Shown one piece after another: positions 1 through 64,000 of a DNA stretch of 64,000 nucleotides. The stretch lies in NCBI GenBank assembly GCA_022771695.1, contig JALEKJ010000020.1, positions 1 through 64,000 of the forward strand. The letters are read 5' to 3'. This DNA is from Roseburia sp. Lineage in GTDB: Bacteria; Bacillota; Clostridia; Lachnospirales; Lachnospiraceae. Made by a program: the position numbers and the translations under genes. Numbering within the stretch: the stretch's first letter is position 1; every line of letters starts with the position of its first letter. Below the pieces are notes generated by a model. The model searched no databases. It was given only the letters and a program-made list of their open reading frames with translations, and was not told where the DNA came from.

Positions 1-195
1 GTGTGTACCGCGGTTGCGTGAATTGTCGTAGACTTTCGCAGACTATTAGCGGCACTTAGCGCTTGCGACCGGAACAAAAACTTTGGGCGGGCAGATTTGC
101 TTCTTCGATACAGTAACTATTTACACATAAATCATATCACTGTAAACAACAATATTTCTCCCCTACAAACCGGAATTGGGCAAAAAGGAATCTCC

Positions 196-225
196 TTGAC
201 AGTAACAAGCGGAAAAACGTATAGT
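196..225 (+). promoter_or_regulatory. Sigma-A-like promoter upstream of nucleosidase gene
   Basis: TTGACA (196-201) - 18 bp - TATAGT (220-225). Confidence 0.6.
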
Positions 226-287
226 AAATACAGAGATTGCACCTTTCTTGGAAGATGCAGAATAAGAAGACAGAAAGTGACAAAAAT

Positions 288-1058
288 ATGCAGCAATATG
301 ATTTTACAAAACAGCCATCTATCCTGATACAGGGAGCGATGGAGATAGAGACTGATTACTTGATTGGGCAGTTGGAGGACGCCGTGTGTGTGGCGGTTGG
401 AAACTGGAAGTTTTATACAGGATTCCTTGGCAGGTACAGAGAACCGGTGATTGTTTCACGAACCTATCAGGGCATGGTAAATGCGTCAGCGGATACTGCT
501 CTCGGACTGACGTATTTTGCGCCGAAAGCGGTTATTAATCAGGGAATTGCAGGCGGACATGATGAGGATATTCATCTGGGAGAGATTGTGATTGGAGAAC
601 GGGTGGTTCCCATGGGGGCCGTTATGCAGGAATTTCGAGCAAAAGGCGTCGGGATAGATCCGCTTGGTTTTGAAGCGCTTCCGCTCGAGATTTATGATAA
701 AGTGAAACAAACGACTGCAAAGGTGTTGGATTTCCCTTGTGATAAAGAGCTGATAGAGGCAGCAGAACGCGTACAAACGGATATTCACATGCATCGTGGT
801 GTGTTAGGTTCGGCAGATGAGTGGAATAATCAGATTGACTGGATTGCAGTTATGCGGGAACGTTATCAGACATCTTCGGAGGATATGGAAGCTGCTGCAG
901 TTGCGCAGATATGCCGGTCCTATGGGGTACCGTTTATTGGTATTCGCATCATATCGAACTCGGTTGTGAACGGGGAAGACTTTGATGAGTCGGTAGCGCT
1001 TTGTGGACAGAAGTATATACAAAGTTACGTTGAGGAGCTTCATGAGTTTAGAAAGTAA
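288..1058 (+). CDS. 5'-methylthioadenosine/S-adenosylhomocysteine nucleosidase-like phosphorylase-superfamily protein
   Basis: ORF 237..1058, likely start Met at 288; motifs 'INQGIAGGHDEDIHLGEIVIGERVV' and 'EDMEAAAVAQICRSYGVPFIGIRIISN' are typical of the PNP_UDP_1/MTAN family. Confidence 0.8.
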   Translation: MQQYDFTKQPSILIQGAMEIETDYLIGQLEDAVCVAVGNWKFYTGFLGRYREPVIVSRTYQGMVNASADTALGLTYFAPKAVINQGIAGGHDEDIHLGEIVIGERVVPMGAVMQEFRAKGVGIDPLGFEALPLEIYDKVKQTTAKVLDFPCDKELIEAAERVQTDIHMHRGVLGSADEWNNQIDWIAVMRERYQTSSEDMEAAAVAQICRSYGVPFIGIRIISNSVVNGEDFDESVALCGQKYIQSYVEELHEFRK

Positions 1059-1079
1059 TGGGACTTTGGGAGGAGTAAA

Positions 1080-3917
1080 ATGCAGAGACGATACAAAAGA
1101 GCAGGTGCAGTTTTTCTGACAGTGCTTTGTGTATGTGGGCTAATCGGTACAACTTCGATATATGGAGCAGAAACTGTAAATGAGACAGAGAAAAAAGTTG
1201 TGAGAATCGGCTACATTGATTATGCGGGGTTTATTACTGAGATGCCGGACGGCTCTTATGAAGGGTATGGTGTAGAATATCTGGAAGAGATTGCTGAGTA
1301 TACCGGTTGGGAATATGAATATGTGTATGACAGTTGGGAGAATCATATGCAAAGTCTCTTGGACGGAGAAATTGATTTTGTCTGTCATGCGCAGAAGACG
1401 AATGAAAGAGAAGAAAATTATTTGTTTTCAAAGTACTCAATCGGTGCGGAGGCAAGCGTACTTTATGCGCGAAAAGATGACGATAGATATTACTATAATG
1501 ATTTTGAAGCTTTTGGCGGAATGAAAATTGCGGTATTATCGGACAGTTTTCAGAACGCGGAGTTCTCCGAGTATGCACATAAAAAGGGATTTGATTTCAG
1601 TTTTGTGCCATATGGGACACCGGAGGAGTGCTTCAGTGCTTTAGATGCAGAGTTGGTGGATGCGGTAGCCATGGGAAGCCTTGCATTGCAGCCGGAGTAT
1701 AAAGTAATTTGCCGATTTGGTTCGGACCCGTTTTATTTTATGACAGGAAAAGAAAATCAGGAGTTGATAGATGAATTAGATGATGCGCTTGGGCAGATTA
1801 CGGCAGCGGGGTCTTCCTTCCAGGCGGATTTGTATCAGAAGTATTATGGCGATTTGACGGCAGAACAGGAAGTTACCCTCACAAGAGAAGAAGCAGAATA
1901 TATTCGCGAGGCGGATACCATACATATTGCGTTTATCCCGTCCAGAAAGCCATTTTCTTATATCAATGAAGATGGTGAAATGGCGGGGATTGCGGTTGAT
2001 ATTATGAAGCTTGTCGAAGAACGCAGTGGGCTTACCTTTGAATATGTTATGATGCCGAATGGCATGCGTGCGGCAGAATATTTAGAGCTTCATCCGGATG
2101 CGTTTATAGCAGGTATCATGGTAGATAATCCTGCATTTCAGAAAGAACCATTTCTGCTATCCGGTACGATTTACACAGATGATGTTTCCTTGGCGTGTGT
2201 AAGCGGTAAAGAATACAATCTGGACGCAGAAAACCAGACTTATAAGCTGACGATTCCTGGGAGCTATGCGGCACTTGAGGATTATATCAAGCGGAATTAT
2301 CCGCAGTTTGAGATTATACAGTGCACCGGAACAGAAGAATGTCTGCACATGGTTTTAGATGGAGAAGCAGATTTCGTTGCACAGAATGTCAATGTGCTAA
2401 AGCCGTATCTCGCGAATCCACACTATGAAGGAATGACAGTCCTTCCAACGTTTTTTATGGAAGAGAACATGGGAATCGTTTCCCTGAAAACAGAAGAACA
2501 TGAGATTGTGACCAATATTATTAATCGTTGCGTGGAGACAATTACTTCTAAAGAAATGGCGCAATTTACTGTAAATCATACGGTTGCCAATGCATATCGC
2601 CTCACTTGGGGAGATATGCTATACAAATTCCGATATCCGTTTATTGTAATTGGTTTTCTGGTTGTGGCAGTAATTATCATGATGCAGGCTCTTATGATGC
2701 TGCGTAAAAGAAATTATCGCAGACTTGAAGAGAAGAATGGGCAGCTTGCGGAAGCGGTCGCACAGGCGAACCATGCGAACCAGGCAAAAAGCCAGTTTTT
2801 AGCGAGAATGAGCCATGAAATACGAACACCGATGAATGCTATTGTAGGGCTGACGGAGCTTGCAAGGCATCACAAGGAAGAACCGGTGCAGATAACCGAG
2901 TATTTGGATAAGATTGAGACGTCCTCAAAGGTTTTGCTTGGAATTATCAATGATGTGCTGGACATGTCTGCGATTGAGAGCAATAAGTTGAAAATTGCGC
3001 AAAAGCCATTTTGGATACGCGAAATATTAAAGTCGATATATACGGTATACAGTACACAGTGCAAGCAGAAAGGTATCGCATTTGTGATGGATGTGGACGA
3101 TATGAAAAACAACTGCCTGCGAGGTGATGGGCTGAGATTAAACCAAGTGCTTTTGAATCTGATTTCCAATGCATATAAGTTCACACCGGAGGGTGGTAGG
3201 ATTACGGTTACAGTCAAGGAACTTTCCAAGCAGGGAGAAAAGATTTACTACAAATTTACTGTGGCAGATACCGGCGAAGGAATGTCAGAAGAGATGCTGG
3301 GCAGATTATTCCTTCCGTTCGAGCAGGAGGGCGCTGATACGGCACAGAAGCATGGTGGTAGCGGATTGGGGCTTTCGATTGCGAAAAACTTAGTCGAATT
3401 GATGGGAGGTTCGATTTCCTGCCAGTCTGAAAAAGGAAAAGGCACGATGTTTACCGTGTCGATTCCGTTCCTGTTAGATGAGGATGTGACAGAAGCGCAT
3501 CAGGATATCGGCGAGAAGCAGGAGACACTGGAGTTAGATAGGAGATATGATTTTGCGGGTAGGAAAGTACTACTGGTAGAAGATACAGAGATGAATGCAG
3601 AGATTGCGAATGAACTGCTTTCGCTTGTTAATATGAATGTAGATCATGTATGGAACGGAAAAGAAGCAGTGGAATTGTTTTCGACAGCAGAGCCGGGGAC
3701 TTATGCAGCAGTACTGATGGATGTGCAGATGCCGGTAATGAATGGATATGAAGCTGCATCCGCGATACGTGCGTTGAACCATCCGGACGCAGCAACGATA
3801 CCAATTTATGCGATGACAGCAAATGCATTTACTGAGGATGTCAGTGCGGCACTCAATGCCGGAATGAATGGACATATTGCAAAACCTATTGATACGGAAA
3901 TCTTATATGAGACCTAA
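1080..3917 (+). CDS. Hybrid sensor histidine kinase/response regulator with two periplasmic SBP_bac_3-like sensor domains
   Basis: Signal peptide; tandem solute-binding-like domains; TM; HisKA 'FLARMSHEIRTPMNAIVG'; HATPase 'GSGLGLSIAKNLVELMGG'; REC 'VLMDVQMPVMNGYEA'. Confidence 0.9.
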   Translation: MQRRYKRAGAVFLTVLCVCGLIGTTSIYGAETVNETEKKVVRIGYIDYAGFITEMPDGSYEGYGVEYLEEIAEYTGWEYEYVYDSWENHMQSLLDGEIDFVCHAQKTNEREENYLFSKYSIGAEASVLYARKDDDRYYYNDFEAFGGMKIAVLSDSFQNAEFSEYAHKKGFDFSFVPYGTPEECFSALDAELVDAVAMGSLALQPEYKVICRFGSDPFYFMTGKENQELIDELDDALGQITAAGSSFQADLYQKYYGDLTAEQEVTLTREEAEYIREADTIHIAFIPSRKPFSYINEDGEMAGIAVDIMKLVEERSGLTFEYVMMPNGMRAAEYLELHPDAFIAGIMVDNPAFQKEPFLLSGTIYTDDVSLACVSGKEYNLDAENQTYKLTIPGSYAALEDYIKRNYPQFEIIQCTGTEECLHMVLDGEADFVAQNVNVLKPYLANPHYEGMTVLPTFFMEENMGIVSLKTEEHEIVTNIINRCVETITSKEMAQFTVNHTVANAYRLTWGDMLYKFRYPFIVIGFLVVAVIIMMQALMMLRKRNYRRLEEKNGQLAEAVAQANHANQAKSQFLARMSHEIRTPMNAIVGLTELARHHKEEPVQITEYLDKIETSSKVLLGIINDVLDMSAIESNKLKIAQKPFWIREILKSIYTVYSTQCKQKGIAFVMDVDDMKNNCLRGDGLRLNQVLLNLISNAYKFTPEGGRITVTVKELSKQGEKIYYKFTVADTGEGMSEEMLGRLFLPFEQEGADTAQKHGGSGLGLSIAKNLVELMGGSISCQSEKGKGTMFTVSIPFLLDEDVTEAHQDIGEKQETLELDRRYDFAGRKVLLVEDTEMNAEIANELLSLVNMNVDHVWNGKEAVELFSTAEPGTYAAVLMDVQMPVMNGYEAASAIRALNHPDAATIPIYAMTANAFTEDVSAALNAGMNGHIAKPIDTEILYET

Positions 3918-3940
3918 AGAAAGGCAATAGGAGAAGACTG

Positions 3941-4477
3941 ATGGCAGATTATATTACAACATTTTCAAAGATACATTTCACGCCGCTTGCACCGCGGCGT
4001 GAAGACATTATAATTGAAGATATTGCACATGCGCTCTCTCTTATGACACGGGCGAATGGACATTTCCCGGAGTTCTATTCGGTGGCACAGCATTGCATGG
4101 ATTGTGCCATGGTAGCAGAAGCGGAATGTCTTAGCATTAGAGAGCAGTTGGCTTGTTTGCTTCATGATGCCAGCGAAGCATATTTGTCGGACATTACCAG
4201 ACCGGTGAAGGCAAACCTGACAGAATACCGACGCATTGAGAAGGCATTACAGGATATGATTTATGAGAAGTATTTGCCGGGGGGACTTACGGAAGCGGAA
4301 GCGCAGACGGTAAAACGCATTGATGATACCTGCTTGTATTATGAATTTGAACATTTCATGGGAGAAAGATTGTCCCTACAGGTACCGCAGATAGCAAAGG
4401 TACCGGAATATAAAATAAGCCCCTTCCGAGAGGCGGAAGAGGCATTCTTAAAGCGGTTTTATGAGTTGACAGATTAA
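3941..4477 (+). CDS. HD-domain phosphohydrolase (YfbR-like)
   Basis: 'SVAQHCMDCAMVAE...ACLLHDASEAYLSDITRPVK' HD motif. Confidence 0.8.
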   Translation: MADYITTFSKIHFTPLAPRREDIIIEDIAHALSLMTRANGHFPEFYSVAQHCMDCAMVAEAECLSIREQLACLLHDASEAYLSDITRPVKANLTEYRRIEKALQDMIYEKYLPGGLTEAEAQTVKRIDDTCLYYEFEHFMGERLSLQVPQIAKVPEYKISPFREAEEAFLKRFYELTD

Positions 4478-4761
4478 TAGTTGCTAAGAATAAGTCGGCT
4501 CTTAAAAGGAGCTTCCAACTGGTCGATGGTTCTTCTTGCCTGACCATAACGATTACGATTTGTGCTGATAATATATATTTGGCTTGCACCGCGATACTTT
4601 TCACGCAGGAAAAACGGTATCTTAATCCAATTCCTTGTAAATGGAATCTGATTCTCTATCAAAAGCTGGGCGGCATGATTGCTGATGCGTTCATTTGTCG
4701 TCCGGCATAATTCCACATCTTTATCAATTTTCTTTGTATTTCCTAAAATTTTTGCTGCCAT
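4474..4761 (-). CDS. Small uncharacterised protein, second gene after an HTH regulator
   Basis: ORF with SD GAGGTG upstream of Met at 4761; immediately downstream of HTH gene on the same strand. Confidence 0.6.
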   Translation of the reverse strand: MAAKILGNTKKIDKDVELCRTTNERISNHAAQLLIENQIPFTRNWIKIPFFLREKYRGASQIYIISTNRNRYGQARRTIDQLEAPFKSRLILSNY

Positions 4762-4779
4762 AGGTAGCACCTCTCATGA

Positions 4780-5016
4780 TTAACTAATTTTGATATGAAC
4801 CTGTTTCCCCAGACTGTCTGCAACCTTTACAAGGAAGTCTAAACTTGGATTGTACTTGCCACTTTCAAAACGGGAAATATTGGATTTCTTCGTGCCGACG
4901 CGCTCGGCTAGCACTTCTTGCGTTACATCCTGCGCTTTGCGGGCTTTTTTTAACTGTTCAACCACTTCGTAGCGTGGAGCCAGCCGTTTGTCTTTTTCTT
5001 TCATGTTTTTCCCCAA
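4780..5016 (-). CDS. XRE-family HTH transcriptional regulator (HigA-antitoxin-like)
   Basis: 'QDVTQEVLAERVGTKKSNISRFESGKYNPSLDFLVKVADSLG' HTH_3. Confidence 0.85.
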   Translation of the reverse strand: MGKNMKEKDKRLAPRYEVVEQLKKARKAQDVTQEVLAERVGTKKSNISRFESGKYNPSLDFLVKVADSLGKQVHIKIS

Positions 5017-5056
5017 TCTGCAAAAAACGTTTATTGATTAAAAATGCTCTGATAAA

Positions 5057-5085
5057 ATGTTATCATATATGATAACTTTTGTCAA
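5057..5085 (-). promoter_or_regulatory. Promoter/operator of the HTH gene: TTGACA-17-TAACAT with an 18-bp perfect palindrome inside
   Basis: Minus strand TTGACA (5080-5085), TAACAT (5057-5062); palindrome GTTATCATATATGATAAC at 5059-5076. Confidence 0.7.
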
Positions 5086-5209
5086 TGAAATAGAGGTGTT
5101 GATTCGAGACAACTTAGAAGCTGGTGTTTCAAAGGAAAGCATTTGCAGGAAAGTACAGAAATATTTTGGAATAAGCATGGAGGAATTAGAAAGCTATTTT
5201 CCGAAATAG
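5057..5209 (+). CDS. Possible small ORF (50 aa), divergent from HTH gene
   Basis: MLSYMITFVNEIEVLIRDNLEAGVSKESICRKVQKYFGISMEELESYFPK; start uncertain (weak RBS, start overlaps the divergent promoter). Confidence 0.35.
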   Translation: MLSYMITFVNEIEVLIRDNLEAGVSKESICRKVQKYFGISMEELESYFPK

Positions 5210-5420
5210 CTGAATTGTAAAACGAAGATTGTACACCATAAAATAATTTCCCATTCCCAAATTACACAACCATTTTTTGTCGAATCGGACGTTGTTTTGA
5301 CACATCCTGCTAATAGTGGGAGCGTATTCTTAAAACTTGCCGCACTTTCGTTGACAGTGCCGGTCAAATCACCTATCATTATAATTGCACAATAAAACTA
5401 TGACAGCAAAGGTGGACAAT

Positions 5421-5561
5421 ATGAGCGATGATGCAGAAATGAATCGTTTAACGAAAGAAAATGACAATTTTAAGAAAATTATAGAGACACAGCAGAATAC
5501 CATCAATCGAATGATTGATTACTTTATTCTTGGCATTCACAATACCAAGTTGCAAAAGTAG
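5421..5561 (+). CDS. Small ORF (46 aa), hypothetical
   Basis: SD-like AAAGGTGG upstream of ATG 5421; MSDDAEMNRLTKENDNFKKIIETQQNTINRMIDYFILGIHNTKLQK; followed by a strong terminator. Confidence 0.55.
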   Translation: MSDDAEMNRLTKENDNFKKIIETQQNTINRMIDYFILGIHNTKLQK

Positions 5562-5565
5562 AGAT

Positions 5566-5600
5566 AAAAAGAGAATGAAAAAACATTCTCTTTTTATTTT
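5566..5600 (+). terminator. Rho-independent terminator
   Basis: AAAAAGAGAATG-loop-CATTCTCTTTTTATTTT. Confidence 0.85.
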
Positions 5601-5696
5601 ACTTTATTTTCTTCCGTGCTATAATTATTTACATAAAGTAACAGCATTTTCTCTTTATTGAATTTGCGAGTAATTTGACAAGAAAGGACTTTTGCC

Positions 5697-6527
5697 ATGT
5701 TTCATTTTACAGATGATTGTATCATAGGAATCAAACAAATTGATGACGAGCATCGGCATCTATTTTCATTAATAGAAAAAGGGCTCGAATTGTTACAAAG
5801 CGAATATTTGTCAGATCGTTATGAGAGCGTAAAAGAACTCTTAGAAGAATTGGAAGATTATGCTGACCAGCATTTTGCCCATGAAGAAGCCTACATGGAG
5901 CAGATTCGGGATCCGGAGTTGATACGTCAACGCATACAGCACACAATGTTTCGAGACAAGATACGTGACTTCATGTTTATGGATATCAATGACGAAGCTG
6001 AACAACAGCGGGTACTGGAAGATTTGATGAACTTTATGGCAAAATGGCTCTACCATCACGTTATTGGCAGTGATATCATGATTGGCAAGCTTCCGCCGCT
6101 TGAGGAATGGATGATTCGCGAGAACCCCTGTGAATTCTCAGATGAATACCTAACCGGTATTCTCTTAATTGATGAAGAACACCGAGAATTGTTCCACATT
6201 GTGGAACGAGCTTATCAGATTGTAAAATCTTATTCTGTCGCAGACAGCTATGATGAAATCACTCGGATTCTTGGTGAACTGAAGGACTATACCTGCGAGC
6301 ATTTCCACGACGAAGAAGAATACATGGAAAGAATCCATTATGCGGGGTTGGAAGCGCAGAAACGTGCACATGCATCTTTTGTCTATAAGCTGGAAAGCAT
6401 AGACCTCATGGAAGTTGATGCTGACCCGCAAAAATATATGGAAAGCCTGATTGAGTTCCTGCTTGGCTGGCTCGTGCAGCACATTCTCTATACCGACAAA
6501 AAGATTCCAATTACGACCGACATTTAA
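5697..6527 (+). CDS. Tandem bacteriohemerythrin-domain protein
   Basis: Two hemerythrin repeats: 'GIKQIDDEHRHLF...HFAHEEAYM' and 'GILLIDEEHRELF...HFHDEEEYM'. Confidence 0.9.
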   Translation: MFHFTDDCIIGIKQIDDEHRHLFSLIEKGLELLQSEYLSDRYESVKELLEELEDYADQHFAHEEAYMEQIRDPELIRQRIQHTMFRDKIRDFMFMDINDEAEQQRVLEDLMNFMAKWLYHHVIGSDIMIGKLPPLEEWMIRENPCEFSDEYLTGILLIDEEHRELFHIVERAYQIVKSYSVADSYDEITRILGELKDYTCEHFHDEEEYMERIHYAGLEAQKRAHASFVYKLESIDLMEVDADPQKYMESLIEFLLGWLVQHILYTDKKIPITTDI

Positions 6528-6540
6528 TCTTATTGGTAAA

Positions 6541-6573
6541 AAAAAGAGAGATGAAAAATCATCTCTCTTTTTT
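6541..6573. terminator. Bidirectional rho-independent terminator between hemerythrin gene and tRNA-Leu
   Basis: AAAAAGAGAGATGA-AAAA-TCATCTCTCTTTTTT. Confidence 0.85.
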
Positions 6574-6575
6574 AA

Positions 6576-6658
6576 TGCCGGCAATGGGACTTGAACCCAT
6601 ACGTGGTTGCCCACAACAGATTTTGAGTCTGCCTCGTCTGCCATTCCGACACGCCGGC
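6576..6658 (-). tRNA. tRNA-Leu (anticodon CAA)
   Basis: Reverse complement GCCGGCGTGTCGGAATGGCAGACGAGGCAGACTCAAAATCTG...GGTTCAAGTCCCATTGCCGGCA; acceptor stem, T-loop GGTTCAAGTCC and long variable arm present. Confidence 0.93.
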
Positions 6659-6851
6659 ATATCTTCGCGCTGCGTTCTTTCGCTCGCTCAAGCAAAATCT
6701 ATCTTACCATAACATTTTTAAGATTGCAACCACAAAATTTATTTTTTATTGCACAGAAGTTGGTTTGTGAAATTTTTGCGAAATAAATAGGAAAAAGAAA
6801 GACAGTATGGTAAAATGGCAGAATGAAAATGTTAGGTGGAATTAGAAGAGT

Positions 6852-8693
6852 ATGAAACGGTTTCAAATAGAAAATTTAAAAAAACTTAAATATAAACATA
6901 TAATAGGGGGAGTGTTGGCGCTTGTTCCACCGGCAGCTTGCTTTTATTTGCTGGAATGCTATACGCACAATCCCTTTGCGGATGTGCGGTCATGGGCTCA
7001 GTTTTTTAATGTTGTGTTGTTTGAGTTGATAGCCGGCATTCTTTTTTGTGTGCTCGGAGATTTAAAGCGTGCATACCGCATCCAGGCAACGGCAGCCATG
7101 TTGTTTGGAATTGCGAATGCCTATGTTGTGCACTTTCGGACAAATCCGATCGTGCCGTGGGATATCTTTTCATGGAGGACGGCGGCGAGTGTAGCGGATA
7201 ATTATGATTTTACGCCGGATGCTCGTATGGTAACTGTGACATCTGCTTTTGTACTTATTCTTGTGGTACTGCGTTTGGTAAAGGTAAAATGGGGAAATTT
7301 TATTTGTCCAAAGCGGTGGATTGTGGGGCTGATACCGTTTGTGACGCTTCTCCTTTTTGCCAATACACTGCAACAGGAAGGTTTTCAGAATAGCCACAGA
7401 CTTTACAACAAGCTGTTTACACCGGTGTTCATGACAGAGGTGGATGGAATTCCCGTTACGTTTGTGATGAATTTGGCATATATGTCGATTGATAAACCGG
7501 ATGGTTACAATGAGAAAGAGGCACGGGAGCTTCTTTTGTCTTATGAGTACGGCAGTATGCAACAATCGGCAGACGAGCAGCAGGAAGCGGCAGAAACTAT
7601 GGCAGATGGCACCGGGGAACTGCCGAATATTATTGTCGTGATGAATGAATCATTTTCTGACCTTCGTGTGTTGGGCGATTTTGCAACAAATCAGGATTAT
7701 ATGCCGTATCTGCACAGTCTGCAGGCAGGATGTGAGAATACAGTTACCGGTATGCTGAATGTGTCTGTCTGTGGCGGTAACACGGCAAATACGGAGTTTG
7801 AATTCCTGACCGGTAATACGATGGCATTTTTACCACAGGGAAGCGTTCCGTATCAACAGTATATTACCGGAGAGTGTGAGACGTTTGCTTCACATCTGAA
7901 TGAACTGGGATATAAGACGGTGGCGACACACCCGTACAATGCAACGGGCTGGGAACGTGATGAGGTATATCCGTGGATGGGGTTTGATGACTGTATTTTT
8001 GTGGATGAGTATACAGGCGCATCCCGTGTGCGCAATTATGTGAGTGATGAGGCGTGTGTGGAGAAGATTATCTCACTCTATGAGCAAAAAGAGGCAGAAA
8101 CGCCATTGTTTGTATTTAATGTGACGATGCAGAACCATGGTGGATATCAGGATGCATATCCTGATTTTACGCCGGATGTGTCTGTAGACGGTATTGACAA
8201 TTTTTCTGTAAGTCAGTATCTGTCGCTGGTAAAGCTTTCGGACCAGTCGCTTGAGACATTGATTTCCTATTTTTCCGGAGTTGATGAGAAGACAGTCGTG
8301 GTGTTTTTTGGGGACCATCAGCCGAGTGATACGGTTGCGGCACCGATACTCGCACAGAATGGCATGGCTTGGAACAATCTTTCAGAGGAAGAATTGAAAC
8401 TGCGCTATCAGGTTCCTTATGTTATCTGGGCAAACTATGATATTGAGGAGGAACAGGAGGCTGATACGAGTGTAAACTTTCTTGGAGCAGAAGTGCTGAC
8501 ACGTGCGGGCGTGCCGACAACTGCATATCAGAAATTTCTATTGGCGTTAAAGGAGGAATATCCCATTGTTTCCCCTGTGCGTACAGTGGAGGCAGATGGT
8601 AGCGAGGAGTCGATATCCAAGGTGGATGGAGCGATGGATACCTATCGCAAATTGCAGTATTATCAACTGTTTGATTGGAAAAAGGGAAAGTGA
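6852..8693 (+). CDS. LTA synthase-like sulfatase-family membrane protein
   Basis: N-terminal TMs; 'NIIVVMNESFSDLRVLG', 'NTEFEFLTGNTMAFLPQGSVPYQQYI', 'VVVFFGDHQPS' of LtaS-type phosphoglycerol transferases. Confidence 0.88.
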   Translation: MKRFQIENLKKLKYKHIIGGVLALVPPAACFYLLECYTHNPFADVRSWAQFFNVVLFELIAGILFCVLGDLKRAYRIQATAAMLFGIANAYVVHFRTNPIVPWDIFSWRTAASVADNYDFTPDARMVTVTSAFVLILVVLRLVKVKWGNFICPKRWIVGLIPFVTLLLFANTLQQEGFQNSHRLYNKLFTPVFMTEVDGIPVTFVMNLAYMSIDKPDGYNEKEARELLLSYEYGSMQQSADEQQEAAETMADGTGELPNIIVVMNESFSDLRVLGDFATNQDYMPYLHSLQAGCENTVTGMLNVSVCGGNTANTEFEFLTGNTMAFLPQGSVPYQQYITGECETFASHLNELGYKTVATHPYNATGWERDEVYPWMGFDDCIFVDEYTGASRVRNYVSDEACVEKIISLYEQKEAETPLFVFNVTMQNHGGYQDAYPDFTPDVSVDGIDNFSVSQYLSLVKLSDQSLETLISYFSGVDEKTVVVFFGDHQPSDTVAAPILAQNGMAWNNLSEEELKLRYQVPYVIWANYDIEEEQEADTSVNFLGAEVLTRAGVPTTAYQKFLLALKEEYPIVSPVRTVEADGSEESISKVDGAMDTYRKLQYYQLFDWKKGK

Positions 8694-8694
8694 C

Positions 8695-11238
8695 ATGAAT
8701 AAGAAAATACCACTATTCGCGGGGTTTTTAATACCTCTTTTGATTGCAGTGATCGTTTGTATCGACCATGGAGTATATCCGGTGGGTGACCAGTGTATTC
8801 TTCAAGTGGATATGTATCATCAGTATTGTCCGTTTTTTGTGGAGCTGACGGATAAGATGAAAAATGGCGGGAGTATTTTTTTCTCATGGAATATCGGGCT
8901 GGGAGCAGACTTTGTATCGTTGTTCGCTTATTATCTGGCGAGTCCGCTGAATCTGCTTTTGGTGCTGTGCCCGTCAGAATATATCATTGAATTTATGACG
9001 ATTTTGGTGCTGCTTAAGATTGCATTTTCAGGTTTTTCTTTTACCTATTATCTGATGGAACACTTTGGATTAAATGAAAAAGAGAATGGAGCATTCGGTG
9101 AGCCATGTCAGATATCAGCGTTCGCAGCAGCCATTTTTGGCTGTGCCTATGCATTGTCGGCTTTTATGGCTGCCTATGCATGGAATATTATGTGGCTTGA
9201 CTGTATGATGCTTGCGCCGCTTGCGATTCTCGGGTTGGAGCGGATGGTTAAAACGGGAAATGCATTGCTTTACTATGTGGTGTTGGCGCTTTGCATCTGG
9301 AGCAATTTTTATATTGCAATTATGATTTGCATCTTTCTGGTACTGTGGTTTTTGATGTATTGGCTGGAGCATCGCAAGGTGGGAATTCTGGCATGGGTAC
9401 GTTTTGCGTGGTATTCTCTACTGGCAGGTGGAACAGGAGCGGTATTGATTCTTCCAACGTCAATTATCTTGGGCTACAGCGGCAATCAGGGAATTTCCTT
9501 CCCGGAAACGATAGAATGGTACTTTAGCATAGTAAAAGAGCTTGCGAGACATCTGATGCTTGTGGATACCTACACAGGAGCGGAGCACTGGCCGAATCTG
9601 TACTGCGGTGTATTCGTGCTGGTATTTTTTGTCCTGTATCTGCTTAACGGTGGAATTTCATGGAAACGTAAGGTGCCGCGTGTCCTTTTGTTGGTGCTTT
9701 TTGTGATCAGCTTTGCAAACAATGTGCTAGACTTTCTGTGGCATGGATTGCATTTTCCGACTTCGCTGCCTGGCAGACAATCCTTTCTCTATATTTTATT
9801 GTTGCTTACGATAGCGTTTGAGGCGTTTTTGCATATAAAGGAAAACCGGTTTTGGCATCTGCTTGTGGCAGCAGCAGTAAACGCGTTGTTTGTCATCCTT
9901 GCATACCGGGTTTCGGATGAAGAAATGATGGAACGGACGGTATTTATTGTCAGTGCAATCTTTCTTGGATGCTATTTAATACTTGTGGCGGGGTATCTCG
10001 CAGGAAATGTGAAAGTGCGGAGGCTGATGCTTGCAATCGGCTGCTTTGTCATGCTTGCAGAACTGACATTGAATTATGATATGACAGGGTTTGACACTGT
10101 GAGCCGCACCGCCTATACAGAGTACATGGATGATTATGAGAAGCTGCTTGCCACGGTGGAGGCGAATGAGGAGACGCGAACAGGAGAGTCTTTTTATCGT
10201 GTTGAAGAATTGGAGAGGAAGACAAAAAATGATGCCGGACTCTATGGGTACCGTTCTGCTACACAGTTTTCGTCCTTGATGAATCTTGCAGTCAGTCATT
10301 TTTATCAGGATGTCGGTATGGAGGGCGGCAAAAATTTTTACTGTGTGAATGGAGCAACACCGTTGCTGTCCGCAATGCTTTCCATCAGATATGTGTTAGC
10401 GGACAATGATATGGAAGCAGGTCCATTGCGTCAGATGATCGCATCTTCGGAGAATGCATGGATTTATGAGAATAAGTATGTATTGCCGCTCGGTTTTATG
10501 ATGAGCGAGGATGTGATTGCAGCTTGGAACTACGCGGATGCGGGAGATATCCGAGCACAGAATGATTTGGCGTTATTGCTTGGGGCAACAGAGGAGATGT
10601 TAACGCCGATACCGTCTGTCTCTGCCGTGGGAGAAACAAGTTTTGAGGTGGCAGAGGATGGCTATTATTATGCGACTTATGAAAAAACATCAGTTGACCA
10701 ACTGACCATGGAGGTCAGTGACGCAAGAAGCCGTTCCTACACGAAGGTGTCACATGGTTATACCTTGGAATTGGGATATTGCACGGCGGGAGCGACGGTA
10801 AAAGTCACGAATACAAAGAATGAGACGATACCAATGACAGTGTATCGTTTGAATGGAAAAGTGCTGGAGACAGCATATGAGACACTGAATGCCCAAACGA
10901 TGCATCTGAAAGAATTCTCGGATACAAAAGTCTGCGGAACGATTGATGTTGCGGAAGCAGGCAGATTAATTTTTGGAATAGCATTGGAAGATGGTTGGAC
11001 TCTTTTGGTCGATGGCAAAGAGGTAGAGCCGGAAGCGTTTGCCGGAGCATTTATCAGTGTGCATTTGGAGCCCGGAACCCATGAGATTGCGCTCTGCTAT
11101 GAGACACCGGGATTTTATCTCGGAGCAGGTATCTCGGCTGTGTGTATTTTGTTGGCGGTACTTTCCATATTGATACAAAAGAAAATTCCTTTAACCTCGG
11201 TCAAAGGAAAAGTAATGTCCGAAGAATTGGACATGTAA
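8695..11238 (+). CDS. YfhO-family polytopic membrane protein
   Basis: 'VYPVGDQCILQVDMYHQYCPFFVEL...GSIFFSWNIGLGADFVSLFAYYLASPLNLL' characteristic of YfhO; Met at 8695 follows the upstream stop. Confidence 0.88.
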   Translation: MNKKIPLFAGFLIPLLIAVIVCIDHGVYPVGDQCILQVDMYHQYCPFFVELTDKMKNGGSIFFSWNIGLGADFVSLFAYYLASPLNLLLVLCPSEYIIEFMTILVLLKIAFSGFSFTYYLMEHFGLNEKENGAFGEPCQISAFAAAIFGCAYALSAFMAAYAWNIMWLDCMMLAPLAILGLERMVKTGNALLYYVVLALCIWSNFYIAIMICIFLVLWFLMYWLEHRKVGILAWVRFAWYSLLAGGTGAVLILPTSIILGYSGNQGISFPETIEWYFSIVKELARHLMLVDTYTGAEHWPNLYCGVFVLVFFVLYLLNGGISWKRKVPRVLLLVLFVISFANNVLDFLWHGLHFPTSLPGRQSFLYILLLLTIAFEAFLHIKENRFWHLLVAAAVNALFVILAYRVSDEEMMERTVFIVSAIFLGCYLILVAGYLAGNVKVRRLMLAIGCFVMLAELTLNYDMTGFDTVSRTAYTEYMDDYEKLLATVEANEETRTGESFYRVEELERKTKNDAGLYGYRSATQFSSLMNLAVSHFYQDVGMEGGKNFYCVNGATPLLSAMLSIRYVLADNDMEAGPLRQMIASSENAWIYENKYVLPLGFMMSEDVIAAWNYADAGDIRAQNDLALLLGATEEMLTPIPSVSAVGETSFEVAEDGYYYATYEKTSVDQLTMEVSDARSRSYTKVSHGYTLELGYCTAGATVKVTNTKNETIPMTVYRLNGKVLETAYETLNAQTMHLKEFSDTKVCGTIDVAEAGRLIFGIALEDGWTLLVDGKEVEPEAFAGAFISVHLEPGTHEIALCYETPGFYLGAGISAVCILLAVLSILIQKKIPLTSVKGKVMSEELDM

Positions 11239-11243
11239 TAAAG

Positions 11244-11283
11244 TACACTCCTATCATCAAGAGATGAAAAGGAGTGTATTTTT
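11244..11283 (+). terminator. Terminator-like hairpin overlapping the SD of the next small ORF
   Basis: TACACTCCT a TCATC AAGA GATGA aa AGGAGTGTA TTTTT. Confidence 0.75.
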
Positions 11284-11385
11284 ATGAAAGGATATGTGGT
11301 AGATGCCGGATATATGGGGTATGTAGAGGGCAGATATATACTGTTTGCAAACGAGGATGATTATCGCGAATATTTTGAAGGCTGA
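11284..11385 (+). CDS. 33-aa small protein MKGYVVDAGYMGYVEGRYILFANEDDYREYFEG
   Basis: ATG 11284 with SD AGGAG 9 nt upstream; in-frame stop TGA 11383-11385; not in ORF track because of its length. Confidence 0.6.
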   Translation: MKGYVVDAGYMGYVEGRYILFANEDDYREYFEG

Positions 11386-11464
11386 CATTGAAATTTATAG
11401 ACGAATATGTGATAATATAAGGTGGTTTTTAAGTTGTATTTTAGGATAGAAAGAAGGAATTTGC

Positions 11465-11929
11465 ATGTCAGAGAAAGAAATCGAAGTCTATGGGAAGCAG
11501 ATGGACGAGATAAAGGTACGCCCGTATGAGCACCATGCGAAGTACTATGAGACGGACCAGATGGGCATCATTCACCATTCAAACTACATCAAGTGGATGG
11601 AGGAAGCGCGCATGGATATGATGGAGCAGATAGGGCTTTCCTACAAAGAGATGGAAGCAATGGAAATTATCAGTCCGGTTCTTTCGGTATCCTGCGAGTA
11701 TCACAGCATGGTCCATTTTGATGATGTGGTCGTGATTGAACCGCGTATTGTGAAGTATAATGGGGTTAAGCTGGAAGTAGAGTACCGCATGACGGATAAG
11801 GAGACAGGAGAATTGCGTACGACGGGAAGAAGTTCGCATTGCTTTTTGAATAGGGCAGGCAGACCGATTTCCTTGAAACGTTCTTATCCGGAGCTTGATA
11901 CAAAGTTTTTCGAGTACACAGATGTATAA
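11465..11929 (+). CDS. Acyl-CoA thioesterase (4HBT/YbgC-like)
   Basis: 'YYETDQMGIIHHSNYIKWMEEARMDMMEQIG' hotdog-fold signature. Confidence 0.9.
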   Translation: MSEKEIEVYGKQMDEIKVRPYEHHAKYYETDQMGIIHHSNYIKWMEEARMDMMEQIGLSYKEMEAMEIISPVLSVSCEYHSMVHFDDVVVIEPRIVKYNGVKLEVEYRMTDKETGELRTTGRSSHCFLNRAGRPISLKRSYPELDTKFFEYTDV

Positions 11930-11944
11930 ACATTTCAAAGAATA

Positions 11945-12080
11945 TCTGTATCTATTCAGAACAGGTCAAAGCGGAGCCGCGTAGACCGTGAGAATATGAT
12001 TCAGGAGTGCGGAAATCCCATCGTCGAAGACGATTTTCATGGATTTTCGCATTGTAACGGTGAAGGTACGGAACAGTTAC
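11945..12080 (+). promoter_or_regulatory. Structured 5' leader upstream of aminopeptidase P gene (candidate)
   Basis: Consecutive hairpins: TCTG/CAGA (11945-11960), GGTC..GCG/CGC..GACC (11964-11987), TGCGGAAATCC..ATCGTC-GAA-GACGAT..GGATTTTCGCA (12008-12051), GTAAC/GTTAC (12054-12080). Confidence 0.5.
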
Positions 12081-12109
12081 GAATATTTATGATAAAGAAG
12101 GGTAGAACG

Positions 12110-13900
12110 ATGATACAGGAAAGATTACAAGCATTACGCGAAGAGATGAGGAAGAGAAATATCGACATTTATGTGGTCCCGACTGCGGATTTCCATGAGT
12201 CTGAGTACGTTGGTGAGCACTTTAAAGCGAGAAAGTTCATTACCGGTTTTACCGGGTCTGCGGGAACTGCCGTTATTACATTGACCGAGGCAGGACTTTG
12301 GACAGACGGACGCTATTTTGTACAGGCAGAGAAGCAACTCGCGGGGAGTACGGTAACCTTATACCGCATGGGCGAAGAGGGCGTGCCAAAGGTGGACGAG
12401 TTTATTGCAGAGAAGTTAGGCAAGGGCGGTTGCCTTGGCTTTGATGGAAGAGTCGTAAACGGAAGCTGGGGCAAGATGCTTGCGGCGATTGCAGAGAAAG
12501 AAGGCGGTTCTCTGTATGTGAACGAGGACTTGATTGATATTATCTGGAAAGACCGTCCTGCATTGTCGAAGGAGCCGTTGTTTTTATTGGAGGAGAAATA
12601 TACAGGTAAGAGTACACGTGAGAAGCTTAATGAACTTCGCAAGGTCATGGAAGAGGAGGGCGCAGATGTCCATATCCTGACATCCCTGTATGATATTGCA
12701 TGGCTGTTAAATATCCGCGGTGGCGACATTGATTATGTGCCGGTCATTTTGTCTTACCTTGTAGTGAATAAGAATGACTGCATCTGGTTCTTACAGGAGG
12801 AAGTAGTAGATGAAAAGATTGCGGCCTACTTAAAAGAGAATCAGATTACAACAAGACCGTACGATGCGATTTATGAATATGTGCCGACGATTCCTGCCGA
12901 TGCGTGTGTACTGATGAACGGAAGTACTGTGAATTACCGCATTGCGAACAGTTTGGCTCCGACAATCAAGGTCGTGGATAAGCCAAATCCGACGGAGTTG
13001 ATGAAAGCCATCAAGAATCCGACCGAGGTGGACAACATCCGTAAAGCGCATGTGAAGGATGGTGTGGCATTCACGAAGTTTATGTATTGGCTGAAGACGA
13101 ACATTGGTAGGATCCCGATGACAGAGATTTCGGCGTCCGATTATCTGGAGGAGCGCAGAAGAGAACAGGAGAATTTTATCGAGTTGAGCTTTGACACCAT
13201 CTGCGCGTATGGACCAAATGCCGCGATGATGCACTATGCAGCAACACCGGAATCAGATGCAGAACTGAAGCCGGAAGGCTTTTTGCTTGTGGATTCCGGC
13301 GGACATTATTTTGAGGGAACGACCGATATTACAAGAACGATGGCACTTGGTCCGATTACGGATGAGATGCGTCTGCACTTTACAACGGTATGCCGTTCGA
13401 ACTTAAAGCTTGCAAATGCAAAGTTCTTATATGGATGTACCGGATTGAACCTCGATATTTTATCCCGTGGACCTCTCTGGGATATGGGAATCGACTATAA
13501 ATGCGGTACCGGTCATGGTGTAGGATATGTTTTGAATGTGCATGAGGGACCAAACGGATTCCGCTGGAGAGTCGTGCCGGAGCGCAACGACAACGGAACG
13601 TTGGAAGAAGGCATGGTTACGACGGACGAGCCGGGGGTATACTTAGAAGGTAAGTATGGCATCCGTACTGAGAATGAATTGGTATGCCACAAGGCAGAGA
13701 AGAATGAGTATGGTCAGTTTATGAACTTCGAGAACATCACCTATGCGCCGATTGATTTGGATGCTATCGATCCGGATGAAATGACCGGACGCGAAAAGAA
13801 GATGTTGAACGATTATCATGCGATGGTCTATAAGACCCTTTCTCCGTATATGACGGAGGAGGAGAACGAATGGCTGAAAAAGTATACAAGGGCCATTTAG
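12110..13900 (+). CDS. Aminopeptidase P family (Xaa-Pro aminopeptidase)
   Basis: 'LVDSGGHYFEGTTDITRTMALG', 'GTGHGVGYVLNVHEGP' M24B motifs; ATG 12110 preferred to upstream 11996. Confidence 0.92.
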   Translation: MIQERLQALREEMRKRNIDIYVVPTADFHESEYVGEHFKARKFITGFTGSAGTAVITLTEAGLWTDGRYFVQAEKQLAGSTVTLYRMGEEGVPKVDEFIAEKLGKGGCLGFDGRVVNGSWGKMLAAIAEKEGGSLYVNEDLIDIIWKDRPALSKEPLFLLEEKYTGKSTREKLNELRKVMEEEGADVHILTSLYDIAWLLNIRGGDIDYVPVILSYLVVNKNDCIWFLQEEVVDEKIAAYLKENQITTRPYDAIYEYVPTIPADACVLMNGSTVNYRIANSLAPTIKVVDKPNPTELMKAIKNPTEVDNIRKAHVKDGVAFTKFMYWLKTNIGRIPMTEISASDYLEERRREQENFIELSFDTICAYGPNAAMMHYAATPESDAELKPEGFLLVDSGGHYFEGTTDITRTMALGPITDEMRLHFTTVCRSNLKLANAKFLYGCTGLNLDILSRGPLWDMGIDYKCGTGHGVGYVLNVHEGPNGFRWRVVPERNDNGTLEEGMVTTDEPGVYLEGKYGIRTENELVCHKAEKNEYGQFMNFENITYAPIDLDAIDPDEMTGREKKMLNDYHAMVYKTLSPYMTEEENEWLKKYTRAI

Positions 13901-13927
13901 TGAGAAAAGAGTAGAATGGAGACAGAC

Positions 13928-16705
13928 ATGAGCGAAAAGCTGGTATTGATTGATGGACATAGTATTTTGAACCGGGCATTTTTTGGAATTCCCGACCTTA
14001 CAAATTCAGAAGGGCTTCATACGAATGCCGTCTACGGCTTTCTCAACATTATGTTCAAAATTTTAGAAGAGGAGAAGCCGAACTATCTGACCGTAGCGTT
14101 CGACGTATCCCAGCCGACTTTTCGCCATGAGATGTTTGCGGAGTATAAGGGAACCAGAAAGCCGATGGCGTCTGAGTTGCGGGAGCAGGTTCCCCTGATG
14201 AAAGAGATGTTAAAGGCAATGGGTGTGACCGTCATCGAAAAGGGCGGTTATGAGGCGGATGATTTGCTCGGAACCATTGCAAAAAAAAGTGAAGCACAGG
14301 GACTGGAGGTTTCTGTTGTTTCCGGTGACAGGGATCTGCTGCAGCTTGCAACCGACCATATCAAGATTCGTATTCCAAAGACGAAACGCACCGGAACAGA
14401 GATTGAGGATTATTATGCGAAGGATGTACTGGAAAAGTATCAGGTGACACCAACCCAATTCATCGACGTAAAGGCATTGATGGGCGATACCTCCGACAAT
14501 ATCCCGGGGGTGCCGGGGATTGGTGAAAAGACGGCGACGGCATTAATCGTACAGTATGGAAGTATTGAGAATGCGCATGACCATGTAGAGGAGATTAAGC
14601 CTCCACGTGCAAGTGCAAATTTAAAAGAACACTATGACATGGCGCAGATGAGCAAGACGTTAGCGACGATTGAAATCAATGCGGATATTGCATATGAACT
14701 GTCAGATGCGAGATTACAGGCGGTTTCCGATTTGTATACAGAGGAAGCCTATTTGTTATGTAAGAGATTGGAATTTAAGAACCTCTTAAGTCGTTTTGAG
14801 GTGGAGGCACCAAAGGATGGGGCGTCGGAGCATTTTAGGAAGATATCCGATAAGAGAGAGGCCGAAAAAGCATTTGCCGCGTTAAAAGGAAAAACGTGTG
14901 GATTCTATGTTGTCCCATTTGAAGAAGTGCAGGAAGATGGGGTAGAAGCCGACGGGCAGTTGAGCTTGTTTGGAAATATGGGATTTGGTGATGGAGCGTC
15001 CGGTAATGCCACAGGAGATGGGGCTGGCGGATATAAGGGTGAGAAGTTCATGGGACTTGCAATAGCAAGCAGTGAGACGGACATCTGTTATATTGAGGCG
15101 GGCGAGCAGCTTACCAGTGATGAGATACGGGTGATGTTTGCAGAAAGCGGAGCCGTCTCTTATTGTACGTTAGATTTAAAACCACAGCTTGCATATATGG
15201 GAATGCTGGAGAAGAAAGCGGTTGGTTCTGTTTCGCGGGAAAAGCTTTTTGATTCCACGATTGCGGCGTATCTGTTAAATCCGATTAAGAATGAATATCC
15301 TTATGAGGACATTGCGAAGGATTATGCAGGCATGATGATTCCTTCCCGTAGGGATTTGTTGGAGAAGCTTACTTACGATAAGGCTGCTAAAGAGAAGCCG
15401 GAGGAATTTTTAAAGTGCGTGTGTTACATGGCGTATGTGGCATTGGCATCCAAAGAAAAGCTTTGGGCAGAGCTGGAAGAAACTGAGATGGCAGAGTTGT
15501 TTACGAGCATTGAGATGCCGCTTGTATACACACTTGCGGACATGGAAAAAGAGGGCATTATTGCATCCGGTGAGGCGCTGCGCGAGTATGGCGATAAGCT
15601 TGCGGTTCGTATTACAGAATTGGAACAGAAGATTTATGAGGAGGCTGGAGAGGAGTTTAATATTAATTCTCCGAAGCAACTTGGCGTAATCCTTTTTGAA
15701 AAGCTGCAACTTCCGAACGGCAAGAAGACGAAAACAGGATATTCCACTGCGGCAGACGTACTGGAGCATCTGGCACCGGATTATCCGGTTGTGGCGGATA
15801 TCTTAGAGTATCGTCAGCTTACTAAGTTGAAGTCTACTTATGCGGATGGTCTTGTAAATTATATTGCGAAGGACGGAAGAATTCATACTTCCTTTAATCA
15901 GACGATTACGGCAACCGGAAGACTCAGCAGCACAGAACCGAATCTTCAGAATATCCCGATGCGAATTGAACTTGGACGTCTGATTCGTAAGGCATTTTTG
16001 CCGAGAGAAGGCTTCGTGTTTGTGGATGCGGATTATTCCCAGATTGAGCTTCGCGTCCTGGCACATCTTTCCGGGGACGAGAAGCTGATTGAGGCATACC
16101 GAGAAGCGCAGGACATTCACCGGACGACGGCATCGCAGGTATTCCACATCCCATTTGATGAGGTGACAGATTTGCAGCGGCGCAATGCCAAGGCGGTAAA
16201 CTTTGGAATCGTCTATGGTATCAGCTCGTTTGGACTAAGTCAGGATCTTAGTATCAGCAAAAAAGAGGCAGCAGAGTACATCGAGCGTTATTTTGAAACT
16301 TATCCGAAAATCAAGGGATATTTGGATGGACTTGTGGCACAGGCGAAGGAAAAAGGCTATGTCACAACGATGTTTGGTAGAAGACGTCCGATACCGGAGC
16401 TTTCGAGCAGCAACTTTATGCAGCGTTCCTTCGGAGAGCGTATTGCGATGAATTCTCCGATTCAGGGCACGGCGGCGGACATCATCAAGATTGCGATGAT
16501 TCGTGTGCATGACAGATTATTAGAGGAAAAGCTGCGTTCAAGGCTGATTTTGACCGTTCATGATGAGCTTTTAGTGGAGACGGCAGTAGAGGAGGAATCA
16601 GTTGTGAGAAAAATCCTGGAAGAGGAGATGCACGGAGCGGCGGAGCTTTCTGTGTGCTTGGAGATTGACGCGCATACCGGGCATGACTGGTATGAAGCCA
16701 AATAA
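13928..16705 (+). CDS. polA: DNA polymerase I
   Basis: 5'-3' exo N-terminus; 'DADYSQIELRVLAHLSGDE', 'KAVNFGIVYGISSFGLSQ', 'LTVHDELLVE'. Confidence 0.97.
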   Translation: MSEKLVLIDGHSILNRAFFGIPDLTNSEGLHTNAVYGFLNIMFKILEEEKPNYLTVAFDVSQPTFRHEMFAEYKGTRKPMASELREQVPLMKEMLKAMGVTVIEKGGYEADDLLGTIAKKSEAQGLEVSVVSGDRDLLQLATDHIKIRIPKTKRTGTEIEDYYAKDVLEKYQVTPTQFIDVKALMGDTSDNIPGVPGIGEKTATALIVQYGSIENAHDHVEEIKPPRASANLKEHYDMAQMSKTLATIEINADIAYELSDARLQAVSDLYTEEAYLLCKRLEFKNLLSRFEVEAPKDGASEHFRKISDKREAEKAFAALKGKTCGFYVVPFEEVQEDGVEADGQLSLFGNMGFGDGASGNATGDGAGGYKGEKFMGLAIASSETDICYIEAGEQLTSDEIRVMFAESGAVSYCTLDLKPQLAYMGMLEKKAVGSVSREKLFDSTIAAYLLNPIKNEYPYEDIAKDYAGMMIPSRRDLLEKLTYDKAAKEKPEEFLKCVCYMAYVALASKEKLWAELEETEMAELFTSIEMPLVYTLADMEKEGIIASGEALREYGDKLAVRITELEQKIYEEAGEEFNINSPKQLGVILFEKLQLPNGKKTKTGYSTAADVLEHLAPDYPVVADILEYRQLTKLKSTYADGLVNYIAKDGRIHTSFNQTITATGRLSSTEPNLQNIPMRIELGRLIRKAFLPREGFVFVDADYSQIELRVLAHLSGDEKLIEAYREAQDIHRTTASQVFHIPFDEVTDLQRRNAKAVNFGIVYGISSFGLSQDLSISKKEAAEYIERYFETYPKIKGYLDGLVAQAKEKGYVTTMFGRRRPIPELSSSNFMQRSFGERIAMNSPIQGTAADIIKIAMIRVHDRLLEEKLRSRLILTVHDELLVETAVEEESVVRKILEEEMHGAAELSVCLEIDAHTGHDWYEAK

Positions 16706-16763
16706 GTAGATTGCGGTATGCGCTGCATACCCGGGCATGACTGGTATGAGTCGAAGTAAGTAG
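16672..16763 (+). repeat. ~39-bp imperfect tandem duplication of the polA 3' end
   Basis: gcatac-cgggcatgactggtatgaagccaaataagtag (16672-16709) vs gcatacccgggcatgactggtatgagtcgaagtaagtag (16725-16763). Confidence 0.85.
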
Positions 16764-16770
16764 GTGACAT

Positions 16771-17367
16771 ATGAAATTTATTGGAATTACCGGAGGTGTG
16801 GGAGCAGGAAAGTCAGAAATACTTTCCTATCTCGCGAAGAAACCGGATACCGCGGTGATGTTGGCGGATGAAATCGCACATGAATTGATGGAACCGGGGA
16901 CGGAATGCTATGATAAGATTGTAGAGACTTTCGGTGCAACAGAAATCTGCCTGCCGGGAGGCGGGTTTGATCGTCAGAAGCTAGCAGAAGTTATTTTTTC
17001 GAATGAGAGAAACAGACAGCGGATGAACGATATTGTGCATCCGGCAGTCAGGGAATGTGTAAAATGCAGAGCAAGTGAGGAACGGGAGAAGGGGAAATTA
17101 AAACTCCTGATTTTGGAAGCAGCTTTGTTGATAGAAGAACATTATGATGAAATTTGTGATGAACTCTGGTATATTTATACCAGAGAGAGTATAAGAGAAG
17201 AACGCTTGATGAAAAGCAGGAGCTATACCCGCGAGAAGGTGCATCAAATTTTTGCAAGCCAGCTAAGTGAAGCAGAGTATCGAAATGCTTGTCGAACCGT
17301 AATTGATAACAACGGGACGGTGGAGGAAGCATTCCGCCAAATCGATGAAGCGTTAAAGAACATATAG
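16771..17367 (+). CDS. coaE: Dephospho-CoA kinase
   Basis: 'IGITGGVGAGKSEILSYL', 'ADEIAHELMEPG'. Confidence 0.95.
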   Translation: MKFIGITGGVGAGKSEILSYLAKKPDTAVMLADEIAHELMEPGTECYDKIVETFGATEICLPGGGFDRQKLAEVIFSNERNRQRMNDIVHPAVRECVKCRASEEREKGKLKLLILEAALLIEEHYDEICDELWYIYTRESIREERLMKSRSYTREKVHQIFASQLSEAEYRNACRTVIDNNGTVEEAFRQIDEALKNI

Positions 17368-17388
17368 AATTGAGTAGGAGAACCGTAG

Positions 17389-19557
17389 ATGAGTGATTGG
17401 AACACACCAGAACAGCCGTTGGTATTCGGATTGGACATCGGAACGCGAAATGTAATCGGAACCGTCGGATATCGGACAGAAGAAAATGAATTTATCGTTG
17501 TGGCACAGTATGTGGCAGAGCATGAGACAAGAGCTATGTTAGACGGACAGATTCATGATATCGGACGTGTCGGAAGAACAATCAATAAAGTGAAAGAAGA
17601 ATTAGAGGCACAGATTGGACAGCCTTTATCAGAAGTGTGCATCGCTGCCGCAGGTCGTGTACTTAAGACGGTGACGACGAATGTTACTTATGACTTTCCG
17701 GAGGAGACGGTTGTTACCGGAGAAGATGTACATACGTTAGATTTGCTGGGTGTTGAGAAGGCACAGGATATCTTAAAGGAAAAGAATGACACAAAGTATA
17801 AATTTTACTGTGTTGGATATTCGGTTGTGCGCTATTACCTGAATGAGGAGCCGATTTCTAATCTGGAATCGCATAAGGCAAATCAAATCAGTGAGGATAT
17901 TATCGTAACTTTCCTGCCGGAGGATGTTGTAGACGGACTTTATGCAGCAGTCGGAATTGCAGGACTCTCCGTGGCAAATATGACATTGGAGCCTATCGCA
18001 GCAATCAATGTTGCGATTCCGGAGAATTTCCGACTTTTGAATATCGCGCTTGTAGACATCGGGGCAGGAACCTCTGATATTTCGGTTACAAAGGATGGAA
18101 GTATTATTGCGTACGGTATGATTCCGCTTGCAGGAGATGAGATTACGGAGCTGATTGTGCAGCATTATCTGGTAGATTTTAAGACGGCGGAGTATATTAA
18201 ATTAAGCAGCGGTATGGGCGATAAGATTACTTATAAAGATATTATGCTCATTGAACATACTATTTCTGCTGAAGAAGTGTGGGAGTTGACAGATCCGGTT
18301 GTAGACAAGATGACGACAGAAGTGGCTGCGAAGATTAAGGAATTAAACGGTGACAAGAGCGTCAGTGCGACCTTTATTGTCGGCGGTGGCGGTAAGATTC
18401 ACGGTTATACTGAGATGCTGGCAGAGAAACTAGGATTGGTAAAAGAGCGTGTTGCGCTCCGTGGCGAGGAAGTCCTTCAGGAAGTGACATTCCTACAGCC
18501 GGAGATTAAGAAAGACCCGCTGTTAGTAACACCGATTGGTATCTGTCTGAACTATTATGACCAGAGAAATAACTTTATCATGGTGCGTTTCAACGGAGAA
18601 CGTGTCAAACTATATGATAATAACAAGCTTACCATTGTGGACGCTGCACTTCAGGCAGGATTCCCGAACGAGGAACTGTTTCCGAAACGTGGTCAGGAAT
18701 TACAGTTTACGGTGAACGGTACAACGCGTATTGTGCGCGGTGAGGCAGGTGAGTCTGCAGTCATCTATATGAATGACAAGCCGGCGAGCATTAACACACC
18801 GTTGGAGCCAAACAGTGAAATTGTAATTACACCTTCTACACAAGGAAATCCTGCAACCTGCACATTAGAGCAGTTGGAGGAATATTCTTCCAGTGGTATG
18901 ACATTTGTCGTGAACGGACGCCTTGTGCGCTGCCCGAAATTCTTGGAAGTGAATGGAAGCTTGGAATTGCCGTCCTATGAGATACAGTCGGGAGACCAGA
19001 TTGAGGCACGTAATTTCTACACAGTAGGACAGCTTGCAGAGTTTATGGATGTAGAAGTGGATACAGAGCACGAGATTGTTGTCAATAACCGTGTGGCAAC
19101 GACGGATACATTAATCTATGAGAATTTTACGATAGATTGGACGGTGCTTTCTTTTGGTGCGGCGGCAATTCCGCCGGAGCAGCTCCCGGTTGCGGACATA
19201 GATGCAATGCAGGGGGCGAGTGAAGAGGATAACGAAAGACCAACAGCAGAGAGTGACGAGACGGTATTCGGAGAGCAAGTCGAAATAGAGGGACGTGCAG
19301 GTGCAGATGGGGACGAGCAGGAAGAAGTGGCACAGCCTGCGACAGGCAGTGAGATTGTGGTAGTAATTAACGGACAGCCGGTGTGTTTGACTGGTAAAAA
19401 CAGCTATATCTTCGTTGATATTTTTGATTTTTATGATTTTGATTTGAAGGCATCTGCAGGAAGAGCAGTTATTACGAAACTAAACGGCAACAACGCGCAG
19501 TTCTCCGCAGTTTTAGCAGATGGAGACGAAATTGAGCTTGGTTGGCAGGAAATCTAA
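17389..19557 (+). CDS. FtsA-like cell division/actin-fold protein with C-terminal extension
   Basis: 'LVFGLDIGTRNVIGTVGY', 'LVDIGAGTSDISVTKDGSI', 'FIVGGGGKIHGYTE'. Confidence 0.85.
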   Translation: MSDWNTPEQPLVFGLDIGTRNVIGTVGYRTEENEFIVVAQYVAEHETRAMLDGQIHDIGRVGRTINKVKEELEAQIGQPLSEVCIAAAGRVLKTVTTNVTYDFPEETVVTGEDVHTLDLLGVEKAQDILKEKNDTKYKFYCVGYSVVRYYLNEEPISNLESHKANQISEDIIVTFLPEDVVDGLYAAVGIAGLSVANMTLEPIAAINVAIPENFRLLNIALVDIGAGTSDISVTKDGSIIAYGMIPLAGDEITELIVQHYLVDFKTAEYIKLSSGMGDKITYKDIMLIEHTISAEEVWELTDPVVDKMTTEVAAKIKELNGDKSVSATFIVGGGGKIHGYTEMLAEKLGLVKERVALRGEEVLQEVTFLQPEIKKDPLLVTPIGICLNYYDQRNNFIMVRFNGERVKLYDNNKLTIVDAALQAGFPNEELFPKRGQELQFTVNGTTRIVRGEAGESAVIYMNDKPASINTPLEPNSEIVITPSTQGNPATCTLEQLEEYSSSGMTFVVNGRLVRCPKFLEVNGSLELPSYEIQSGDQIEARNFYTVGQLAEFMDVEVDTEHEIVVNNRVATTDTLIYENFTIDWTVLSFGAAAIPPEQLPVADIDAMQGASEEDNERPTAESDETVFGEQVEIEGRAGADGDEQEEVAQPATGSEIVVVINGQPVCLTGKNSYIFVDIFDFYDFDLKASAGRAVITKLNGNNAQFSAVLADGDEIELGWQEI

Positions 19558-19576
19558 CAGATAGAAAGAGTCAGAA

Positions 19577-20374
19577 ATGGAATTATGTAGTATTGCAAGC
19601 GGAAGCAGCGGGAATTGTATCTGCGTCGGAACAGATACCTGCCACCTGCTGGTTGACGCGGGAATAAGCGGAAAGCGGATTGAAGCGGGCTTAAATTCAA
19701 TTGATTTAAAGACAGAAGAGATGCGGGGAATCCTTGTGACGCATGAACATATCGACCATATCCAGGGGCTGGGCGTTCTAGCAAGAAAATATGGACTTCC
19801 GATGTATGCGACTGCAGGAACGATTGAGGCAATTCTTGGCACGAAATCTGTCGGTAAGATTGACGAGAGCTTGTTTCATGAGGTGCGCCCGGAGATTGAT
19901 TTTACGATTGGAGACTTGACGATTGAGCCGATTGCGATTTCGCATGATGCGGCAGAACCGGTGGCATACAAGTTCAAGCAGCAGGACAAGGCAATGGCGG
20001 TCATGACAGATCTTGGAAAGTACGATGCGCGAATTATAGAGAAGCTCAAGAATCTGGATGTACTTTTCTTAGAGTCAAACCATGATGTACATATGCTTCA
20101 GGTGGGAGGCTATCCGTATCCACTCAAGCAGCGTATTTTAGGGGATAGAGGCCATCTTTCGAACGAACTGTGTGGAAAACTTTTGGGCGAAGTGTTGCAC
20201 GATAATGTCAAAACGATTTTTTTAGGACATCTGTCAAAAGAGAATAACTATCCGGAACTGGCATATGAGACGGTGCGCGTGGAGATTACATTGGGGGAGA
20301 ATCCGTATAAGGGAGACGATTTCCCGATGTATGTGGCGAAAAGGGACGAACCGTCCGAGATGGTGCGGTTTTAA
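19577..20374 (+). CDS. MBL-fold metallohydrolase (YycJ/WalJ-like)
   Basis: 'CSIASGSSGNCICVGT...LVDAGISGKRIE...VTHEHIDHIQGLG'. Confidence 0.9.
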   Translation: MELCSIASGSSGNCICVGTDTCHLLVDAGISGKRIEAGLNSIDLKTEEMRGILVTHEHIDHIQGLGVLARKYGLPMYATAGTIEAILGTKSVGKIDESLFHEVRPEIDFTIGDLTIEPIAISHDAAEPVAYKFKQQDKAMAVMTDLGKYDARIIEKLKNLDVLFLESNHDVHMLQVGGYPYPLKQRILGDRGHLSNELCGKLLGEVLHDNVKTIFLGHLSKENNYPELAYETVRVEITLGENPYKGDDFPMYVAKRDEPSEMVRF

Positions 20375-20414
20375 AAAGGAGAGGAAGAACTGATGGTTCT
20401 TCCTTTCCTTTTTA
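20373..20414 (+). terminator. Rho-independent terminator
   Basis: AAAAAGGAGAGGAAGAAC-tgatg-GTTCTTCCTTTCCTTTTT. Confidence 0.8.
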
Positions 20415-20416
20415 TA

Positions 20417-20446
20417 TTGACTTCACGAAAGCCTTTGTATTATAAT
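20417..20446 (+). promoter_or_regulatory. Sigma-A-like promoter for ACT-domain gene
   Basis: TTGACT - 18 bp - TATAAT. Confidence 0.7.
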
Positions 20447-20500
20447 CGATGTTAAATGCATTAGAGTGAAATTTTAAAGAGTTAAAGCGAGGAGGCAGTC

Positions 20501-20785
20501 ATGGAGAATACGGCGGAAAAGGCAATTATCACAGTTGTAGGAAAAGACACCATCGGTATCATTGCAAAGGTGAGCGCATATCTTTCGGAGAGTAAGGTTA
20601 ATATACTTGATATTTCACAGACAATCGTATCAGGTTTCTTTAATATGATGATGATTGTTGATGTGAAGCATATGACGAAGTCTTTCACGGAGTGTCAGAA
20701 AGAGTTGGACCAGATTGGAGAGGCACTTGGTGTTTCTATTAAGTGTCAGCGCGAAGAAATCTTCGAGAAAATGCACAGAATCTAG
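20501..20785 (+). CDS. ACT domain-containing protein (UPF0237)
   Basis: 'AIITVVGKDTIGIIAKVSAYLSESKVNILDISQTIVSGFFNMMMIVD'. Confidence 0.92.
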   Translation: MENTAEKAIITVVGKDTIGIIAKVSAYLSESKVNILDISQTIVSGFFNMMMIVDVKHMTKSFTECQKELDQIGEALGVSIKCQREEIFEKMHRI

Positions 20786-20849
20786 CGTGAAAAGAACTTC
20801 TAATGCTCACAGCAGAGGCTGTTTCGCAAAGAAGTACTAAGTTTCACGC
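20785..20849 (+). promoter_or_regulatory. Three-tier inverted repeat in the intergenic region
   Basis: GCGTGAAA...AACTTCT...ACAGC-agag-GCTGT...AGAAGT...TTTCACGC. Confidence 0.55.
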
Positions 20850-20867
20850 AGGAAAGGCAGGAGTAAT

Positions 20868-22232
20868 ATGATTAATATATGGGAAGTAAACGAGACCAAT
20901 AAGATGGTGGAGCAGGAAAACTTGGATGTCCGCACCATCACAATCGGTATCAGCCTCTTAGAGTGCATTGATTCTGATTTGAAGAAGCTGAACGAGAATA
21001 TTTATCGCCGCATTACTACAGTTGCCAAGGATTTGGCAGCAGTTGGTGAGAAGATTGAAACTGAGTTTGGAATTCCGATTGTCAATAAGCGTATCTCTGT
21101 GACCCCAATCGCCCTGATTGGTGGTGCTGCATGCAAGACACCGGAAGACTTTGCAACCATTGCAGATACATTGGACCGTGCTGCAGAAGCAGTAGGAGCA
21201 AATTTGATTGGTGGCTACTCTGCGCTTGTGTCAAAGGGCATGACAAAGGCGGATGAGCTGTTGATTCGTTCTATTCCGATAGCACTTTGTCGGACTCAAA
21301 GAGTATGCAGCTCTGTCAATTTGGCTTCTACAAAGACCGGTATCAATATGGATGCTGTACGTCTGATGGGTGAGATCCTATTGGAGGTTGCAGAGCGGTC
21401 AAAAGACAGAGATTCCGTAGATTGTATGAAACTGGTTGTGTTCTGTAACGCACCGGATGACAACCCGTTTATGGCAGGAGCTTTCCATGGTGTGACAGAG
21501 GCAGATGCAATCATCAATGTTGGGGTCAGCGGACCTGGCGTTGTAAAGACTGCATTGGAAAAAGTACGAGGAGAGAGTTTTGAAGTGCTCTGCGAGACCA
21601 TCAAGAAGACAGCGTTTAAGGTAACACGTGTCGGGCAGTTGGTAGCGCAGGAGGCTTCGAAAATGCTCGATATTCCGTTTGGCATCGTAGACTTATCACT
21701 TGCGCCGACTCCGGCAGTGGGAGATTCGGTAGCAGACATTCTCTGTGAAATCGGTTTGGAGTATGCAGGAGCACCGGGAACAACGGCAGCACTTGCAATG
21801 CTCAATGATCAGGTGAAAAAAGGCGGTGTTATGGCATCTTCTTATGTTGGTGGCTTAAGTGGTGCATTTATTCCGGTCAGTGAGGACCAGGGAATGATTG
21901 ATGCGGTACAGGCAGGTGCGATTACATTGGAAAAATTAGAAGCAATGACCTGCGTGTGCTCGGTAGGACTCGATATGATTGCGATTCCGGGAGATACCAA
22001 GGCAACGACAATCTCCGGTATGATTGCCGATGAGATGGCACTCGGTATGGTGAATCAGAAGACGACAGCGGCACGTTTGATTCCGGTCATCGGAAAAGGT
22101 GTCGGTGATACCGTAGAATTCGGCGGTTTGTTTGGCTATGCACCAATCATGCCGGTGAATAAATTTTCTTGCGATGATTTTATCAATCGCAAGGGAAGAA
22201 TACCAGCACCGATTCATAGCTTTAAAAATTAA
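20868..22232 (+). CDS. PFL family protein (UPF0210)
   Basis: Full-length UPF0210 sequence; adjacent to UPF0237 as commonly seen. Confidence 0.93.
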
Positions 22233-22327
22233 TAGCTTTATAAAGATAGGGGATGTTGCAAAGCAATGTCCCCTTCTGTTATGGTAAAGGTACAAAATTA
22301 TTTGATTTAAAAGGACGACAGTTAAGC

Positions 22328-23581
22328 ATGAGAAAGATTACGAAAGTCATACTGATAAAAAATGCGGTGGAAACATTGGGATATTTCTCGGAGCAGATAG
22401 CACTGGAATTGGAGCACCTCGGATATGACATCTATTTTATTGATTATGATGAGCTGTATGAGTCTTTAAATGGCTTGCCCAGATTTGCGGTGAAGGGGCG
22501 GACGGCACTGCTTACGTTTAACTACATTGGAATTGGAGATGAGGAGATTTTTCAGGACGAGTCGGGACGTTTCATCTGGGAAAAATATGAGATGAAATAT
22601 TTAAATATTCTGGTCGATCATCCCCTTTATTATCATACAAAACTGATGTCTGCTTTGCCGCGTATGACCATTTTTTGTGTTGATAAGGAGCATGTGGGAT
22701 ATATCCGTCGCTTTTATCCGGGGCTGAAGGTGAAATTCTTGCCACTCGCAGGAAATGTTAGACTGGACGGAGAGGGTTACCGTGCAGGCGAGCATCGCAA
22801 ATCGGATGTCATGATGACCGAGTATGATAAAATCCCGAATTACGAGAGAGAGCTTATACCGTACGAAAATCGGAAGTATGACTTGATATTTACTGCAAAC
22901 TATGTACCGATAGAACAGTTGGAAAGCAGATTCTTAGGAATGGATGAGGAATATGCGGTGTTTTATCGTGGAATTCTGGATGATTTGATAGCAAATCCGA
23001 TACAGTCTGTGGATGTGGTGATGGAACGTCATATCCGCGAGGAATTGGGAGAAATTTTGGATGGCGATATCCGCGCTGCGATGTCGGGGATGCTTTTTAT
23101 TGATTTATGTGTGCGTACCTACTTCCGCGGAGAAATTATAAGGGAACTGGCAGAAGCGGATATCAAAGTACACGTGTTTGGCGCGGATTGGGATAGATTA
23201 GCTTGTAAGAAGCCACAGAATATTATCAAAAACAGTGGGCAGGTGTCTTCCGCAGCCTGCGTAGATGCGGTGCGGGATGCGAAGATTTCGCTCAATATCA
23301 TGCCATGGTTTAAGGACGGGGCACACGACAGAATTTTTACGGCAATGCTGCAACAGACGGTAGCCTTGACGGATGATAGCAGATATCTGCGCAGGGAGTT
23401 TATGGACGGAGAGAATATTGTATTCTTTTCACTGGAGGGGCGGAAATATCTGCCGGATATAATTTGGATGCTATTACGCGATGAAGAGAATGCAATGCGG
23501 ATTGCAAAGAACGGCTATGAGAAGGCGGTTTGCAGACATACCTGGAACTTCCGTGCAGATACACTGGCAACAGAATTATAA
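22328..23581 (+). CDS. Glycosyltransferase (CgeB-like / GT1 C-terminal)
   Basis: 'MRKITKVILIKNAVETLGYFSEQIALELEHLGYDIYFIDYDEL', 'ISLNIMPWFKDGAHDRIFTAMLQQTVALTDDSRYL'. Confidence 0.75.
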   Translation: MRKITKVILIKNAVETLGYFSEQIALELEHLGYDIYFIDYDELYESLNGLPRFAVKGRTALLTFNYIGIGDEEIFQDESGRFIWEKYEMKYLNILVDHPLYYHTKLMSALPRMTIFCVDKEHVGYIRRFYPGLKVKFLPLAGNVRLDGEGYRAGEHRKSDVMMTEYDKIPNYERELIPYENRKYDLIFTANYVPIEQLESRFLGMDEEYAVFYRGILDDLIANPIQSVDVVMERHIREELGEILDGDIRAAMSGMLFIDLCVRTYFRGEIIRELAEADIKVHVFGADWDRLACKKPQNIIKNSGQVSSAACVDAVRDAKISLNIMPWFKDGAHDRIFTAMLQQTVALTDDSRYLRREFMDGENIVFFSLEGRKYLPDIIWMLLRDEENAMRIAKNGYEKAVCRHTWNFRADTLATEL

Positions 23582-23700
23582 GGGGAGCTAATAAAATTAA
23601 GTAAATAAATTCATATACCTAATAAGCGTTGCTTTGTTGTAAAAACGCACCCTCCATGCTACACTGTGAAAGGATTGATGTTTACACAGATTATTTAATT

Positions 23701-23779
23701 GGAGGAAAATCCTCTGCTCCTGCAATGGCAAATTTTGCGAGCAAAATTGGCATTTTCCTTTGGAAACAAGGAGGATTAT
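23701..23779 (+). promoter_or_regulatory. Repeated RBS-containing leader element, copy A (upstream of purO-like gene)
   Basis: GGAGGAAAATCCTCTGCTCCTGCAATGGCAAATTTTGCGAGCAAAATTGGCATTTTCCTTTGGAAACAAGGAGGATT; matches 56298-56359. Confidence 0.7.
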
Positions 23780-23780
23780 C

Positions 23781-24494
23781 ATGGAAATGAAATCATTAAA
23801 GAATGAACTTGCCACAAATACATATCCCGGAAGAGGTATTGTAATCGGAAAATCGGAAGATGGAAAGTATGCGGTAACCGCTTATTTTATCATGGGAAGA
23901 AGCGAGAACAGCCGGAATCGTGTATTTGTAGAGGATGGAGAGGGAATCCGTACACAGGCATTCGATCCTTCCAAATTGACAGATCCAAGTCTTATCATTT
24001 ATGCGCCGGTGCGTGTGCTTGGAAACAAGACTATCGTGACCAACGGAGATCAGACAGATACGATTTACGAGTTGATGGATAAGCAACAGACCTTCGAACA
24101 GTCACTTCGCACAAGAGAGTTTGAGCCGGACGGACCGAACTATACACCGAGAATTTCCGGTATCATGCATATCGAAAAAGGAAAATTTAACTATGCAATG
24201 TCCATCTTAAAGAGCAACAACGGTAATCCAGATGCTTGCAACCGTTATACATTTGCCTATGAGAACCCGGTAGCGGGAGAGGGACACTTTATCCATACTT
24301 ATATGCAGGATGGCAATCCGTTGCCGAGCTTTGAGGGGGAACCAAAATGGGTTGGAATCGAAGGCGATATCGACAGCTTCACCAATATGGTTTGGGAGAA
24401 TCTGAATGAGGATAACAAGGTTTCCCTGTTTGTAAGATATATTGAGATTGAGACAGGAAAATACGAGACCAGAATCGTGAATAAAAACATGTAA
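23781..24494 (+). CDS. IMP cyclohydrolase (PurO-like)
   Basis: 'NTYPGRGIVIGKSEDGKYAVTAYFIMGRSENSRNRVFVEDG'; adjacent to AICAR transformylase. Confidence 0.85.
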   Translation: MEMKSLKNELATNTYPGRGIVIGKSEDGKYAVTAYFIMGRSENSRNRVFVEDGEGIRTQAFDPSKLTDPSLIIYAPVRVLGNKTIVTNGDQTDTIYELMDKQQTFEQSLRTREFEPDGPNYTPRISGIMHIEKGKFNYAMSILKSNNGNPDACNRYTFAYENPVAGEGHFIHTYMQDGNPLPSFEGEPKWVGIEGDIDSFTNMVWENLNEDNKVSLFVRYIEIETGKYETRIVNKNM

Positions 24495-24533
24495 TAACAA
24501 CGAGGAATGCAGGTAAGAAAGGAACGAATCAAA

Positions 24534-25712
24534 ATGAAAGAATTAGAATTAAAATATGGCTGTAATCCAAACCAGAAGCCGTCTCGCATTTATATGGAAA
24601 ATGGTGAGCTCCCAATCAAGGTGCTTTCCGGCAAACCGGGATATATCAATTTCCTGGATGCGTTTAACGGCTGGCAGTTGGTATCCGAGTTAAAGAGAGC
24701 AACCGGACTTCCAGCAGCAACTTCCTTTAAACACGTATCTCCGGCAGGCGCAGCAGTAGGACTTCCGCTTACCGAGGTAGAGCGCAAGATTTACTGGGTG
24801 GATGATATGGATGTAGAATTTACTCCGCTTGCCAATGCCTATATCCGCGCAAGAGGCGCAGACCGCATGTCTTCTTTCGGTGATTTCATTTCTTTGTCCG
24901 ATGTCTGTGACAAAGAGACCGCACTTGTTATCAAAAGAGAAGTTTCTGACGGTGTGATTGCTCCGGGGTATACGGATGAGGCACTTGAAATCTTAAAGGC
25001 GAAGAAGAACGGCAACTACAATGTCATCGAAATCGATCCGTCTTATGTACCGGCACCGATTGAGCACAAAGAAGTATTTGGAATTACCTTTGAGCAGGGA
25101 AGAAATGAGCTTGTGATAGATGAGCACTTCTTTGATAATATCGTAACTGAGAATAAGGAGATTCCGGAGTCTGCTAAGATTGATTTGGCAATCGCAATGA
25201 TTACATTAAAATATACACAGTCCAATTCTGTATGCTATGTAAAGGGCGGACAGGCAATTGGTATCGGAGCCGGACAGCAGTCCAGAATCCACTGTACCAG
25301 ACTTGCCGGTTCTAAGGCAGATAACTGGTGGCTACGTCAGTCTCCACAGGTGTTAAACCTTCCGTTTAAGGCAGATATCAAACGTGCCGACAGAGATAAC
25401 GCAATCGACTTATACATGGGTGAAGACTACATGGATGTGCTTGCTGACGGTGCATGGGAGAATATCTTTACTGAGAAGCCGGCAGTGTTTACAGCGGAAG
25501 AGAAACGTGCATGGTTAGATAAGAATACTGACGTGGCGCTTGGCTCTGATGCATTTTTCCCGTTTGGGGATAATATCGAGCGCGCACATAAGAGCGGTGT
25601 CAAGTATGTGGCACAGCCGGGCGGTTCTATTCGTGATGACCATGTTATCGATACCTGCAATAAGTATGATATGGCGATGGCATTTACCGGAATTCGTTTG
25701 TTCCATCATTAA
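24534..25712 (+). CDS. purH: Phosphoribosylaminoimidazolecarboxamide (AICAR) formyltransferase domain protein
   Basis: 'KYGCNPNQKPSRIYM', 'SFKHVSPAGAAVG', 'TQSNSVCYVKGGQAIGIGAGQQSRIHCTRLAGSKAD'; lacks N-terminal cyclohydrolase domain. Confidence 0.92.
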   Translation: MKELELKYGCNPNQKPSRIYMENGELPIKVLSGKPGYINFLDAFNGWQLVSELKRATGLPAATSFKHVSPAGAAVGLPLTEVERKIYWVDDMDVEFTPLANAYIRARGADRMSSFGDFISLSDVCDKETALVIKREVSDGVIAPGYTDEALEILKAKKNGNYNVIEIDPSYVPAPIEHKEVFGITFEQGRNELVIDEHFFDNIVTENKEIPESAKIDLAIAMITLKYTQSNSVCYVKGGQAIGIGAGQQSRIHCTRLAGSKADNWWLRQSPQVLNLPFKADIKRADRDNAIDLYMGEDYMDVLADGAWENIFTEKPAVFTAEEKRAWLDKNTDVALGSDAFFPFGDNIERAHKSGVKYVAQPGGSIRDDHVIDTCNKYDMAMAFTGIRLFHH

Positions 25713-25737
25713 TAACTGAAAAAGATATAAAAAATGG

Positions 25738-25775
25738 AATCCCCAGTCTTTCGAAAACGAGAGACTGGGGATTTT
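25738..25775 (+). terminator. Rho-independent terminator
   Basis: AATCCCCAGTCT-loop-AGACTGGGGATTTTG. Confidence 0.88.
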
Positions 25776-25853
25776 GTCATGTTTGTACCTTTGGTTCTGT
25801 AGTTTTTGACAAATATAAACAGAAAATAATGTGAGAAACAACCAAAAATATGC

Positions 25854-25899
25854 ATAATGCCGAGTAAACGGACGCGTGTCCTTTTTTTACGGGCATTAT
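25854..25899 (+). promoter_or_regulatory. Bulged hairpin/inverted repeat upstream of pyrimidine-nucleoside phosphorylase gene
   Basis: ATAATGCC ga GTAAA c GGAC gcgt GTCC ... TTTAC g GGCATTAT. Confidence 0.5.
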
Positions 25900-25949
25900 C
25901 CGCTTATAATCACATTAAGGGAAAATGAAAGAAAGGTGGGATTATAGCA

Positions 25950-27269
25950 ATGAGGATGTATGAACTCATTATGAAAAAGCGGAATGGGGGGGCTTTAAGC
26001 AAAGAGGAAATTACCGACATGATAAACGGTTATGTAGATGGAACAATACCGGATTATCAGATGGCGGCATTCCTGATGGCGGTGTATTTTCGGGGGATGA
26101 CAGAGGAAGAGACACTTGCCATGACACAGGCGGTAGCACAGTCCGGAGATATGGTGGACTTGTCTGCGATTGAGGGAGTAAAAGTAGATAAACATTCTAC
26201 CGGGGGAGTTGGTGACAAGACGACACTGATTGTTGCGCCGATTGTGGCATCCTGTGGTGTGAAGGTTGCGAAAATGTCGGGACGAGGTCTGGGTCATACC
26301 GGTGGAACAATTGACAAGTTGGAATCTATTCCGGGGTTTCAGACATCATTGTCACAGGAAAAATTCTTTGAGACAGTAAACAAGGCGGGATTAAGTGTTA
26401 TCGGACAGACCGGCAACCTGACACCCGGAGATAAAAAACTTTACGCATTGCGTGATGTCACTGCGACGGTAGATAGTATTCCGTTGATTGCAGTTTCTAT
26501 CATGAGTAAAAAACTCGCGGCGGGCAGTGATTGTATTCTGTTGGATGTCAAAACAGGAAGCGGAGCTTTTATGAAGACTGTGGAAGATTCCATACGTTTG
26601 GCAGAGGAGATGGTTACAATCGGTGAAAATGCCGGAAGAAGAACCATCGCATTGATTACGGATATGGATATACCGCTTGGCAATAACATCGGGAACAGTC
26701 TGGAAGTCATCGAAGCAGTGGAAACTTTGCAGGGGAATGGACCGGAGGATTTGACTGAAGTATGTGTGCAACTGGCTTCCAATATGCTTTTTATGGCGGG
26801 TAAGGGAGAAATGGATGCTTGCGAGGAGATGGCACGACAGGCGATACAGAACGGTTCGGCACTGGAATCACTTAAGACAATGGTAAAAGCACAAGGTGGG
26901 GATGTCTCGGTAATCGAAGATACAGACCGTTTTGAAAAAGCAGTATATCGCAAGGAAGTTCTTGCACCAAGAAGTGGTTATATTACGCATATGGATACGG
27001 AGGCATGTGGCATTGCATCCTCTTTACTGGGAGCGGGAAGAGCAACAAAAGAAGATGCGATTGATTACACGGCGGGTATCATCTTAAAAAAGAAGACCGG
27101 CGATTATGTGGAACGGGGAGAATGTATTGCAGAATTATTTACCTCCGACGAGAAACGTTTTGTTGCGGCAGAAGAAAAGTTTGACGCTGCAATCTGTATT
27201 GCGGATGAGGCACCGAACGAAAAACCGCTGATTTATGCGAGAGTTACCAAAGACGGTGTAAGGCATTAG
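25950..27269 (+). CDS. pdp: Pyrimidine-nucleoside phosphorylase
   Basis: 'VDKHSTGGVGDKTTLIVAPIVASCGVKVAKMSGRGLGHTGGTIDKLESIPGF' thymidine/pyrimidine phosphorylase signature. Confidence 0.95.
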   Translation: MRMYELIMKKRNGGALSKEEITDMINGYVDGTIPDYQMAAFLMAVYFRGMTEEETLAMTQAVAQSGDMVDLSAIEGVKVDKHSTGGVGDKTTLIVAPIVASCGVKVAKMSGRGLGHTGGTIDKLESIPGFQTSLSQEKFFETVNKAGLSVIGQTGNLTPGDKKLYALRDVTATVDSIPLIAVSIMSKKLAAGSDCILLDVKTGSGAFMKTVEDSIRLAEEMVTIGENAGRRTIALITDMDIPLGNNIGNSLEVIEAVETLQGNGPEDLTEVCVQLASNMLFMAGKGEMDACEEMARQAIQNGSALESLKTMVKAQGGDVSVIEDTDRFEKAVYRKEVLAPRSGYITHMDTEACGIASSLLGAGRATKEDAIDYTAGIILKKKTGDYVERGECIAELFTSDEKRFVAAEEKFDAAICIADEAPNEKPLIYARVTKDGVRH

Positions 27270-27423
27270 AAAAAATGACCAAAAATTATTACAAAAATTT
27301 TACATTGTTTTTCCAAAAAGCAGATTGAGTATATGGAAAAAAGAGGGTAGAATAAAAAGGCTAACTTTAGAATAGAAGCAAAAAGGTATTTTGTTTGTAT
27401 TAAATTATTAGGAGGAAATGAAA

Positions 27424-30400
27424 ATGAAAAGAAAACACCAGCTAAAAAGTATGCTGGCGCTGATACTGGCGTTTGTGATGTGCATATCAGGTATGCCGAC
27501 GACAGTAACAGCAGCGGAGACAGGAGGTGAACCGATATCGTATGGACAGGTTACTTCTGTAGATGACATAACGTCGGGAGGAAGTTTCGTATTGGCGGTT
27601 CAGACGGACAGTGGCTATCTGGCACTGGACAAAGCTGTTTCCGGTAAGACGGAGGGCGTGGGAATCACAGTAGATAACGGTGTTGTGACAAGTGCAGATG
27701 CGCCGACATGGACGATAGCATCCTGTGGAAGTGGAGTAAGTCTACATGACGGAACAAACTATCTGTCTTATAGTAGCAGTACGAACTTTTCAACTGCTTC
27801 GGAGCCTTACGAATGGACGGTAACGGCGACTGAATCAGGGGGCTTTCAGTTTGTAGCGGCTGCAACAAGTGCTACATCTACGGTAAGAGCTATTTTTTAC
27901 CGCGCCGGTGATATAAAGAAGTTTGCTCCATATGCTGCATCTAATGTACCACCAGAATATAATTCAAATATTCTGGTGTTTAAAGCAGGTGCAGCCTCAG
28001 GTGGCGGAACCGGAGCCCAGACCTGTGCATCGGTGAAAGCTTCTGTGACACCGGGTGCAGTGGATGCAGGAACAAACGTAGAATTGTCTTGCACAACAGA
28101 AGGGGCAACCATCTATTATAATACAGATAACAGCGACACCTATTTAACTTATTCTAGTGCTATTAATATTACAGAGGCGACAACGATTCGTGCGTATGCT
28201 TCCAAGGAAGGTATGAACAATAGTAATGTTGCCACATTTGCTTATACGATTAAAGTACCGGCAACCCTGATGACGATTGCTGAGGCGAGAGCTGCGGCAG
28301 TAAATACCGAGAATATCATGGTACAGGGAACCGTTGTATTTATTGACAGTAAGAATGTATATGTTCAGGATTCCACAGGCGCAATTAATCTTTATTTTTC
28401 AAGTGCGCCATCCGGTTTAAATGTCGGAGATGTCATTAAAGCAACTGGTAAGCGTGCTAGTTATAAAGGCTTGGAACAGTTAAGCGGAGTTGCTGCTTAC
28501 GATAAAGTAGACACTGTAAGTGCACCGTCCACGACGGTGACCATTGCGGATATCAATGCAGATGCATCGATAGGAGCATTGGAATGTACACGTGTTTATA
28601 TTGAAAATGCAATTGTCGGAGAAAAAACTGGCGATAATACACCATTAATTCAGGGCGGCAGCACAATCAACCTCTACAAGGCGCCGGAAGTTGCCGGAAT
28701 GGAAGCTGGTGCTACCGTAAGCTTATATGCAGTAGTAAGTGATTTTAACGGCTATCAGCTTCGTGTTACGTCTGCGTCCGATGTGACGGTTCAGGCAGAT
28801 GGAGTATCAACGATTGCCGAGGCAAAGGCGGCTGCAACAGGTACAGAGAACATTACCGTAAGAGGAACGGTGGTATTGATTGATGGCACGAACATTTATG
28901 TGCAGGATTCCACCGGAGGAATCGACCTCTATTTTTCAACGGCACCAACGGATTTGCAGATTGGAGATATTATCAAAGCGACCGGTAAGCGTGCTAGCTA
29001 TAAAGGATTAGAAGAGTTAAGCGGAGTTACTTCTTATGAAAAGGTGATTTCTGTAAATGCACCATCTAAGAAAGTGACAATCGCAGACATTATTGCAGAC
29101 CAAGAGACAGGAGTACTTGAGAGTACACGTGTCTATATTGAAAATGCAGTAATCGGAGCAGTGAACACTTCGGGCAATACGACATTGACCCAAGGTGATG
29201 CAACAATCAATATATATAAGATACCGGAACTTGCGAATATTACCGAGGGAGCAACGGTAAGCTTATATGCGGTAATTAGTGACTTTAATGGCTATCAGCT
29301 TCGTGTTGCGTCTGCATCTGATGTGACAAAGATTTCAGACGGAACACCGGATGAACCGACACCGGATGACGGAACAGTGAAAAACGGTAATTATGTCATC
29401 TGGGCATCGGCTTACAACAAGGCATTGTCCAGCGAATACAATGGATTTTATAATAAGGGCGTAGATGTCAGCCTGACAGGTACACAGTTATCCGGATATA
29501 CCAATGCCGAGATATGGACTGTTACCCACAATGACGATGATACTTACTATATTTCTTATGGCGGTCAGAATTTGGCTATGGCGGCAAATTTTAGCAGCCT
29601 GACACTTGGAGAAGTCAATGATAAGTGGGTACTTAAGGACGCAGGAGACGGCAAGTACTATGTAAAGAATGTTGGACGTAATAACTATATTGAATGGTAT
29701 AGCAAGAATTCTAACTGGAGTGGTTATAGCACAATTTCCAGCGGAAGTGAGGGTATGTTTGCATTGACTTTCACACCGGCTGTGAAAGGTTATAATACCG
29801 ATTCTTCCGTTGTGGAGACAATCGCTCAGTGGGGCGGCGGTGGTCCATATGATGCGACTGCAAATGCAAGTGTCGTAAATGGTGATAAATATGTGGCAGG
29901 TGATCAGAAGGATGCAAAAGCGTCATTCTCTGTTGTGGCAAATGGTGTGGCAGGTCAGCCGTATCAGCAACAGTCATCGGGTACTGGCGGATACAATTAC
30001 TACATGGGTGGCACGAACATCGGTAAAGCAGCCGGAGATTACATGCAGTTTGCAGTTGATACGGCGGGCTATGGTGCAATGAGTTTATCCTTCCGCTTGC
30101 GTGCGACAAATGCGGGACCGGGAAGCTTCCAACTTCAGTACTCTACAGATAACGGCGCTACGTTCGAAAACTTTACGACCGGTGAGTATTCTTATGCTTA
30201 TACAAAGTATATTAATAATGAGCCGAGTGAGGTGACCGGTTCTGGTGCAATTACAGATGGTGTAGCTGCAACATCTAAAGCAGCGGCGCAGTATGTAAGC
30301 TTTAAATTCGACGTACCGCAGGGGGCAGAGAACGCAGAGAAACTTTTGATTCGTCTGGTGGCGGGGACAACCCGTGCGGATGGTGGCACAGGTGCAGTCA

Positions 30401-33400
30401 GCGGAAATATCCGTATTGATTCTGTTGTACTTTCCGGTAGCCCGATTGTGGATGATAGCATTACAGGTTATGTAACCGTGACACCGGATGGCAAGGAGGA
30501 AGATCAGGCAGCAGGCACAGAGCTTACGATGGCGAGTGCAACTGCAGGAGCAGTGATTTCTTATCGCTTTGTTGATGCGGATGGCAACGGTGAGTGGAAG
30601 ACTTACGAGGAAGCAGCAAAGCCTGCATTGCCGGCAACATTGCCTGCAATTTTGGAGGTAAAAGCCTCTGCAGCGGGAAAAGCGGATAGTATTACCCGTA
30701 TATTTACCTATGCAGCAGGTTCCGTTTCACCGGTTAAGATGACGCCAAACGGTGGCGGTGTATACATCAGTGGTACTTCCGCAACTGTGACACTTTCCTG
30801 TGAGACACAGGGGGCAACGATTTATTACCAGTTGAACGGGGAGGGCGATTTTGTTCCGTACACAGAGCCGCTTGTGCTTGAAAAAGGTTTTGGAAAAACC
30901 GTAATCAAAGCATATGCCGTAAAGGAAGGATTTAAAGACAGTGCAGTCGTGACACGTACCTTTACGGAGCGCAGCAGCGAAACCTATAATATTTATTTTG
31001 GACAACTTCATTCCCATACCAGTTATTCGGATGGAGCTGGAAGTGCAGAAGATGCATACCAGCATGCGTCACAGGTAAAGAATTTGGATTTCCTGGCAGT
31101 TACGGATCACTCCAATTCTTTTGATAATGCAGACAGTGCTTCTATTTCCGATGGCTCTATGAGTACAGAATGGGTAGAAGGACACGCGCTTGCAGAGCAG
31201 TATACGACAGAAGATTTTGTTGGATTGTTCGGTTATGAGATGACCTGGTCAAACGGTCTTGGTCATATGAATACATTCAATACACCGGGATTCCAGAGCC
31301 GTACGCAGACAGAATATAAGACTTATGCGACAGCATTACAGAATTATTATGCAACATTAAAGACAGAGACAGATTCTATCAGCCAGTTTAATCACCCGGG
31401 TACTACCTTTGGTGATTTCAGTGATTTCGCTTACTATGATGAGGAAATTGATGAGCTGATTACGATTATTGAGGTTGGTAATGGTGAGGGAGCAATCGGT
31501 TCTTCCGGTTATTTCCCGTCTTACGAGTACTATACCCGTGCTTTGGATAAAGGATGGCATGTGGCTCCGACAAATAATCAGGATAACCACAAAGGATTGT
31601 GGGGAGATGCCAATACCGGACGAAGCGTTGTGTTGGCAGACAGCCTGTCAGAAGACGACATTTATGATGCTATGAGAAATTATCGTGTATATGCGACGGA
31701 GGACAACGATCTTTCCATTATGTATACGTTAGACGATAACATCATGGGAACCATCATGGATAAGAGTGACGTTGGGGATAATGTGACACTTAAAGTGGCA
31801 TTGACAGACCCGACAGACAGTTCCATTGGTAAAGTGGAAGTTATCGTAAATGGGGGTCTTAGCATTGCGTCAAAGAATGTTGCAACAGCAAGCGAGGTGG
31901 TGAACTTTACGGTTCCTTCGGATTATTCTTACTATTATATCCGAGTTACGGAAGCGGACGGTGATATTGCAGTAACGGCTCCGGTATGGGTCGGTGAGGT
32001 AGAAGCAGTCGGTATCTCGGGTCTGTCAACAAGTTCATCTCTTCCGGTTCAGAATCAGGCATTGGATTTGACACTTGATTTATATAATAATGAGTCAAAG
32101 GATTTGGAAATTGAAAGTATTGAGTTTACGGTTGACGATAAGGTAATTCATACAGCAGATTTGACAAATCTTACCAAGGTAGACAAAAAGAGCACAGCAT
32201 CTTATACTTTTAGCTATACACATGATGGTTTGGGGCAGACGAATATCAATGCGACTGTAAAAGCAAATCTGAACGGTGTAGAAAAGGTATACAAAGAAGT
32301 ATTGAAATTAACCTATGTTTCTCCTTCCATGGTATCGAAGGTAATTGTGGACGGAACACATTATAATGATTACGTAACCGGCTACTATGGCGGAAATATG
32401 GGCAACTTTACCGCAATTTCTGCGGACAAAATGGTAGAGGTAACCGTTGTAAAAGACGAGATTACAGAAGAAATGTTAAGCGACTGTGGTTTGCTTGTGA
32501 TTTCTGCACCGGCAAGAAAAGCAGGCACTGCGACTGCAGGAGAATATACGGCAAGTTCCTTTGAAGATTCCTTTATCGAGATGGTAAAGAAGTATGTGGA
32601 AAATGGCGGAAATGTTGTAATTTGCGGTCTTGCCGATTATCAGGATAAGGGAGCGTCGAGTGCGGACGGGCATGCTTCTGCACAGTTGAATAAGCTGCTT
32701 GCGGCTATTGGTTCTACTATGCGTATCAACGATGATGAGGTTTATGACCCGGTTAACAACGGCGGACAGTTTTATCGACTGTATCCTTCCGTGTTTAATA
32801 AGGACTCCAGATGGACATCCGGCATTGTGACGAGTGATGACAATCCGGATAATTACCAGACTTACAGCCAGTACTCCGGTTGTTCCGTTAATCCGGGTAA
32901 CGGTACTTGGCTAGTGAAAGGCTTTGATACCACTTATTCCGTGGATTCCGACAAGGATGGCGAGGGCAATACCAGTGAGGTGGAGACAGACGACAGTTAT
33001 GGCTATAATATCGTTGTTCCTAGAGGGGAAGTAGTTTTCCTGGCAAGTGAAGATACCGCTTATGGCGGAACCGTTTTTGCGGCAGGCGGTGTGTTCCTCT
33101 CTGACTTCGAGGTAAAGGCAGAACTCGACAATATCTGGGACCTTCCGTATGCAAACCGCACAATTGCAGAGAATATTTTGGATAGTATTCAGAAACAATT
33201 ACCTCTTTCTACAATTGCGCAGATGCGTGCAGGAAACTACAACGATGTATTTCGTATTCAGGGTTATGCGACAGCAGGACGTATCGAAGGAAATGCATTC
33301 TTTGATGCGATGTATATTCAGGATGAGACAGGCGGTATTACAGTATTCCCAATCGCAGAAGAGGGACTTAAAATTGGTACAAAGATGGAGATTGTAGGAT

Positions 33401-34698
33401 ATCTCGATCAGTATCAAGGTGATAAAGAAATCCAGATTATGTCTTATAAGATTCTGGATGAAGAACCATATGTGTATGCTCCGCAGAAGATGACAGCAGC
33501 AGAAGCTATGGATTATGACAAATCCGGTGGAAAGCTTGTCCGTATAGAGGGTAAGGTTGTGGATGTGCTGTACGATGCTGCAGGTACTGGTGTATCACAG
33601 TTCTGGATTGATGACGGAAGCGGAACAATCGGAAATGTATTCATTGATGGTTATATCTTATCTGCAACGACAGGTAAGAACGAATTGGCATCTATCGTAA
33701 AAGTAGGTGAGACTATTTCGGCAGTCGGTTTAGTATATGCACATCCGGAAGGAACCTCTGATATCCCGGTTACCTGTTTGAGAGTGCGTAACTGCGATGA
33801 AATCACAGCAGTGACACAGACAGGTGGAGATAATGGTGGAAATACTGACAGCGGAAATAACGACAGTGGAAGTACAAACATCTGGGGCTCAACAGTAGTG
33901 AACCCGGAACCAGATACAGCAAAGCCTGAGAGCAGTGGAAACAGGAACAAGCGCAATAATAAGAAAAACGCATACGCAGACAATGGGTTGCCAAAGAAGA
34001 ATAAAATCGTCGTAGAAAAAGAAGGCGATTGGAAAGCAGTTGCAGATTCCTTTGAGCAGATTGCAGATGGAGGTAAGATTTATCTGAATCTGGGCGATGA
34101 TACGATGCTGTCCGGTGGTGTCATTTCGTCAATGCGAGGTAAAGACATATACCTTGTAATCACACTTGAGAATGGTGTCGTATGGAGCATCTACGGAAAA
34201 GACATCGTGGAAGAAAAAATTGCGGATATGGATCTTGAGGTAGTATTACATACACACGAGATTCCGGAGGACCTGGTATCGTCTGTTGCCGGTGAAGGCT
34301 CCTCAATGCAGATGAGCTTGAAACATGATGGCACGTTTGGATTTAAGGCGTACCTGACAGTTAACGTAGGAGAAGAGTACGCAGATAGCCAGGCGAAACT
34401 GTATTATTATAATGAGGAATCCGGTGAATTGGAGCTTCAGTATACAGGAACGGTTGCGGCTGACGGTTCATTGGAGATGTTGTTTAGCCATGCATCAGAT
34501 TATGTCATTGTCCTCGAGCAGGTTGCATTGGCAGATGCGGATGCGGAGACTGAGGAAGCAGTAGACAGCGCAGAGACGACTGAAATAGAGGAACAGGAAG
34601 CTTCTATGAATATCGTTCCGATTGTAGTGATATTATTGCTGGTAGTAGCTGCAGTAGTGGCAGTGCTTTTCATTCGTAAGAAAAAGAGTGTGAAATAA
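27424..34698 (+). CDS. Giant multidomain surface protein: OB-fold repeats, chitobiase C-terminal-like domains, PHP (CehA/McbA-like) metallohydrolase, C-terminal TM
   Basis: Signal peptide; two ~170-aa repeats ('TIAEA+AA...V+GTVV.ID...+YVQDSTG.I+LYFS'); PHP 'YFGQLHSHTSYSDGAG...LAVTDHSNS...FNHPG...'; third OB at the C-terminal third; TM 'IVPIVVILLLVVAAVVAVLFIRKKKSVK'. Confidence 0.88.
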   Translation: MKRKHQLKSMLALILAFVMCISGMPTTVTAAETGGEPISYGQVTSVDDITSGGSFVLAVQTDSGYLALDKAVSGKTEGVGITVDNGVVTSADAPTWTIASCGSGVSLHDGTNYLSYSSSTNFSTASEPYEWTVTATESGGFQFVAAATSATSTVRAIFYRAGDIKKFAPYAASNVPPEYNSNILVFKAGAASGGGTGAQTCASVKASVTPGAVDAGTNVELSCTTEGATIYYNTDNSDTYLTYSSAINITEATTIRAYASKEGMNNSNVATFAYTIKVPATLMTIAEARAAAVNTENIMVQGTVVFIDSKNVYVQDSTGAINLYFSSAPSGLNVGDVIKATGKRASYKGLEQLSGVAAYDKVDTVSAPSTTVTIADINADASIGALECTRVYIENAIVGEKTGDNTPLIQGGSTINLYKAPEVAGMEAGATVSLYAVVSDFNGYQLRVTSASDVTVQADGVSTIAEAKAAATGTENITVRGTVVLIDGTNIYVQDSTGGIDLYFSTAPTDLQIGDIIKATGKRASYKGLEELSGVTSYEKVISVNAPSKKVTIADIIADQETGVLESTRVYIENAVIGAVNTSGNTTLTQGDATINIYKIPELANITEGATVSLYAVISDFNGYQLRVASASDVTKISDGTPDEPTPDDGTVKNGNYVIWASAYNKALSSEYNGFYNKGVDVSLTGTQLSGYTNAEIWTVTHNDDDTYYISYGGQNLAMAANFSSLTLGEVNDKWVLKDAGDGKYYVKNVGRNNYIEWYSKNSNWSGYSTISSGSEGMFALTFTPAVKGYNTDSSVVETIAQWGGGGPYDATANASVVNGDKYVAGDQKDAKASFSVVANGVAGQPYQQQSSGTGGYNYYMGGTNIGKAAGDYMQFAVDTAGYGAMSLSFRLRATNAGPGSFQLQYSTDNGATFENFTTGEYSYAYTKYINNEPSEVTGSGAITDGVAATSKAAAQYVSFKFDVPQGAENAEKLLIRLVAGTTRADGGTGAVSGNIRIDSVVLSGSPIVDDSITGYVTVTPDGKEEDQAAGTELTMASATAGAVISYRFVDADGNGEWKTYEEAAKPALPATLPAILEVKASAAGKADSITRIFTYAAGSVSPVKMTPNGGGVYISGTSATVTLSCETQGATIYYQLNGEGDFVPYTEPLVLEKGFGKTVIKAYAVKEGFKDSAVVTRTFTERSSETYNIYFGQLHSHTSYSDGAGSAEDAYQHASQVKNLDFLAVTDHSNSFDNADSASISDGSMSTEWVEGHALAEQYTTEDFVGLFGYEMTWSNGLGHMNTFNTPGFQSRTQTEYKTYATALQNYYATLKTETDSISQFNHPGTTFGDFSDFAYYDEEIDELITIIEVGNGEGAIGSSGYFPSYEYYTRALDKGWHVAPTNNQDNHKGLWGDANTGRSVVLADSLSEDDIYDAMRNYRVYATEDNDLSIMYTLDDNIMGTIMDKSDVGDNVTLKVALTDPTDSSIGKVEVIVNGGLSIASKNVATASEVVNFTVPSDYSYYYIRVTEADGDIAVTAPVWVGEVEAVGISGLSTSSSLPVQNQALDLTLDLYNNESKDLEIESIEFTVDDKVIHTADLTNLTKVDKKSTASYTFSYTHDGLGQTNINATVKANLNGVEKVYKEVLKLTYVSPSMVSKVIVDGTHYNDYVTGYYGGNMGNFTAISADKMVEVTVVKDEITEEMLSDCGLLVISAPARKAGTATAGEYTASSFEDSFIEMVKKYVENGGNVVICGLADYQDKGASSADGHASAQLNKLLAAIGSTMRINDDEVYDPVNNGGQFYRLYPSVFNKDSRWTSGIVTSDDNPDNYQTYSQYSGCSVNPGNGTWLVKGFDTTYSVDSDKDGEGNTSEVETDDSYGYNIVVPRGEVVFLASEDTAYGGTVFAAGGVFLSDFEVKAELDNIWDLPYANRTIAENILDSIQKQLPLSTIAQMRAGNYNDVFRIQGYATAGRIEGNAFFDAMYIQDETGGITVFPIAEEGLKIGTKMEIVGYLDQYQGDKEIQIMSYKILDEEPYVYAPQKMTAAEAMDYDKSGGKLVRIEGKVVDVLYDAAGTGVSQFWIDDGSGTIGNVFIDGYILSATTGKNELASIVKVGETISAVGLVYAHPEGTSDIPVTCLRVRNCDEITAVTQTGGDNGGNTDSGNNDSGSTNIWGSTVVNPEPDTAKPESSGNRNKRNNKKNAYADNGLPKKNKIVVEKEGDWKAVADSFEQIADGGKIYLNLGDDTMLSGGVISSMRGKDIYLVITLENGVVWSIYGKDIVEEKIADMDLEVVLHTHEIPEDLVSSVAGEGSSMQMSLKHDGTFGFKAYLTVNVGEEYADSQAKLYYYNEESGELELQYTGTVAADGSLEMLFSHASDYVIVLEQVALADADAETEEAVDSAETTEIEEQEASMNIVPIVVILLLVVAAVVAVLFIRKKKSVK

Positions 34699-34714
34699 TT
34701 TAGGTGAAATAAGG

Positions 34715-35845
34715 ATGAATTGGAAGAAAAAAGGACTGTTTGCGGTGATTGCGGCTGTTTTGTTCGTAGCATTGCTTTACTATGCAAATTATGACAGACC
34801 GGTATATCATAGCAGCGACACGACCGGAATTGAATATGAAGTGGGACGTGTAGTTCGCGTTCTTGAGGATCGCACCGTAGTGGATGAGGCGACAGAGGGA
34901 ATCTGGCGCGGAAGCATGGATCTTGAGATAGAGATTCTTACGGGAAGATACAAAGGCGAGACGGCAGTTACGAGTAACTATTTTAGTTCACTGTATAATG
35001 TCAGGGTTCTGGATGGAGACAAGGTCTCCATCCGAATCGACACAGTAGGTGAGGGAGAATATCAGGTTTCCATCTACAATTATTATAGAGTACCACAGAT
35101 GATGGGCTGTATTTTGGTGTTTGTTTTATTGCTTGTAATAATTGGGGGCAAGAAGGGTGCTAAATCCGTGGCAGGATTACTGTTTACGATGGTGTGTATC
35201 ATATGGATTTTGTTGCCATTGACGCTAAAAGGTTATTCGGCGCTTGGAGTTACGATTCTTCTGATCCTTGTATGCAATTTCGTGACCTTCTTCTTAATTG
35301 ACGGAATTGGAACGAAGACGATTGTTGCCGCGGTAGGAAGTGTGTGCGGTGTGCTGGCGGGAGCCGTATTTTCTTTGATTGCACAGGCACTGATGTCGGT
35401 AACAACCTTCCAGATGGATGAGGCGGAAACTTTGATTCTGATTACCAGTACGACAGGATTAAAGCTGAAAGATTTGTTCTTATGCGGTATTTTGATTGCA
35501 TGTATGGGAGCGGTTATGGATGTCGCAATGAGTATTGCATCCGCAATCGCAGAGCTGCATGAAGTACAGCCGGGACTTAAGACCAAAGATTTGTTCCGCT
35601 CAGGAATGAATATTGGCAGAGATGCGATGGGAACCATGTCAAACACATTGATTCTGGCATTTGCCGGTAACTCCTTTAACATGATGCTGATGATTTATTC
35701 CTATGGAGTAAGCTTCCAGCAGTTGATGAATACCGATTTTATGGCAATCGAGGTGATTCGGAGCGTCGCCGGAAGCATCGGTATCGTCTGTACGGTTCCG
35801 TTCGTGGCATTTATTGCGGCCAATGTTTATGGAAGAAAAAAATAA
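34715..35845 (+). CDS. YibE/F family membrane protein
   Basis: 'FMDVAMSIASAIAEL'-type region 'MGAVMDVAMSIASAIAELHEVQPGLKTKDLFRSGMNIGRDAMGTMSNTLILAFAG'. Confidence 0.88.
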   Translation: MNWKKKGLFAVIAAVLFVALLYYANYDRPVYHSSDTTGIEYEVGRVVRVLEDRTVVDEATEGIWRGSMDLEIEILTGRYKGETAVTSNYFSSLYNVRVLDGDKVSIRIDTVGEGEYQVSIYNYYRVPQMMGCILVFVLLLVIIGGKKGAKSVAGLLFTMVCIIWILLPLTLKGYSALGVTILLILVCNFVTFFLIDGIGTKTIVAAVGSVCGVLAGAVFSLIAQALMSVTTFQMDEAETLILITSTTGLKLKDLFLCGILIACMGAVMDVAMSIASAIAELHEVQPGLKTKDLFRSGMNIGRDAMGTMSNTLILAFAGNSFNMMLMIYSYGVSFQQLMNTDFMAIEVIRSVAGSIGIVCTVPFVAFIAANVYGRKK

Positions 35846-35851
35846 AAGACT

Positions 35852-37186
35852 TTATAATAAGACGATTTCACGTGTGTATTCACTGCGTGGAGTCGTCTTT
35901 TTTGCTGGATTTTGGGAGAGAACCTGGTCGTATAAATCGGCGGCAAAAATATCTTTTTCTAAAATTGACAGCGCTTCATTGGAAAGTACTGCAGAGGCAT
36001 CTGCAAGCTTGGAGATGACAGGTATGGCTGTACTTTTCTTCAATGTACCAAGCAGAGCTGAGGAGGTTCGTCGGAATCCTAAAATGCGCAGGTACGGAAC
36101 ATAATCCAGCTTTTTTCCATGCTGATAATCTGCATCCGTAATATCTAAGAGCAGATGTAACAGAATACGGCTGATACGGCTGTACGTAACATCACGGCTC
36201 TTATTTATAGCGCAGAATTTGGAAAAAGAAGAAAATTGATAGCGATTTTTTACAAAACGGTTTGCAATCTCTTCGCTGCAATCTGCAATACTTGCAAGTT
36301 TCTCTTTTTCCTGAATTAGGAGCAGATAACCAAGGATGGAAGAAAAGTCATCTGCCCATACGGCGGGTGCATTGCTCAGATACTCTGTGAGAACTGCGTG
36401 TGCAGATGCAGGCATAGTATGAGCAAGATTTGCGAGTTCGAGGGTATGGTCGTTTGCTGCAAGATGTTGTTCCGCCAATACGTTGCGTATCGCGGTGGCG
36501 GAAGCGGTTGGAGCACCGTAACAGGTATTCTTATGGTCGCGGGCTGCTTGAATCATCGTTTCATGATAGCCGGCACCTTCACGCTTGATTAAGTATGGGG
36601 TAAGTGAACTACCGCGCTTTCGGATTGCTTTTAGATACTCAACCGCAAGGATGTTATTTGGTTCATTCATTACAGCATCTAGCGTTTGGACAGTGTATTC
36701 GTTTGCAAATTTGGCAGAAATATGGTTGCCTGCGAGATAGTCGCAGACTGCCTTTGCCCGTGCTGCAGGAAACGAAGCACCTGCCTTTAAATAAGAGGAA
36801 AGTGCGTCTCGATATTCTTGTGGCTCTTCTGCGAGGAGGGAGGCAATTTGGGTAAGCAGAGGCAGGTTATCTGTCTCTGCACCAAAACAGATGCCATCCA
36901 CGCAGCCTATTTTCTCAAGCAGGGTGACTCCTGCCATGGCAAAGGATTCTGCGGAGGAGGTCGCCCAGAGGGCAGGAAGTTCGAGAACCAGGTCGGCTCC
37001 GCAAGAGAGGGCCATTTTGGTTCGCGCATACTTGTCAATGATGGCAGGAGTGCCGCGCTGTACAAAATCGCCACTCATTGCTACAACTACATAATCCGCA
37101 CTTGCTTTTTCGCGGATTCTTGCGATTTGATAGGCATGTCCGTTATGGAATGGATTGTATTCTGCGATAATGCCAATGACCTTCAT
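35852..37186 (-). CDS. tmcAL: tRNA(Met) cytidine acetate ligase-like nucleotidyltransferase
   Basis: 'GIIAEYNPFHNGHAYQI', 'VVAMSGDFVQRGTPAIIDKYARTKMAL'. Confidence 0.92.
   Translation of the reverse strand: MKVIGIIAEYNPFHNGHAYQIARIREKASADYVVVAMSGDFVQRGTPAIIDKYARTKMALSCGADLVLELPALWATSSAESFAMAGVTLLEKIGCVDGICFGAETDNLPLLTQIASLLAEEPQEYRDALSSYLKAGASFPAARAKAVCDYLAGNHISAKFANEYTVQTLDAVMNEPNNILAVEYLKAIRKRGSSLTPYLIKREGAGYHETMIQAARDHKNTCYGAPTASATAIRNVLAEQHLAANDHTLELANLAHTMPASAHAVLTEYLSNAPAVWADDFSSILGYLLLIQEKEKLASIADCSEEIANRFVKNRYQFSSFSKFCAINKSRDVTYSRISRILLHLLLDITDADYQHGKKLDYVPYLRILGFRRTSSALLGTLKKSTAIPVISKLADASAVLSNEALSILEKDIFAADLYDQVLSQNPAKKTTPRSEYTREIVLL
35859..35905 (+). terminator. Terminator hairpin located inside the tmcAL 3' coding end
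   Basis: AAGACGAtttCACG...CGTGgagTCGTCTTTTTT. Confidence 0.65.
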
Positions 37187-37365
37187 AAAACCTCCTGTTA
37201 GCTGTTGCGAAACGATATCATGTCGCTAAAATTATATATAGGATATGTTATCACATCTATAGGAATCTATGCAATGAAGTACAAATAAAAACTACAAATG
37301 TATTGCAGACAACAGAAATTTGTAGTAGAATGTGACTTGCTGTGCAAAAAAGAAGGGAGGTGAAT

Positions 37366-37551
37366 GTGGTGGAGCAGGTAATGAAGCATTATGGAAATGC
37401 TATTTTGGCGGCTGTAACTTTACTATTGCTTGGAGCGATTATCTATGCTGCATTGTCGGGAGACGGCTATGTGGCAGATCAGTTTGAAGCATCGTTGAAA
37501 GGATTTTTTGAGCAGATGAATACGGTTGCGGGTATGGCTTCAGCGTCATAG
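37366..37551 (+). CDS. Small single-TM pilin-like protein (Tad-like island, ORF a)
   Basis: GTG start with GGGAGG SD; VVEQVMKHYG|NAILAAVTLLLLGAIIYAALSGDGYVADQFEASLKGFFEQMNTVAGMASAS. Confidence 0.65.
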   Translation: MVEQVMKHYGNAILAAVTLLLLGAIIYAALSGDGYVADQFEASLKGFFEQMNTVAGMASAS

Positions 37552-37563
37552 TTGTTGAATTTG

Positions 37564-37588
37564 TCCCCCGGCGGTAATGCGTCGGGGA
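37564..37588 (+). other. Intergenic hairpin after ORF a (no U-tract)
   Basis: TCCCCcG gcggtaatgcgt CGGGGA. Confidence 0.6.
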
Positions 37589-37602
37589 AATTTGGAGGAT
37601 GC

Positions 37603-38667
37603 ATGAGTGAATTAATGAAATTTGAACCAACCCCGGAACAGTTTGGGGTTTTGTGGAAATATATTAGTAATCCGAATGTAACCGATGTTGATTATAATGG
37701 CTCAAAGCTTTGGATTACTGATTTTAAAAAAGGAAGATATGAGGCGGAGGAAACACTGACGGAACAGTTCATAAACTCATTTACGCATGTGATAGCAAAT
37801 TGTGTAAATAAGCAGTTTAATAATGCAAATAAAGTATTGGAAGCGGATACAAAGGAGTTGCGAATTAGTATTATTCACAATTCAGCGGCCGCCTCAGGAA
37901 TCAGCATATGTATACGAAAATCGCCATGTGTGATTCGTAACACAATGAAAGGAATGATAGAAGAGAATTATTGCTCCAAAGAAATTTTAAGTTTGCTGAT
38001 TAATTGTGTGTCAGCAAAGATGAATTTTGTTTTTTGCGGTGAGCCGGGGTGCGGTAAGACAGAATGCGCAAAATTTTTCATGCAGTTTATACCGAAGGAA
38101 GAGCGCGTGATTACGATTGAGGATTCGCTGGAAATTCATTATCCGGAAATCAATCCGGGAGCAGATGCGGTGGAATTGCGAATTGGAGCAGGCTTTAGCT
38201 ATACAGATGCAATCAAGGCATGCTTGCGGCAGAATCCCAAATGGTTGGTGCTGTCAGAGGCGAGATCGGTAGAAGTGACATCGTTACTGGAACAATGGAG
38301 TACGGGCGTCAACGGCTTTACGACAATTCATTTAGATGATCTTCGGAAGCTACCGGATCGAATTCAGAATATGATGGATAGTACATTTGATGCAGATAGA
38401 ATGGAGAATCGAATTTATCGGTATGTGAATGTGGGAATCTTGATTCGCAGGGTGGAAGAAGCAGATGGGAGGATGTGGAGATACATAGATCAGTTGTGCT
38501 TTTATAGCAGGGAAAACCAGAAAAATCGCATCTATATGATTGTCAAAGACGGCGAAGTGATTTCCAAGGAGCTGCCGGAGGGGATTCGGAAGAAAATGAA
38601 ATATGTGGGAATTGAAGATCCGTTTTGTTGTTGTAATTTTGCGAAATACATACAGGAAGGTAAATAG
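37603..38667 (+). CDS. CpaF/TadA-like secretion ATPase (T2SS/T4P/T4SS family)
   Basis: Walker A 'FCGEPGCGKTECAKFF', 'RVITIEDSLEIHYPEINPGADAVELR', 'LSEARSVEV'; SD TTTGGAGGATGC before ATG 37603. Confidence 0.88.
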   Translation: MSELMKFEPTPEQFGVLWKYISNPNVTDVDYNGSKLWITDFKKGRYEAEETLTEQFINSFTHVIANCVNKQFNNANKVLEADTKELRISIIHNSAAASGISICIRKSPCVIRNTMKGMIEENYCSKEILSLLINCVSAKMNFVFCGEPGCGKTECAKFFMQFIPKEERVITIEDSLEIHYPEINPGADAVELRIGAGFSYTDAIKACLRQNPKWLVLSEARSVEVTSLLEQWSTGVNGFTTIHLDDLRKLPDRIQNMMDSTFDADRMENRIYRYVNVGILIRRVEEADGRMWRYIDQLCFYSRENQKNRIYMIVKDGEVISKELPEGIRKKMKYVGIEDPFCCCNFAKYIQEGK

Positions 38668-38681
38668 AGGAGAGAATACAA

Positions 38682-40241
38682 ATGATAAAGATAGGAAAGG
38701 AAAAGAAGGAAAAAGGCATGTTTTGGAAATTATCACTGCTGAATCCGAAGAATCTGGCGCACGAAGTGCATGTTTACGGATATGACTTTTCATGGAAAAT
38801 ACATGTATTTTTGCTGTTGTGCTCTTTGATTGGAATTAGCGCAGTAGGCTTACTGTTTGAGCTAAAGCCGACATACTTTTTTTGTGTTATTGTGTGTGTG
38901 ATAATAGTACTTCCGATGCTTACTGTATTGTCATATAAACGAATGTATGAGCAGAAGCGTTTTTCCGATTTGGTAACCTATATGGAGCAGATGCTATATT
39001 CTTTTCAAAAAAGTGGGAAGATTAAGCTGGCATTGATGGAAACGAGAGAATTGTTTGATGAGGGCAGGATGCGTGCAGTTATTGACAGGGTAATTGACTA
39101 TCTGCAAAACGGAAATGCGAGAACGGAAAATGGTGTTTTGCGTGAAGCATTGGAAATTGTGGAAGAACATTATGAGTGCACGAAGCTTCGGACAGTACAT
39201 GAACTTTTGATTAGCAGTGAGGAATACGGCGGGGATGCGCAGGATTCCATCCGACTTGTTTTGAGTGACTTAGAATTATGGAAGCGTCGTGGATATAAAT
39301 TACAGGCAAGAAAAAAGGCAAGTCACACAGATAATATTATCTCCATTGCAGTGGCAACTGGTTTTTGTGCAGTCGCATTATATGTTTTAGATGCGATGAG
39401 GAATGTGTTCCCAAAAGCGACGGCAACCGGGTCTATTTTTCAGGTAGAGATGATACAGTTGTCCTCTCTGCTGTTTGTGCTGTATATGCTATACGTTTTG
39501 ACAAAAAGCCAGAATATGATGGCAATGAATTGGCTGCAATCGGAGAATCTACATAAAAAAGAGCTTATATTGGAGAGTTATAAGGCGGTGACAGACTATG
39601 ATGAGGCAAGAGAGAGGAAGAAAAGCCTATTGTGGTCCGTGCCTTTTTTTGTTGGAGCAATTATTGCATTTTGTTTTTCGCATCGATGGCTGGGTGTATG
39701 TATGGTTGCAATCAGTGTGTTTATGCTTTTCCAACATAAAATCGGATATAAACTGGCGCGAAAAGATGTGAATGAAGAATTGTATTTCGCGCTGCCACAA
39801 TGGTTTATGGAGATTGCATTGCTTTTGCAGAGTAATAATGTACAAGTGTCACTGGTAAAGTCGATGCAGGTGGCTCCGGCAATCTTGCAGGGGGAATTGC
39901 AACGCCTTATGGAACGATTGGAAAAGGCACCGGAACAATTAAAATCGTATGTTGATTTTTGCAAAGAGTTTGATGTACCGGAGGTAGAGAGCTGTATGAA
40001 GATGCTGCATGCGATGGCGGAATCTGGAACAGGAAATGCAAAAATCCAGCTTACCAATCTGGTGCGGCGTGTGAATGAGATGCAGGATATGGCGGATGGT
40101 ATTCGCGATGAGCATATGGCATTTAGAGCAAAAGCAATTTTTTCATATCCGATTTTTGCATGTACTGCAAAGCTGTTGGTTGATCTTTCGGTTGGAATGA
40201 TTTTTATGTTTCAAATGCTTGGCAACATGGGAGGTGTGTAG
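38682..40241 (+). CDS. Putative TadB-TadC fused T2SSF-like membrane platform protein
   Basis: Two halves each with a helical cytoplasmic region and TMs: 'FSDLVTYMEQMLYSFQKSGKIKLAL' and 'YFALPQWFMEIALLLQSNNVQVSLVKSMQVAP'. Confidence 0.7.
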   Translation: MIKIGKEKKEKGMFWKLSLLNPKNLAHEVHVYGYDFSWKIHVFLLLCSLIGISAVGLLFELKPTYFFCVIVCVIIVLPMLTVLSYKRMYEQKRFSDLVTYMEQMLYSFQKSGKIKLALMETRELFDEGRMRAVIDRVIDYLQNGNARTENGVLREALEIVEEHYECTKLRTVHELLISSEEYGGDAQDSIRLVLSDLELWKRRGYKLQARKKASHTDNIISIAVATGFCAVALYVLDAMRNVFPKATATGSIFQVEMIQLSSLLFVLYMLYVLTKSQNMMAMNWLQSENLHKKELILESYKAVTDYDEARERKKSLLWSVPFFVGAIIAFCFSHRWLGVCMVAISVFMLFQHKIGYKLARKDVNEELYFALPQWFMEIALLLQSNNVQVSLVKSMQVAPAILQGELQRLMERLEKAPEQLKSYVDFCKEFDVPEVESCMKMLHAMAESGTGNAKIQLTNLVRRVNEMQDMADGIRDEHMAFRAKAIFSYPIFACTAKLLVDLSVGMIFMFQMLGNMGGV

Positions 40242-40242
40242 G

Positions 40243-40578
40243 ATGAAAAATATTATTACTACCTATGGAATATTGCTTGTTCTGCTGTGTAATATCTTGA
40301 TATGTGTGCAGTTGGTAACTGCAAGTGGACAGGCGGCGGCAGCACGAGAATACAAGGCGGATGTGATTGCAGAGATCGAAAATAGTAACTTTAATCCGAA
40401 TGTGATTGAATCCTGTAAGAGGCAGGCTGCTACAGCAGGATATACGTTGGATGTACATGCATGTACCTATGATGAGATGGGAGATATACAGACGGCAGAG
40501 GTTATATTGGAGTATTCTTATGCAATGCCTATTTTTGGAATTTCAGATAAGAAAATGACAAGAGGGATTGCACGCTGA
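40243..40578 (+). CDS. Small pilin-like membrane-anchored protein (ORF b)
   Basis: MKNIITTYG|ILLVLLCNILICVQLVTASG...; ATG 40243 directly follows the platform gene stop. Confidence 0.7.
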   Translation: MKNIITTYGILLVLLCNILICVQLVTASGQAAAAREYKADVIAEIENSNFNPNVIESCKRQAATAGYTLDVHACTYDEMGDIQTAEVILEYSYAMPIFGISDKKMTRGIAR

Positions 40579-40595
40579 TAAGAAAGAGGAGAGAG

Positions 40596-40703
40596 ATGGA
40601 ACTTATAATAGAAGAAATTGGAGTCGCATTGTTAGGATTGGTGGCTGGCAGTGCTGTAATATATATGTTTATGCAACTTTTGGATTATGCGACTGCCTTT
40701 TAG
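40596..40703 (+). CDS. 35-aa pilin-like micro-protein (ORF c)
   Basis: MELIIEEIG|VALLGLVAGSAVIYMFMQLLDYATAF; SD AGAGGAGAG. Confidence 0.6.
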   Translation: MELIIEEIGVALLGLVAGSAVIYMFMQLLDYATAF

Positions 40704-40718
40704 TAATTTGGAGGATGT

Positions 40719-40865
40719 ATGAGAGAAATAGTAGAACATTTTGGCATTGGTTTTCTGGCTGCACTGGTAACGCTATCGATATTGGGAATGTATGTGTCGT
40801 TTTTGCATGAAGGTGGCGTTTTTTATACGACGACAGTCAACTTCATGAAGAGCATTTGCGGGTAG
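40719..40865 (+). CDS. 48-aa pilin-like micro-protein (ORF d)
   Basis: MREIVEHFG|IGFLAALVTLSILGMYVSFLHEGGVFYTTTVNFMKSICG; SD TTGGAGGATG. Confidence 0.65.
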   Translation: MREIVEHFGIGFLAALVTLSILGMYVSFLHEGGVFYTTTVNFMKSICG

Positions 40866-40872
40866 GGAGATT

Positions 40873-41346
40873 ATGGAGCAGATAATAAGAACTTATGGAA
40901 AAGTCCTTTTGGAAGGTGTTGTTGCCGCGTGGTTGCTCCTGCTTATCTTATCACAAATTAGAGATGGAGATGGAAATCGCGGCATATTTCAGATTGTAGG
41001 AGCACAAATTGGCAGTGAGAGCACTGACTATCGTGCATATACGGATTTTGATGTTTATGAGACAGATGCAAGCAAAGCACCGCCTGTCATCCGATATTTA
41101 GGTGAGAATCAGATACAGGTAGGAGAATGCTGTTTGTCGGATTATATAGAGGCAGAGAGTTGTTCGGGCACAAAGCTTCCAATAAAGATTGTAGAGGTCT
41201 TTGACCAAAGTGGTGCAGAGGTTGCCTGTGAAGAAGAGATGAGAGTTGTGTTTGCAGAAGCCGGAATTTATACGATAAAAGTACAGGCAATAGATGAAAG
41301 AAATAAAAGGACAGTACGCTTGATAAGGATTCCGGTCAATGAATAA
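40873..41346 (+). CDS. Pilin-like protein with C-terminal Ig-like domain (ORF e)
   Basis: MEQIIRTYG|KVLLEGVVAAWLLLLILSQI..., C-term '...YTIKVQAIDERNKRTVRLIRIPVNE'. Confidence 0.7.
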   Translation: MEQIIRTYGKVLLEGVVAAWLLLLILSQIRDGDGNRGIFQIVGAQIGSESTDYRAYTDFDVYETDASKAPPVIRYLGENQIQVGECCLSDYIEAESCSGTKLPIKIVEVFDQSGAEVACEEEMRVVFAEAGIYTIKVQAIDERNKRTVRLIRIPVNE

Positions 41347-41358
41347 AGGATAAAACAG

Positions 41359-41964
41359 ATGAAGAATATAGCGACAATGATAAGCAGTATCATATTAGGT
41401 GCCATTACATTGCTGATTGTAATGACCGTGCAGGGGCGAATGAACAGAAGTACGGAGTTAGAGAGCAACTTATCCTCTATAATAGAAGAAACAGTTGAAA
41501 TAATGACAGTGGATAAGAAATACGATATTGAGCACGCAGAAGAGTTTCTTGCTGACTTTCAGGAAAACTTAGCTGCTGCCATGTATAATGATGCAAATAT
41601 AAAAGTAAAAGTCCGAAATATGGATATGGAAAAAGGTCTGTTATCGATTTGTGCGATAGGAGAGTATACACATCCAAACGGGAAAAAGGGTACGGTAGCT
41701 TGTGAAAGAACTGTCATATTAGATAAGAAGGAAGCGCCGGAGTCAGAGATTTATACGGTACAGTTTTTTTACACAAAGGAGGATGCGAGCGCGGGTATCT
41801 GCTATAAAGTATATCAAGTGAGCTCGGGGGACACTGCGGGAATACCGGTAGCTCCAAATCTAGAAGGAAGGCAGTTTGTGGGATGGAAAGATGCAGATGG
41901 CAACAGGGTGGATTTTTCGGTTCCGGTGACACAAAATCAGATTTACTACGCCGAATGGAAATAA
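41359..41964 (+). CDS. Membrane-anchored protein with C-terminal InlB-type B-repeat (ORF f)
   Basis: N-terminal TM; C-term 'YKVYQVSSGDTAGIPVAPNLEGRQFVGWKDADGNRVDFSVPVTQNQIYYAEWK'. Confidence 0.75.
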   Translation: MKNIATMISSIILGAITLLIVMTVQGRMNRSTELESNLSSIIEETVEIMTVDKKYDIEHAEEFLADFQENLAAAMYNDANIKVKVRNMDMEKGLLSICAIGEYTHPNGKKGTVACERTVILDKKEAPESEIYTVQFFYTKEDASAGICYKVYQVSSGDTAGIPVAPNLEGRQFVGWKDADGNRVDFSVPVTQNQIYYAEWK

Positions 41965-42051
41965 ATGTAAAAAAGTAGTGGGAAAAACTATGGATATAGT
42001 GTATACTCGACTGGTGCGCTTGCACCAAGGATGAAAAAAGGAGATACGATT

Positions 42052-42870
42052 ATGAAAAATATGACATTAAAAACATTAGGAATCATGGTATTAACAGCTA
42101 CAATGCTTGCATCTACAGTGACAGGATGCGGTGACAAGGAAACAAGTGAGGGACAGGCTACAGAGGTTGTTGAAGCAGTAGTGGAAACAGAAGCGGTTGT
42201 GCCAGAGACAGAGGTGGTTGAGGAAGCCACTGAGGAAATTGTCGTGGAAGATACTGAGACAACGGAAGTAGAAGAGACAGAAGTGCAGGAAGGGGCAGAC
42301 TATACCGTTAAGGATATGTCCGCAACAAAGTATGCAAAGCAGAAGGTGAACGTCAGAAGTGGTGCATCTACGGATTATGAGCAGATTGGCTCTTTGAACG
42401 CAAATCAAAAGGTAACTGTAACGGGACAGGCTGATACGGGATGGTATCGCATTGACTATAACGGCAAAGAGGGCTATGTCAGTGATAAGTATCTGTCAGA
42501 CCAGAAGGTGACAGCAAGCACTTCTGCTACAACCACTACGCAGACAGTCACTACACAGAATCAGTCTACAGGCACAGCTACAGATACAGCGCAGAATCAG
42601 ACACAATCTGTAGATAACTCTGGTTCTACAGGAGATGCTTCTACAAGTGCACCTAGCACATCTACACCTAGTGCAGATACGGGTGCATCAACAACTACAC
42701 CAGATAATTCTACGAGTACGCCATCAACAGATACAGGTAGTGCAGGAACAGGCGGAGTGATTGACCCCAATACTGGAATGACAATACCAGAAGAAGCACT
42801 AGATTTTCCAGTATTTGACCCGTCCACGAACCCAGTAGATGATAGTCCGACTTTCGGTGGTATTTACTAA
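42052..42870 (+). CDS. SH3-domain lipoprotein with Thr/Ser-rich C-terminus
   Basis: Lipobox-like 'ASTVTGC'; 'KVNVRSGASTDYEQIGSLNANQKVTVTGQADTGWYRIDYNGKEGYVSDKYL' bacterial SH3. Confidence 0.82.
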   Translation: MKNMTLKTLGIMVLTATMLASTVTGCGDKETSEGQATEVVEAVVETEAVVPETEVVEEATEEIVVEDTETTEVEETEVQEGADYTVKDMSATKYAKQKVNVRSGASTDYEQIGSLNANQKVTVTGQADTGWYRIDYNGKEGYVSDKYLSDQKVTASTSATTTTQTVTTQNQSTGTATDTAQNQTQSVDNSGSTGDASTSAPSTSTPSADTGASTTTPDNSTSTPSTDTGSAGTGGVIDPNTGMTIPEEALDFPVFDPSTNPVDDSPTFGGIY

Positions 42871-42914
42871 TTTGATGCTTGTTGAAATGAAGAGTCAGAA
42901 TTAAGGTGGGGCAT

Positions 42915-45900
42915 ATGATTCGACCAAAGAATAAAAAAAACATATTTAAAGACATAAAAAGGCACATTATTTTAAGCCTATTCATGTGTATTGGAATCTT
43001 TACGCTTGATGCAAATACAGTAGGTGCTACTACTTGCGTGGAAGAAACAAAGATACCGATACTGGAAACAAGAGTAGGACGCTACAAACTGAATTATACG
43101 GGAAACACGAACCATTTTACAACATGGTATGAGAGCGGTGATGTGCAAGCGCAGTATATTTATGATGATGTTGGTGGTGCATATGAGAACAGTTCCAGTG
43201 CTTATCTAACAGCTCAGTCTGAAAATAGTGCGATTAAGCACGCTTTTTTGGTGTGGCAATCCAGAACTACGGAGAAAGAAGGATATGCTCCGATGGAAGC
43301 ACCCGTGGTATTTATTACACCAAATGGTGGAACATGGATTTCTCCCCAGTACATCATCAAGGATGACCGTGATAACTGGGATGGACATAATTACGATAAT
43401 TACGGAAGCATCTGCACTATGGTAACAGATGTTACAAGCATTGTGAAGCAATCTGGTTTCGGTAAATACTCTGTCTGCAACATTCCGATGTGGGAACCAT
43501 CTTCTGCAAGTATGGGCAATAGCGGAACATATCCCGCAGGAGAATCCCCCGGTTCTTGGCAGTTGGTAATCGTTGAGGAGAACAGGGATTTTAATGTCAG
43601 AGCTGTTTCACTATCTGTTACCAGTGAATTTCACTTGGCAACGGATTTTACGGGAAATTTGGTCTTGGAGAACGGTTTAAAGTCTACCACGACAGGAGAT
43701 GCAAACGGACAGTTCCTTTTTGGAATGGTGCGTTCCGATGAAACCGCATCCGTGACAGAATATATTAATACCAAGGACAGCCATGGAAATGTACTTGCGA
43801 ATGCACTTGGACAAACCATAAATAAAGCAGGTCTTTATCGGAATGGTGCGGTGCAAAATAACAGAGATAGCGCAAATGGTGGTGTGTGTGTTGATTTGTC
43901 CGATATTTCTAATATCGGTAGTGGAGCAACGTCGGCAGAACTGTATGTAAGGAATGATACCTTGTGGACGGCATTTACCATGTTGGGAGCGAGCTTTGAT
44001 ATTTCTTATCCAGATTTTGAAGGTATACAGACAACCACGGTAAATGATGATGTTACGGAAGTTACGGTTGAAGGTTCATTTAAGAACATTGCCATTCCTG
44101 CTGATACAGGTATCTATGATGGAAACCTTGAAATTATCGTAGACGAAGGATTGACACCGATAAGCGCGACTGCGAAAGTTAATGGAACACTTATAACAAC
44201 AGTACCAACTATCAATGGAAATGTCGTGAAATTCAGTGGCAGTGAAGTGCGAAACATGATGAATGGTGACGATATTAGCTATACGGTATTGTGTACTGTT
44301 AATAGCGCGGGAGCAATTAAGTACGAGAATGAAGCTCGATTTAACGGAAAGCTTCGCTCAGAAGGGGCAAATACAGGATATTGGGTAGACCAGATTTGGG
44401 TAGCTTCCTCTGAATGGGAGAGAGAAGTATATCAAATTACACTGAATAATCAAGGAGCAACGACAGCAGGAACATCTTGTTACTTTGAATGGTATAATCA
44501 TGGAAATTACACGACAGAAGGATGCATAAATGCGATAGATACCATTGTCGCGCCAACCAAGGACAATTATATCTTTGATGGCTACTTTACAGGTGCGAAT
44601 GGCACAGGCACAAAGTATGTGGATGCAGATGGAAGGATATTGTCGGATGCAACGACATTTACTGCTAATACAACATTATATGCATGTTGGATGCCGAAGA
44701 TATACAAGATAACACTTGACAATCAAGGGGCAGGTAGCGGTAAAGAAGGAACTCTTTGCTACTACGAGAAGTACGGTGTAGGAAATTATACGGATGAAGC
44801 ATGTACAACACCGATTACACAGATAATCTTGCCCGTAAAGGATGGCTATACATTTGAAGGTTATTGGACAAAAACAGGTGGAGATAGCGGTGGCGGAATT
44901 GTATGCATTACAACAGCAGGAATGGTAATGACGAGTTCCGCACTATTTACCGCAGATACAACCATCTATGCAGATTGGGAATCACAGATATTTACAATTA
45001 CCTGTGATAATCAAGGTGCGACATATGATGGTTCAACTAGATTTTATGAGCAATATACAACATGCTTCTATTATGATGAAATAGTGATGGCACAGGGAAC
45101 CACGTCATTAGATTATGGTTATACAGGTGGAGTACAATCTTTTATAGCACCTTACAACGGCACCTACTTTATAGATGTTTACGGAGCACAGGGCAGTAGT
45201 TGCTATGGACTTGGCGGATACGGTGGACGGTCCTATGGTGTTGTAACACTTGAACAGGGAGAATGCATCTATATCTATGTAGGTGGACAAGGAAGTGGAC
45301 AAGAGGGTGCCGGCTGGAACGGTGGCAGTGCAGGAGAGTCATGGCTATGGGGCGTAGGAGCCGGAGGCGGGGCAACAGATGTCAGACGTGGCAACACCGC
45401 ATTGGCGAACAGAATCATCGTAGCCGGAGGCGGTGGTGGCGGAGTCGCAACACCAAATAATGCAAATTCGGCGCAAGGCGGAGCCGGTGGTGGAACGACA
45501 TATCAGCCGGTAAATATTTTTGCTTTTGCCAGTGGGTATCAACCGCAAGACCCAAATGGATATTTTGGACCATTTGTAAATTCATACGATGGTTATGCCC
45601 CGGAATATGCTCCGGCTGGCGCAGGAACTGCGTCGGGACAAGGAGGCGGCGGTGGATACACCGGAGGACGGACGAAAGTAACCGTTACAGGCGGTGCGTA
45701 TAACATTATACCGGCTGGAGAGGGCGGAACAGGTTACATTGGTGGAGTGACAGCGGGCAATGTAGGTGGAACAAATTATGGTGTTGCATCCCTCGCAGGA
45801 CAGAAGACGGGGGATGGTCATGCGGTTATTACAAGAAGCAACTATACTACGAAAGTTACGCAAACAACGAAAATTACCCCTCCCCAAAAAGAAGGATACT

Positions 45901-47603
45901 ATTTTAGGGGATACTATACCGGAAAAAACGGAACTGGAGTAGCCGTTACAGATGCCAAGGGAAATATCTTAGTTGCCCCGGACTATTTTGCAGGAAACAC
46001 AACCGTATACGCACATTGGTCTACAAAGGCTGCAGCAGGCTACACCATTGTTTATGATGGAAATGGGGCGACAGAGGGAGCAATGCCATCGGTAACTGTT
46101 CCGCTTGACGCAAATTATGTTCTTAATAGAAATCTCTATGAGAGAATGGGATATACATTTGCAGGATGGTCATCGTCTCCGACAGGGAAGGTAGAGTTTG
46201 CGGATAAAGAAGTTGTATATAATCTGGTGAATGCAAATCAGACCAAAACGCTGTATGCAGTGTGGACTCCGATAAAATATACGATACGTTTTAATGGCAA
46301 CGGAGAAACAAGCGGAAGTATGCAAGATATGTTTTGTAACTATGGGAAAGAATATACATTGCCTCAACTTGAATATGAAAAGGTTGGATATCATTTTACA
46401 AAATGGACTACCAACCAAGACGGTACCGGTACGGAGTTTACAGATGGGCAATCTGTGAGCAGTCTGACTTCGATAGATGGAGCTATCGTTAATTTGTATG
46501 CACAATGGGAAGCAAACAGTTATACAATTATGTTTCATCCGAATGACGGAGGAGCGTTGATACATATTGAAGATGTAGTTGCGCAATATGGTACCGAAAT
46601 TGCGCTTCCGAATGGCGCGGACTTCTATGTAAAATATACTCTGAATGGTGAGAATGTAACCGATGCGGTGCTTTCGGGTGCACTCAGTATGCTTACGGGG
46701 GAAGAAACCGCAGAAGAGAGTGAAACACTTTTGGAGGAAGAGCTGTCTGTGGAGGAGAGTGAGACACTTTTAGAGGAAGAGATAGAGAATGTTCAAACGG
46801 TTGCAGAAGAGGAAAAGATAACTGCGCCAGCACAAAAGATATATCCGTCGTTTTTTGGGGGATGGGATTTAGAGGAAGGTAAAAACCGTGTGACACCGCA
46901 GTGGAATGTCGGCGAAGCGGCGGATGTCAGTGTACTGGCAGATGCAGCAGGAGTGACGAATCAGAATGGAGCAGTGATTATCTTATACGCGGTCTGGGAT
47001 GATTGCCCTTGGATTCAGGCGACAGACTTGTATTATACATTGGAACAGGCGCAGAGTGGTTATATTACGCAGGAGGAGATACTAAGCCATGCGACTGCCT
47101 CAGACCGGGAGGACGGCAGCCCGATTGCACCGGGATTTCATGAGAATGGTACATCCTTTTCTATTCCCGATTATTTGCCTGCCGATTTTACACAGTTTCA
47201 GAATGAGGGAAGCTCTACGGAAAATTTAACGGTGGTAGACAGCGCAGGAAATATGTATGTGAAGCAGATAACCGTCTATGTGGTAGATACGACACCGGTG
47301 GCGGTAGAACCGGAAGGGACAACGCGATTTATCAATGAGTACTATTATAATCAACCATATGAAAACGGTGGACTGGAAGAAAATTCAATCTGGCTGACGA
47401 ATCCAGAGTATGTTGCAGCAATGCAGGAAACGTTTGATAATATTCGCAATGACACCGCGATACAGACCTATTACTTTACGCATGAAGAAATCGAAGCGAT
47501 GAAAATGTATATCGCAGAGCATGGAATTGGAAATAGTAAAGAGACGGATGCACTCCAACAGTTCTACAATGAGTTTATGACAGGAAACGTTGTTCTTCAT
47601 TAA
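42915..47603 (+). CDS. Giant secreted B-repeat/glycine-rich protein (candidate adhesin)
   Basis: Signal peptide; multiple 'YTIxFxxNG...YAxW' B-repeats; Gly-rich block 'YGAQGSSCYGLGGYGG...AGGGGGGVATPN'; no LPXTG or C-terminal TM. Confidence 0.85.
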   Translation: MIRPKNKKNIFKDIKRHIILSLFMCIGIFTLDANTVGATTCVEETKIPILETRVGRYKLNYTGNTNHFTTWYESGDVQAQYIYDDVGGAYENSSSAYLTAQSENSAIKHAFLVWQSRTTEKEGYAPMEAPVVFITPNGGTWISPQYIIKDDRDNWDGHNYDNYGSICTMVTDVTSIVKQSGFGKYSVCNIPMWEPSSASMGNSGTYPAGESPGSWQLVIVEENRDFNVRAVSLSVTSEFHLATDFTGNLVLENGLKSTTTGDANGQFLFGMVRSDETASVTEYINTKDSHGNVLANALGQTINKAGLYRNGAVQNNRDSANGGVCVDLSDISNIGSGATSAELYVRNDTLWTAFTMLGASFDISYPDFEGIQTTTVNDDVTEVTVEGSFKNIAIPADTGIYDGNLEIIVDEGLTPISATAKVNGTLITTVPTINGNVVKFSGSEVRNMMNGDDISYTVLCTVNSAGAIKYENEARFNGKLRSEGANTGYWVDQIWVASSEWEREVYQITLNNQGATTAGTSCYFEWYNHGNYTTEGCINAIDTIVAPTKDNYIFDGYFTGANGTGTKYVDADGRILSDATTFTANTTLYACWMPKIYKITLDNQGAGSGKEGTLCYYEKYGVGNYTDEACTTPITQIILPVKDGYTFEGYWTKTGGDSGGGIVCITTAGMVMTSSALFTADTTIYADWESQIFTITCDNQGATYDGSTRFYEQYTTCFYYDEIVMAQGTTSLDYGYTGGVQSFIAPYNGTYFIDVYGAQGSSCYGLGGYGGRSYGVVTLEQGECIYIYVGGQGSGQEGAGWNGGSAGESWLWGVGAGGGATDVRRGNTALANRIIVAGGGGGGVATPNNANSAQGGAGGGTTYQPVNIFAFASGYQPQDPNGYFGPFVNSYDGYAPEYAPAGAGTASGQGGGGGYTGGRTKVTVTGGAYNIIPAGEGGTGYIGGVTAGNVGGTNYGVASLAGQKTGDGHAVITRSNYTTKVTQTTKITPPQKEGYYFRGYYTGKNGTGVAVTDAKGNILVAPDYFAGNTTVYAHWSTKAAAGYTIVYDGNGATEGAMPSVTVPLDANYVLNRNLYERMGYTFAGWSSSPTGKVEFADKEVVYNLVNANQTKTLYAVWTPIKYTIRFNGNGETSGSMQDMFCNYGKEYTLPQLEYEKVGYHFTKWTTNQDGTGTEFTDGQSVSSLTSIDGAIVNLYAQWEANSYTIMFHPNDGGALIHIEDVVAQYGTEIALPNGADFYVKYTLNGENVTDAVLSGALSMLTGEETAEESETLLEEELSVEESETLLEEEIENVQTVAEEEKITAPAQKIYPSFFGGWDLEEGKNRVTPQWNVGEAADVSVLADAAGVTNQNGAVIILYAVWDDCPWIQATDLYYTLEQAQSGYITQEEILSHATASDREDGSPIAPGFHENGTSFSIPDYLPADFTQFQNEGSSTENLTVVDSAGNMYVKQITVYVVDTTPVAVEPEGTTRFINEYYYNQPYENGGLEENSIWLTNPEYVAAMQETFDNIRNDTAIQTYYFTHEEIEAMKMYIAEHGIGNSKETDALQQFYNEFMTGNVVLH

Positions 47604-47708
47604 ATACAAAGAATCTGGCAAATAGTGGCTTGTCTAGGGACGCTCCAAGGCGTATACTTATACTAGGTATGCGGTTTGAAGAGAAGACCGCTCTAAAGGA
47701 GGAAAATC

Positions 47709-48899
47709 ATGAACGTATTAGTTATTAACTGTGGTAGCTCTTCGTTGAAATATCAGTTGATTGATTCAAAGAGTGAAGCTGTATTAGCGAAGGGGCTGTG
47801 TGAGAGAATCGGAATCGATGGAAGATTAGTATATCAGAAGACAGGACTTGATAAAGAGATTACAGAGGCAGCAATGCCTACCCATAAGGAAGCCATTCAG
47901 ATGGTTCTGGATGCACTTGTAAATCCTAAGACGGGTGCAATCGGAAGTTTATCCGAGATTGGTGCGGTAGGACATCGTGTGGTACATGGCGGTGAGAAGT
48001 TTACATCTTCTACACTGCTCACAGAGGAGGCTATGAAAGCGATTGAAGAGTGCAACGACCTTGCGCCGCTTCATAATCCGGCAAACTTAATCGGAATCAA
48101 CGCCTGCAAAGAGTTGATGCCAAACGTACCGATGGTTGGTGTATTTGATACTGCCTTCCATCAGACAATGCCAAAGAAAGCATATCTTTACGGTTTGCCA
48201 TATGAGTATTATGAGAAATATAAAGTAAGAAGATACGGCTTCCATGGAACAAGCCACAGCTTTGTGTCAAAGCGTACTGCTGAGTTCCTTGGCATGGATT
48301 TGAAGAACTCTAAGATTATCGTTGCGCATCTTGGAAACGGAGCATCTATCAGTGCCGTATTAAACGGTGAGTGTGTGGATACTTCCATGGGACTTACTCC
48401 GCTTGAGGGTCTTGTTATGGGAACCCGTTCCGGTGATATCGATCCGGCTATCATGGAGTTCATCGCAAAGAAAGAAAACCTTGATATTGAGGGCGTCATG
48501 AATGTGTTAAATAAGAAGTCAGGTGTACAGGGGCTATCTCGTCTGTCCAGTGATTTCCGTGATTTGGAAGCAGGTTACAACGAGGGCAACGAACTTGCAA
48601 TCAATGCGATTGAAGTGTTCTGTTACCGTGTGGCAAAATACATCGGTTCTTATGTTGCAGCGATGAATGGTGTAGATGCGATTGCATTTACCGCCGGTAT
48701 CGGTGAGAATACGGAATTGGTGCGTGGAAAAATATTAGCGTACCTTGGATATCTTGGAATTACGGTAGATGCAGAAGCGAATACCGTGCGCGGTGAGGAT
48801 AAAGTAATTTCTTCTGCTGATTCTAAGGTTAAGGTATGCGTTATCCCGACCAACGAGGAGCTTGCCATCGCAAGAGAAACGGTTGCTCTGGTACAGTAA
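47709..48899 (+). CDS. ackA: Acetate kinase
   Basis: 'MNVLVINCGSSSLKYQLID', 'HRVVHGGEKF', 'RRYGFHGTSHSFV', 'AHLGNGASISAV'. Confidence 0.98.
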   Translation: MNVLVINCGSSSLKYQLIDSKSEAVLAKGLCERIGIDGRLVYQKTGLDKEITEAAMPTHKEAIQMVLDALVNPKTGAIGSLSEIGAVGHRVVHGGEKFTSSTLLTEEAMKAIEECNDLAPLHNPANLIGINACKELMPNVPMVGVFDTAFHQTMPKKAYLYGLPYEYYEKYKVRRYGFHGTSHSFVSKRTAEFLGMDLKNSKIIVAHLGNGASISAVLNGECVDTSMGLTPLEGLVMGTRSGDIDPAIMEFIAKKENLDIEGVMNVLNKKSGVQGLSRLSSDFRDLEAGYNEGNELAINAIEVFCYRVAKYIGSYVAAMNGVDAIAFTAGIGENTELVRGKILAYLGYLGITVDAEANTVRGEDKVISSADSKVKVCVIPTNEELAIARETVALVQ

Positions 48900-48942
48900 G
48901 AGTGTCAAGTGAAAAAACTTGACAAATTTTGCAAAGAAATGA

Positions 48943-48971
48943 TTGACAAACGAAACATGCCTATGTATAAT
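48943..48971 (+). promoter_or_regulatory. Perfect consensus sigma-A promoter for DUF177-rpmF
   Basis: TTGACA - 17 bp - TATAAT. Confidence 0.85.
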
Positions 48972-49029
48972 TGTTTAGGTGTGAAAACCTCATGCGTGAG
49001 AGAATCTCGCCGGGGTGGAGGAGTAAACC

Positions 49030-49554
49030 ATGCTGATAGATATTTCAGAGATTGTGTCTTGTGAGAACAAGGAGATTACCAAAGAAGTTTCCATCGAGCT
49101 CAATTCGTTTATATCAAAGCTGGGTGAATTCCCAATCACAAAGAAGGCACCGATTGATATACGAATCGCGAACCGGGAGAACAAGCGGCTGCTTATCCAG
49201 GGAGATGTAGATTTGACAGTATCAATTCCGTGTAGCCGTTGTCTGGAGGATGTGCCGACAGACATCCATTTTTCCGTTGATAAGGAGCTTGAACTGAATG
49301 GTTCCGAGGTCAATGATGAAGAGATGGAAGTTACCGACTACCTGATTGGATTAAATCTGGATATAGATAAGCTTATCTATGGAGAGATTTTGGTGAACTG
49401 GCCGATGAAAGTTCTGTGCAAGGAGGATTGCAAAGGAATTTGCAAAGTGTGCGGAATGAACCTGAATAAGGGGAACTGCGATTGCCAGAGAACAGAACTG
49501 GATCCAAGAATGGCAGCAATCCAAGATGTCTTTAACAAATTTAAGGAGGTGTAA
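49030..49554 (+). CDS. DUF177 (YceD) family protein
   Basis: 'RCLEDVPTDIHFSVDKEL', 'LCKEDCKGICKVCGMNLNKGNCDC'; precedes rpmF. Confidence 0.92.
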   Translation: MLIDISEIVSCENKEITKEVSIELNSFISKLGEFPITKKAPIDIRIANRENKRLLIQGDVDLTVSIPCSRCLEDVPTDIHFSVDKELELNGSEVNDEEMEVTDYLIGLNLDIDKLIYGEILVNWPMKVLCKEDCKGICKVCGMNLNKGNCDCQRTELDPRMAAIQDVFNKFKEV

Positions 49555-49557
49555 AGA

Positions 49558-49737
49558 ATGTCAATTTGTCCAAAGAATAAATCTTCCAAGGGAAGAAGAG
49601 ATAAAAGAAGAGCAAACTGGAAAATGACTGCTCCTGCATTAGTAAAATGCAGCAAATGTGGAGAGTTAATGATGCCTCATAGAGTATGCAAAAACTGTGG
49701 CTCTTACAACAAAAAAGAAATTATTGCTCAGGACTAA
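49558..49737 (+). CDS. rpmF: 50S ribosomal protein L32
   Basis: MSICPKNKSSKGRRDKRRANWKMTAPALVKCSKCGELMMPHRVCKNCGSYNKKEIIAQD; absent from ORF track (59 aa). Confidence 0.97.
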   Translation: MSICPKNKSSKGRRDKRRANWKMTAPALVKCSKCGELMMPHRVCKNCGSYNKKEIIAQD

Positions 49738-49749
49738 TGAAGACCTGGT

Positions 49750-49783
49750 AGTGGGAGTGTTTGAGAAAACACTCCCACTTTTT
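49750..49783 (+). terminator. Rho-independent terminator
   Basis: AGTGGGAGTGTTT-gag-AAAACACTCCCACTTTTT. Confidence 0.88.
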
Positions 49784-49799
49784 CAATAAGGAGAGTACT

Positions 49800-50522
49800 A
49801 TGGGAGAATTTTTTAATTTAGATAATAAGTTTTTTCAGGGAATAAATAAAGTCATCGACTGTGTGTTACTGAATGTGCTGTGGATATTTTGCTGTGTTCC
49901 GCTAATAACAGCATTTTTAGTGGCATGGCAGAGCGGTGTGGCGCTTTATTGGGTCATCTGTTGGCTGACATTCGCGCTTGCAGGTCCGGCCACGACAGCG
50001 CTGTATTATGCAATTAACAAGGTTGTACGTCATGGCAGAAGCTACATTTGGAAAGAGTACTGGCATGCATTTTTCAGTAATTTTAAGCAGGCAGCAGCAG
50101 CAGCGTTGGTTGTTGCGGGATTAGGACTTTTCATGGTACTTGACTGCTATATTATGTATCAGTTTGCGAAGGCGGGCGAGAAGAGTGGTGCGTTGTATGC
50201 AGTATTTTTGATTTTTATTTTGCTGATTGTTATGTGGGCAACTTATGTATTCCCGTACATAGCGCGTTTTGAAAACAAACTCTTGCAGGTATTAAAAAAT
50301 ACGGCGTTGATTGCGATTGCAAATCTTCCGTGGACATTTGTATTGTTGGTAGTGCTCATTGTGTCAGCACTTTTGGTCTGGGCAATGCCGCCGGTACTCG
50401 TTATTGTTCCGTCGGTTTATATGCTGATTGCAAACTTTATTTTGGAAAAGGTTTTCTTAAAGTATATGTCGAAAGAAGATATCGCAACAGAAGAGGAACG
50501 GAACCGGGAATTCTATAACTAG
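49800..50522 (+). CDS. YesL family membrane protein (DUF624)
   Basis: 'FFNLDNKFFQGINKVIDCVLLNVLWIFCCVPLITA'. Confidence 0.85.
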   Translation: MGEFFNLDNKFFQGINKVIDCVLLNVLWIFCCVPLITAFLVAWQSGVALYWVICWLTFALAGPATTALYYAINKVVRHGRSYIWKEYWHAFFSNFKQAAAAALVVAGLGLFMVLDCYIMYQFAKAGEKSGALYAVFLIFILLIVMWATYVFPYIARFENKLLQVLKNTALIAIANLPWTFVLLVVLIVSALLVWAMPPVLVIVPSVYMLIANFILEKVFLKYMSKEDIATEEERNREFYN

Positions 50523-50621
50523 AAAAACTGGTTTTTTGCGTATTGACTTATAGAATGACTTATAATATATTTTTTTATAGACGCGAAGGTAACCTTAGCG
50601 ACGTAGATTGGAGATTGGAAT

Positions 50622-51662
50622 ATGCAGCAGAGTAATGATGCCAAGGTAACGCGAGTTGTTTTGGATGCGATGGGTGGAGATTACGCACCTGCAGAACTGG
50701 TAAAAGGAGCTGTGGAAGCAGTCAAGAACAGAGAGGATATTCAGGTCTTTTTGGTGGGACAGGAGGATGTTGTCAGAGAGGAATTGACGAAGTATACCTA
50801 CCCTGAGGAGAGAATCACCATCGTACATGCGGAGGAAGTGATTGAGACAGCAGAACCGCCGGTGAATGCGATTCGTAAGAAGAAGCAGTCCTCCATAGTT
50901 GTGGGCATGAATATGGTGAAGCAGAAGGAAGCAGATGCATTTGTTTCAGCAGGAAGTTCCGGGGCAATACTTGTCGGCGGACAGGTTATTGTCGGCAGAA
51001 TCAAGGGTATTGAGAGACCACCATTGGCACCGCTTATTCCTACAGAAAAGGGAGTTTCGCTCTTAATTGACTGTGGCGCGAATGTGGATGCAAGACCGTC
51101 ACATCTGCTTCAGTTTGCGAAGATGGGCTCTATTTATATGGAGAACGTATTGGGCATTAAAAACCCACGAGTTGCGATTGTAAATATCGGAGCAGAAGAA
51201 GAGAAAGGAAATGCCTTAGTGAAGGAGACATATCCTCTCTTAAAAGAATGCGGGGATATCAATTTTGTGGGAAGTATTGAGGCACGTGAGATTCCGCACG
51301 GGGAAGCAGATGTCATTGTGTGTGAGGCTTTTGTCGGCAATGTCATTCTAAAGCTGTATGAGGGACTTAGCAGTACTTTGATTAGTGCGATTAAGAAGGG
51401 TATGATGAGTACTTTAAAGAGCAAAATCGGTGCTGCACTTGCGCTTCCGGCGCTTAAGAGTACACTTAAGGACTTCGATGCGAGCCAGTATGGTGGAGCA
51501 CCACTTTTAGGCTTGAATGGTCTGATTGTGAAGACACATGGAAGTGCCAAGGCAAAGGAGATTACCAACTCCATATACCAGTGTGTGACGTTTAAAGAAC
51601 AGGACATTAATGGGAAAATTAAGAAAAATATTATAAGTTCAACCGAACAGGAAGGAATGTAA
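50622..51662 (+). CDS. plsX: Phosphate acyltransferase PlsX
   Basis: 'VVLDAMGGDYAPAELVKGAVEA', 'SAGSSGAILVGG', 'GANVDARPSHLLQFAKMG'. Confidence 0.97.
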   Translation: MQQSNDAKVTRVVLDAMGGDYAPAELVKGAVEAVKNREDIQVFLVGQEDVVREELTKYTYPEERITIVHAEEVIETAEPPVNAIRKKKQSSIVVGMNMVKQKEADAFVSAGSSGAILVGGQVIVGRIKGIERPPLAPLIPTEKGVSLLIDCGANVDARPSHLLQFAKMGSIYMENVLGIKNPRVAIVNIGAEEEKGNALVKETYPLLKECGDINFVGSIEAREIPHGEADVIVCEAFVGNVILKLYEGLSSTLISAIKKGMMSTLKSKIGAALALPALKSTLKDFDASQYGGAPLLGLNGLIVKTHGSAKAKEITNSIYQCVTFKEQDINGKIKKNIISSTEQEGM

Positions 51663-51665
51663 GCT

Positions 51666-51899
51666 ATGGAATTTGAAAAATTGAAAAAAATCATTGCAGA
51701 GGTATTAAATGTGGATGAAGAGGAAATCAAGATGGAGACAACGTTTGTTGATGATCTTGGAGCAGATTCTCTTGATATTTTTCAGATTATTATGGGTATT
51801 GAAGAAGAATTCGACATTGAGATTGCAAATGAAGATGCAGAGCACATTGTAACCGTGGCAGATGCAGTAGAAGAGATAAAGAATGCTTCAAACGCATAA
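51666..51899 (+). CDS. acpP: Acyl carrier protein
   Basis: '[28 protein letters not shown]'. Confidence 0.96.
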
Positions 51900-51925
51900 G
51901 AGATAATTAGATGATGTGAAATGGG

Positions 51926-51955
51926 AAGCCCTTGTTTCTGCAACAAGGGCTTTTA
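51926..51955 (+). terminator. Rho-independent terminator
   Basis: AAGCCCTTGTT-tctgc-AACAAGGGCTTTT. Confidence 0.85.
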
Positions 51956-52032
51956 TAAAGTTGTGAGAGTTTTTCTTGCTTTATACGAAGGCTGTAGGGC
52001 AAGAAAAGACCTCGCGGAAGATGGAGGGAAAG

Positions 52033-52719
52033 ATGTCAAATTTGACAGAACTGGAAGAAGTCATTGGTTATGAATTCAAGCAGAAGGGGCTGCTAAGACA
52101 AGCGTTGACACACAGCTCGTTCGCCAATGAAAAGCATATGAAGAAGCTCTCAGATAATGAGCGCCTGGAGTTCTTGGGAGATGCTGTGTTGGAAGTTGTC
52201 TCAAGTGAATTCCTTTTTCAACATTATCCGAAGCTTCCGGAAGGTGACCTGACGAAGCTGCGTGCAAGTATTGTGTGTGAACCGACGCTTGCTATGTGCA
52301 CACGAGAGATAAAATTGGGGAAATATCTTTACCTTGGAAAGGGAGAGAATCAGACCGGAGGCAGAACGCGTAAGTCTATTTTGTCGGATGCGCTCGAGGC
52401 GGTCATTGGAGCAATTTATCTTGATGGTGGATTTGAACCGGCACAGGCATTTATTCATCGGTTTATATTGACGGATATTGAGCATAAGAAGCTGTTTTAT
52501 GATAGTAAGACAATCTTGCAGGAGGTAGTGCAGGGAAGCTACGATGAGCCCTTGCATTATGTGTTGCTTGCAGAGGAAGGGCCTGACCATGATAAGAGTT
52601 TTCGGGTGGCAGCCCAGATTGGAGATAAGCGGATTGGAGAGGGAAGCGGTCATACGAAGAAAGCTGCAGAACAGGAAGCTGCTTATCAGGCATTATTGAT
52701 ATTAAAGCCGAAGCTATAA
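52033..52719 (+). CDS. rnc: Ribonuclease III
   Basis: 'NERLEFLGDAVLEVVSSEFLF', C-terminal dsRBD 'GSGHTKKAAEQEAAYQAL'. Confidence 0.97.
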   Translation: MSNLTELEEVIGYEFKQKGLLRQALTHSSFANEKHMKKLSDNERLEFLGDAVLEVVSSEFLFQHYPKLPEGDLTKLRASIVCEPTLAMCTREIKLGKYLYLGKGENQTGGRTRKSILSDALEAVIGAIYLDGGFEPAQAFIHRFILTDIEHKKLFYDSKTILQEVVQGSYDEPLHYVLLAEEGPDHDKSFRVAAQIGDKRIGEGSGHTKKAAEQEAAYQALLILKPKL

Positions 52720-52735
52720 GCAAAGAGAGGTATCT

Positions 52736-55700
52736 ATGTATCTTAAAAGTATCGAAGTTCAGGGATTTAAATCATTTGCAAATAAAATCGTATTTGATTT
52801 TCACAATGGGATTACGGGCATTGTCGGACCGAACGGCAGTGGTAAGAGTAACGTAGCAGATGCAGTCCGCTGGGTATTAGGAGAGCAGAGCGCGAAGCAG
52901 CTTCGTGGAGCAAGCATGCAGGACGTTATTTTTGCGGGAACGGAGAATCGCAAGCCGCTCAGCTATGCATATGTGGCGATTACAATGGATAACTCTGACC
53001 ACCAGCTTGCTATCGATTTTGAGGAAGTGACGGTTGCGAGACGTGTGTACCGCTCCGGAGAGAGTGAGTACCTGATTAACGGAAATCCATGCCGTTTGAA
53101 GGATGTGACAGAGCTTTTCTATGATACCGGTATCGGGAAAGAGGGTTACTCTATCATCGGACAGGGGCAGATTGAGCGAATTTTAAGTGGAAAACCGGAA
53201 GAACGCCGTGAGCTTTTTGATGAGGCAGCAGGTATCGTGAAGTACAAGAAACGTAAGGCGACGGCTCAGAAGAAGCTTGAAAATGAGCGTGAGAACCTTG
53301 TGCGTGTCAATGATATCTTAGCGGAATTAGAGCGTCAGGTAGGTCCGTTAGAGCGTCAGGCGGAAAAGGCGCGCGTTTACCTTAAGAAAAAAGAGGAATT
53401 AAAGACCTATGATGTGAATATGTTTCTTTTGGAAGTAGAACGCATCGATGCGCAACTAAAAGAAGTGCAGGATAAATTTCAAATTGCAGACCGGGAATTG
53501 AAGGATGCAAATGAGGCATATGAGAGTGCGAAGTCCGAGTATGAGAAGATGGAGCAGGATATGGCGCTTATGGATGAGAAGATTACGACCATCCGAGAAA
53601 ATCTGAGCAATTCTACTGTTATGAAGGGCAAGTTAGAGGGACAGATTAATGTCCTAAATGAGCAGATTCATACGGCAGAGATGACGGATGAACATTTAAA
53701 GAGTCGTTTGGATTCCATCGACCGCGAAAAGGAAGAACGTCTACAGTCTAAGGCCTCCTATGATAAGGAAAAAGAAGAGTTGGATGTCCAACTGAAAGAA
53801 GTAGAGGAAAAAAAAGAACAAGCCACAGAGCATTTGCGCGTATTGCAGGAAGAAATCGCGCGTTGTACAGAGGGAATTGAAAAGGGCAAGAATGAGATTA
53901 TTGAGCTTTTGAATAAGAAGGCTTCTGTCAAGGCAAGACAGCAGCGATTTGATACGATGTTAGAACAAGTGAATATTCGCAAGGCTCAACTGACACAGCG
54001 TTTGCTTGCGAGAAAGACGGAAGAGGCAGATTTAGAGTCTGTGCTTTCGGGCTATCAGAAAGAATTAGATGCTGTGAATGCAACAATTCAGGAGAAAAAG
54101 CGCGAAGCTGCCGACATGGAAGGAAAAGAGCGCACGTGGAAGAAAAAGTCCTTTGAGACAAACCAGCAGTTAGAAGAAGCGGTTGCGAAGTACCACAAGG
54201 AACAGTCGCGCTTGGAATCTCTTAAGAATATTGCAGAGCGTTATGACGGTTATGGTAACAGTATTCGCCGCGTCATGGAACAGAAAGCGCAGAACAAAGG
54301 GTTACTTGGTGTTGTTTCCGACCTGATTCAGGTGGAAAAGAAATATGAGATTGCGATTGAGACAGCACTCGGCGGTAATATTCAGAATATTGTGACCGAA
54401 GATGAAGAGACTGCAAAACGAATGATTGCATATTTAAAGCAGAACCGTTTTGGTCGTGCAACATTCCTTCCGCTTACCAGTGTGGATGGCAAGGGCAACT
54501 TTAAGAATGCTGATGCCTTAAATGAAAAAGGCGTCATTGGGCTTGCCAATACATTGGTGAAGACTGATAAAAAGTATGAGGGCGTTACTGCATATTTGTT
54601 GGGCAGGGTCATTGTGACTGAGGATATCGACTGTGCAGTTACTCTTGCGCGCAAGTATCATTACTCTCTGCACATCGTAACATTAGAGGGAGAATATTTA
54701 AGCCCGGGTGGTTCCATGACGGGTGGTGCGTTCAAGAACAGCAGTAATCTGTTGGCGAGAAAGCGCGAGATTGAAGAACTTGAGAAGACAGTTGCCCAGC
54801 TTGAGAATGAAATCAAAGAGCACAGAAATCGTCTGGAAGATATTAAGACGGCACGTGCCCTGCTCGCGGAGGATATTGAGAAAAATAAAGCAGACTTGCA
54901 GGAGCAATATATCTTACAGAATACGGCAAAGATGAATGTCGAGCGAGTGGCGGAGCAGAAGAATGAGAGCGAGAGCGTATTTGCTGGCTTACAACTTGAA
55001 AATCAAGAGATTGAGAATCAACTGCGTGAAATTTCTGAAAACAAAGAACGCATCTTACAGGAAATTGAGGCTGCGAAAGTTAGAGAGCAGGAGATTGAAG
55101 AAGAGAATATCAAATTTCAGGCAAGCTTGGATGAGAATTCCGGTAAGGAAGAGGCTGCACAAAAAGCGGTATCCGAAGTGCAGTTAGAGGAAGCCGGAAT
55201 CCGTCAGAAAGCAGAGTTCGTTCTTTTGAACTTAGAACGTATTAATGGCGAGATTAAGCGTTATGAGGATGAGCGTGAGGGATTCCTGCGTGACGCAGAA
55301 GAGGCAAAAAAAGATGCCGAGAAGAAACGTCATGATATTGAAGAGATTAAAAAGACGATTTTGGCATCCGATGATACATACGCAAATTTGGAAAAAGAAT
55401 TAAAAGAGAACCTTGCACATAAGGATGAGATGTCCACGGCGTATAAGGGCTTTTTCCAGAAGAGGGAAGAGATTGGAGAGAAGATTACCGCTTTAGACAA
55501 AGAAATTTTCCGTCTCAACAGTCAGCGTGAGAAATTAGAAGAAGCGCATGAGTATCAGAACAACTACATGTGGGAAGAGTATGAACTGACATTGCATGCG
55601 GCACTGGAACTCCGTAATGAGGAGTACACGGATCTTGCGGCGTTAAAGAAGATGATTGCATCCATCAAGGACGATATCCGTAAGCTTGGCGATGTCAATG

Positions 55701-56296
55701 TCAATGCGATTGAGGACTATAAAGAAGTGTCTGAACGATATGAGTTCTTAAAAACACAGCATGACGATCTCGTGGAAGCTGAGAAGACGCTGATGGGTAT
55801 TATAGAAGAATTGGATACCGGAATGCGTAAGCAATTTATGGAGAAGTTTGCAGAAATTCAGCGCGAGTTTGACAAGGTATTTAAGGAACTTTTTGGTGGC
55901 GGTAAAGGAACGCTTGAATTGGTGGAGGATGAGGATATCCTAGAGTGCGGTATCCGTATCATCGCGCAGCCGCCGGGAAAGAAGCTTCAGAATATGATGC
56001 AGATGTCCGGTGGAGAAAAGTCACTTACCGCAATCGCGTTGCTGTTTGCAATTCAGAACCTAAAGCCGTCCCCGTTCTGTCTGCTGGACGAGATTGAAGC
56101 TGCATTGGATGACTCAAACGTTGGACGTTTTGCGAAATACTTGCACAAACTTACTAAGAATACGCAGTTTATTGTGATTACGCATAGACGTGGAACCATG
56201 GCGGCGGCAGACCGTCTGTATGGTATCACGATGCAGGAAAAAGGTGTATCGACATTGGTATCCGTCAATTTGATTGAGGGTGACCTTGACAAATAA
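52736..56296 (+). CDS. smc: Chromosome segregation protein SMC
   Basis: '[31 protein letters not shown]', hinge, '[18 protein letters not shown]...[14 protein letters not shown]'. Confidence 0.98.
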
Positions 56297-56297
56297 G

Positions 56298-56359
56298 GGA
56301 GGAAAATCCACTGCGCCTGTAAAGGCAGTCACATTTTTCTTCAGAAAACAAGGAGGATT
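56298..56359 (+). promoter_or_regulatory. Repeated RBS-containing leader element, copy B (upstream of ftsY)
   Basis: GGAGGAAAATCCACTGCGCCTGTAAAGGCAGTCACATTTTTCTTCAGAAAACAAGGAGGATT. Confidence 0.7.
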
Positions 56360-56361
56360 GA

Positions 56362-57312
56362 ATGAGCGAGGAAAAAAAAGGATTCTGGAGCCGGCTGGTT
56401 GCAGGACTTGGCAAGACAAGAGATAATATCGTATCAGGAATTGACTCGATATTTAGTGGATTTTCCAGCATCGACGAAGACTTCTATGAGGAGATTGAGG
56501 AAATCTTAATTATGGGAGATATCGGCGTGAATGCGACGGAAGCGATTATTACGAGCCTGAAACAGAAGGTGCGCGAGAATCATATTAAGGATCCGGCAGA
56601 GTGTAAGGAATTGTTGGTACGTAGCATCAAAGAGCAGATGGATGTAGGGGAGACGGCATATCGTTTTGAGCAGGAAAAGTCCGTTGTGCTTGTGATTGGC
56701 GTCAATGGAGTTGGAAAGACAACTTCCGTAGGAAAACTTGCAGGTAAGCTCAAGGATCAGGGAAAACGTGTCGTGTTGGCAGCGGCCGATACATTTCGTG
56801 CAGCAGCAGGTAGCCAACTGTTAGAGTGGGCAAACCGCGCAGGAGTAGAGATGATTGGCGGTCAGGAAGGCGCAGACCCGGCAGCGGTTGTATATGATGC
56901 GGTGGCAGCGGCGAAAGCAAGAAATGCAGATGTGCTGCTCTGTGATACGGCAGGAAGACTTCACAACAAGAAAAACCTGATGGAAGAACTAAAAAAGATT
57001 AACCGCATTCTGGAAAAAGAATATCCGGATGCATATCGTGAGACGTTGGTGGTATTGGATGCAACAACAGGACAGAATGCGCTCAATCAGGCACGTGAGT
57101 TTTCTGAGGTGGCAGATATTACCGGAATCATTTTGACAAAGATGGATGGTACGGCAAAAGGTGGTATTGCGGTAGCAATTCATTCAGAGCTTGGTATACC
57201 GGTAAAATATATCGGCGTGGGTGAGACGGTCGAAGATTTGCAGAAGTTTGATGCGAATGAATTTGTGGATGCGCTCTTTGAGATAAGAACAAGTGATGTA
57301 AGTGCAATTTAG
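56362..57312 (+). CDS. ftsY: Signal recognition particle receptor FtsY
   Basis: 'GVNGVGKTTSVGKLAGKLK', 'DTAGRLHNKKNLMEEL', 'TKMDGTAKGG'. Confidence 0.97.
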   Translation: MSEEKKGFWSRLVAGLGKTRDNIVSGIDSIFSGFSSIDEDFYEEIEEILIMGDIGVNATEAIITSLKQKVRENHIKDPAECKELLVRSIKEQMDVGETAYRFEQEKSVVLVIGVNGVGKTTSVGKLAGKLKDQGKRVVLAAADTFRAAAGSQLLEWANRAGVEMIGGQEGADPAAVVYDAVAAAKARNADVLLCDTAGRLHNKKNLMEELKKINRILEKEYPDAYRETLVVLDATTGQNALNQAREFSEVADITGIILTKMDGTAKGGIAVAIHSELGIPVKYIGVGETVEDLQKFDANEFVDALFEIRTSDVSAI

Positions 57313-57324
57313 GAGGACAGAGAA

Positions 57325-58536
57325 ATGCTGACGTTAGACAAGTTTGAGGAAGCTAGTGAGAAAGTCAAAGAAGTAACCCTTGAGACAAAACTCGTATACA
57401 GTGATTACCTAAGCGAGCTGACCGGAAATAAAGTATATTTAAAGCCGGAGAATATGCAGTTTACAGGTGCGTACAAGGTTCGAGGTGCTTATTACAAGAT
57501 TAGCACCTTGACCGAAGAGGAGAGAGGAAGAGGTTTGATTACTGCTTCGGCAGGAAATCATGCACAGGGTGTCGCATATGCGGCAAAATGCTATGGCGCC
57601 AAAGCTGTTATTGTGATGCCGACCACGACCCCGCTTATTAAGGTGAATCGTACGAAGAGTTACGGAGCAGAGGTTGTGCTTTACGGAGATGTCTATGATG
57701 AGGCATGCCAAAAAGCATATGAACTGGCAGAAAAAGAAGGATATACTTTCATTCATCCGTTTGACGACTTGGCGGTTGCAACCGGTCAGGGAACGATTGC
57801 GATGGAGATTTTTAAAGAGCTTCCGCTTGTCGAGTATATTTTAGTGCCAATCGGCGGTGGTGGTTTAGCTACCGGCGTATCAACGTTAGCTAAGCTGCTA
57901 AATCCGAAAATCAGAGTAATCGGTGTGGAGCCGGCAGGAGCAAACTGTATGCAGGCATCTTTTGCAGCGGGGAAGGTGACAACACTTCCAGGTGTGAATA
58001 CTATCGCAGACGGTACGGCCGTAAAGACTCCCGGAAGTAATATTTTTCCATATATCCAGAAAAACCTGGATGACATCATCACGGTAGAGGATGACGAACT
58101 GATTGTAGCGTTTCTTGATATGGTGGAAAATCATAAGATGGTAATTGAGAATTCAGGGTTGCTGACGGTAGCAGCATTAAAGCATCTGGATGTATCCGAC
58201 AAACGTGTTGTTTCTATTTTAAGTGGTGGTAACATGGATGTTATCACGATGTCTTCTGTTGTACAGCAGGGGCTGATTTTCCGTGACCGAATCTTTACCG
58301 TATCTGTTTTGCTTCCGGATAAGCCGGGAGAACTTTCGAAAGTGGCGGCAGCGATTGCAGAGGAGCAGGGAAATGTCATTAAGTTAGAGCATAATCAGTT
58401 CGTTACCACGAATCGCAGTGCAGCAGTAGAACTGCGCATTACACTGGAAAGTTTTGGAAGCGATCACAAAAAACAGATTATCAAAGCATTGGAGAAAAAG
58501 GGATATAAGCCGAAGCAGGTACGAACAAGCCTGTAG
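57325..58536 (+). CDS. ilvA: Threonine ammonia-lyase with C-terminal ACT domain
   Basis: 'ENMQFTGAYKVRGAYYKI', 'ASAGNHAQGVAYAA', 'PIGGGGLATGVS'; ACT 'RIFTVSVLLPDKPGELSKVAAAIAEEQGNV'. Confidence 0.93.
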   Translation: MLTLDKFEEASEKVKEVTLETKLVYSDYLSELTGNKVYLKPENMQFTGAYKVRGAYYKISTLTEEERGRGLITASAGNHAQGVAYAAKCYGAKAVIVMPTTTPLIKVNRTKSYGAEVVLYGDVYDEACQKAYELAEKEGYTFIHPFDDLAVATGQGTIAMEIFKELPLVEYILVPIGGGGLATGVSTLAKLLNPKIRVIGVEPAGANCMQASFAAGKVTTLPGVNTIADGTAVKTPGSNIFPYIQKNLDDIITVEDDELIVAFLDMVENHKMVIENSGLLTVAALKHLDVSDKRVVSILSGGNMDVITMSSVVQQGLIFRDRIFTVSVLLPDKPGELSKVAAAIAEEQGNVIKLEHNQFVTTNRSAAVELRITLESFGSDHKKQIIKALEKKGYKPKQVRTSL

Positions 58537-58581
58537 CATGCATGATGGCAAAATACAACGTAACAAATGAAGGAGGTTGCC

Positions 58582-58878
58582 ATGGAAAATAAAGATGCGC
58601 GGGAGCAGAGAGAGGGAAAATCATTTCATAAAATACTTTCCGGAATCGGAATTGCGGCGGCATGTCTTGTTTGCGGCGTAGGTGTGACAGCTTTGACTGC
58701 GCGAATCAACCGGGCAGAATTTGGAATATATTTGCTGCCTTTTATGCTTTCTGTAAGCGTATTTATATTTTCGACGCTCGGCTTTTTTCTGACAGAAGGG
58801 AAAAAGGAAATGTTGTATGGCGTCTGCTCTATTGCAGGTGCTGCTTGTGCAATCGTGCAGCTTGCTTTGATATTTTGA
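58582..58878 (+). CDS. Small hypothetical membrane protein (3 TM)
   Basis: SD AAGGAGG upstream of ATG 58582 ('gttgccATGGAAAATAAAG'); hydrophobic segments. Confidence 0.65.
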   Translation: MENKDAREQREGKSFHKILSGIGIAAACLVCGVGVTALTARINRAEFGIYLLPFMLSVSVFIFSTLGFFLTEGKKEMLYGVCSIAGAACAIVQLALIF

Positions 58879-58907
58879 ACCACAAATGAGACGAATATGA
58901 CTTTTGG

Positions 58908-58946
58908 ATGCTGGAAGTGCTGAAAATAGAGTCTTCCAGCATTTTT
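58908..58946 (+). terminator. Rho-independent terminator
   Basis: ATGCTGGAAG...CTTCCAGCATTTTT. Confidence 0.85.
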
Positions 58947-59090
58947 GCGCTTTAAAGGGGGCAAAAAATCTGTGAAAAATGTCAAATGATTTTCAAGCGT
59001 GGTTATGCTATACTGCATCTACGCAAAAATGATTTATCAAAGTACGGTTGATTGTTTCGAACATATCATTGAGGAAGAAAGGAGACATAC

Positions 59091-59420
59091 ATGACATTAG
59101 AACAGAAGATGGATGTAATGATGGGAAAAATGGATCTGACCATTGAGAAAATGGATCAAAAGTTCGAGCAGATAGACCGGCGTTTCGAGCAGATAGACCA
59201 GCGCTTTGAGCAGATAGACCAGCGCTTGAAACGGTTAGAGAATACTACTGATTTGATGAAGAATGATATCAGTGCGTTACAGATTGGACAGCATGAGATG
59301 GGACAAGAACTGAACATAGTATCTGAGCGTGTGACAGTAACATACAATTTGGCATTGGAGAATTGGGGGAACATTGTAGAGTCTAAGGTGAGATTGAACC
59401 GGCTGGAAGCAGGCAACTGA
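59091..59420 (+). CDS. Coiled-coil protein with heptad tandem repeats
   Basis: 'FEQIDRRFEQIDQRFEQIDQRLKRLEN'; SD AAAGGAGA before ATG. Confidence 0.75.
   Translation: MTLEQKMDVMMGKMDLTIEKMDQKFEQIDRRFEQIDQRFEQIDQRLKRLENTTDLMKNDISALQIGQHEMGQELNIVSERVTVTYNLALENWGNIVESKVRLNRLEAGN
59164..59226 (+). repeat. 21-bp tandem repeats encoding FEQIDQR heptads
   Basis: ttcgagcagatagaccggcg / tttcgagcagatagaccagcg / ctttgagcagatagaccagcg. Confidence 0.8.
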
Positions 59421-59435
59421 TAGTATAAAATATTT

Positions 59436-59470
59436 AAGGTGTCAAGAAAAAATACTTGACACCTTATTTC
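59436..59470 (+). terminator. Rho-independent terminator overlapping the ylxM promoter -35
   Basis: AAGGTGTCAAG-aaaaaata-CTTGACACCTTATTTC. Confidence 0.75.
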
Positions 59471-59473
59471 TTT

Positions 59474-59490
59474 TGTGATAACCTATCACA
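59474..59490. promoter_or_regulatory. Inverted repeat at the predicted -10 of ylxM-ffh
   Basis: TGTGATA acc TATCACA. Confidence 0.45.
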
Positions 59491-59501
59491 GGTGATGATT
59501 G

Positions 59502-59846
59502 ATGGAAGAAAAAATGGAACAGGCGTATCTCTATGATTTTTATGGAGAACTGTTGAATGAGCGTCAGAGAAAGATATATGAGGATTTCGTATTCAACGAC
59601 TTATCGTTAGGTGAGATTGCGGATGAAGAGGGAATCAGCAGACAGGGTGTGCATGATATGGTAAAGCGATGTACACGGACGCTCGAGAGCTATGAGGAGA
59701 AGCTTCATTTGGTAGAAAAGTTTTTATTCGCAAAGCAGAAGGTAGAAGACATCCACAAGCTTGCAAAGAACTTCCACGAGAGTCATGACGATGCAATTAT
59801 GGAAGAAATCGAACAGATTTCAAATCAGATATTAGAGGAGTTATAG
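59502..59846 (+). CDS. ylxM: YlxM-family HTH DNA-binding protein (SRP-associated)
   Basis: '[44 protein letters not shown]'; immediately upstream of ffh. Confidence 0.92.
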
Positions 59847-61196
59847 ATGGCATTTGATAGCTTATCTGAAAAACTTCAAAACGTATTTAAGAATCTGCGC
59901 AGCAAGGGAAGGCTGACGGAGGACGATGTTAAGGCGGCACTTAGAGAGGTAAAGCTAGCACTTTTAGAAGCCGATGTCAATTTCAAGGTAGTGAAGCAGT
60001 TCGTTAAGGATGTGCAGGAGCGTGCAGTTGGTCAGGACGTAATGAACGGACTAAATCCCGGGCAGATGGTCATCAAGGTTGTAAACGAAGAGATGGTTCG
60101 CCTGATGGGATCTGAGACGACTGAGATTGCATTACAGCCCGGTAAGGCACTGACAGTCATTATGATGACCGGTCTCCAAGGTGCAGGTAAGACGACGACC
60201 ACGGCAAAACTTGCCGGTAAGTTCAAGCAAAAGGGCAAGAAAGTATTGCTGGTAGCCTGTGATGTTTACCGTCCGGCTGCGATAGAGCAGTTGCAGATTA
60301 ACGGTGAGAAGCAGGGGGTAGAAGTCTTTGCCATGGGCGATAAGAACAGCCCGGTAAATATTGCAAAGGCTGCGATAGAGCATGCCACAAAGAATGATTT
60401 TAATATTGTAATCATCGACACTGCCGGACGTCTTCACGTCGATGAAGAGATGATGGCAGAGTTAGTTCAGATAAAAGAAAGCGTTTCCGTACATCAGACA
60501 ATCCTTGTTGTGGACTCTATGACAGGTCAGGATGCGGTAAACGTAGCGCAGACGTTTGATGAGCGCATTGGTATTGATGGCGTCATCTTGACAAAGCTCG
60601 ACGGTGATACGAGAGGCGGTGCGGCACTTTCCATTCGTGCAGTGACCGGAAAGCCAATTCTCTATGCAGGAATGGGCGAGAAGCTTTCCGATTTGGAACA
60701 GTTTTATCCCGATCGTATGGCATCAAGAATCCTGGGAATGGGTGATGTGCTCACTCTGATTGAGAAAGCACAGGAGGATTTCGATGAGGAGAAAGCAAAA
60801 AAGCTTGAGCAGAAGATGCGCAAAAATGAATTTGACTTTGAGATGTATTTGGAGTCGATGAGTCAGATGAGAAAAATGGGCGGTATATCCAGTATTCTTG
60901 GTATGATGCCGGGAATGGGTGGGGGCAAGATGCCGGAGATTGATGAGGCTGCAGCGGAGAAGAATCTTTCCCGTACAGAGGCAATCATTTATTCCATGAC
61001 ACCGCAGGAGAGACAGAATCCGTCACTGTTGAATCCGAGCAGAAAACGCAGAATTGCACAGGGAGCCGGTGTAGACATTGCAGAAGTAAATCGTCTGGTG
61101 AAGCAGTTTGAACAGATGAAGAAGATGATGAAGCAGATGCCGGGCATGATGAAGCGAGGCAGACGTGGCGGTATGTTCAAAGGATTCCCGTTTTAA
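59847..61196 (+). CDS. ffh: Signal recognition particle protein Ffh
   Basis: 'MTGLQGAGKTTTTAKLAGKFK', 'DTAGRLHVDEEMM', Met-rich M domain. Confidence 0.98.
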   Translation: MAFDSLSEKLQNVFKNLRSKGRLTEDDVKAALREVKLALLEADVNFKVVKQFVKDVQERAVGQDVMNGLNPGQMVIKVVNEEMVRLMGSETTEIALQPGKALTVIMMTGLQGAGKTTTTAKLAGKFKQKGKKVLLVACDVYRPAAIEQLQINGEKQGVEVFAMGDKNSPVNIAKAAIEHATKNDFNIVIIDTAGRLHVDEEMMAELVQIKESVSVHQTILVVDSMTGQDAVNVAQTFDERIGIDGVILTKLDGDTRGGAALSIRAVTGKPILYAGMGEKLSDLEQFYPDRMASRILGMGDVLTLIEKAQEDFDEEKAKKLEQKMRKNEFDFEMYLESMSQMRKMGGISSILGMMPGMGGGKMPEIDEAAAEKNLSRTEAIIYSMTPQERQNPSLLNPSRKRRIAQGAGVDIAEVNRLVKQFEQMKKMMKQMPGMMKRGRRGGMFKGFPF

Positions 61197-61202
61197 ATTG
61201 AG

Positions 61203-61249
61203 TTAGGAATTGCGTCATACGCATTCTAATGTAACCGCGAAGCGGTTAC
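61203..61249 (+). promoter_or_regulatory. Two tandem hairpins upstream of rpsP
   Basis: TTAGgAATtGCGT-cat-ACGCATTcTAA (61203-61229); GTAACCGC-GAA-GCGGTTAC (61231-61249). Confidence 0.55.
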
Positions 61250-61286
61250 TATACAAATAGTCAGCAAATTCAAGGAGGTGAAAGTA

Positions 61287-61532
61287 ATGGCAGTAAAAAT
61301 CAGATTAAGAAGAATGGGACAGAAGAAAGCTCCTTTCTATAGAATCGTAGTTGCAGATTCCAGATCCCCAAGAGATGGAAAATGTATCGAAGAGATTGGA
61401 ACTTATGATCCAACAAAGAATCCAACAGAGTATCATGTAAACGAAGAGTTAGCAAAGAAGTGGTTAGCTAACGGAGCTCAGCCAACAGATACCGTAGCTC
61501 GTATTTTCAAGAACGCGGGCATCGAGAAATAG
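61287..61532 (+). CDS. rpsP: 30S ribosomal protein S16
   Basis: '[42 protein letters not shown]'. Confidence 0.98.
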
Positions 61533-61551
61533 GATTAGTGAGGTGGACCTA

Positions 61552-61782
61552 ATGAAAGAATTAGTTGAAGTAATTGCTAAATCACTAGTCGATTGCCCGG
61601 ACGAGGTTGTTGTAACTCAGACCGAGAATGAGAAAGCCATTGTTTTGGAATTACGTGTAGCGCAGTCCGACATGGGCAAGGTAATCGGCAAACAGGGTCG
61701 TATTGCAAAAGCAATCCGTGCCGTTGTGAAGGCTGCTGCCTCAAAAGAAGAAAAGAAAGTTATTGTAGAAATCATGCAGTAA
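61552..61782 (+). CDS. KH domain-containing RNA-binding protein (KhpA/YlqC-like)
   Basis: 'MKELVEVIAKSLVDCPDEVVVTQTENEKAIVLELRVAQSDMGKVIGKQGRIAKAIRAVV'. Confidence 0.93.
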   Translation: MKELVEVIAKSLVDCPDEVVVTQTENEKAIVLELRVAQSDMGKVIGKQGRIAKAIRAVVKAAASKEEKKVIVEIMQ

Positions 61783-61787
61783 ATGAC

Positions 61788-61835
61788 AGGCTATCTTAGT
61801 GGTGGATGCGATTCCGCTGGAAGATAGCCTCTTTT
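61788..61835 (+). terminator. Terminator-like hairpin
   Basis: AGGCTATCTT...AAGATAGCCTCTTTTC. Confidence 0.65.
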
Positions 61836-61862
61836 CTTGCAACAGGATTAACCTGTTGCAAG
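61836..61862 (+). other. Perfect 11-bp hairpin upstream of rimM
   Basis: CTTGCAACAGG-ATTAA-CCTGTTGCAAG. Confidence 0.8.
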
Positions 61863-61886
61863 AAGGCGCTATAATTAGGAGGATGC

Positions 61887-62408
61887 ATGGAGGATTTATT
61901 ACAGGTAGGTGTTATCACATCAACGCATGGAGTACGTGGAGAAGTCAAAGTATTCCCGACGACGGATGATGTGACACGTTTTAAGAAATTAAAGAAAGTT
62001 ATCTTAGATACAGGAAAAGAATATCTGGAGCTTGAGGTTGCAGGAGTGAAGTTTTTTAAGAACATGGTAATCTTAAAGTTCAAAGAGTTTGATAATATTA
62101 ACGATGTGGAGAAATACAGACAAAAGGCGCTCTATGTTACAAGAGAAAATGCAGTAAAGCTGAAAAAGGATGAGTACTTCATTGCAGACTTGATTGGACT
62201 TAGCGTACAGACCGATGAGGGAGAGACGTTAGGGAAAATGACGGATGTGATCCAGACGGGTGCGAATGATGTTTATGTTGTCCAAACGGCAGAAGGAGAG
62301 GAAATTTTAGTGCCGGCAATCAAGGAATGCATCAGAGAAGTGGATATCAAGGGCGGAAGTATGTTGATACATTTGCTGCCGGGACTTCGGGATATCAACC
62401 GGAAATAA
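61887..62408 (+). CDS. rimM: Ribosome maturation factor RimM
   Basis: '[32 protein letters not shown]', PRC-barrel C-terminus. Confidence 0.96.
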
Positions 62409-62411
62409 GTG

Positions 62412-63104
62412 ATGGAGAAAAGGAAAATGGCAAGATATATTAGGGAAGTGGAATTAAATAGACCAGAGGAGTTTGTGCAGTATATTATGACGGATTTTTT
62501 GGGCAAGCAAGGCTTTCAAATGAAAGAATTTAAGGGAGAGCTGGTTTATCGCGCAGGAAATGGCCTCCTAGAAATCCCAAAGTTTCTCACATGGGGCTAT
62601 CAAAATGGAAGATTTCATATAGAGGCATGGACAAGAAATTGCTGGCTGCCGGGGGTCTATGGACGTGAAAATGCACTGGATGGCTTTATGGGATGCATTC
62701 CAAAGGAAGCCTATAAGAAGGATATTGAGGCGTTGATTGGGCTTCTGTTCCAACCATTGGCACAGTCGGAAATGCCTGAAAAGCAAGGAAATCCGGGAAC
62801 GCCTGTAATGTCACAGAATCCGAGAATGAATGTGCAACAGCCAATTTATGTAAGAGGAACGGATATGTCTCGATATGCCACCATGGCATTGGTGTTTTCT
62901 CTGGTTGGTATCGTGTGCACATGTTTGTCAGGAATTTTGGGACTTATTTGGGGTTCTCTCGGAATTGTATATGGCAAAAAAGCAATGGATTCTCAGAAAA
63001 AAGGTATGGCGACGGCTGCATTCGTGATTGGAATAGTGACAGATGTGTTGGCGGGAATTGTGTGTGTGCTAAAGATTATTCTCGCAATATCACAGATGGT
63101 ATAA
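62412..63104 (+). CDS. Uncharacterised protein with C-terminal DUF4190-like two-TM region
   Basis: ORF 62409..63104; 'ATMALVFSLVGIVCTCLSGILGLIWGSLGIVYGKKAMDSQKKGMATAAFVIGIV'. Confidence 0.75.
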   Translation: MEKRKMARYIREVELNRPEEFVQYIMTDFLGKQGFQMKEFKGELVYRAGNGLLEIPKFLTWGYQNGRFHIEAWTRNCWLPGVYGRENALDGFMGCIPKEAYKKDIEALIGLLFQPLAQSEMPEKQGNPGTPVMSQNPRMNVQQPIYVRGTDMSRYATMALVFSLVGIVCTCLSGILGLIWGSLGIVYGKKAMDSQKKGMATAAFVIGIVTDVLAGIVCVLKIILAISQMV

Positions 63105-63137
63105 GGAATCGCGACAGAGTAGAAGGGGAAGACCGAA

Positions 63138-64000
63138 ATGAAATTTCATGTTTTGACTTTATTTCCGGATATGATTATACAGGGCTTGTCACAGAGCATT
63201 ATCGGACGAGCCGCGGAAAATGGGCTGCTTTCCATCGAGGCGGTCAATATCAGGGACTATACATTGGATACGCATACGAAAGTGGATGATTATCCATACG
63301 GAGGCGGTGCAGGCATGTTAATGCAGGCACAGCCTGTTTACGATGCGTGGAAATCTGTGATAGAGAAAATTGAGCCTGGTGCGGCGGCAAATGATTCCGG
63401 CAGACATCCGCGAACTGTATATTTAACCCCACAGGGACAGAACTTTACACAGGAACTTGCCAAAGAACTGGCAAAAGAAGAGGACTTGGTGTTGCTCTGC
63501 GGTCACTATGAGGGCATTGATGAGCGTGTCTTAGAGGAAATTGTGACGGATTATGTGTCAATTGGCGATTATGTTTTGACAGGTGGGGAACTACCTGCAA
63601 TGGTGATGATTGATGCGATTGCTAGGATGGTGCCGGGAGTACTGAACAACGAAGCGTCCGGCATACATGAGTCTTTTGAAGGAAATCTGTTAGAATATCC
63701 CCAGTATAGTCGCCCGGAAGAGTGGCATGGCAAGCGCGTGCCGGACGTATTGTTATCCGGTAACCAGAAGAACATTGATGCATGGCGCAGGGAAGCATCG
63801 GTCTGCCGTACTAGAGAGCGTCGCCCAGATATGTATCTGCAGTATGAAAAGCTACAGAGGTGTCTGGATTATTTAAAAGAGCAAAAACTTCTTCATATGG
63901 ATATGATAGAACTGATAAACAGAGGTCAGGCGAGACTGGTGTACGCAAAGAAGGGGAATATTTGTCTTTACGATAGGGCGAGTGGAATTTATTTCCATAC
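63138..64000 (+). CDS. trmD: tRNA (guanine37-N1)-methyltransferase TrmD, runs off window end
   Basis: 'MKFHVLTLFPDMI', 'GGGAGMLMQAQPVYDAW', 'LLCGHYEGIDERVLE', 'SIGDYVLTGGELPAMVMIDAIARMVPGVL'; open at window edge, hence absent from ORF track. Confidence 0.97.
   Translation, partial: MKFHVLTLFPDMIIQGLSQSIIGRAAENGLLSIEAVNIRDYTLDTHTKVDDYPYGGGAGMLMQAQPVYDAWKSVIEKIEPGAAANDSGRHPRTVYLTPQGQNFTQELAKELAKEEDLVLLCGHYEGIDERVLEEIVTDYVSIGDYVLTGGELPAMVMIDAIARMVPGVLNNEASGIHESFEGNLLEYPQYSRPEEWHGKRVPDVLLSGNQKNIDAWRREASVCRTRERRPDMYLQYEKLQRCLDYLKEQKLLHMDMIELINRGQARLVYAKKGNICLYDRASGIYFH

Follow-up and report, generated by a model that had tools for sequence, protein, structure and literature searches.

The island at 37366–47603 of the window (the whole 64,000-nucleotide stretch of Roseburia DNA under analysis) is a real, conserved module that is almost confined to gut Lachnospiraceae. 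On our best reading of its sequence, it would belong to the type IV filament superfamily as a new variant, which the tests applied place outside the Tad group. It carries a secretion-type motor ATPase, a platform protein in which TadB-like and TadC-like halves appear to be fused, and a set of very small membrane proteins, and we consider it probable, if by no means assured, that this machine builds a pilus or pseudopilus, very short in either case, on which adhesion domains are displayed.

Results

Organization of the island

The island is formed by ten co-directional ORFs (Table 1) that encode a CpaF/VirB11-type ATPase, a platform protein, six small single-TM proteins, an SH3 lipoprotein and a secreted B-repeat protein. 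Intergenic gaps measure 1–51 nt as far as p201, and 87 and 44 nt thereafter. The flanking genes, which we take from sequence recognition to be tmcAL (35852–37186, minus strand), ackA (47709) and other housekeeping genes, delimit the cluster on both sides. The preliminary description had listed the same genes, co-oriented and with short gaps, and all of them were found; its 'five or six' small TM proteins are six, with the correction that two of them are only 35 and 48 aa long.

Table 1. Features of the island, with refined start positions (an ATG in the case of the ATPase)
Feature	Position in window	Strand	Evidence
ORF A, 61 aa, single TM, candidate major (micro)pilin, weakly Flp-like	37366..37551	+	43 conserved matches in related loci; hhalign vs Flp
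Motor ATPase, CpaF/VirB11-type, 354 aa	37603..38667	+	Pfam T2SSE, PDB profile matches, tree
Platform membrane protein, 519 aa, TadB-like and TadC-like halves fused	38682..40241	+	hhalign; Pfam T2SSF weak
p111, minor-pilin-like, occupies DUF4320 position	40243..40578	+	AF2; weak profile match to plasmid DUF4320
p35, single-TM micro-protein, 35 aa	40596..40703	+	Aligned in 29 loci; codon-position test; homology to A, p48, p157 N-terminus
p48, single-TM micro-protein, 48 aa	40719..40865	+	Aligned in 26 loci; hhalign with A 96.7%; codon-position test
p157, pilin-like N-terminus and Ig/PKD-like domain (residues about 72–156)	40873..41346	+	hhalign with A 94%; AF2; Foldseek
p201, TM helix, alpha/beta part, C-terminal InlB-type B-repeat; DUF5411 role	41359..41964	+	Pfam Flg_new; weak DUF5411 match
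SH3-domain lipoprotein, lipobox TVTGC, accessory	42052..42870	+	SH3_3 1.5e-17
Giant secreted protein, 1562 aa, B-repeats and Gly-rich domain, optional accessory adhesin or substrate	42915..47603	+	Flg_new 4e-23, ALK_LTK_GRD 8e-19

HMM searches, which the preliminary description had proposed, recognized the ATPase through T2SSE and the platform weakly through T2SSF, but returned no match to Peptidase_A24, Flp or RcpC/CpaB among the cluster proteins. With the exception of p201, the remaining small proteins gave no convincing family in Pfam/NCBIfam profile searches; no canonical TadE/F/G was recognized in the island, and no TadZ at the window copy. The locus thus has neither the TadV nor the RcpC/CpaB of Tad systems. 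The earlier statement that TadV, Flp, TadZ and RcpC/CpaB are not visible therefore stands for the window cluster by profile, but a pilin candidate can be seen in ORF A, which is weakly Flp-like by profile.

Conservation and genomic site

The gene order of the module (A, ATPase, platform, p111, a 32–38 aa protein, a 44–57 aa protein, p157 family, p201 family) recurs in about 40 related loci, often with a large secreted protein after the p201 family. The ATPase is present in 31 of 36 same-genus genomes, with 36–78% identity. The platform was found in 41 of the 298 genomes sampled from the family Lachnospiraceae (45 matches at E <= 0.001, four of which, near 1e-4, were set aside), in 27/392 genomes of the order sample, all 27 from Lachnospiraceae, in 4/388 of the class sample and in 1/398 of the phylum sample; each of these samples includes the source genome itself. 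A scan of named genomes with the ATPase alignment as query identified Lachnobacterium bovis (strain DSM 14045, locus L084), Pseudobutyrivibrio and Roseburia/Agathobacter MAGs as carriers. Matches to the island ATPase in a phage collection are mostly unannotated faecal contigs; two contigs deposited as 'Bacteriophage sp.', MT837507.1 and MT835474.1, whose ATPases share 53% and 43% identity with it, are possibly chromosomal contamination.

The small ORFs carry a coding signature, codon position 3 holding 51–57% of orthologue mismatches in every small family, p35 and p48 included. The preliminary description had made its proposal depend on the conservation of these ORFs in relatives, which is borne out by gene order in dozens of loci, by a conserved glycine (G9, see below) and by the codon-position bias.

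In relatives the module is usually bordered by what are, presumably, tlyC, guaB and hisA-like genes and, on the other side, by rarA/aminotransferase or degV (likewise named by sequence recognition), and neither tmcAL nor ackA adjoins it in any of 49 related loci. The core-gene setting described between tmcAL and ackA is thus true here but particular to the source genome, most relatives having the arrangement rarA/degV ... tlyC–guaB. The same genome holds a second module copy (L009; contig C21, 128500–141220), whose ATPase is 73% identical to that of the window copy and which is preceded by a 187-aa protein not present at the window copy. Since the C21 copy has degV, as in the common arrangement, we infer that its position is ancestral and that the window copy is derived. 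The source genome also carries a canonical Tad locus, split over contigs C29 and C30, with a Flp pilin and prepilin peptidases, as well as a T4P locus on C21.

Motor ATPase and platform protein

The ATPase, a secretion-type motor of the kind found in the type IV filament superfamily, matches T2SSE (2e-16) and, among PDB profiles, VirB11, GspE-like and CpaF proteins; its Walker A motif is intact (GEPGCGKTE) and the catalytic motifs are conserved. In a tree of 42 sequences, the island ATPases form one clade (support 100/100) whose sister is a group of four VirB11-like ATPases of pLS20-type plasmids (99/96), and the next branch outward is the ATPase of a Tad-like Parageobacillus plasmid (97/88). 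TadA, CpaF, VirB11 and TrbB lie on the other side of the tree (94/92, a fork that is not firm), and, because of long branches, the deepest placements are less secure. Profile scores agree with the tree, with 175–191 bits for the four plasmid ATPases, 90–130 for clostridial TadA, 83 for CpaF and 53–78 for VirB11. The island ATPase thus falls outside the sampled TadA/CpaF clade. Its identification as VirB11, the best NCBIfam match, was set aside after tree placement. We note that the Parageobacillus plasmid locus (L119; NZ_CP063416.1, 26055–38663), whose ATPase branches just outside the clade of island and pLS20-type sequences, encodes CpaB, a TadZ-type ATPase, the motor, two platform proteins and DUF4320, with an adjoining TrbL-family gene.

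As a single sequence the platform matches Pfam T2SSF weakly (E 0.045), and 8 of 25 relatives match, at best with 4e-4. Profile–profile comparison with hhalign identified it as a platform protein of the superfamily: the N half matches the first plasmid T2SSF-like protein at 95.6% and TadB at 89.9%, the C half matches the second plasmid T2SSF-like protein at 97.2%, and the match to TadC is weak (48%). On these profiles, the platform is a TadB–TadC-like fusion, a single protein in place of the separate TadB and TadC of Tad systems. TadB and TadC are reported to have arisen by fission of a two-domain ancestor (PMC6668835, PMC10191384).

Small membrane proteins

Homology links ORF A, p35, p48 and the N-terminal part of p157 with one another (hhalign 58–97%); all four have the short segment M-x-x-I-x-x-x-Y/F-G, followed by a TM helix. 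The glycine (G9) is present in 38/43 sequences of ORF A, 28/39 of p35, 22/33 of p48 and 22/30 of p157, and is invariant in the p35 alignment of 29 loci. The residue at +5 from this glycine in ORF A is alanine or threonine in most cases and glutamate in none of the 40 sequences with a scorable glycine; in p157 it is E/D in 7 of 26 scorable sequences. Of the prepilin motif (G-1, E/D at +5), the small proteins thus keep the glycine, while the acidic residue is absent in ORF A and rare elsewhere.

When compared to canonical Flp, ORF A yielded an hhalign score of 20.0 and a probability of 10%, the shuffled-null maximum being 10.7, which is suggestive of a distant kinship but not proof. Flp_Fap matched none of 33 members, and membership by Pfam was rejected; the E5/Y6 of Flp pilins is not found in ORF A. 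L082 and L092 each have tandem copies of ORF A, and the pLS20-type plasmid pBatNRS213 carries two identical 47-aa TM ORFs; both duplications would suit a major subunit. Homology between ORF A and the plasmid 47-aa proteins was also considered and rejected, as a single HMM match of 8.6 bits was not confirmed by hhalign.

The structure prediction called for in the preliminary description gave folds for p111 and p157. The AF2 model of p111 (pLDDT 88) has a long helix (residues 2–47), a second helix (52–64) and a three-stranded sheet, and this predicted helix with an alpha/beta head resembles a small pilin in its overall layout; Foldseek, however, found no significant PDB match for it. The Ig/PKD-like domain of p157 is modelled with a pLDDT of about 90 and matches PKD domains in Foldseek (best E 9.7e-4). 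The B-repeat of p201 (Flg_new 3e-5) is seen in 9 of 29 relatives. Matches of p111 to plasmid DUF4320 proteins (44%) and of p201 to plasmid DUF5411 proteins (38%) are weak.

Accessory and neighbouring proteins

B-repeat proteins come after many module copies, but not all, and a large secreted protein is absent next to the module in L048, L049, L053, L073 and L076. The large secreted protein of L046 starts with a subtilase domain (Peptidase_S8 4e-21), and the N-terminus of its L077 counterpart is similar by eye. No LPXTG was seen in the giant protein of the island. The giant protein is thus an optional accessory: its earlier designation as a possible tip adhesin or substrate is retained as a candidate role (accessory adhesin or cargo), but it is missing from several otherwise intact loci. 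Lipoproteins similar to the SH3 lipoprotein accompany the C21 copy, L051 and L052.

Upstream partners vary by clade, being either a 187–227 aa protein, which precedes the C21 copy and its clade, or a soluble protein that contains a signalling domain of the MCP type. The former is a possible TadZ counterpart; its identity is unproven because it rests on motif resemblance and a profile score close to the null (22.3 for the C21 protein against a null maximum of 19.8). In other clades, proteins of ~310–390 aa with similar coiled-coil sequence lie upstream of the island (L057, L059, L062, L063, L066, L068, L070 and L093), and all four that were scanned (L057, L059, L066 and L068) contain the MCP domain, with E values from 5e-27 to 1e-29, which suggests chemosensory control. 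Elsewhere in the window (27424–34698), a 2424-aa secreted protein adjoins a YibE/F-like membrane protein; judged from its sequence, the stretch FGQLHSHTSYSDG of the large protein resembles a PHP-type phosphoesterase domain.

Comparison with known systems

The closest relatives of the island are modules of pLS20-type plasmids (pBatNRS213, pZB18 and a Virgibacillus plasmid), with the order adhesin, DUF5411, VirB11-like ATPase, two T2SSF-like proteins, DUF4320 and a TM protein of about 47 aa. The two have a similar part list and order and an adhesin-type gene adjoining the module, and the plasmid ATPases are the closest to that of the island (TadA/CpaF taken together score 83–130 bits). In contrast, the plasmids continue with a coupling protein and other transfer genes, their platform is split in two, and homology of their small TM proteins to ORF A is not convincing. 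Neither a VirD4-like coupling protein nor other transfer genes were found among the cluster proteins, which are flanked by tmcAL, ackA and housekeeping genes. In passages of the pLS20 literature, VirB11 is treated as part of a T4SS, and Gram-positive conjugation systems are described as seemingly without pili (PMC8092201, PMC11730352); efficient conjugation of pLS20 requires its adhesin, Tie (PMC8092201).

The Tad (T4cP) pilus, and with it the canonical loci of this genus, resembles the island in its CpaF/TadA-type ATPase, its TadB/TadC-like halves and its small single-TM pilin candidates; the island differs by the absence of TadV, RcpC, Flp with E5/Y6 and canonical TadE/F/G, by its fused platform and by an ATPase that lies in another clade. 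Passages of Imam et al. 2011 (PMC3244431) describe a few clostridial tad-like loci in which, as in the island, a prepilin signal is not apparent in any protein; tadV, tadZ, tadC and rcpC are reported there, unlike in the island, which has none of these as recognizable separate genes. The Com pilus is likewise a minimal monoderm filament with an ATPase, one platform protein and small pilins, but the ComGA model scores 50 on the island against a cut-off of 300, and no ComG-type pilin family matched the small proteins. A term-based search of open-licence papers returned no earlier description of the module in the text available to it.

No prepilin peptidase was matched in the cluster, the A24 matches of the genome being on other contigs. 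Peptidase_A24 was found in 67/67 island genomes searched and also in 39/39 genomes without the island; since the peptidase is equally present in the latter, co-occurrence is uninformative as a sign of sharing. The small proteins may be cut at G9 in trans by a peptidase encoded elsewhere, which co-occurrence does not support, or may enter the machine uncut; passages of one paper indicate that prepilin peptidases are sometimes common to several systems (PMC6668835).

Discussion

The module, its lineage, its motor and its platform are solid. The preliminary description had proposed a stripped-down surface appendage or secretion machine of monoderm Clostridia, and a divergent, minimal machine of type IV filament kind is indeed what the data point to, but not a Tad system with lost parts: the genome has separate Tad and T4P loci, and the ATPase groups with the pLS20 type. 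An alignment of the island with a canonical Tad locus whose missing parts lie nearby was not seen, and the 'missing' parts were not lost from the island, because canonical Tad parts belong to a separate locus of the same genome.

We infer that the small proteins polymerize and that the product is adhesive, with some subunits at its tip. The ATPase would drive the single fused platform protein, which would extract the small TM proteins from the membrane and stack them up, giving a pilus or pseudopilus that is very short. The likely main subunit would be ORF A, with p35 and p48 as related micro-subunits and p111, p157 and p201 as minor, probably tip, subunits, p157 displaying its Ig/PKD-like domain and p201 its B-repeat; the lipoprotein and the large B-repeat protein, where present, may be accessory adhesins or cargo. 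This proposal is supported by the T2SSE and CpaF/VirB11-type matches, the fused platform, the shared N-termini, an A–Flp score twice the shuffled-null maximum, the predicted folds of p111 and p157 and the gene order, and further by the tandem copies of ORF A, the plasmid 47-aa duplication, the plasmid combination of ATPase, two platform halves and adhesin-type gene, and the role of Tie in conjugation. Counted against it are the lack of E5 in ORF A, of a prepilin peptidase in the cluster and of a PDB match for p111, the weakness of the A–Flp similarity and the unconvincing comparison of the plasmid 47-aa proteins to ORF A.

The same parts could form a T2SS-like device, whose short pseudopilus, never a real pilus, would act as a piston and drive the large B-repeat protein, or other secreted proteins, across the thick wall. 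Subunits this small would fit a short piston, and many copies are followed by a large signal-peptide protein, which in most cases has B-repeats and in one case a subtilase domain; nevertheless, a secreted protein of a monoderm could use Sec, rendering a pump unnecessary, and the copies in L048, L049, L053 and L073 are complete with no such protein adjoining them, so that we regard this device as unlikely. Less likely still is an ordinary, fast-evolving Tad locus that borrows its peptidase from the cell's own canonical Tad locus. The ubiquity of the peptidase in island genomes, its occasional use by several systems (in passages of PMC6668835) and the weakly Flp-like ORF A speak for it, but the peptidase is as frequent where the island is absent, the ATPase is placed outside the TadA clade as sampled, E5 is lacking, a fused protein serves as platform, and none of canonical TadE/F/G, TadZ and RcpC was recognized in the window cluster.

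The sister relationship of the ATPases to those of the plasmids, and the similar order of ATPase, two platform halves, DUF4320 and small TM proteins, could also be explained by a chromosomal remnant of a pLS20-type Gram-positive conjugative element, kept by chance. Yet no relaxase, coupling protein or VirB4 was recognized in or beside the cluster, the ORFs are intact, conserved and under coding constraint, and the position at tlyC–guaB has long been shared by many genomes, all of which renders a remnant very improbable. A filament machine of its own kind remains our preferred reading, and a bolder version of it, which we put forward tentatively and hold to be rather doubtful, is that of a separate type IV filament branch, common to Lachnospiraceae chromosomes and pLS20-type plasmids, that polymerizes subunits of 35–61 aa without the usual prepilin processing and that on plasmids would constitute an unrecognized mating pilus or pseudopilus.

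Should a filament indeed be built by the island, it would rank with the smallest type IV machines, its subunits being as small as 35 aa, and would provide abundant gut Clostridia with a new means of adhesion. The relationship of the ATPases suggests, in addition, that the pLS20-type 'VirB11' acts as a filament motor together with two platform proteins, and the statement, made in passages of PMC8092201 and PMC11730352, that Gram-positive conjugation systems apparently have no pili becomes directly testable in Bacillus subtilis.
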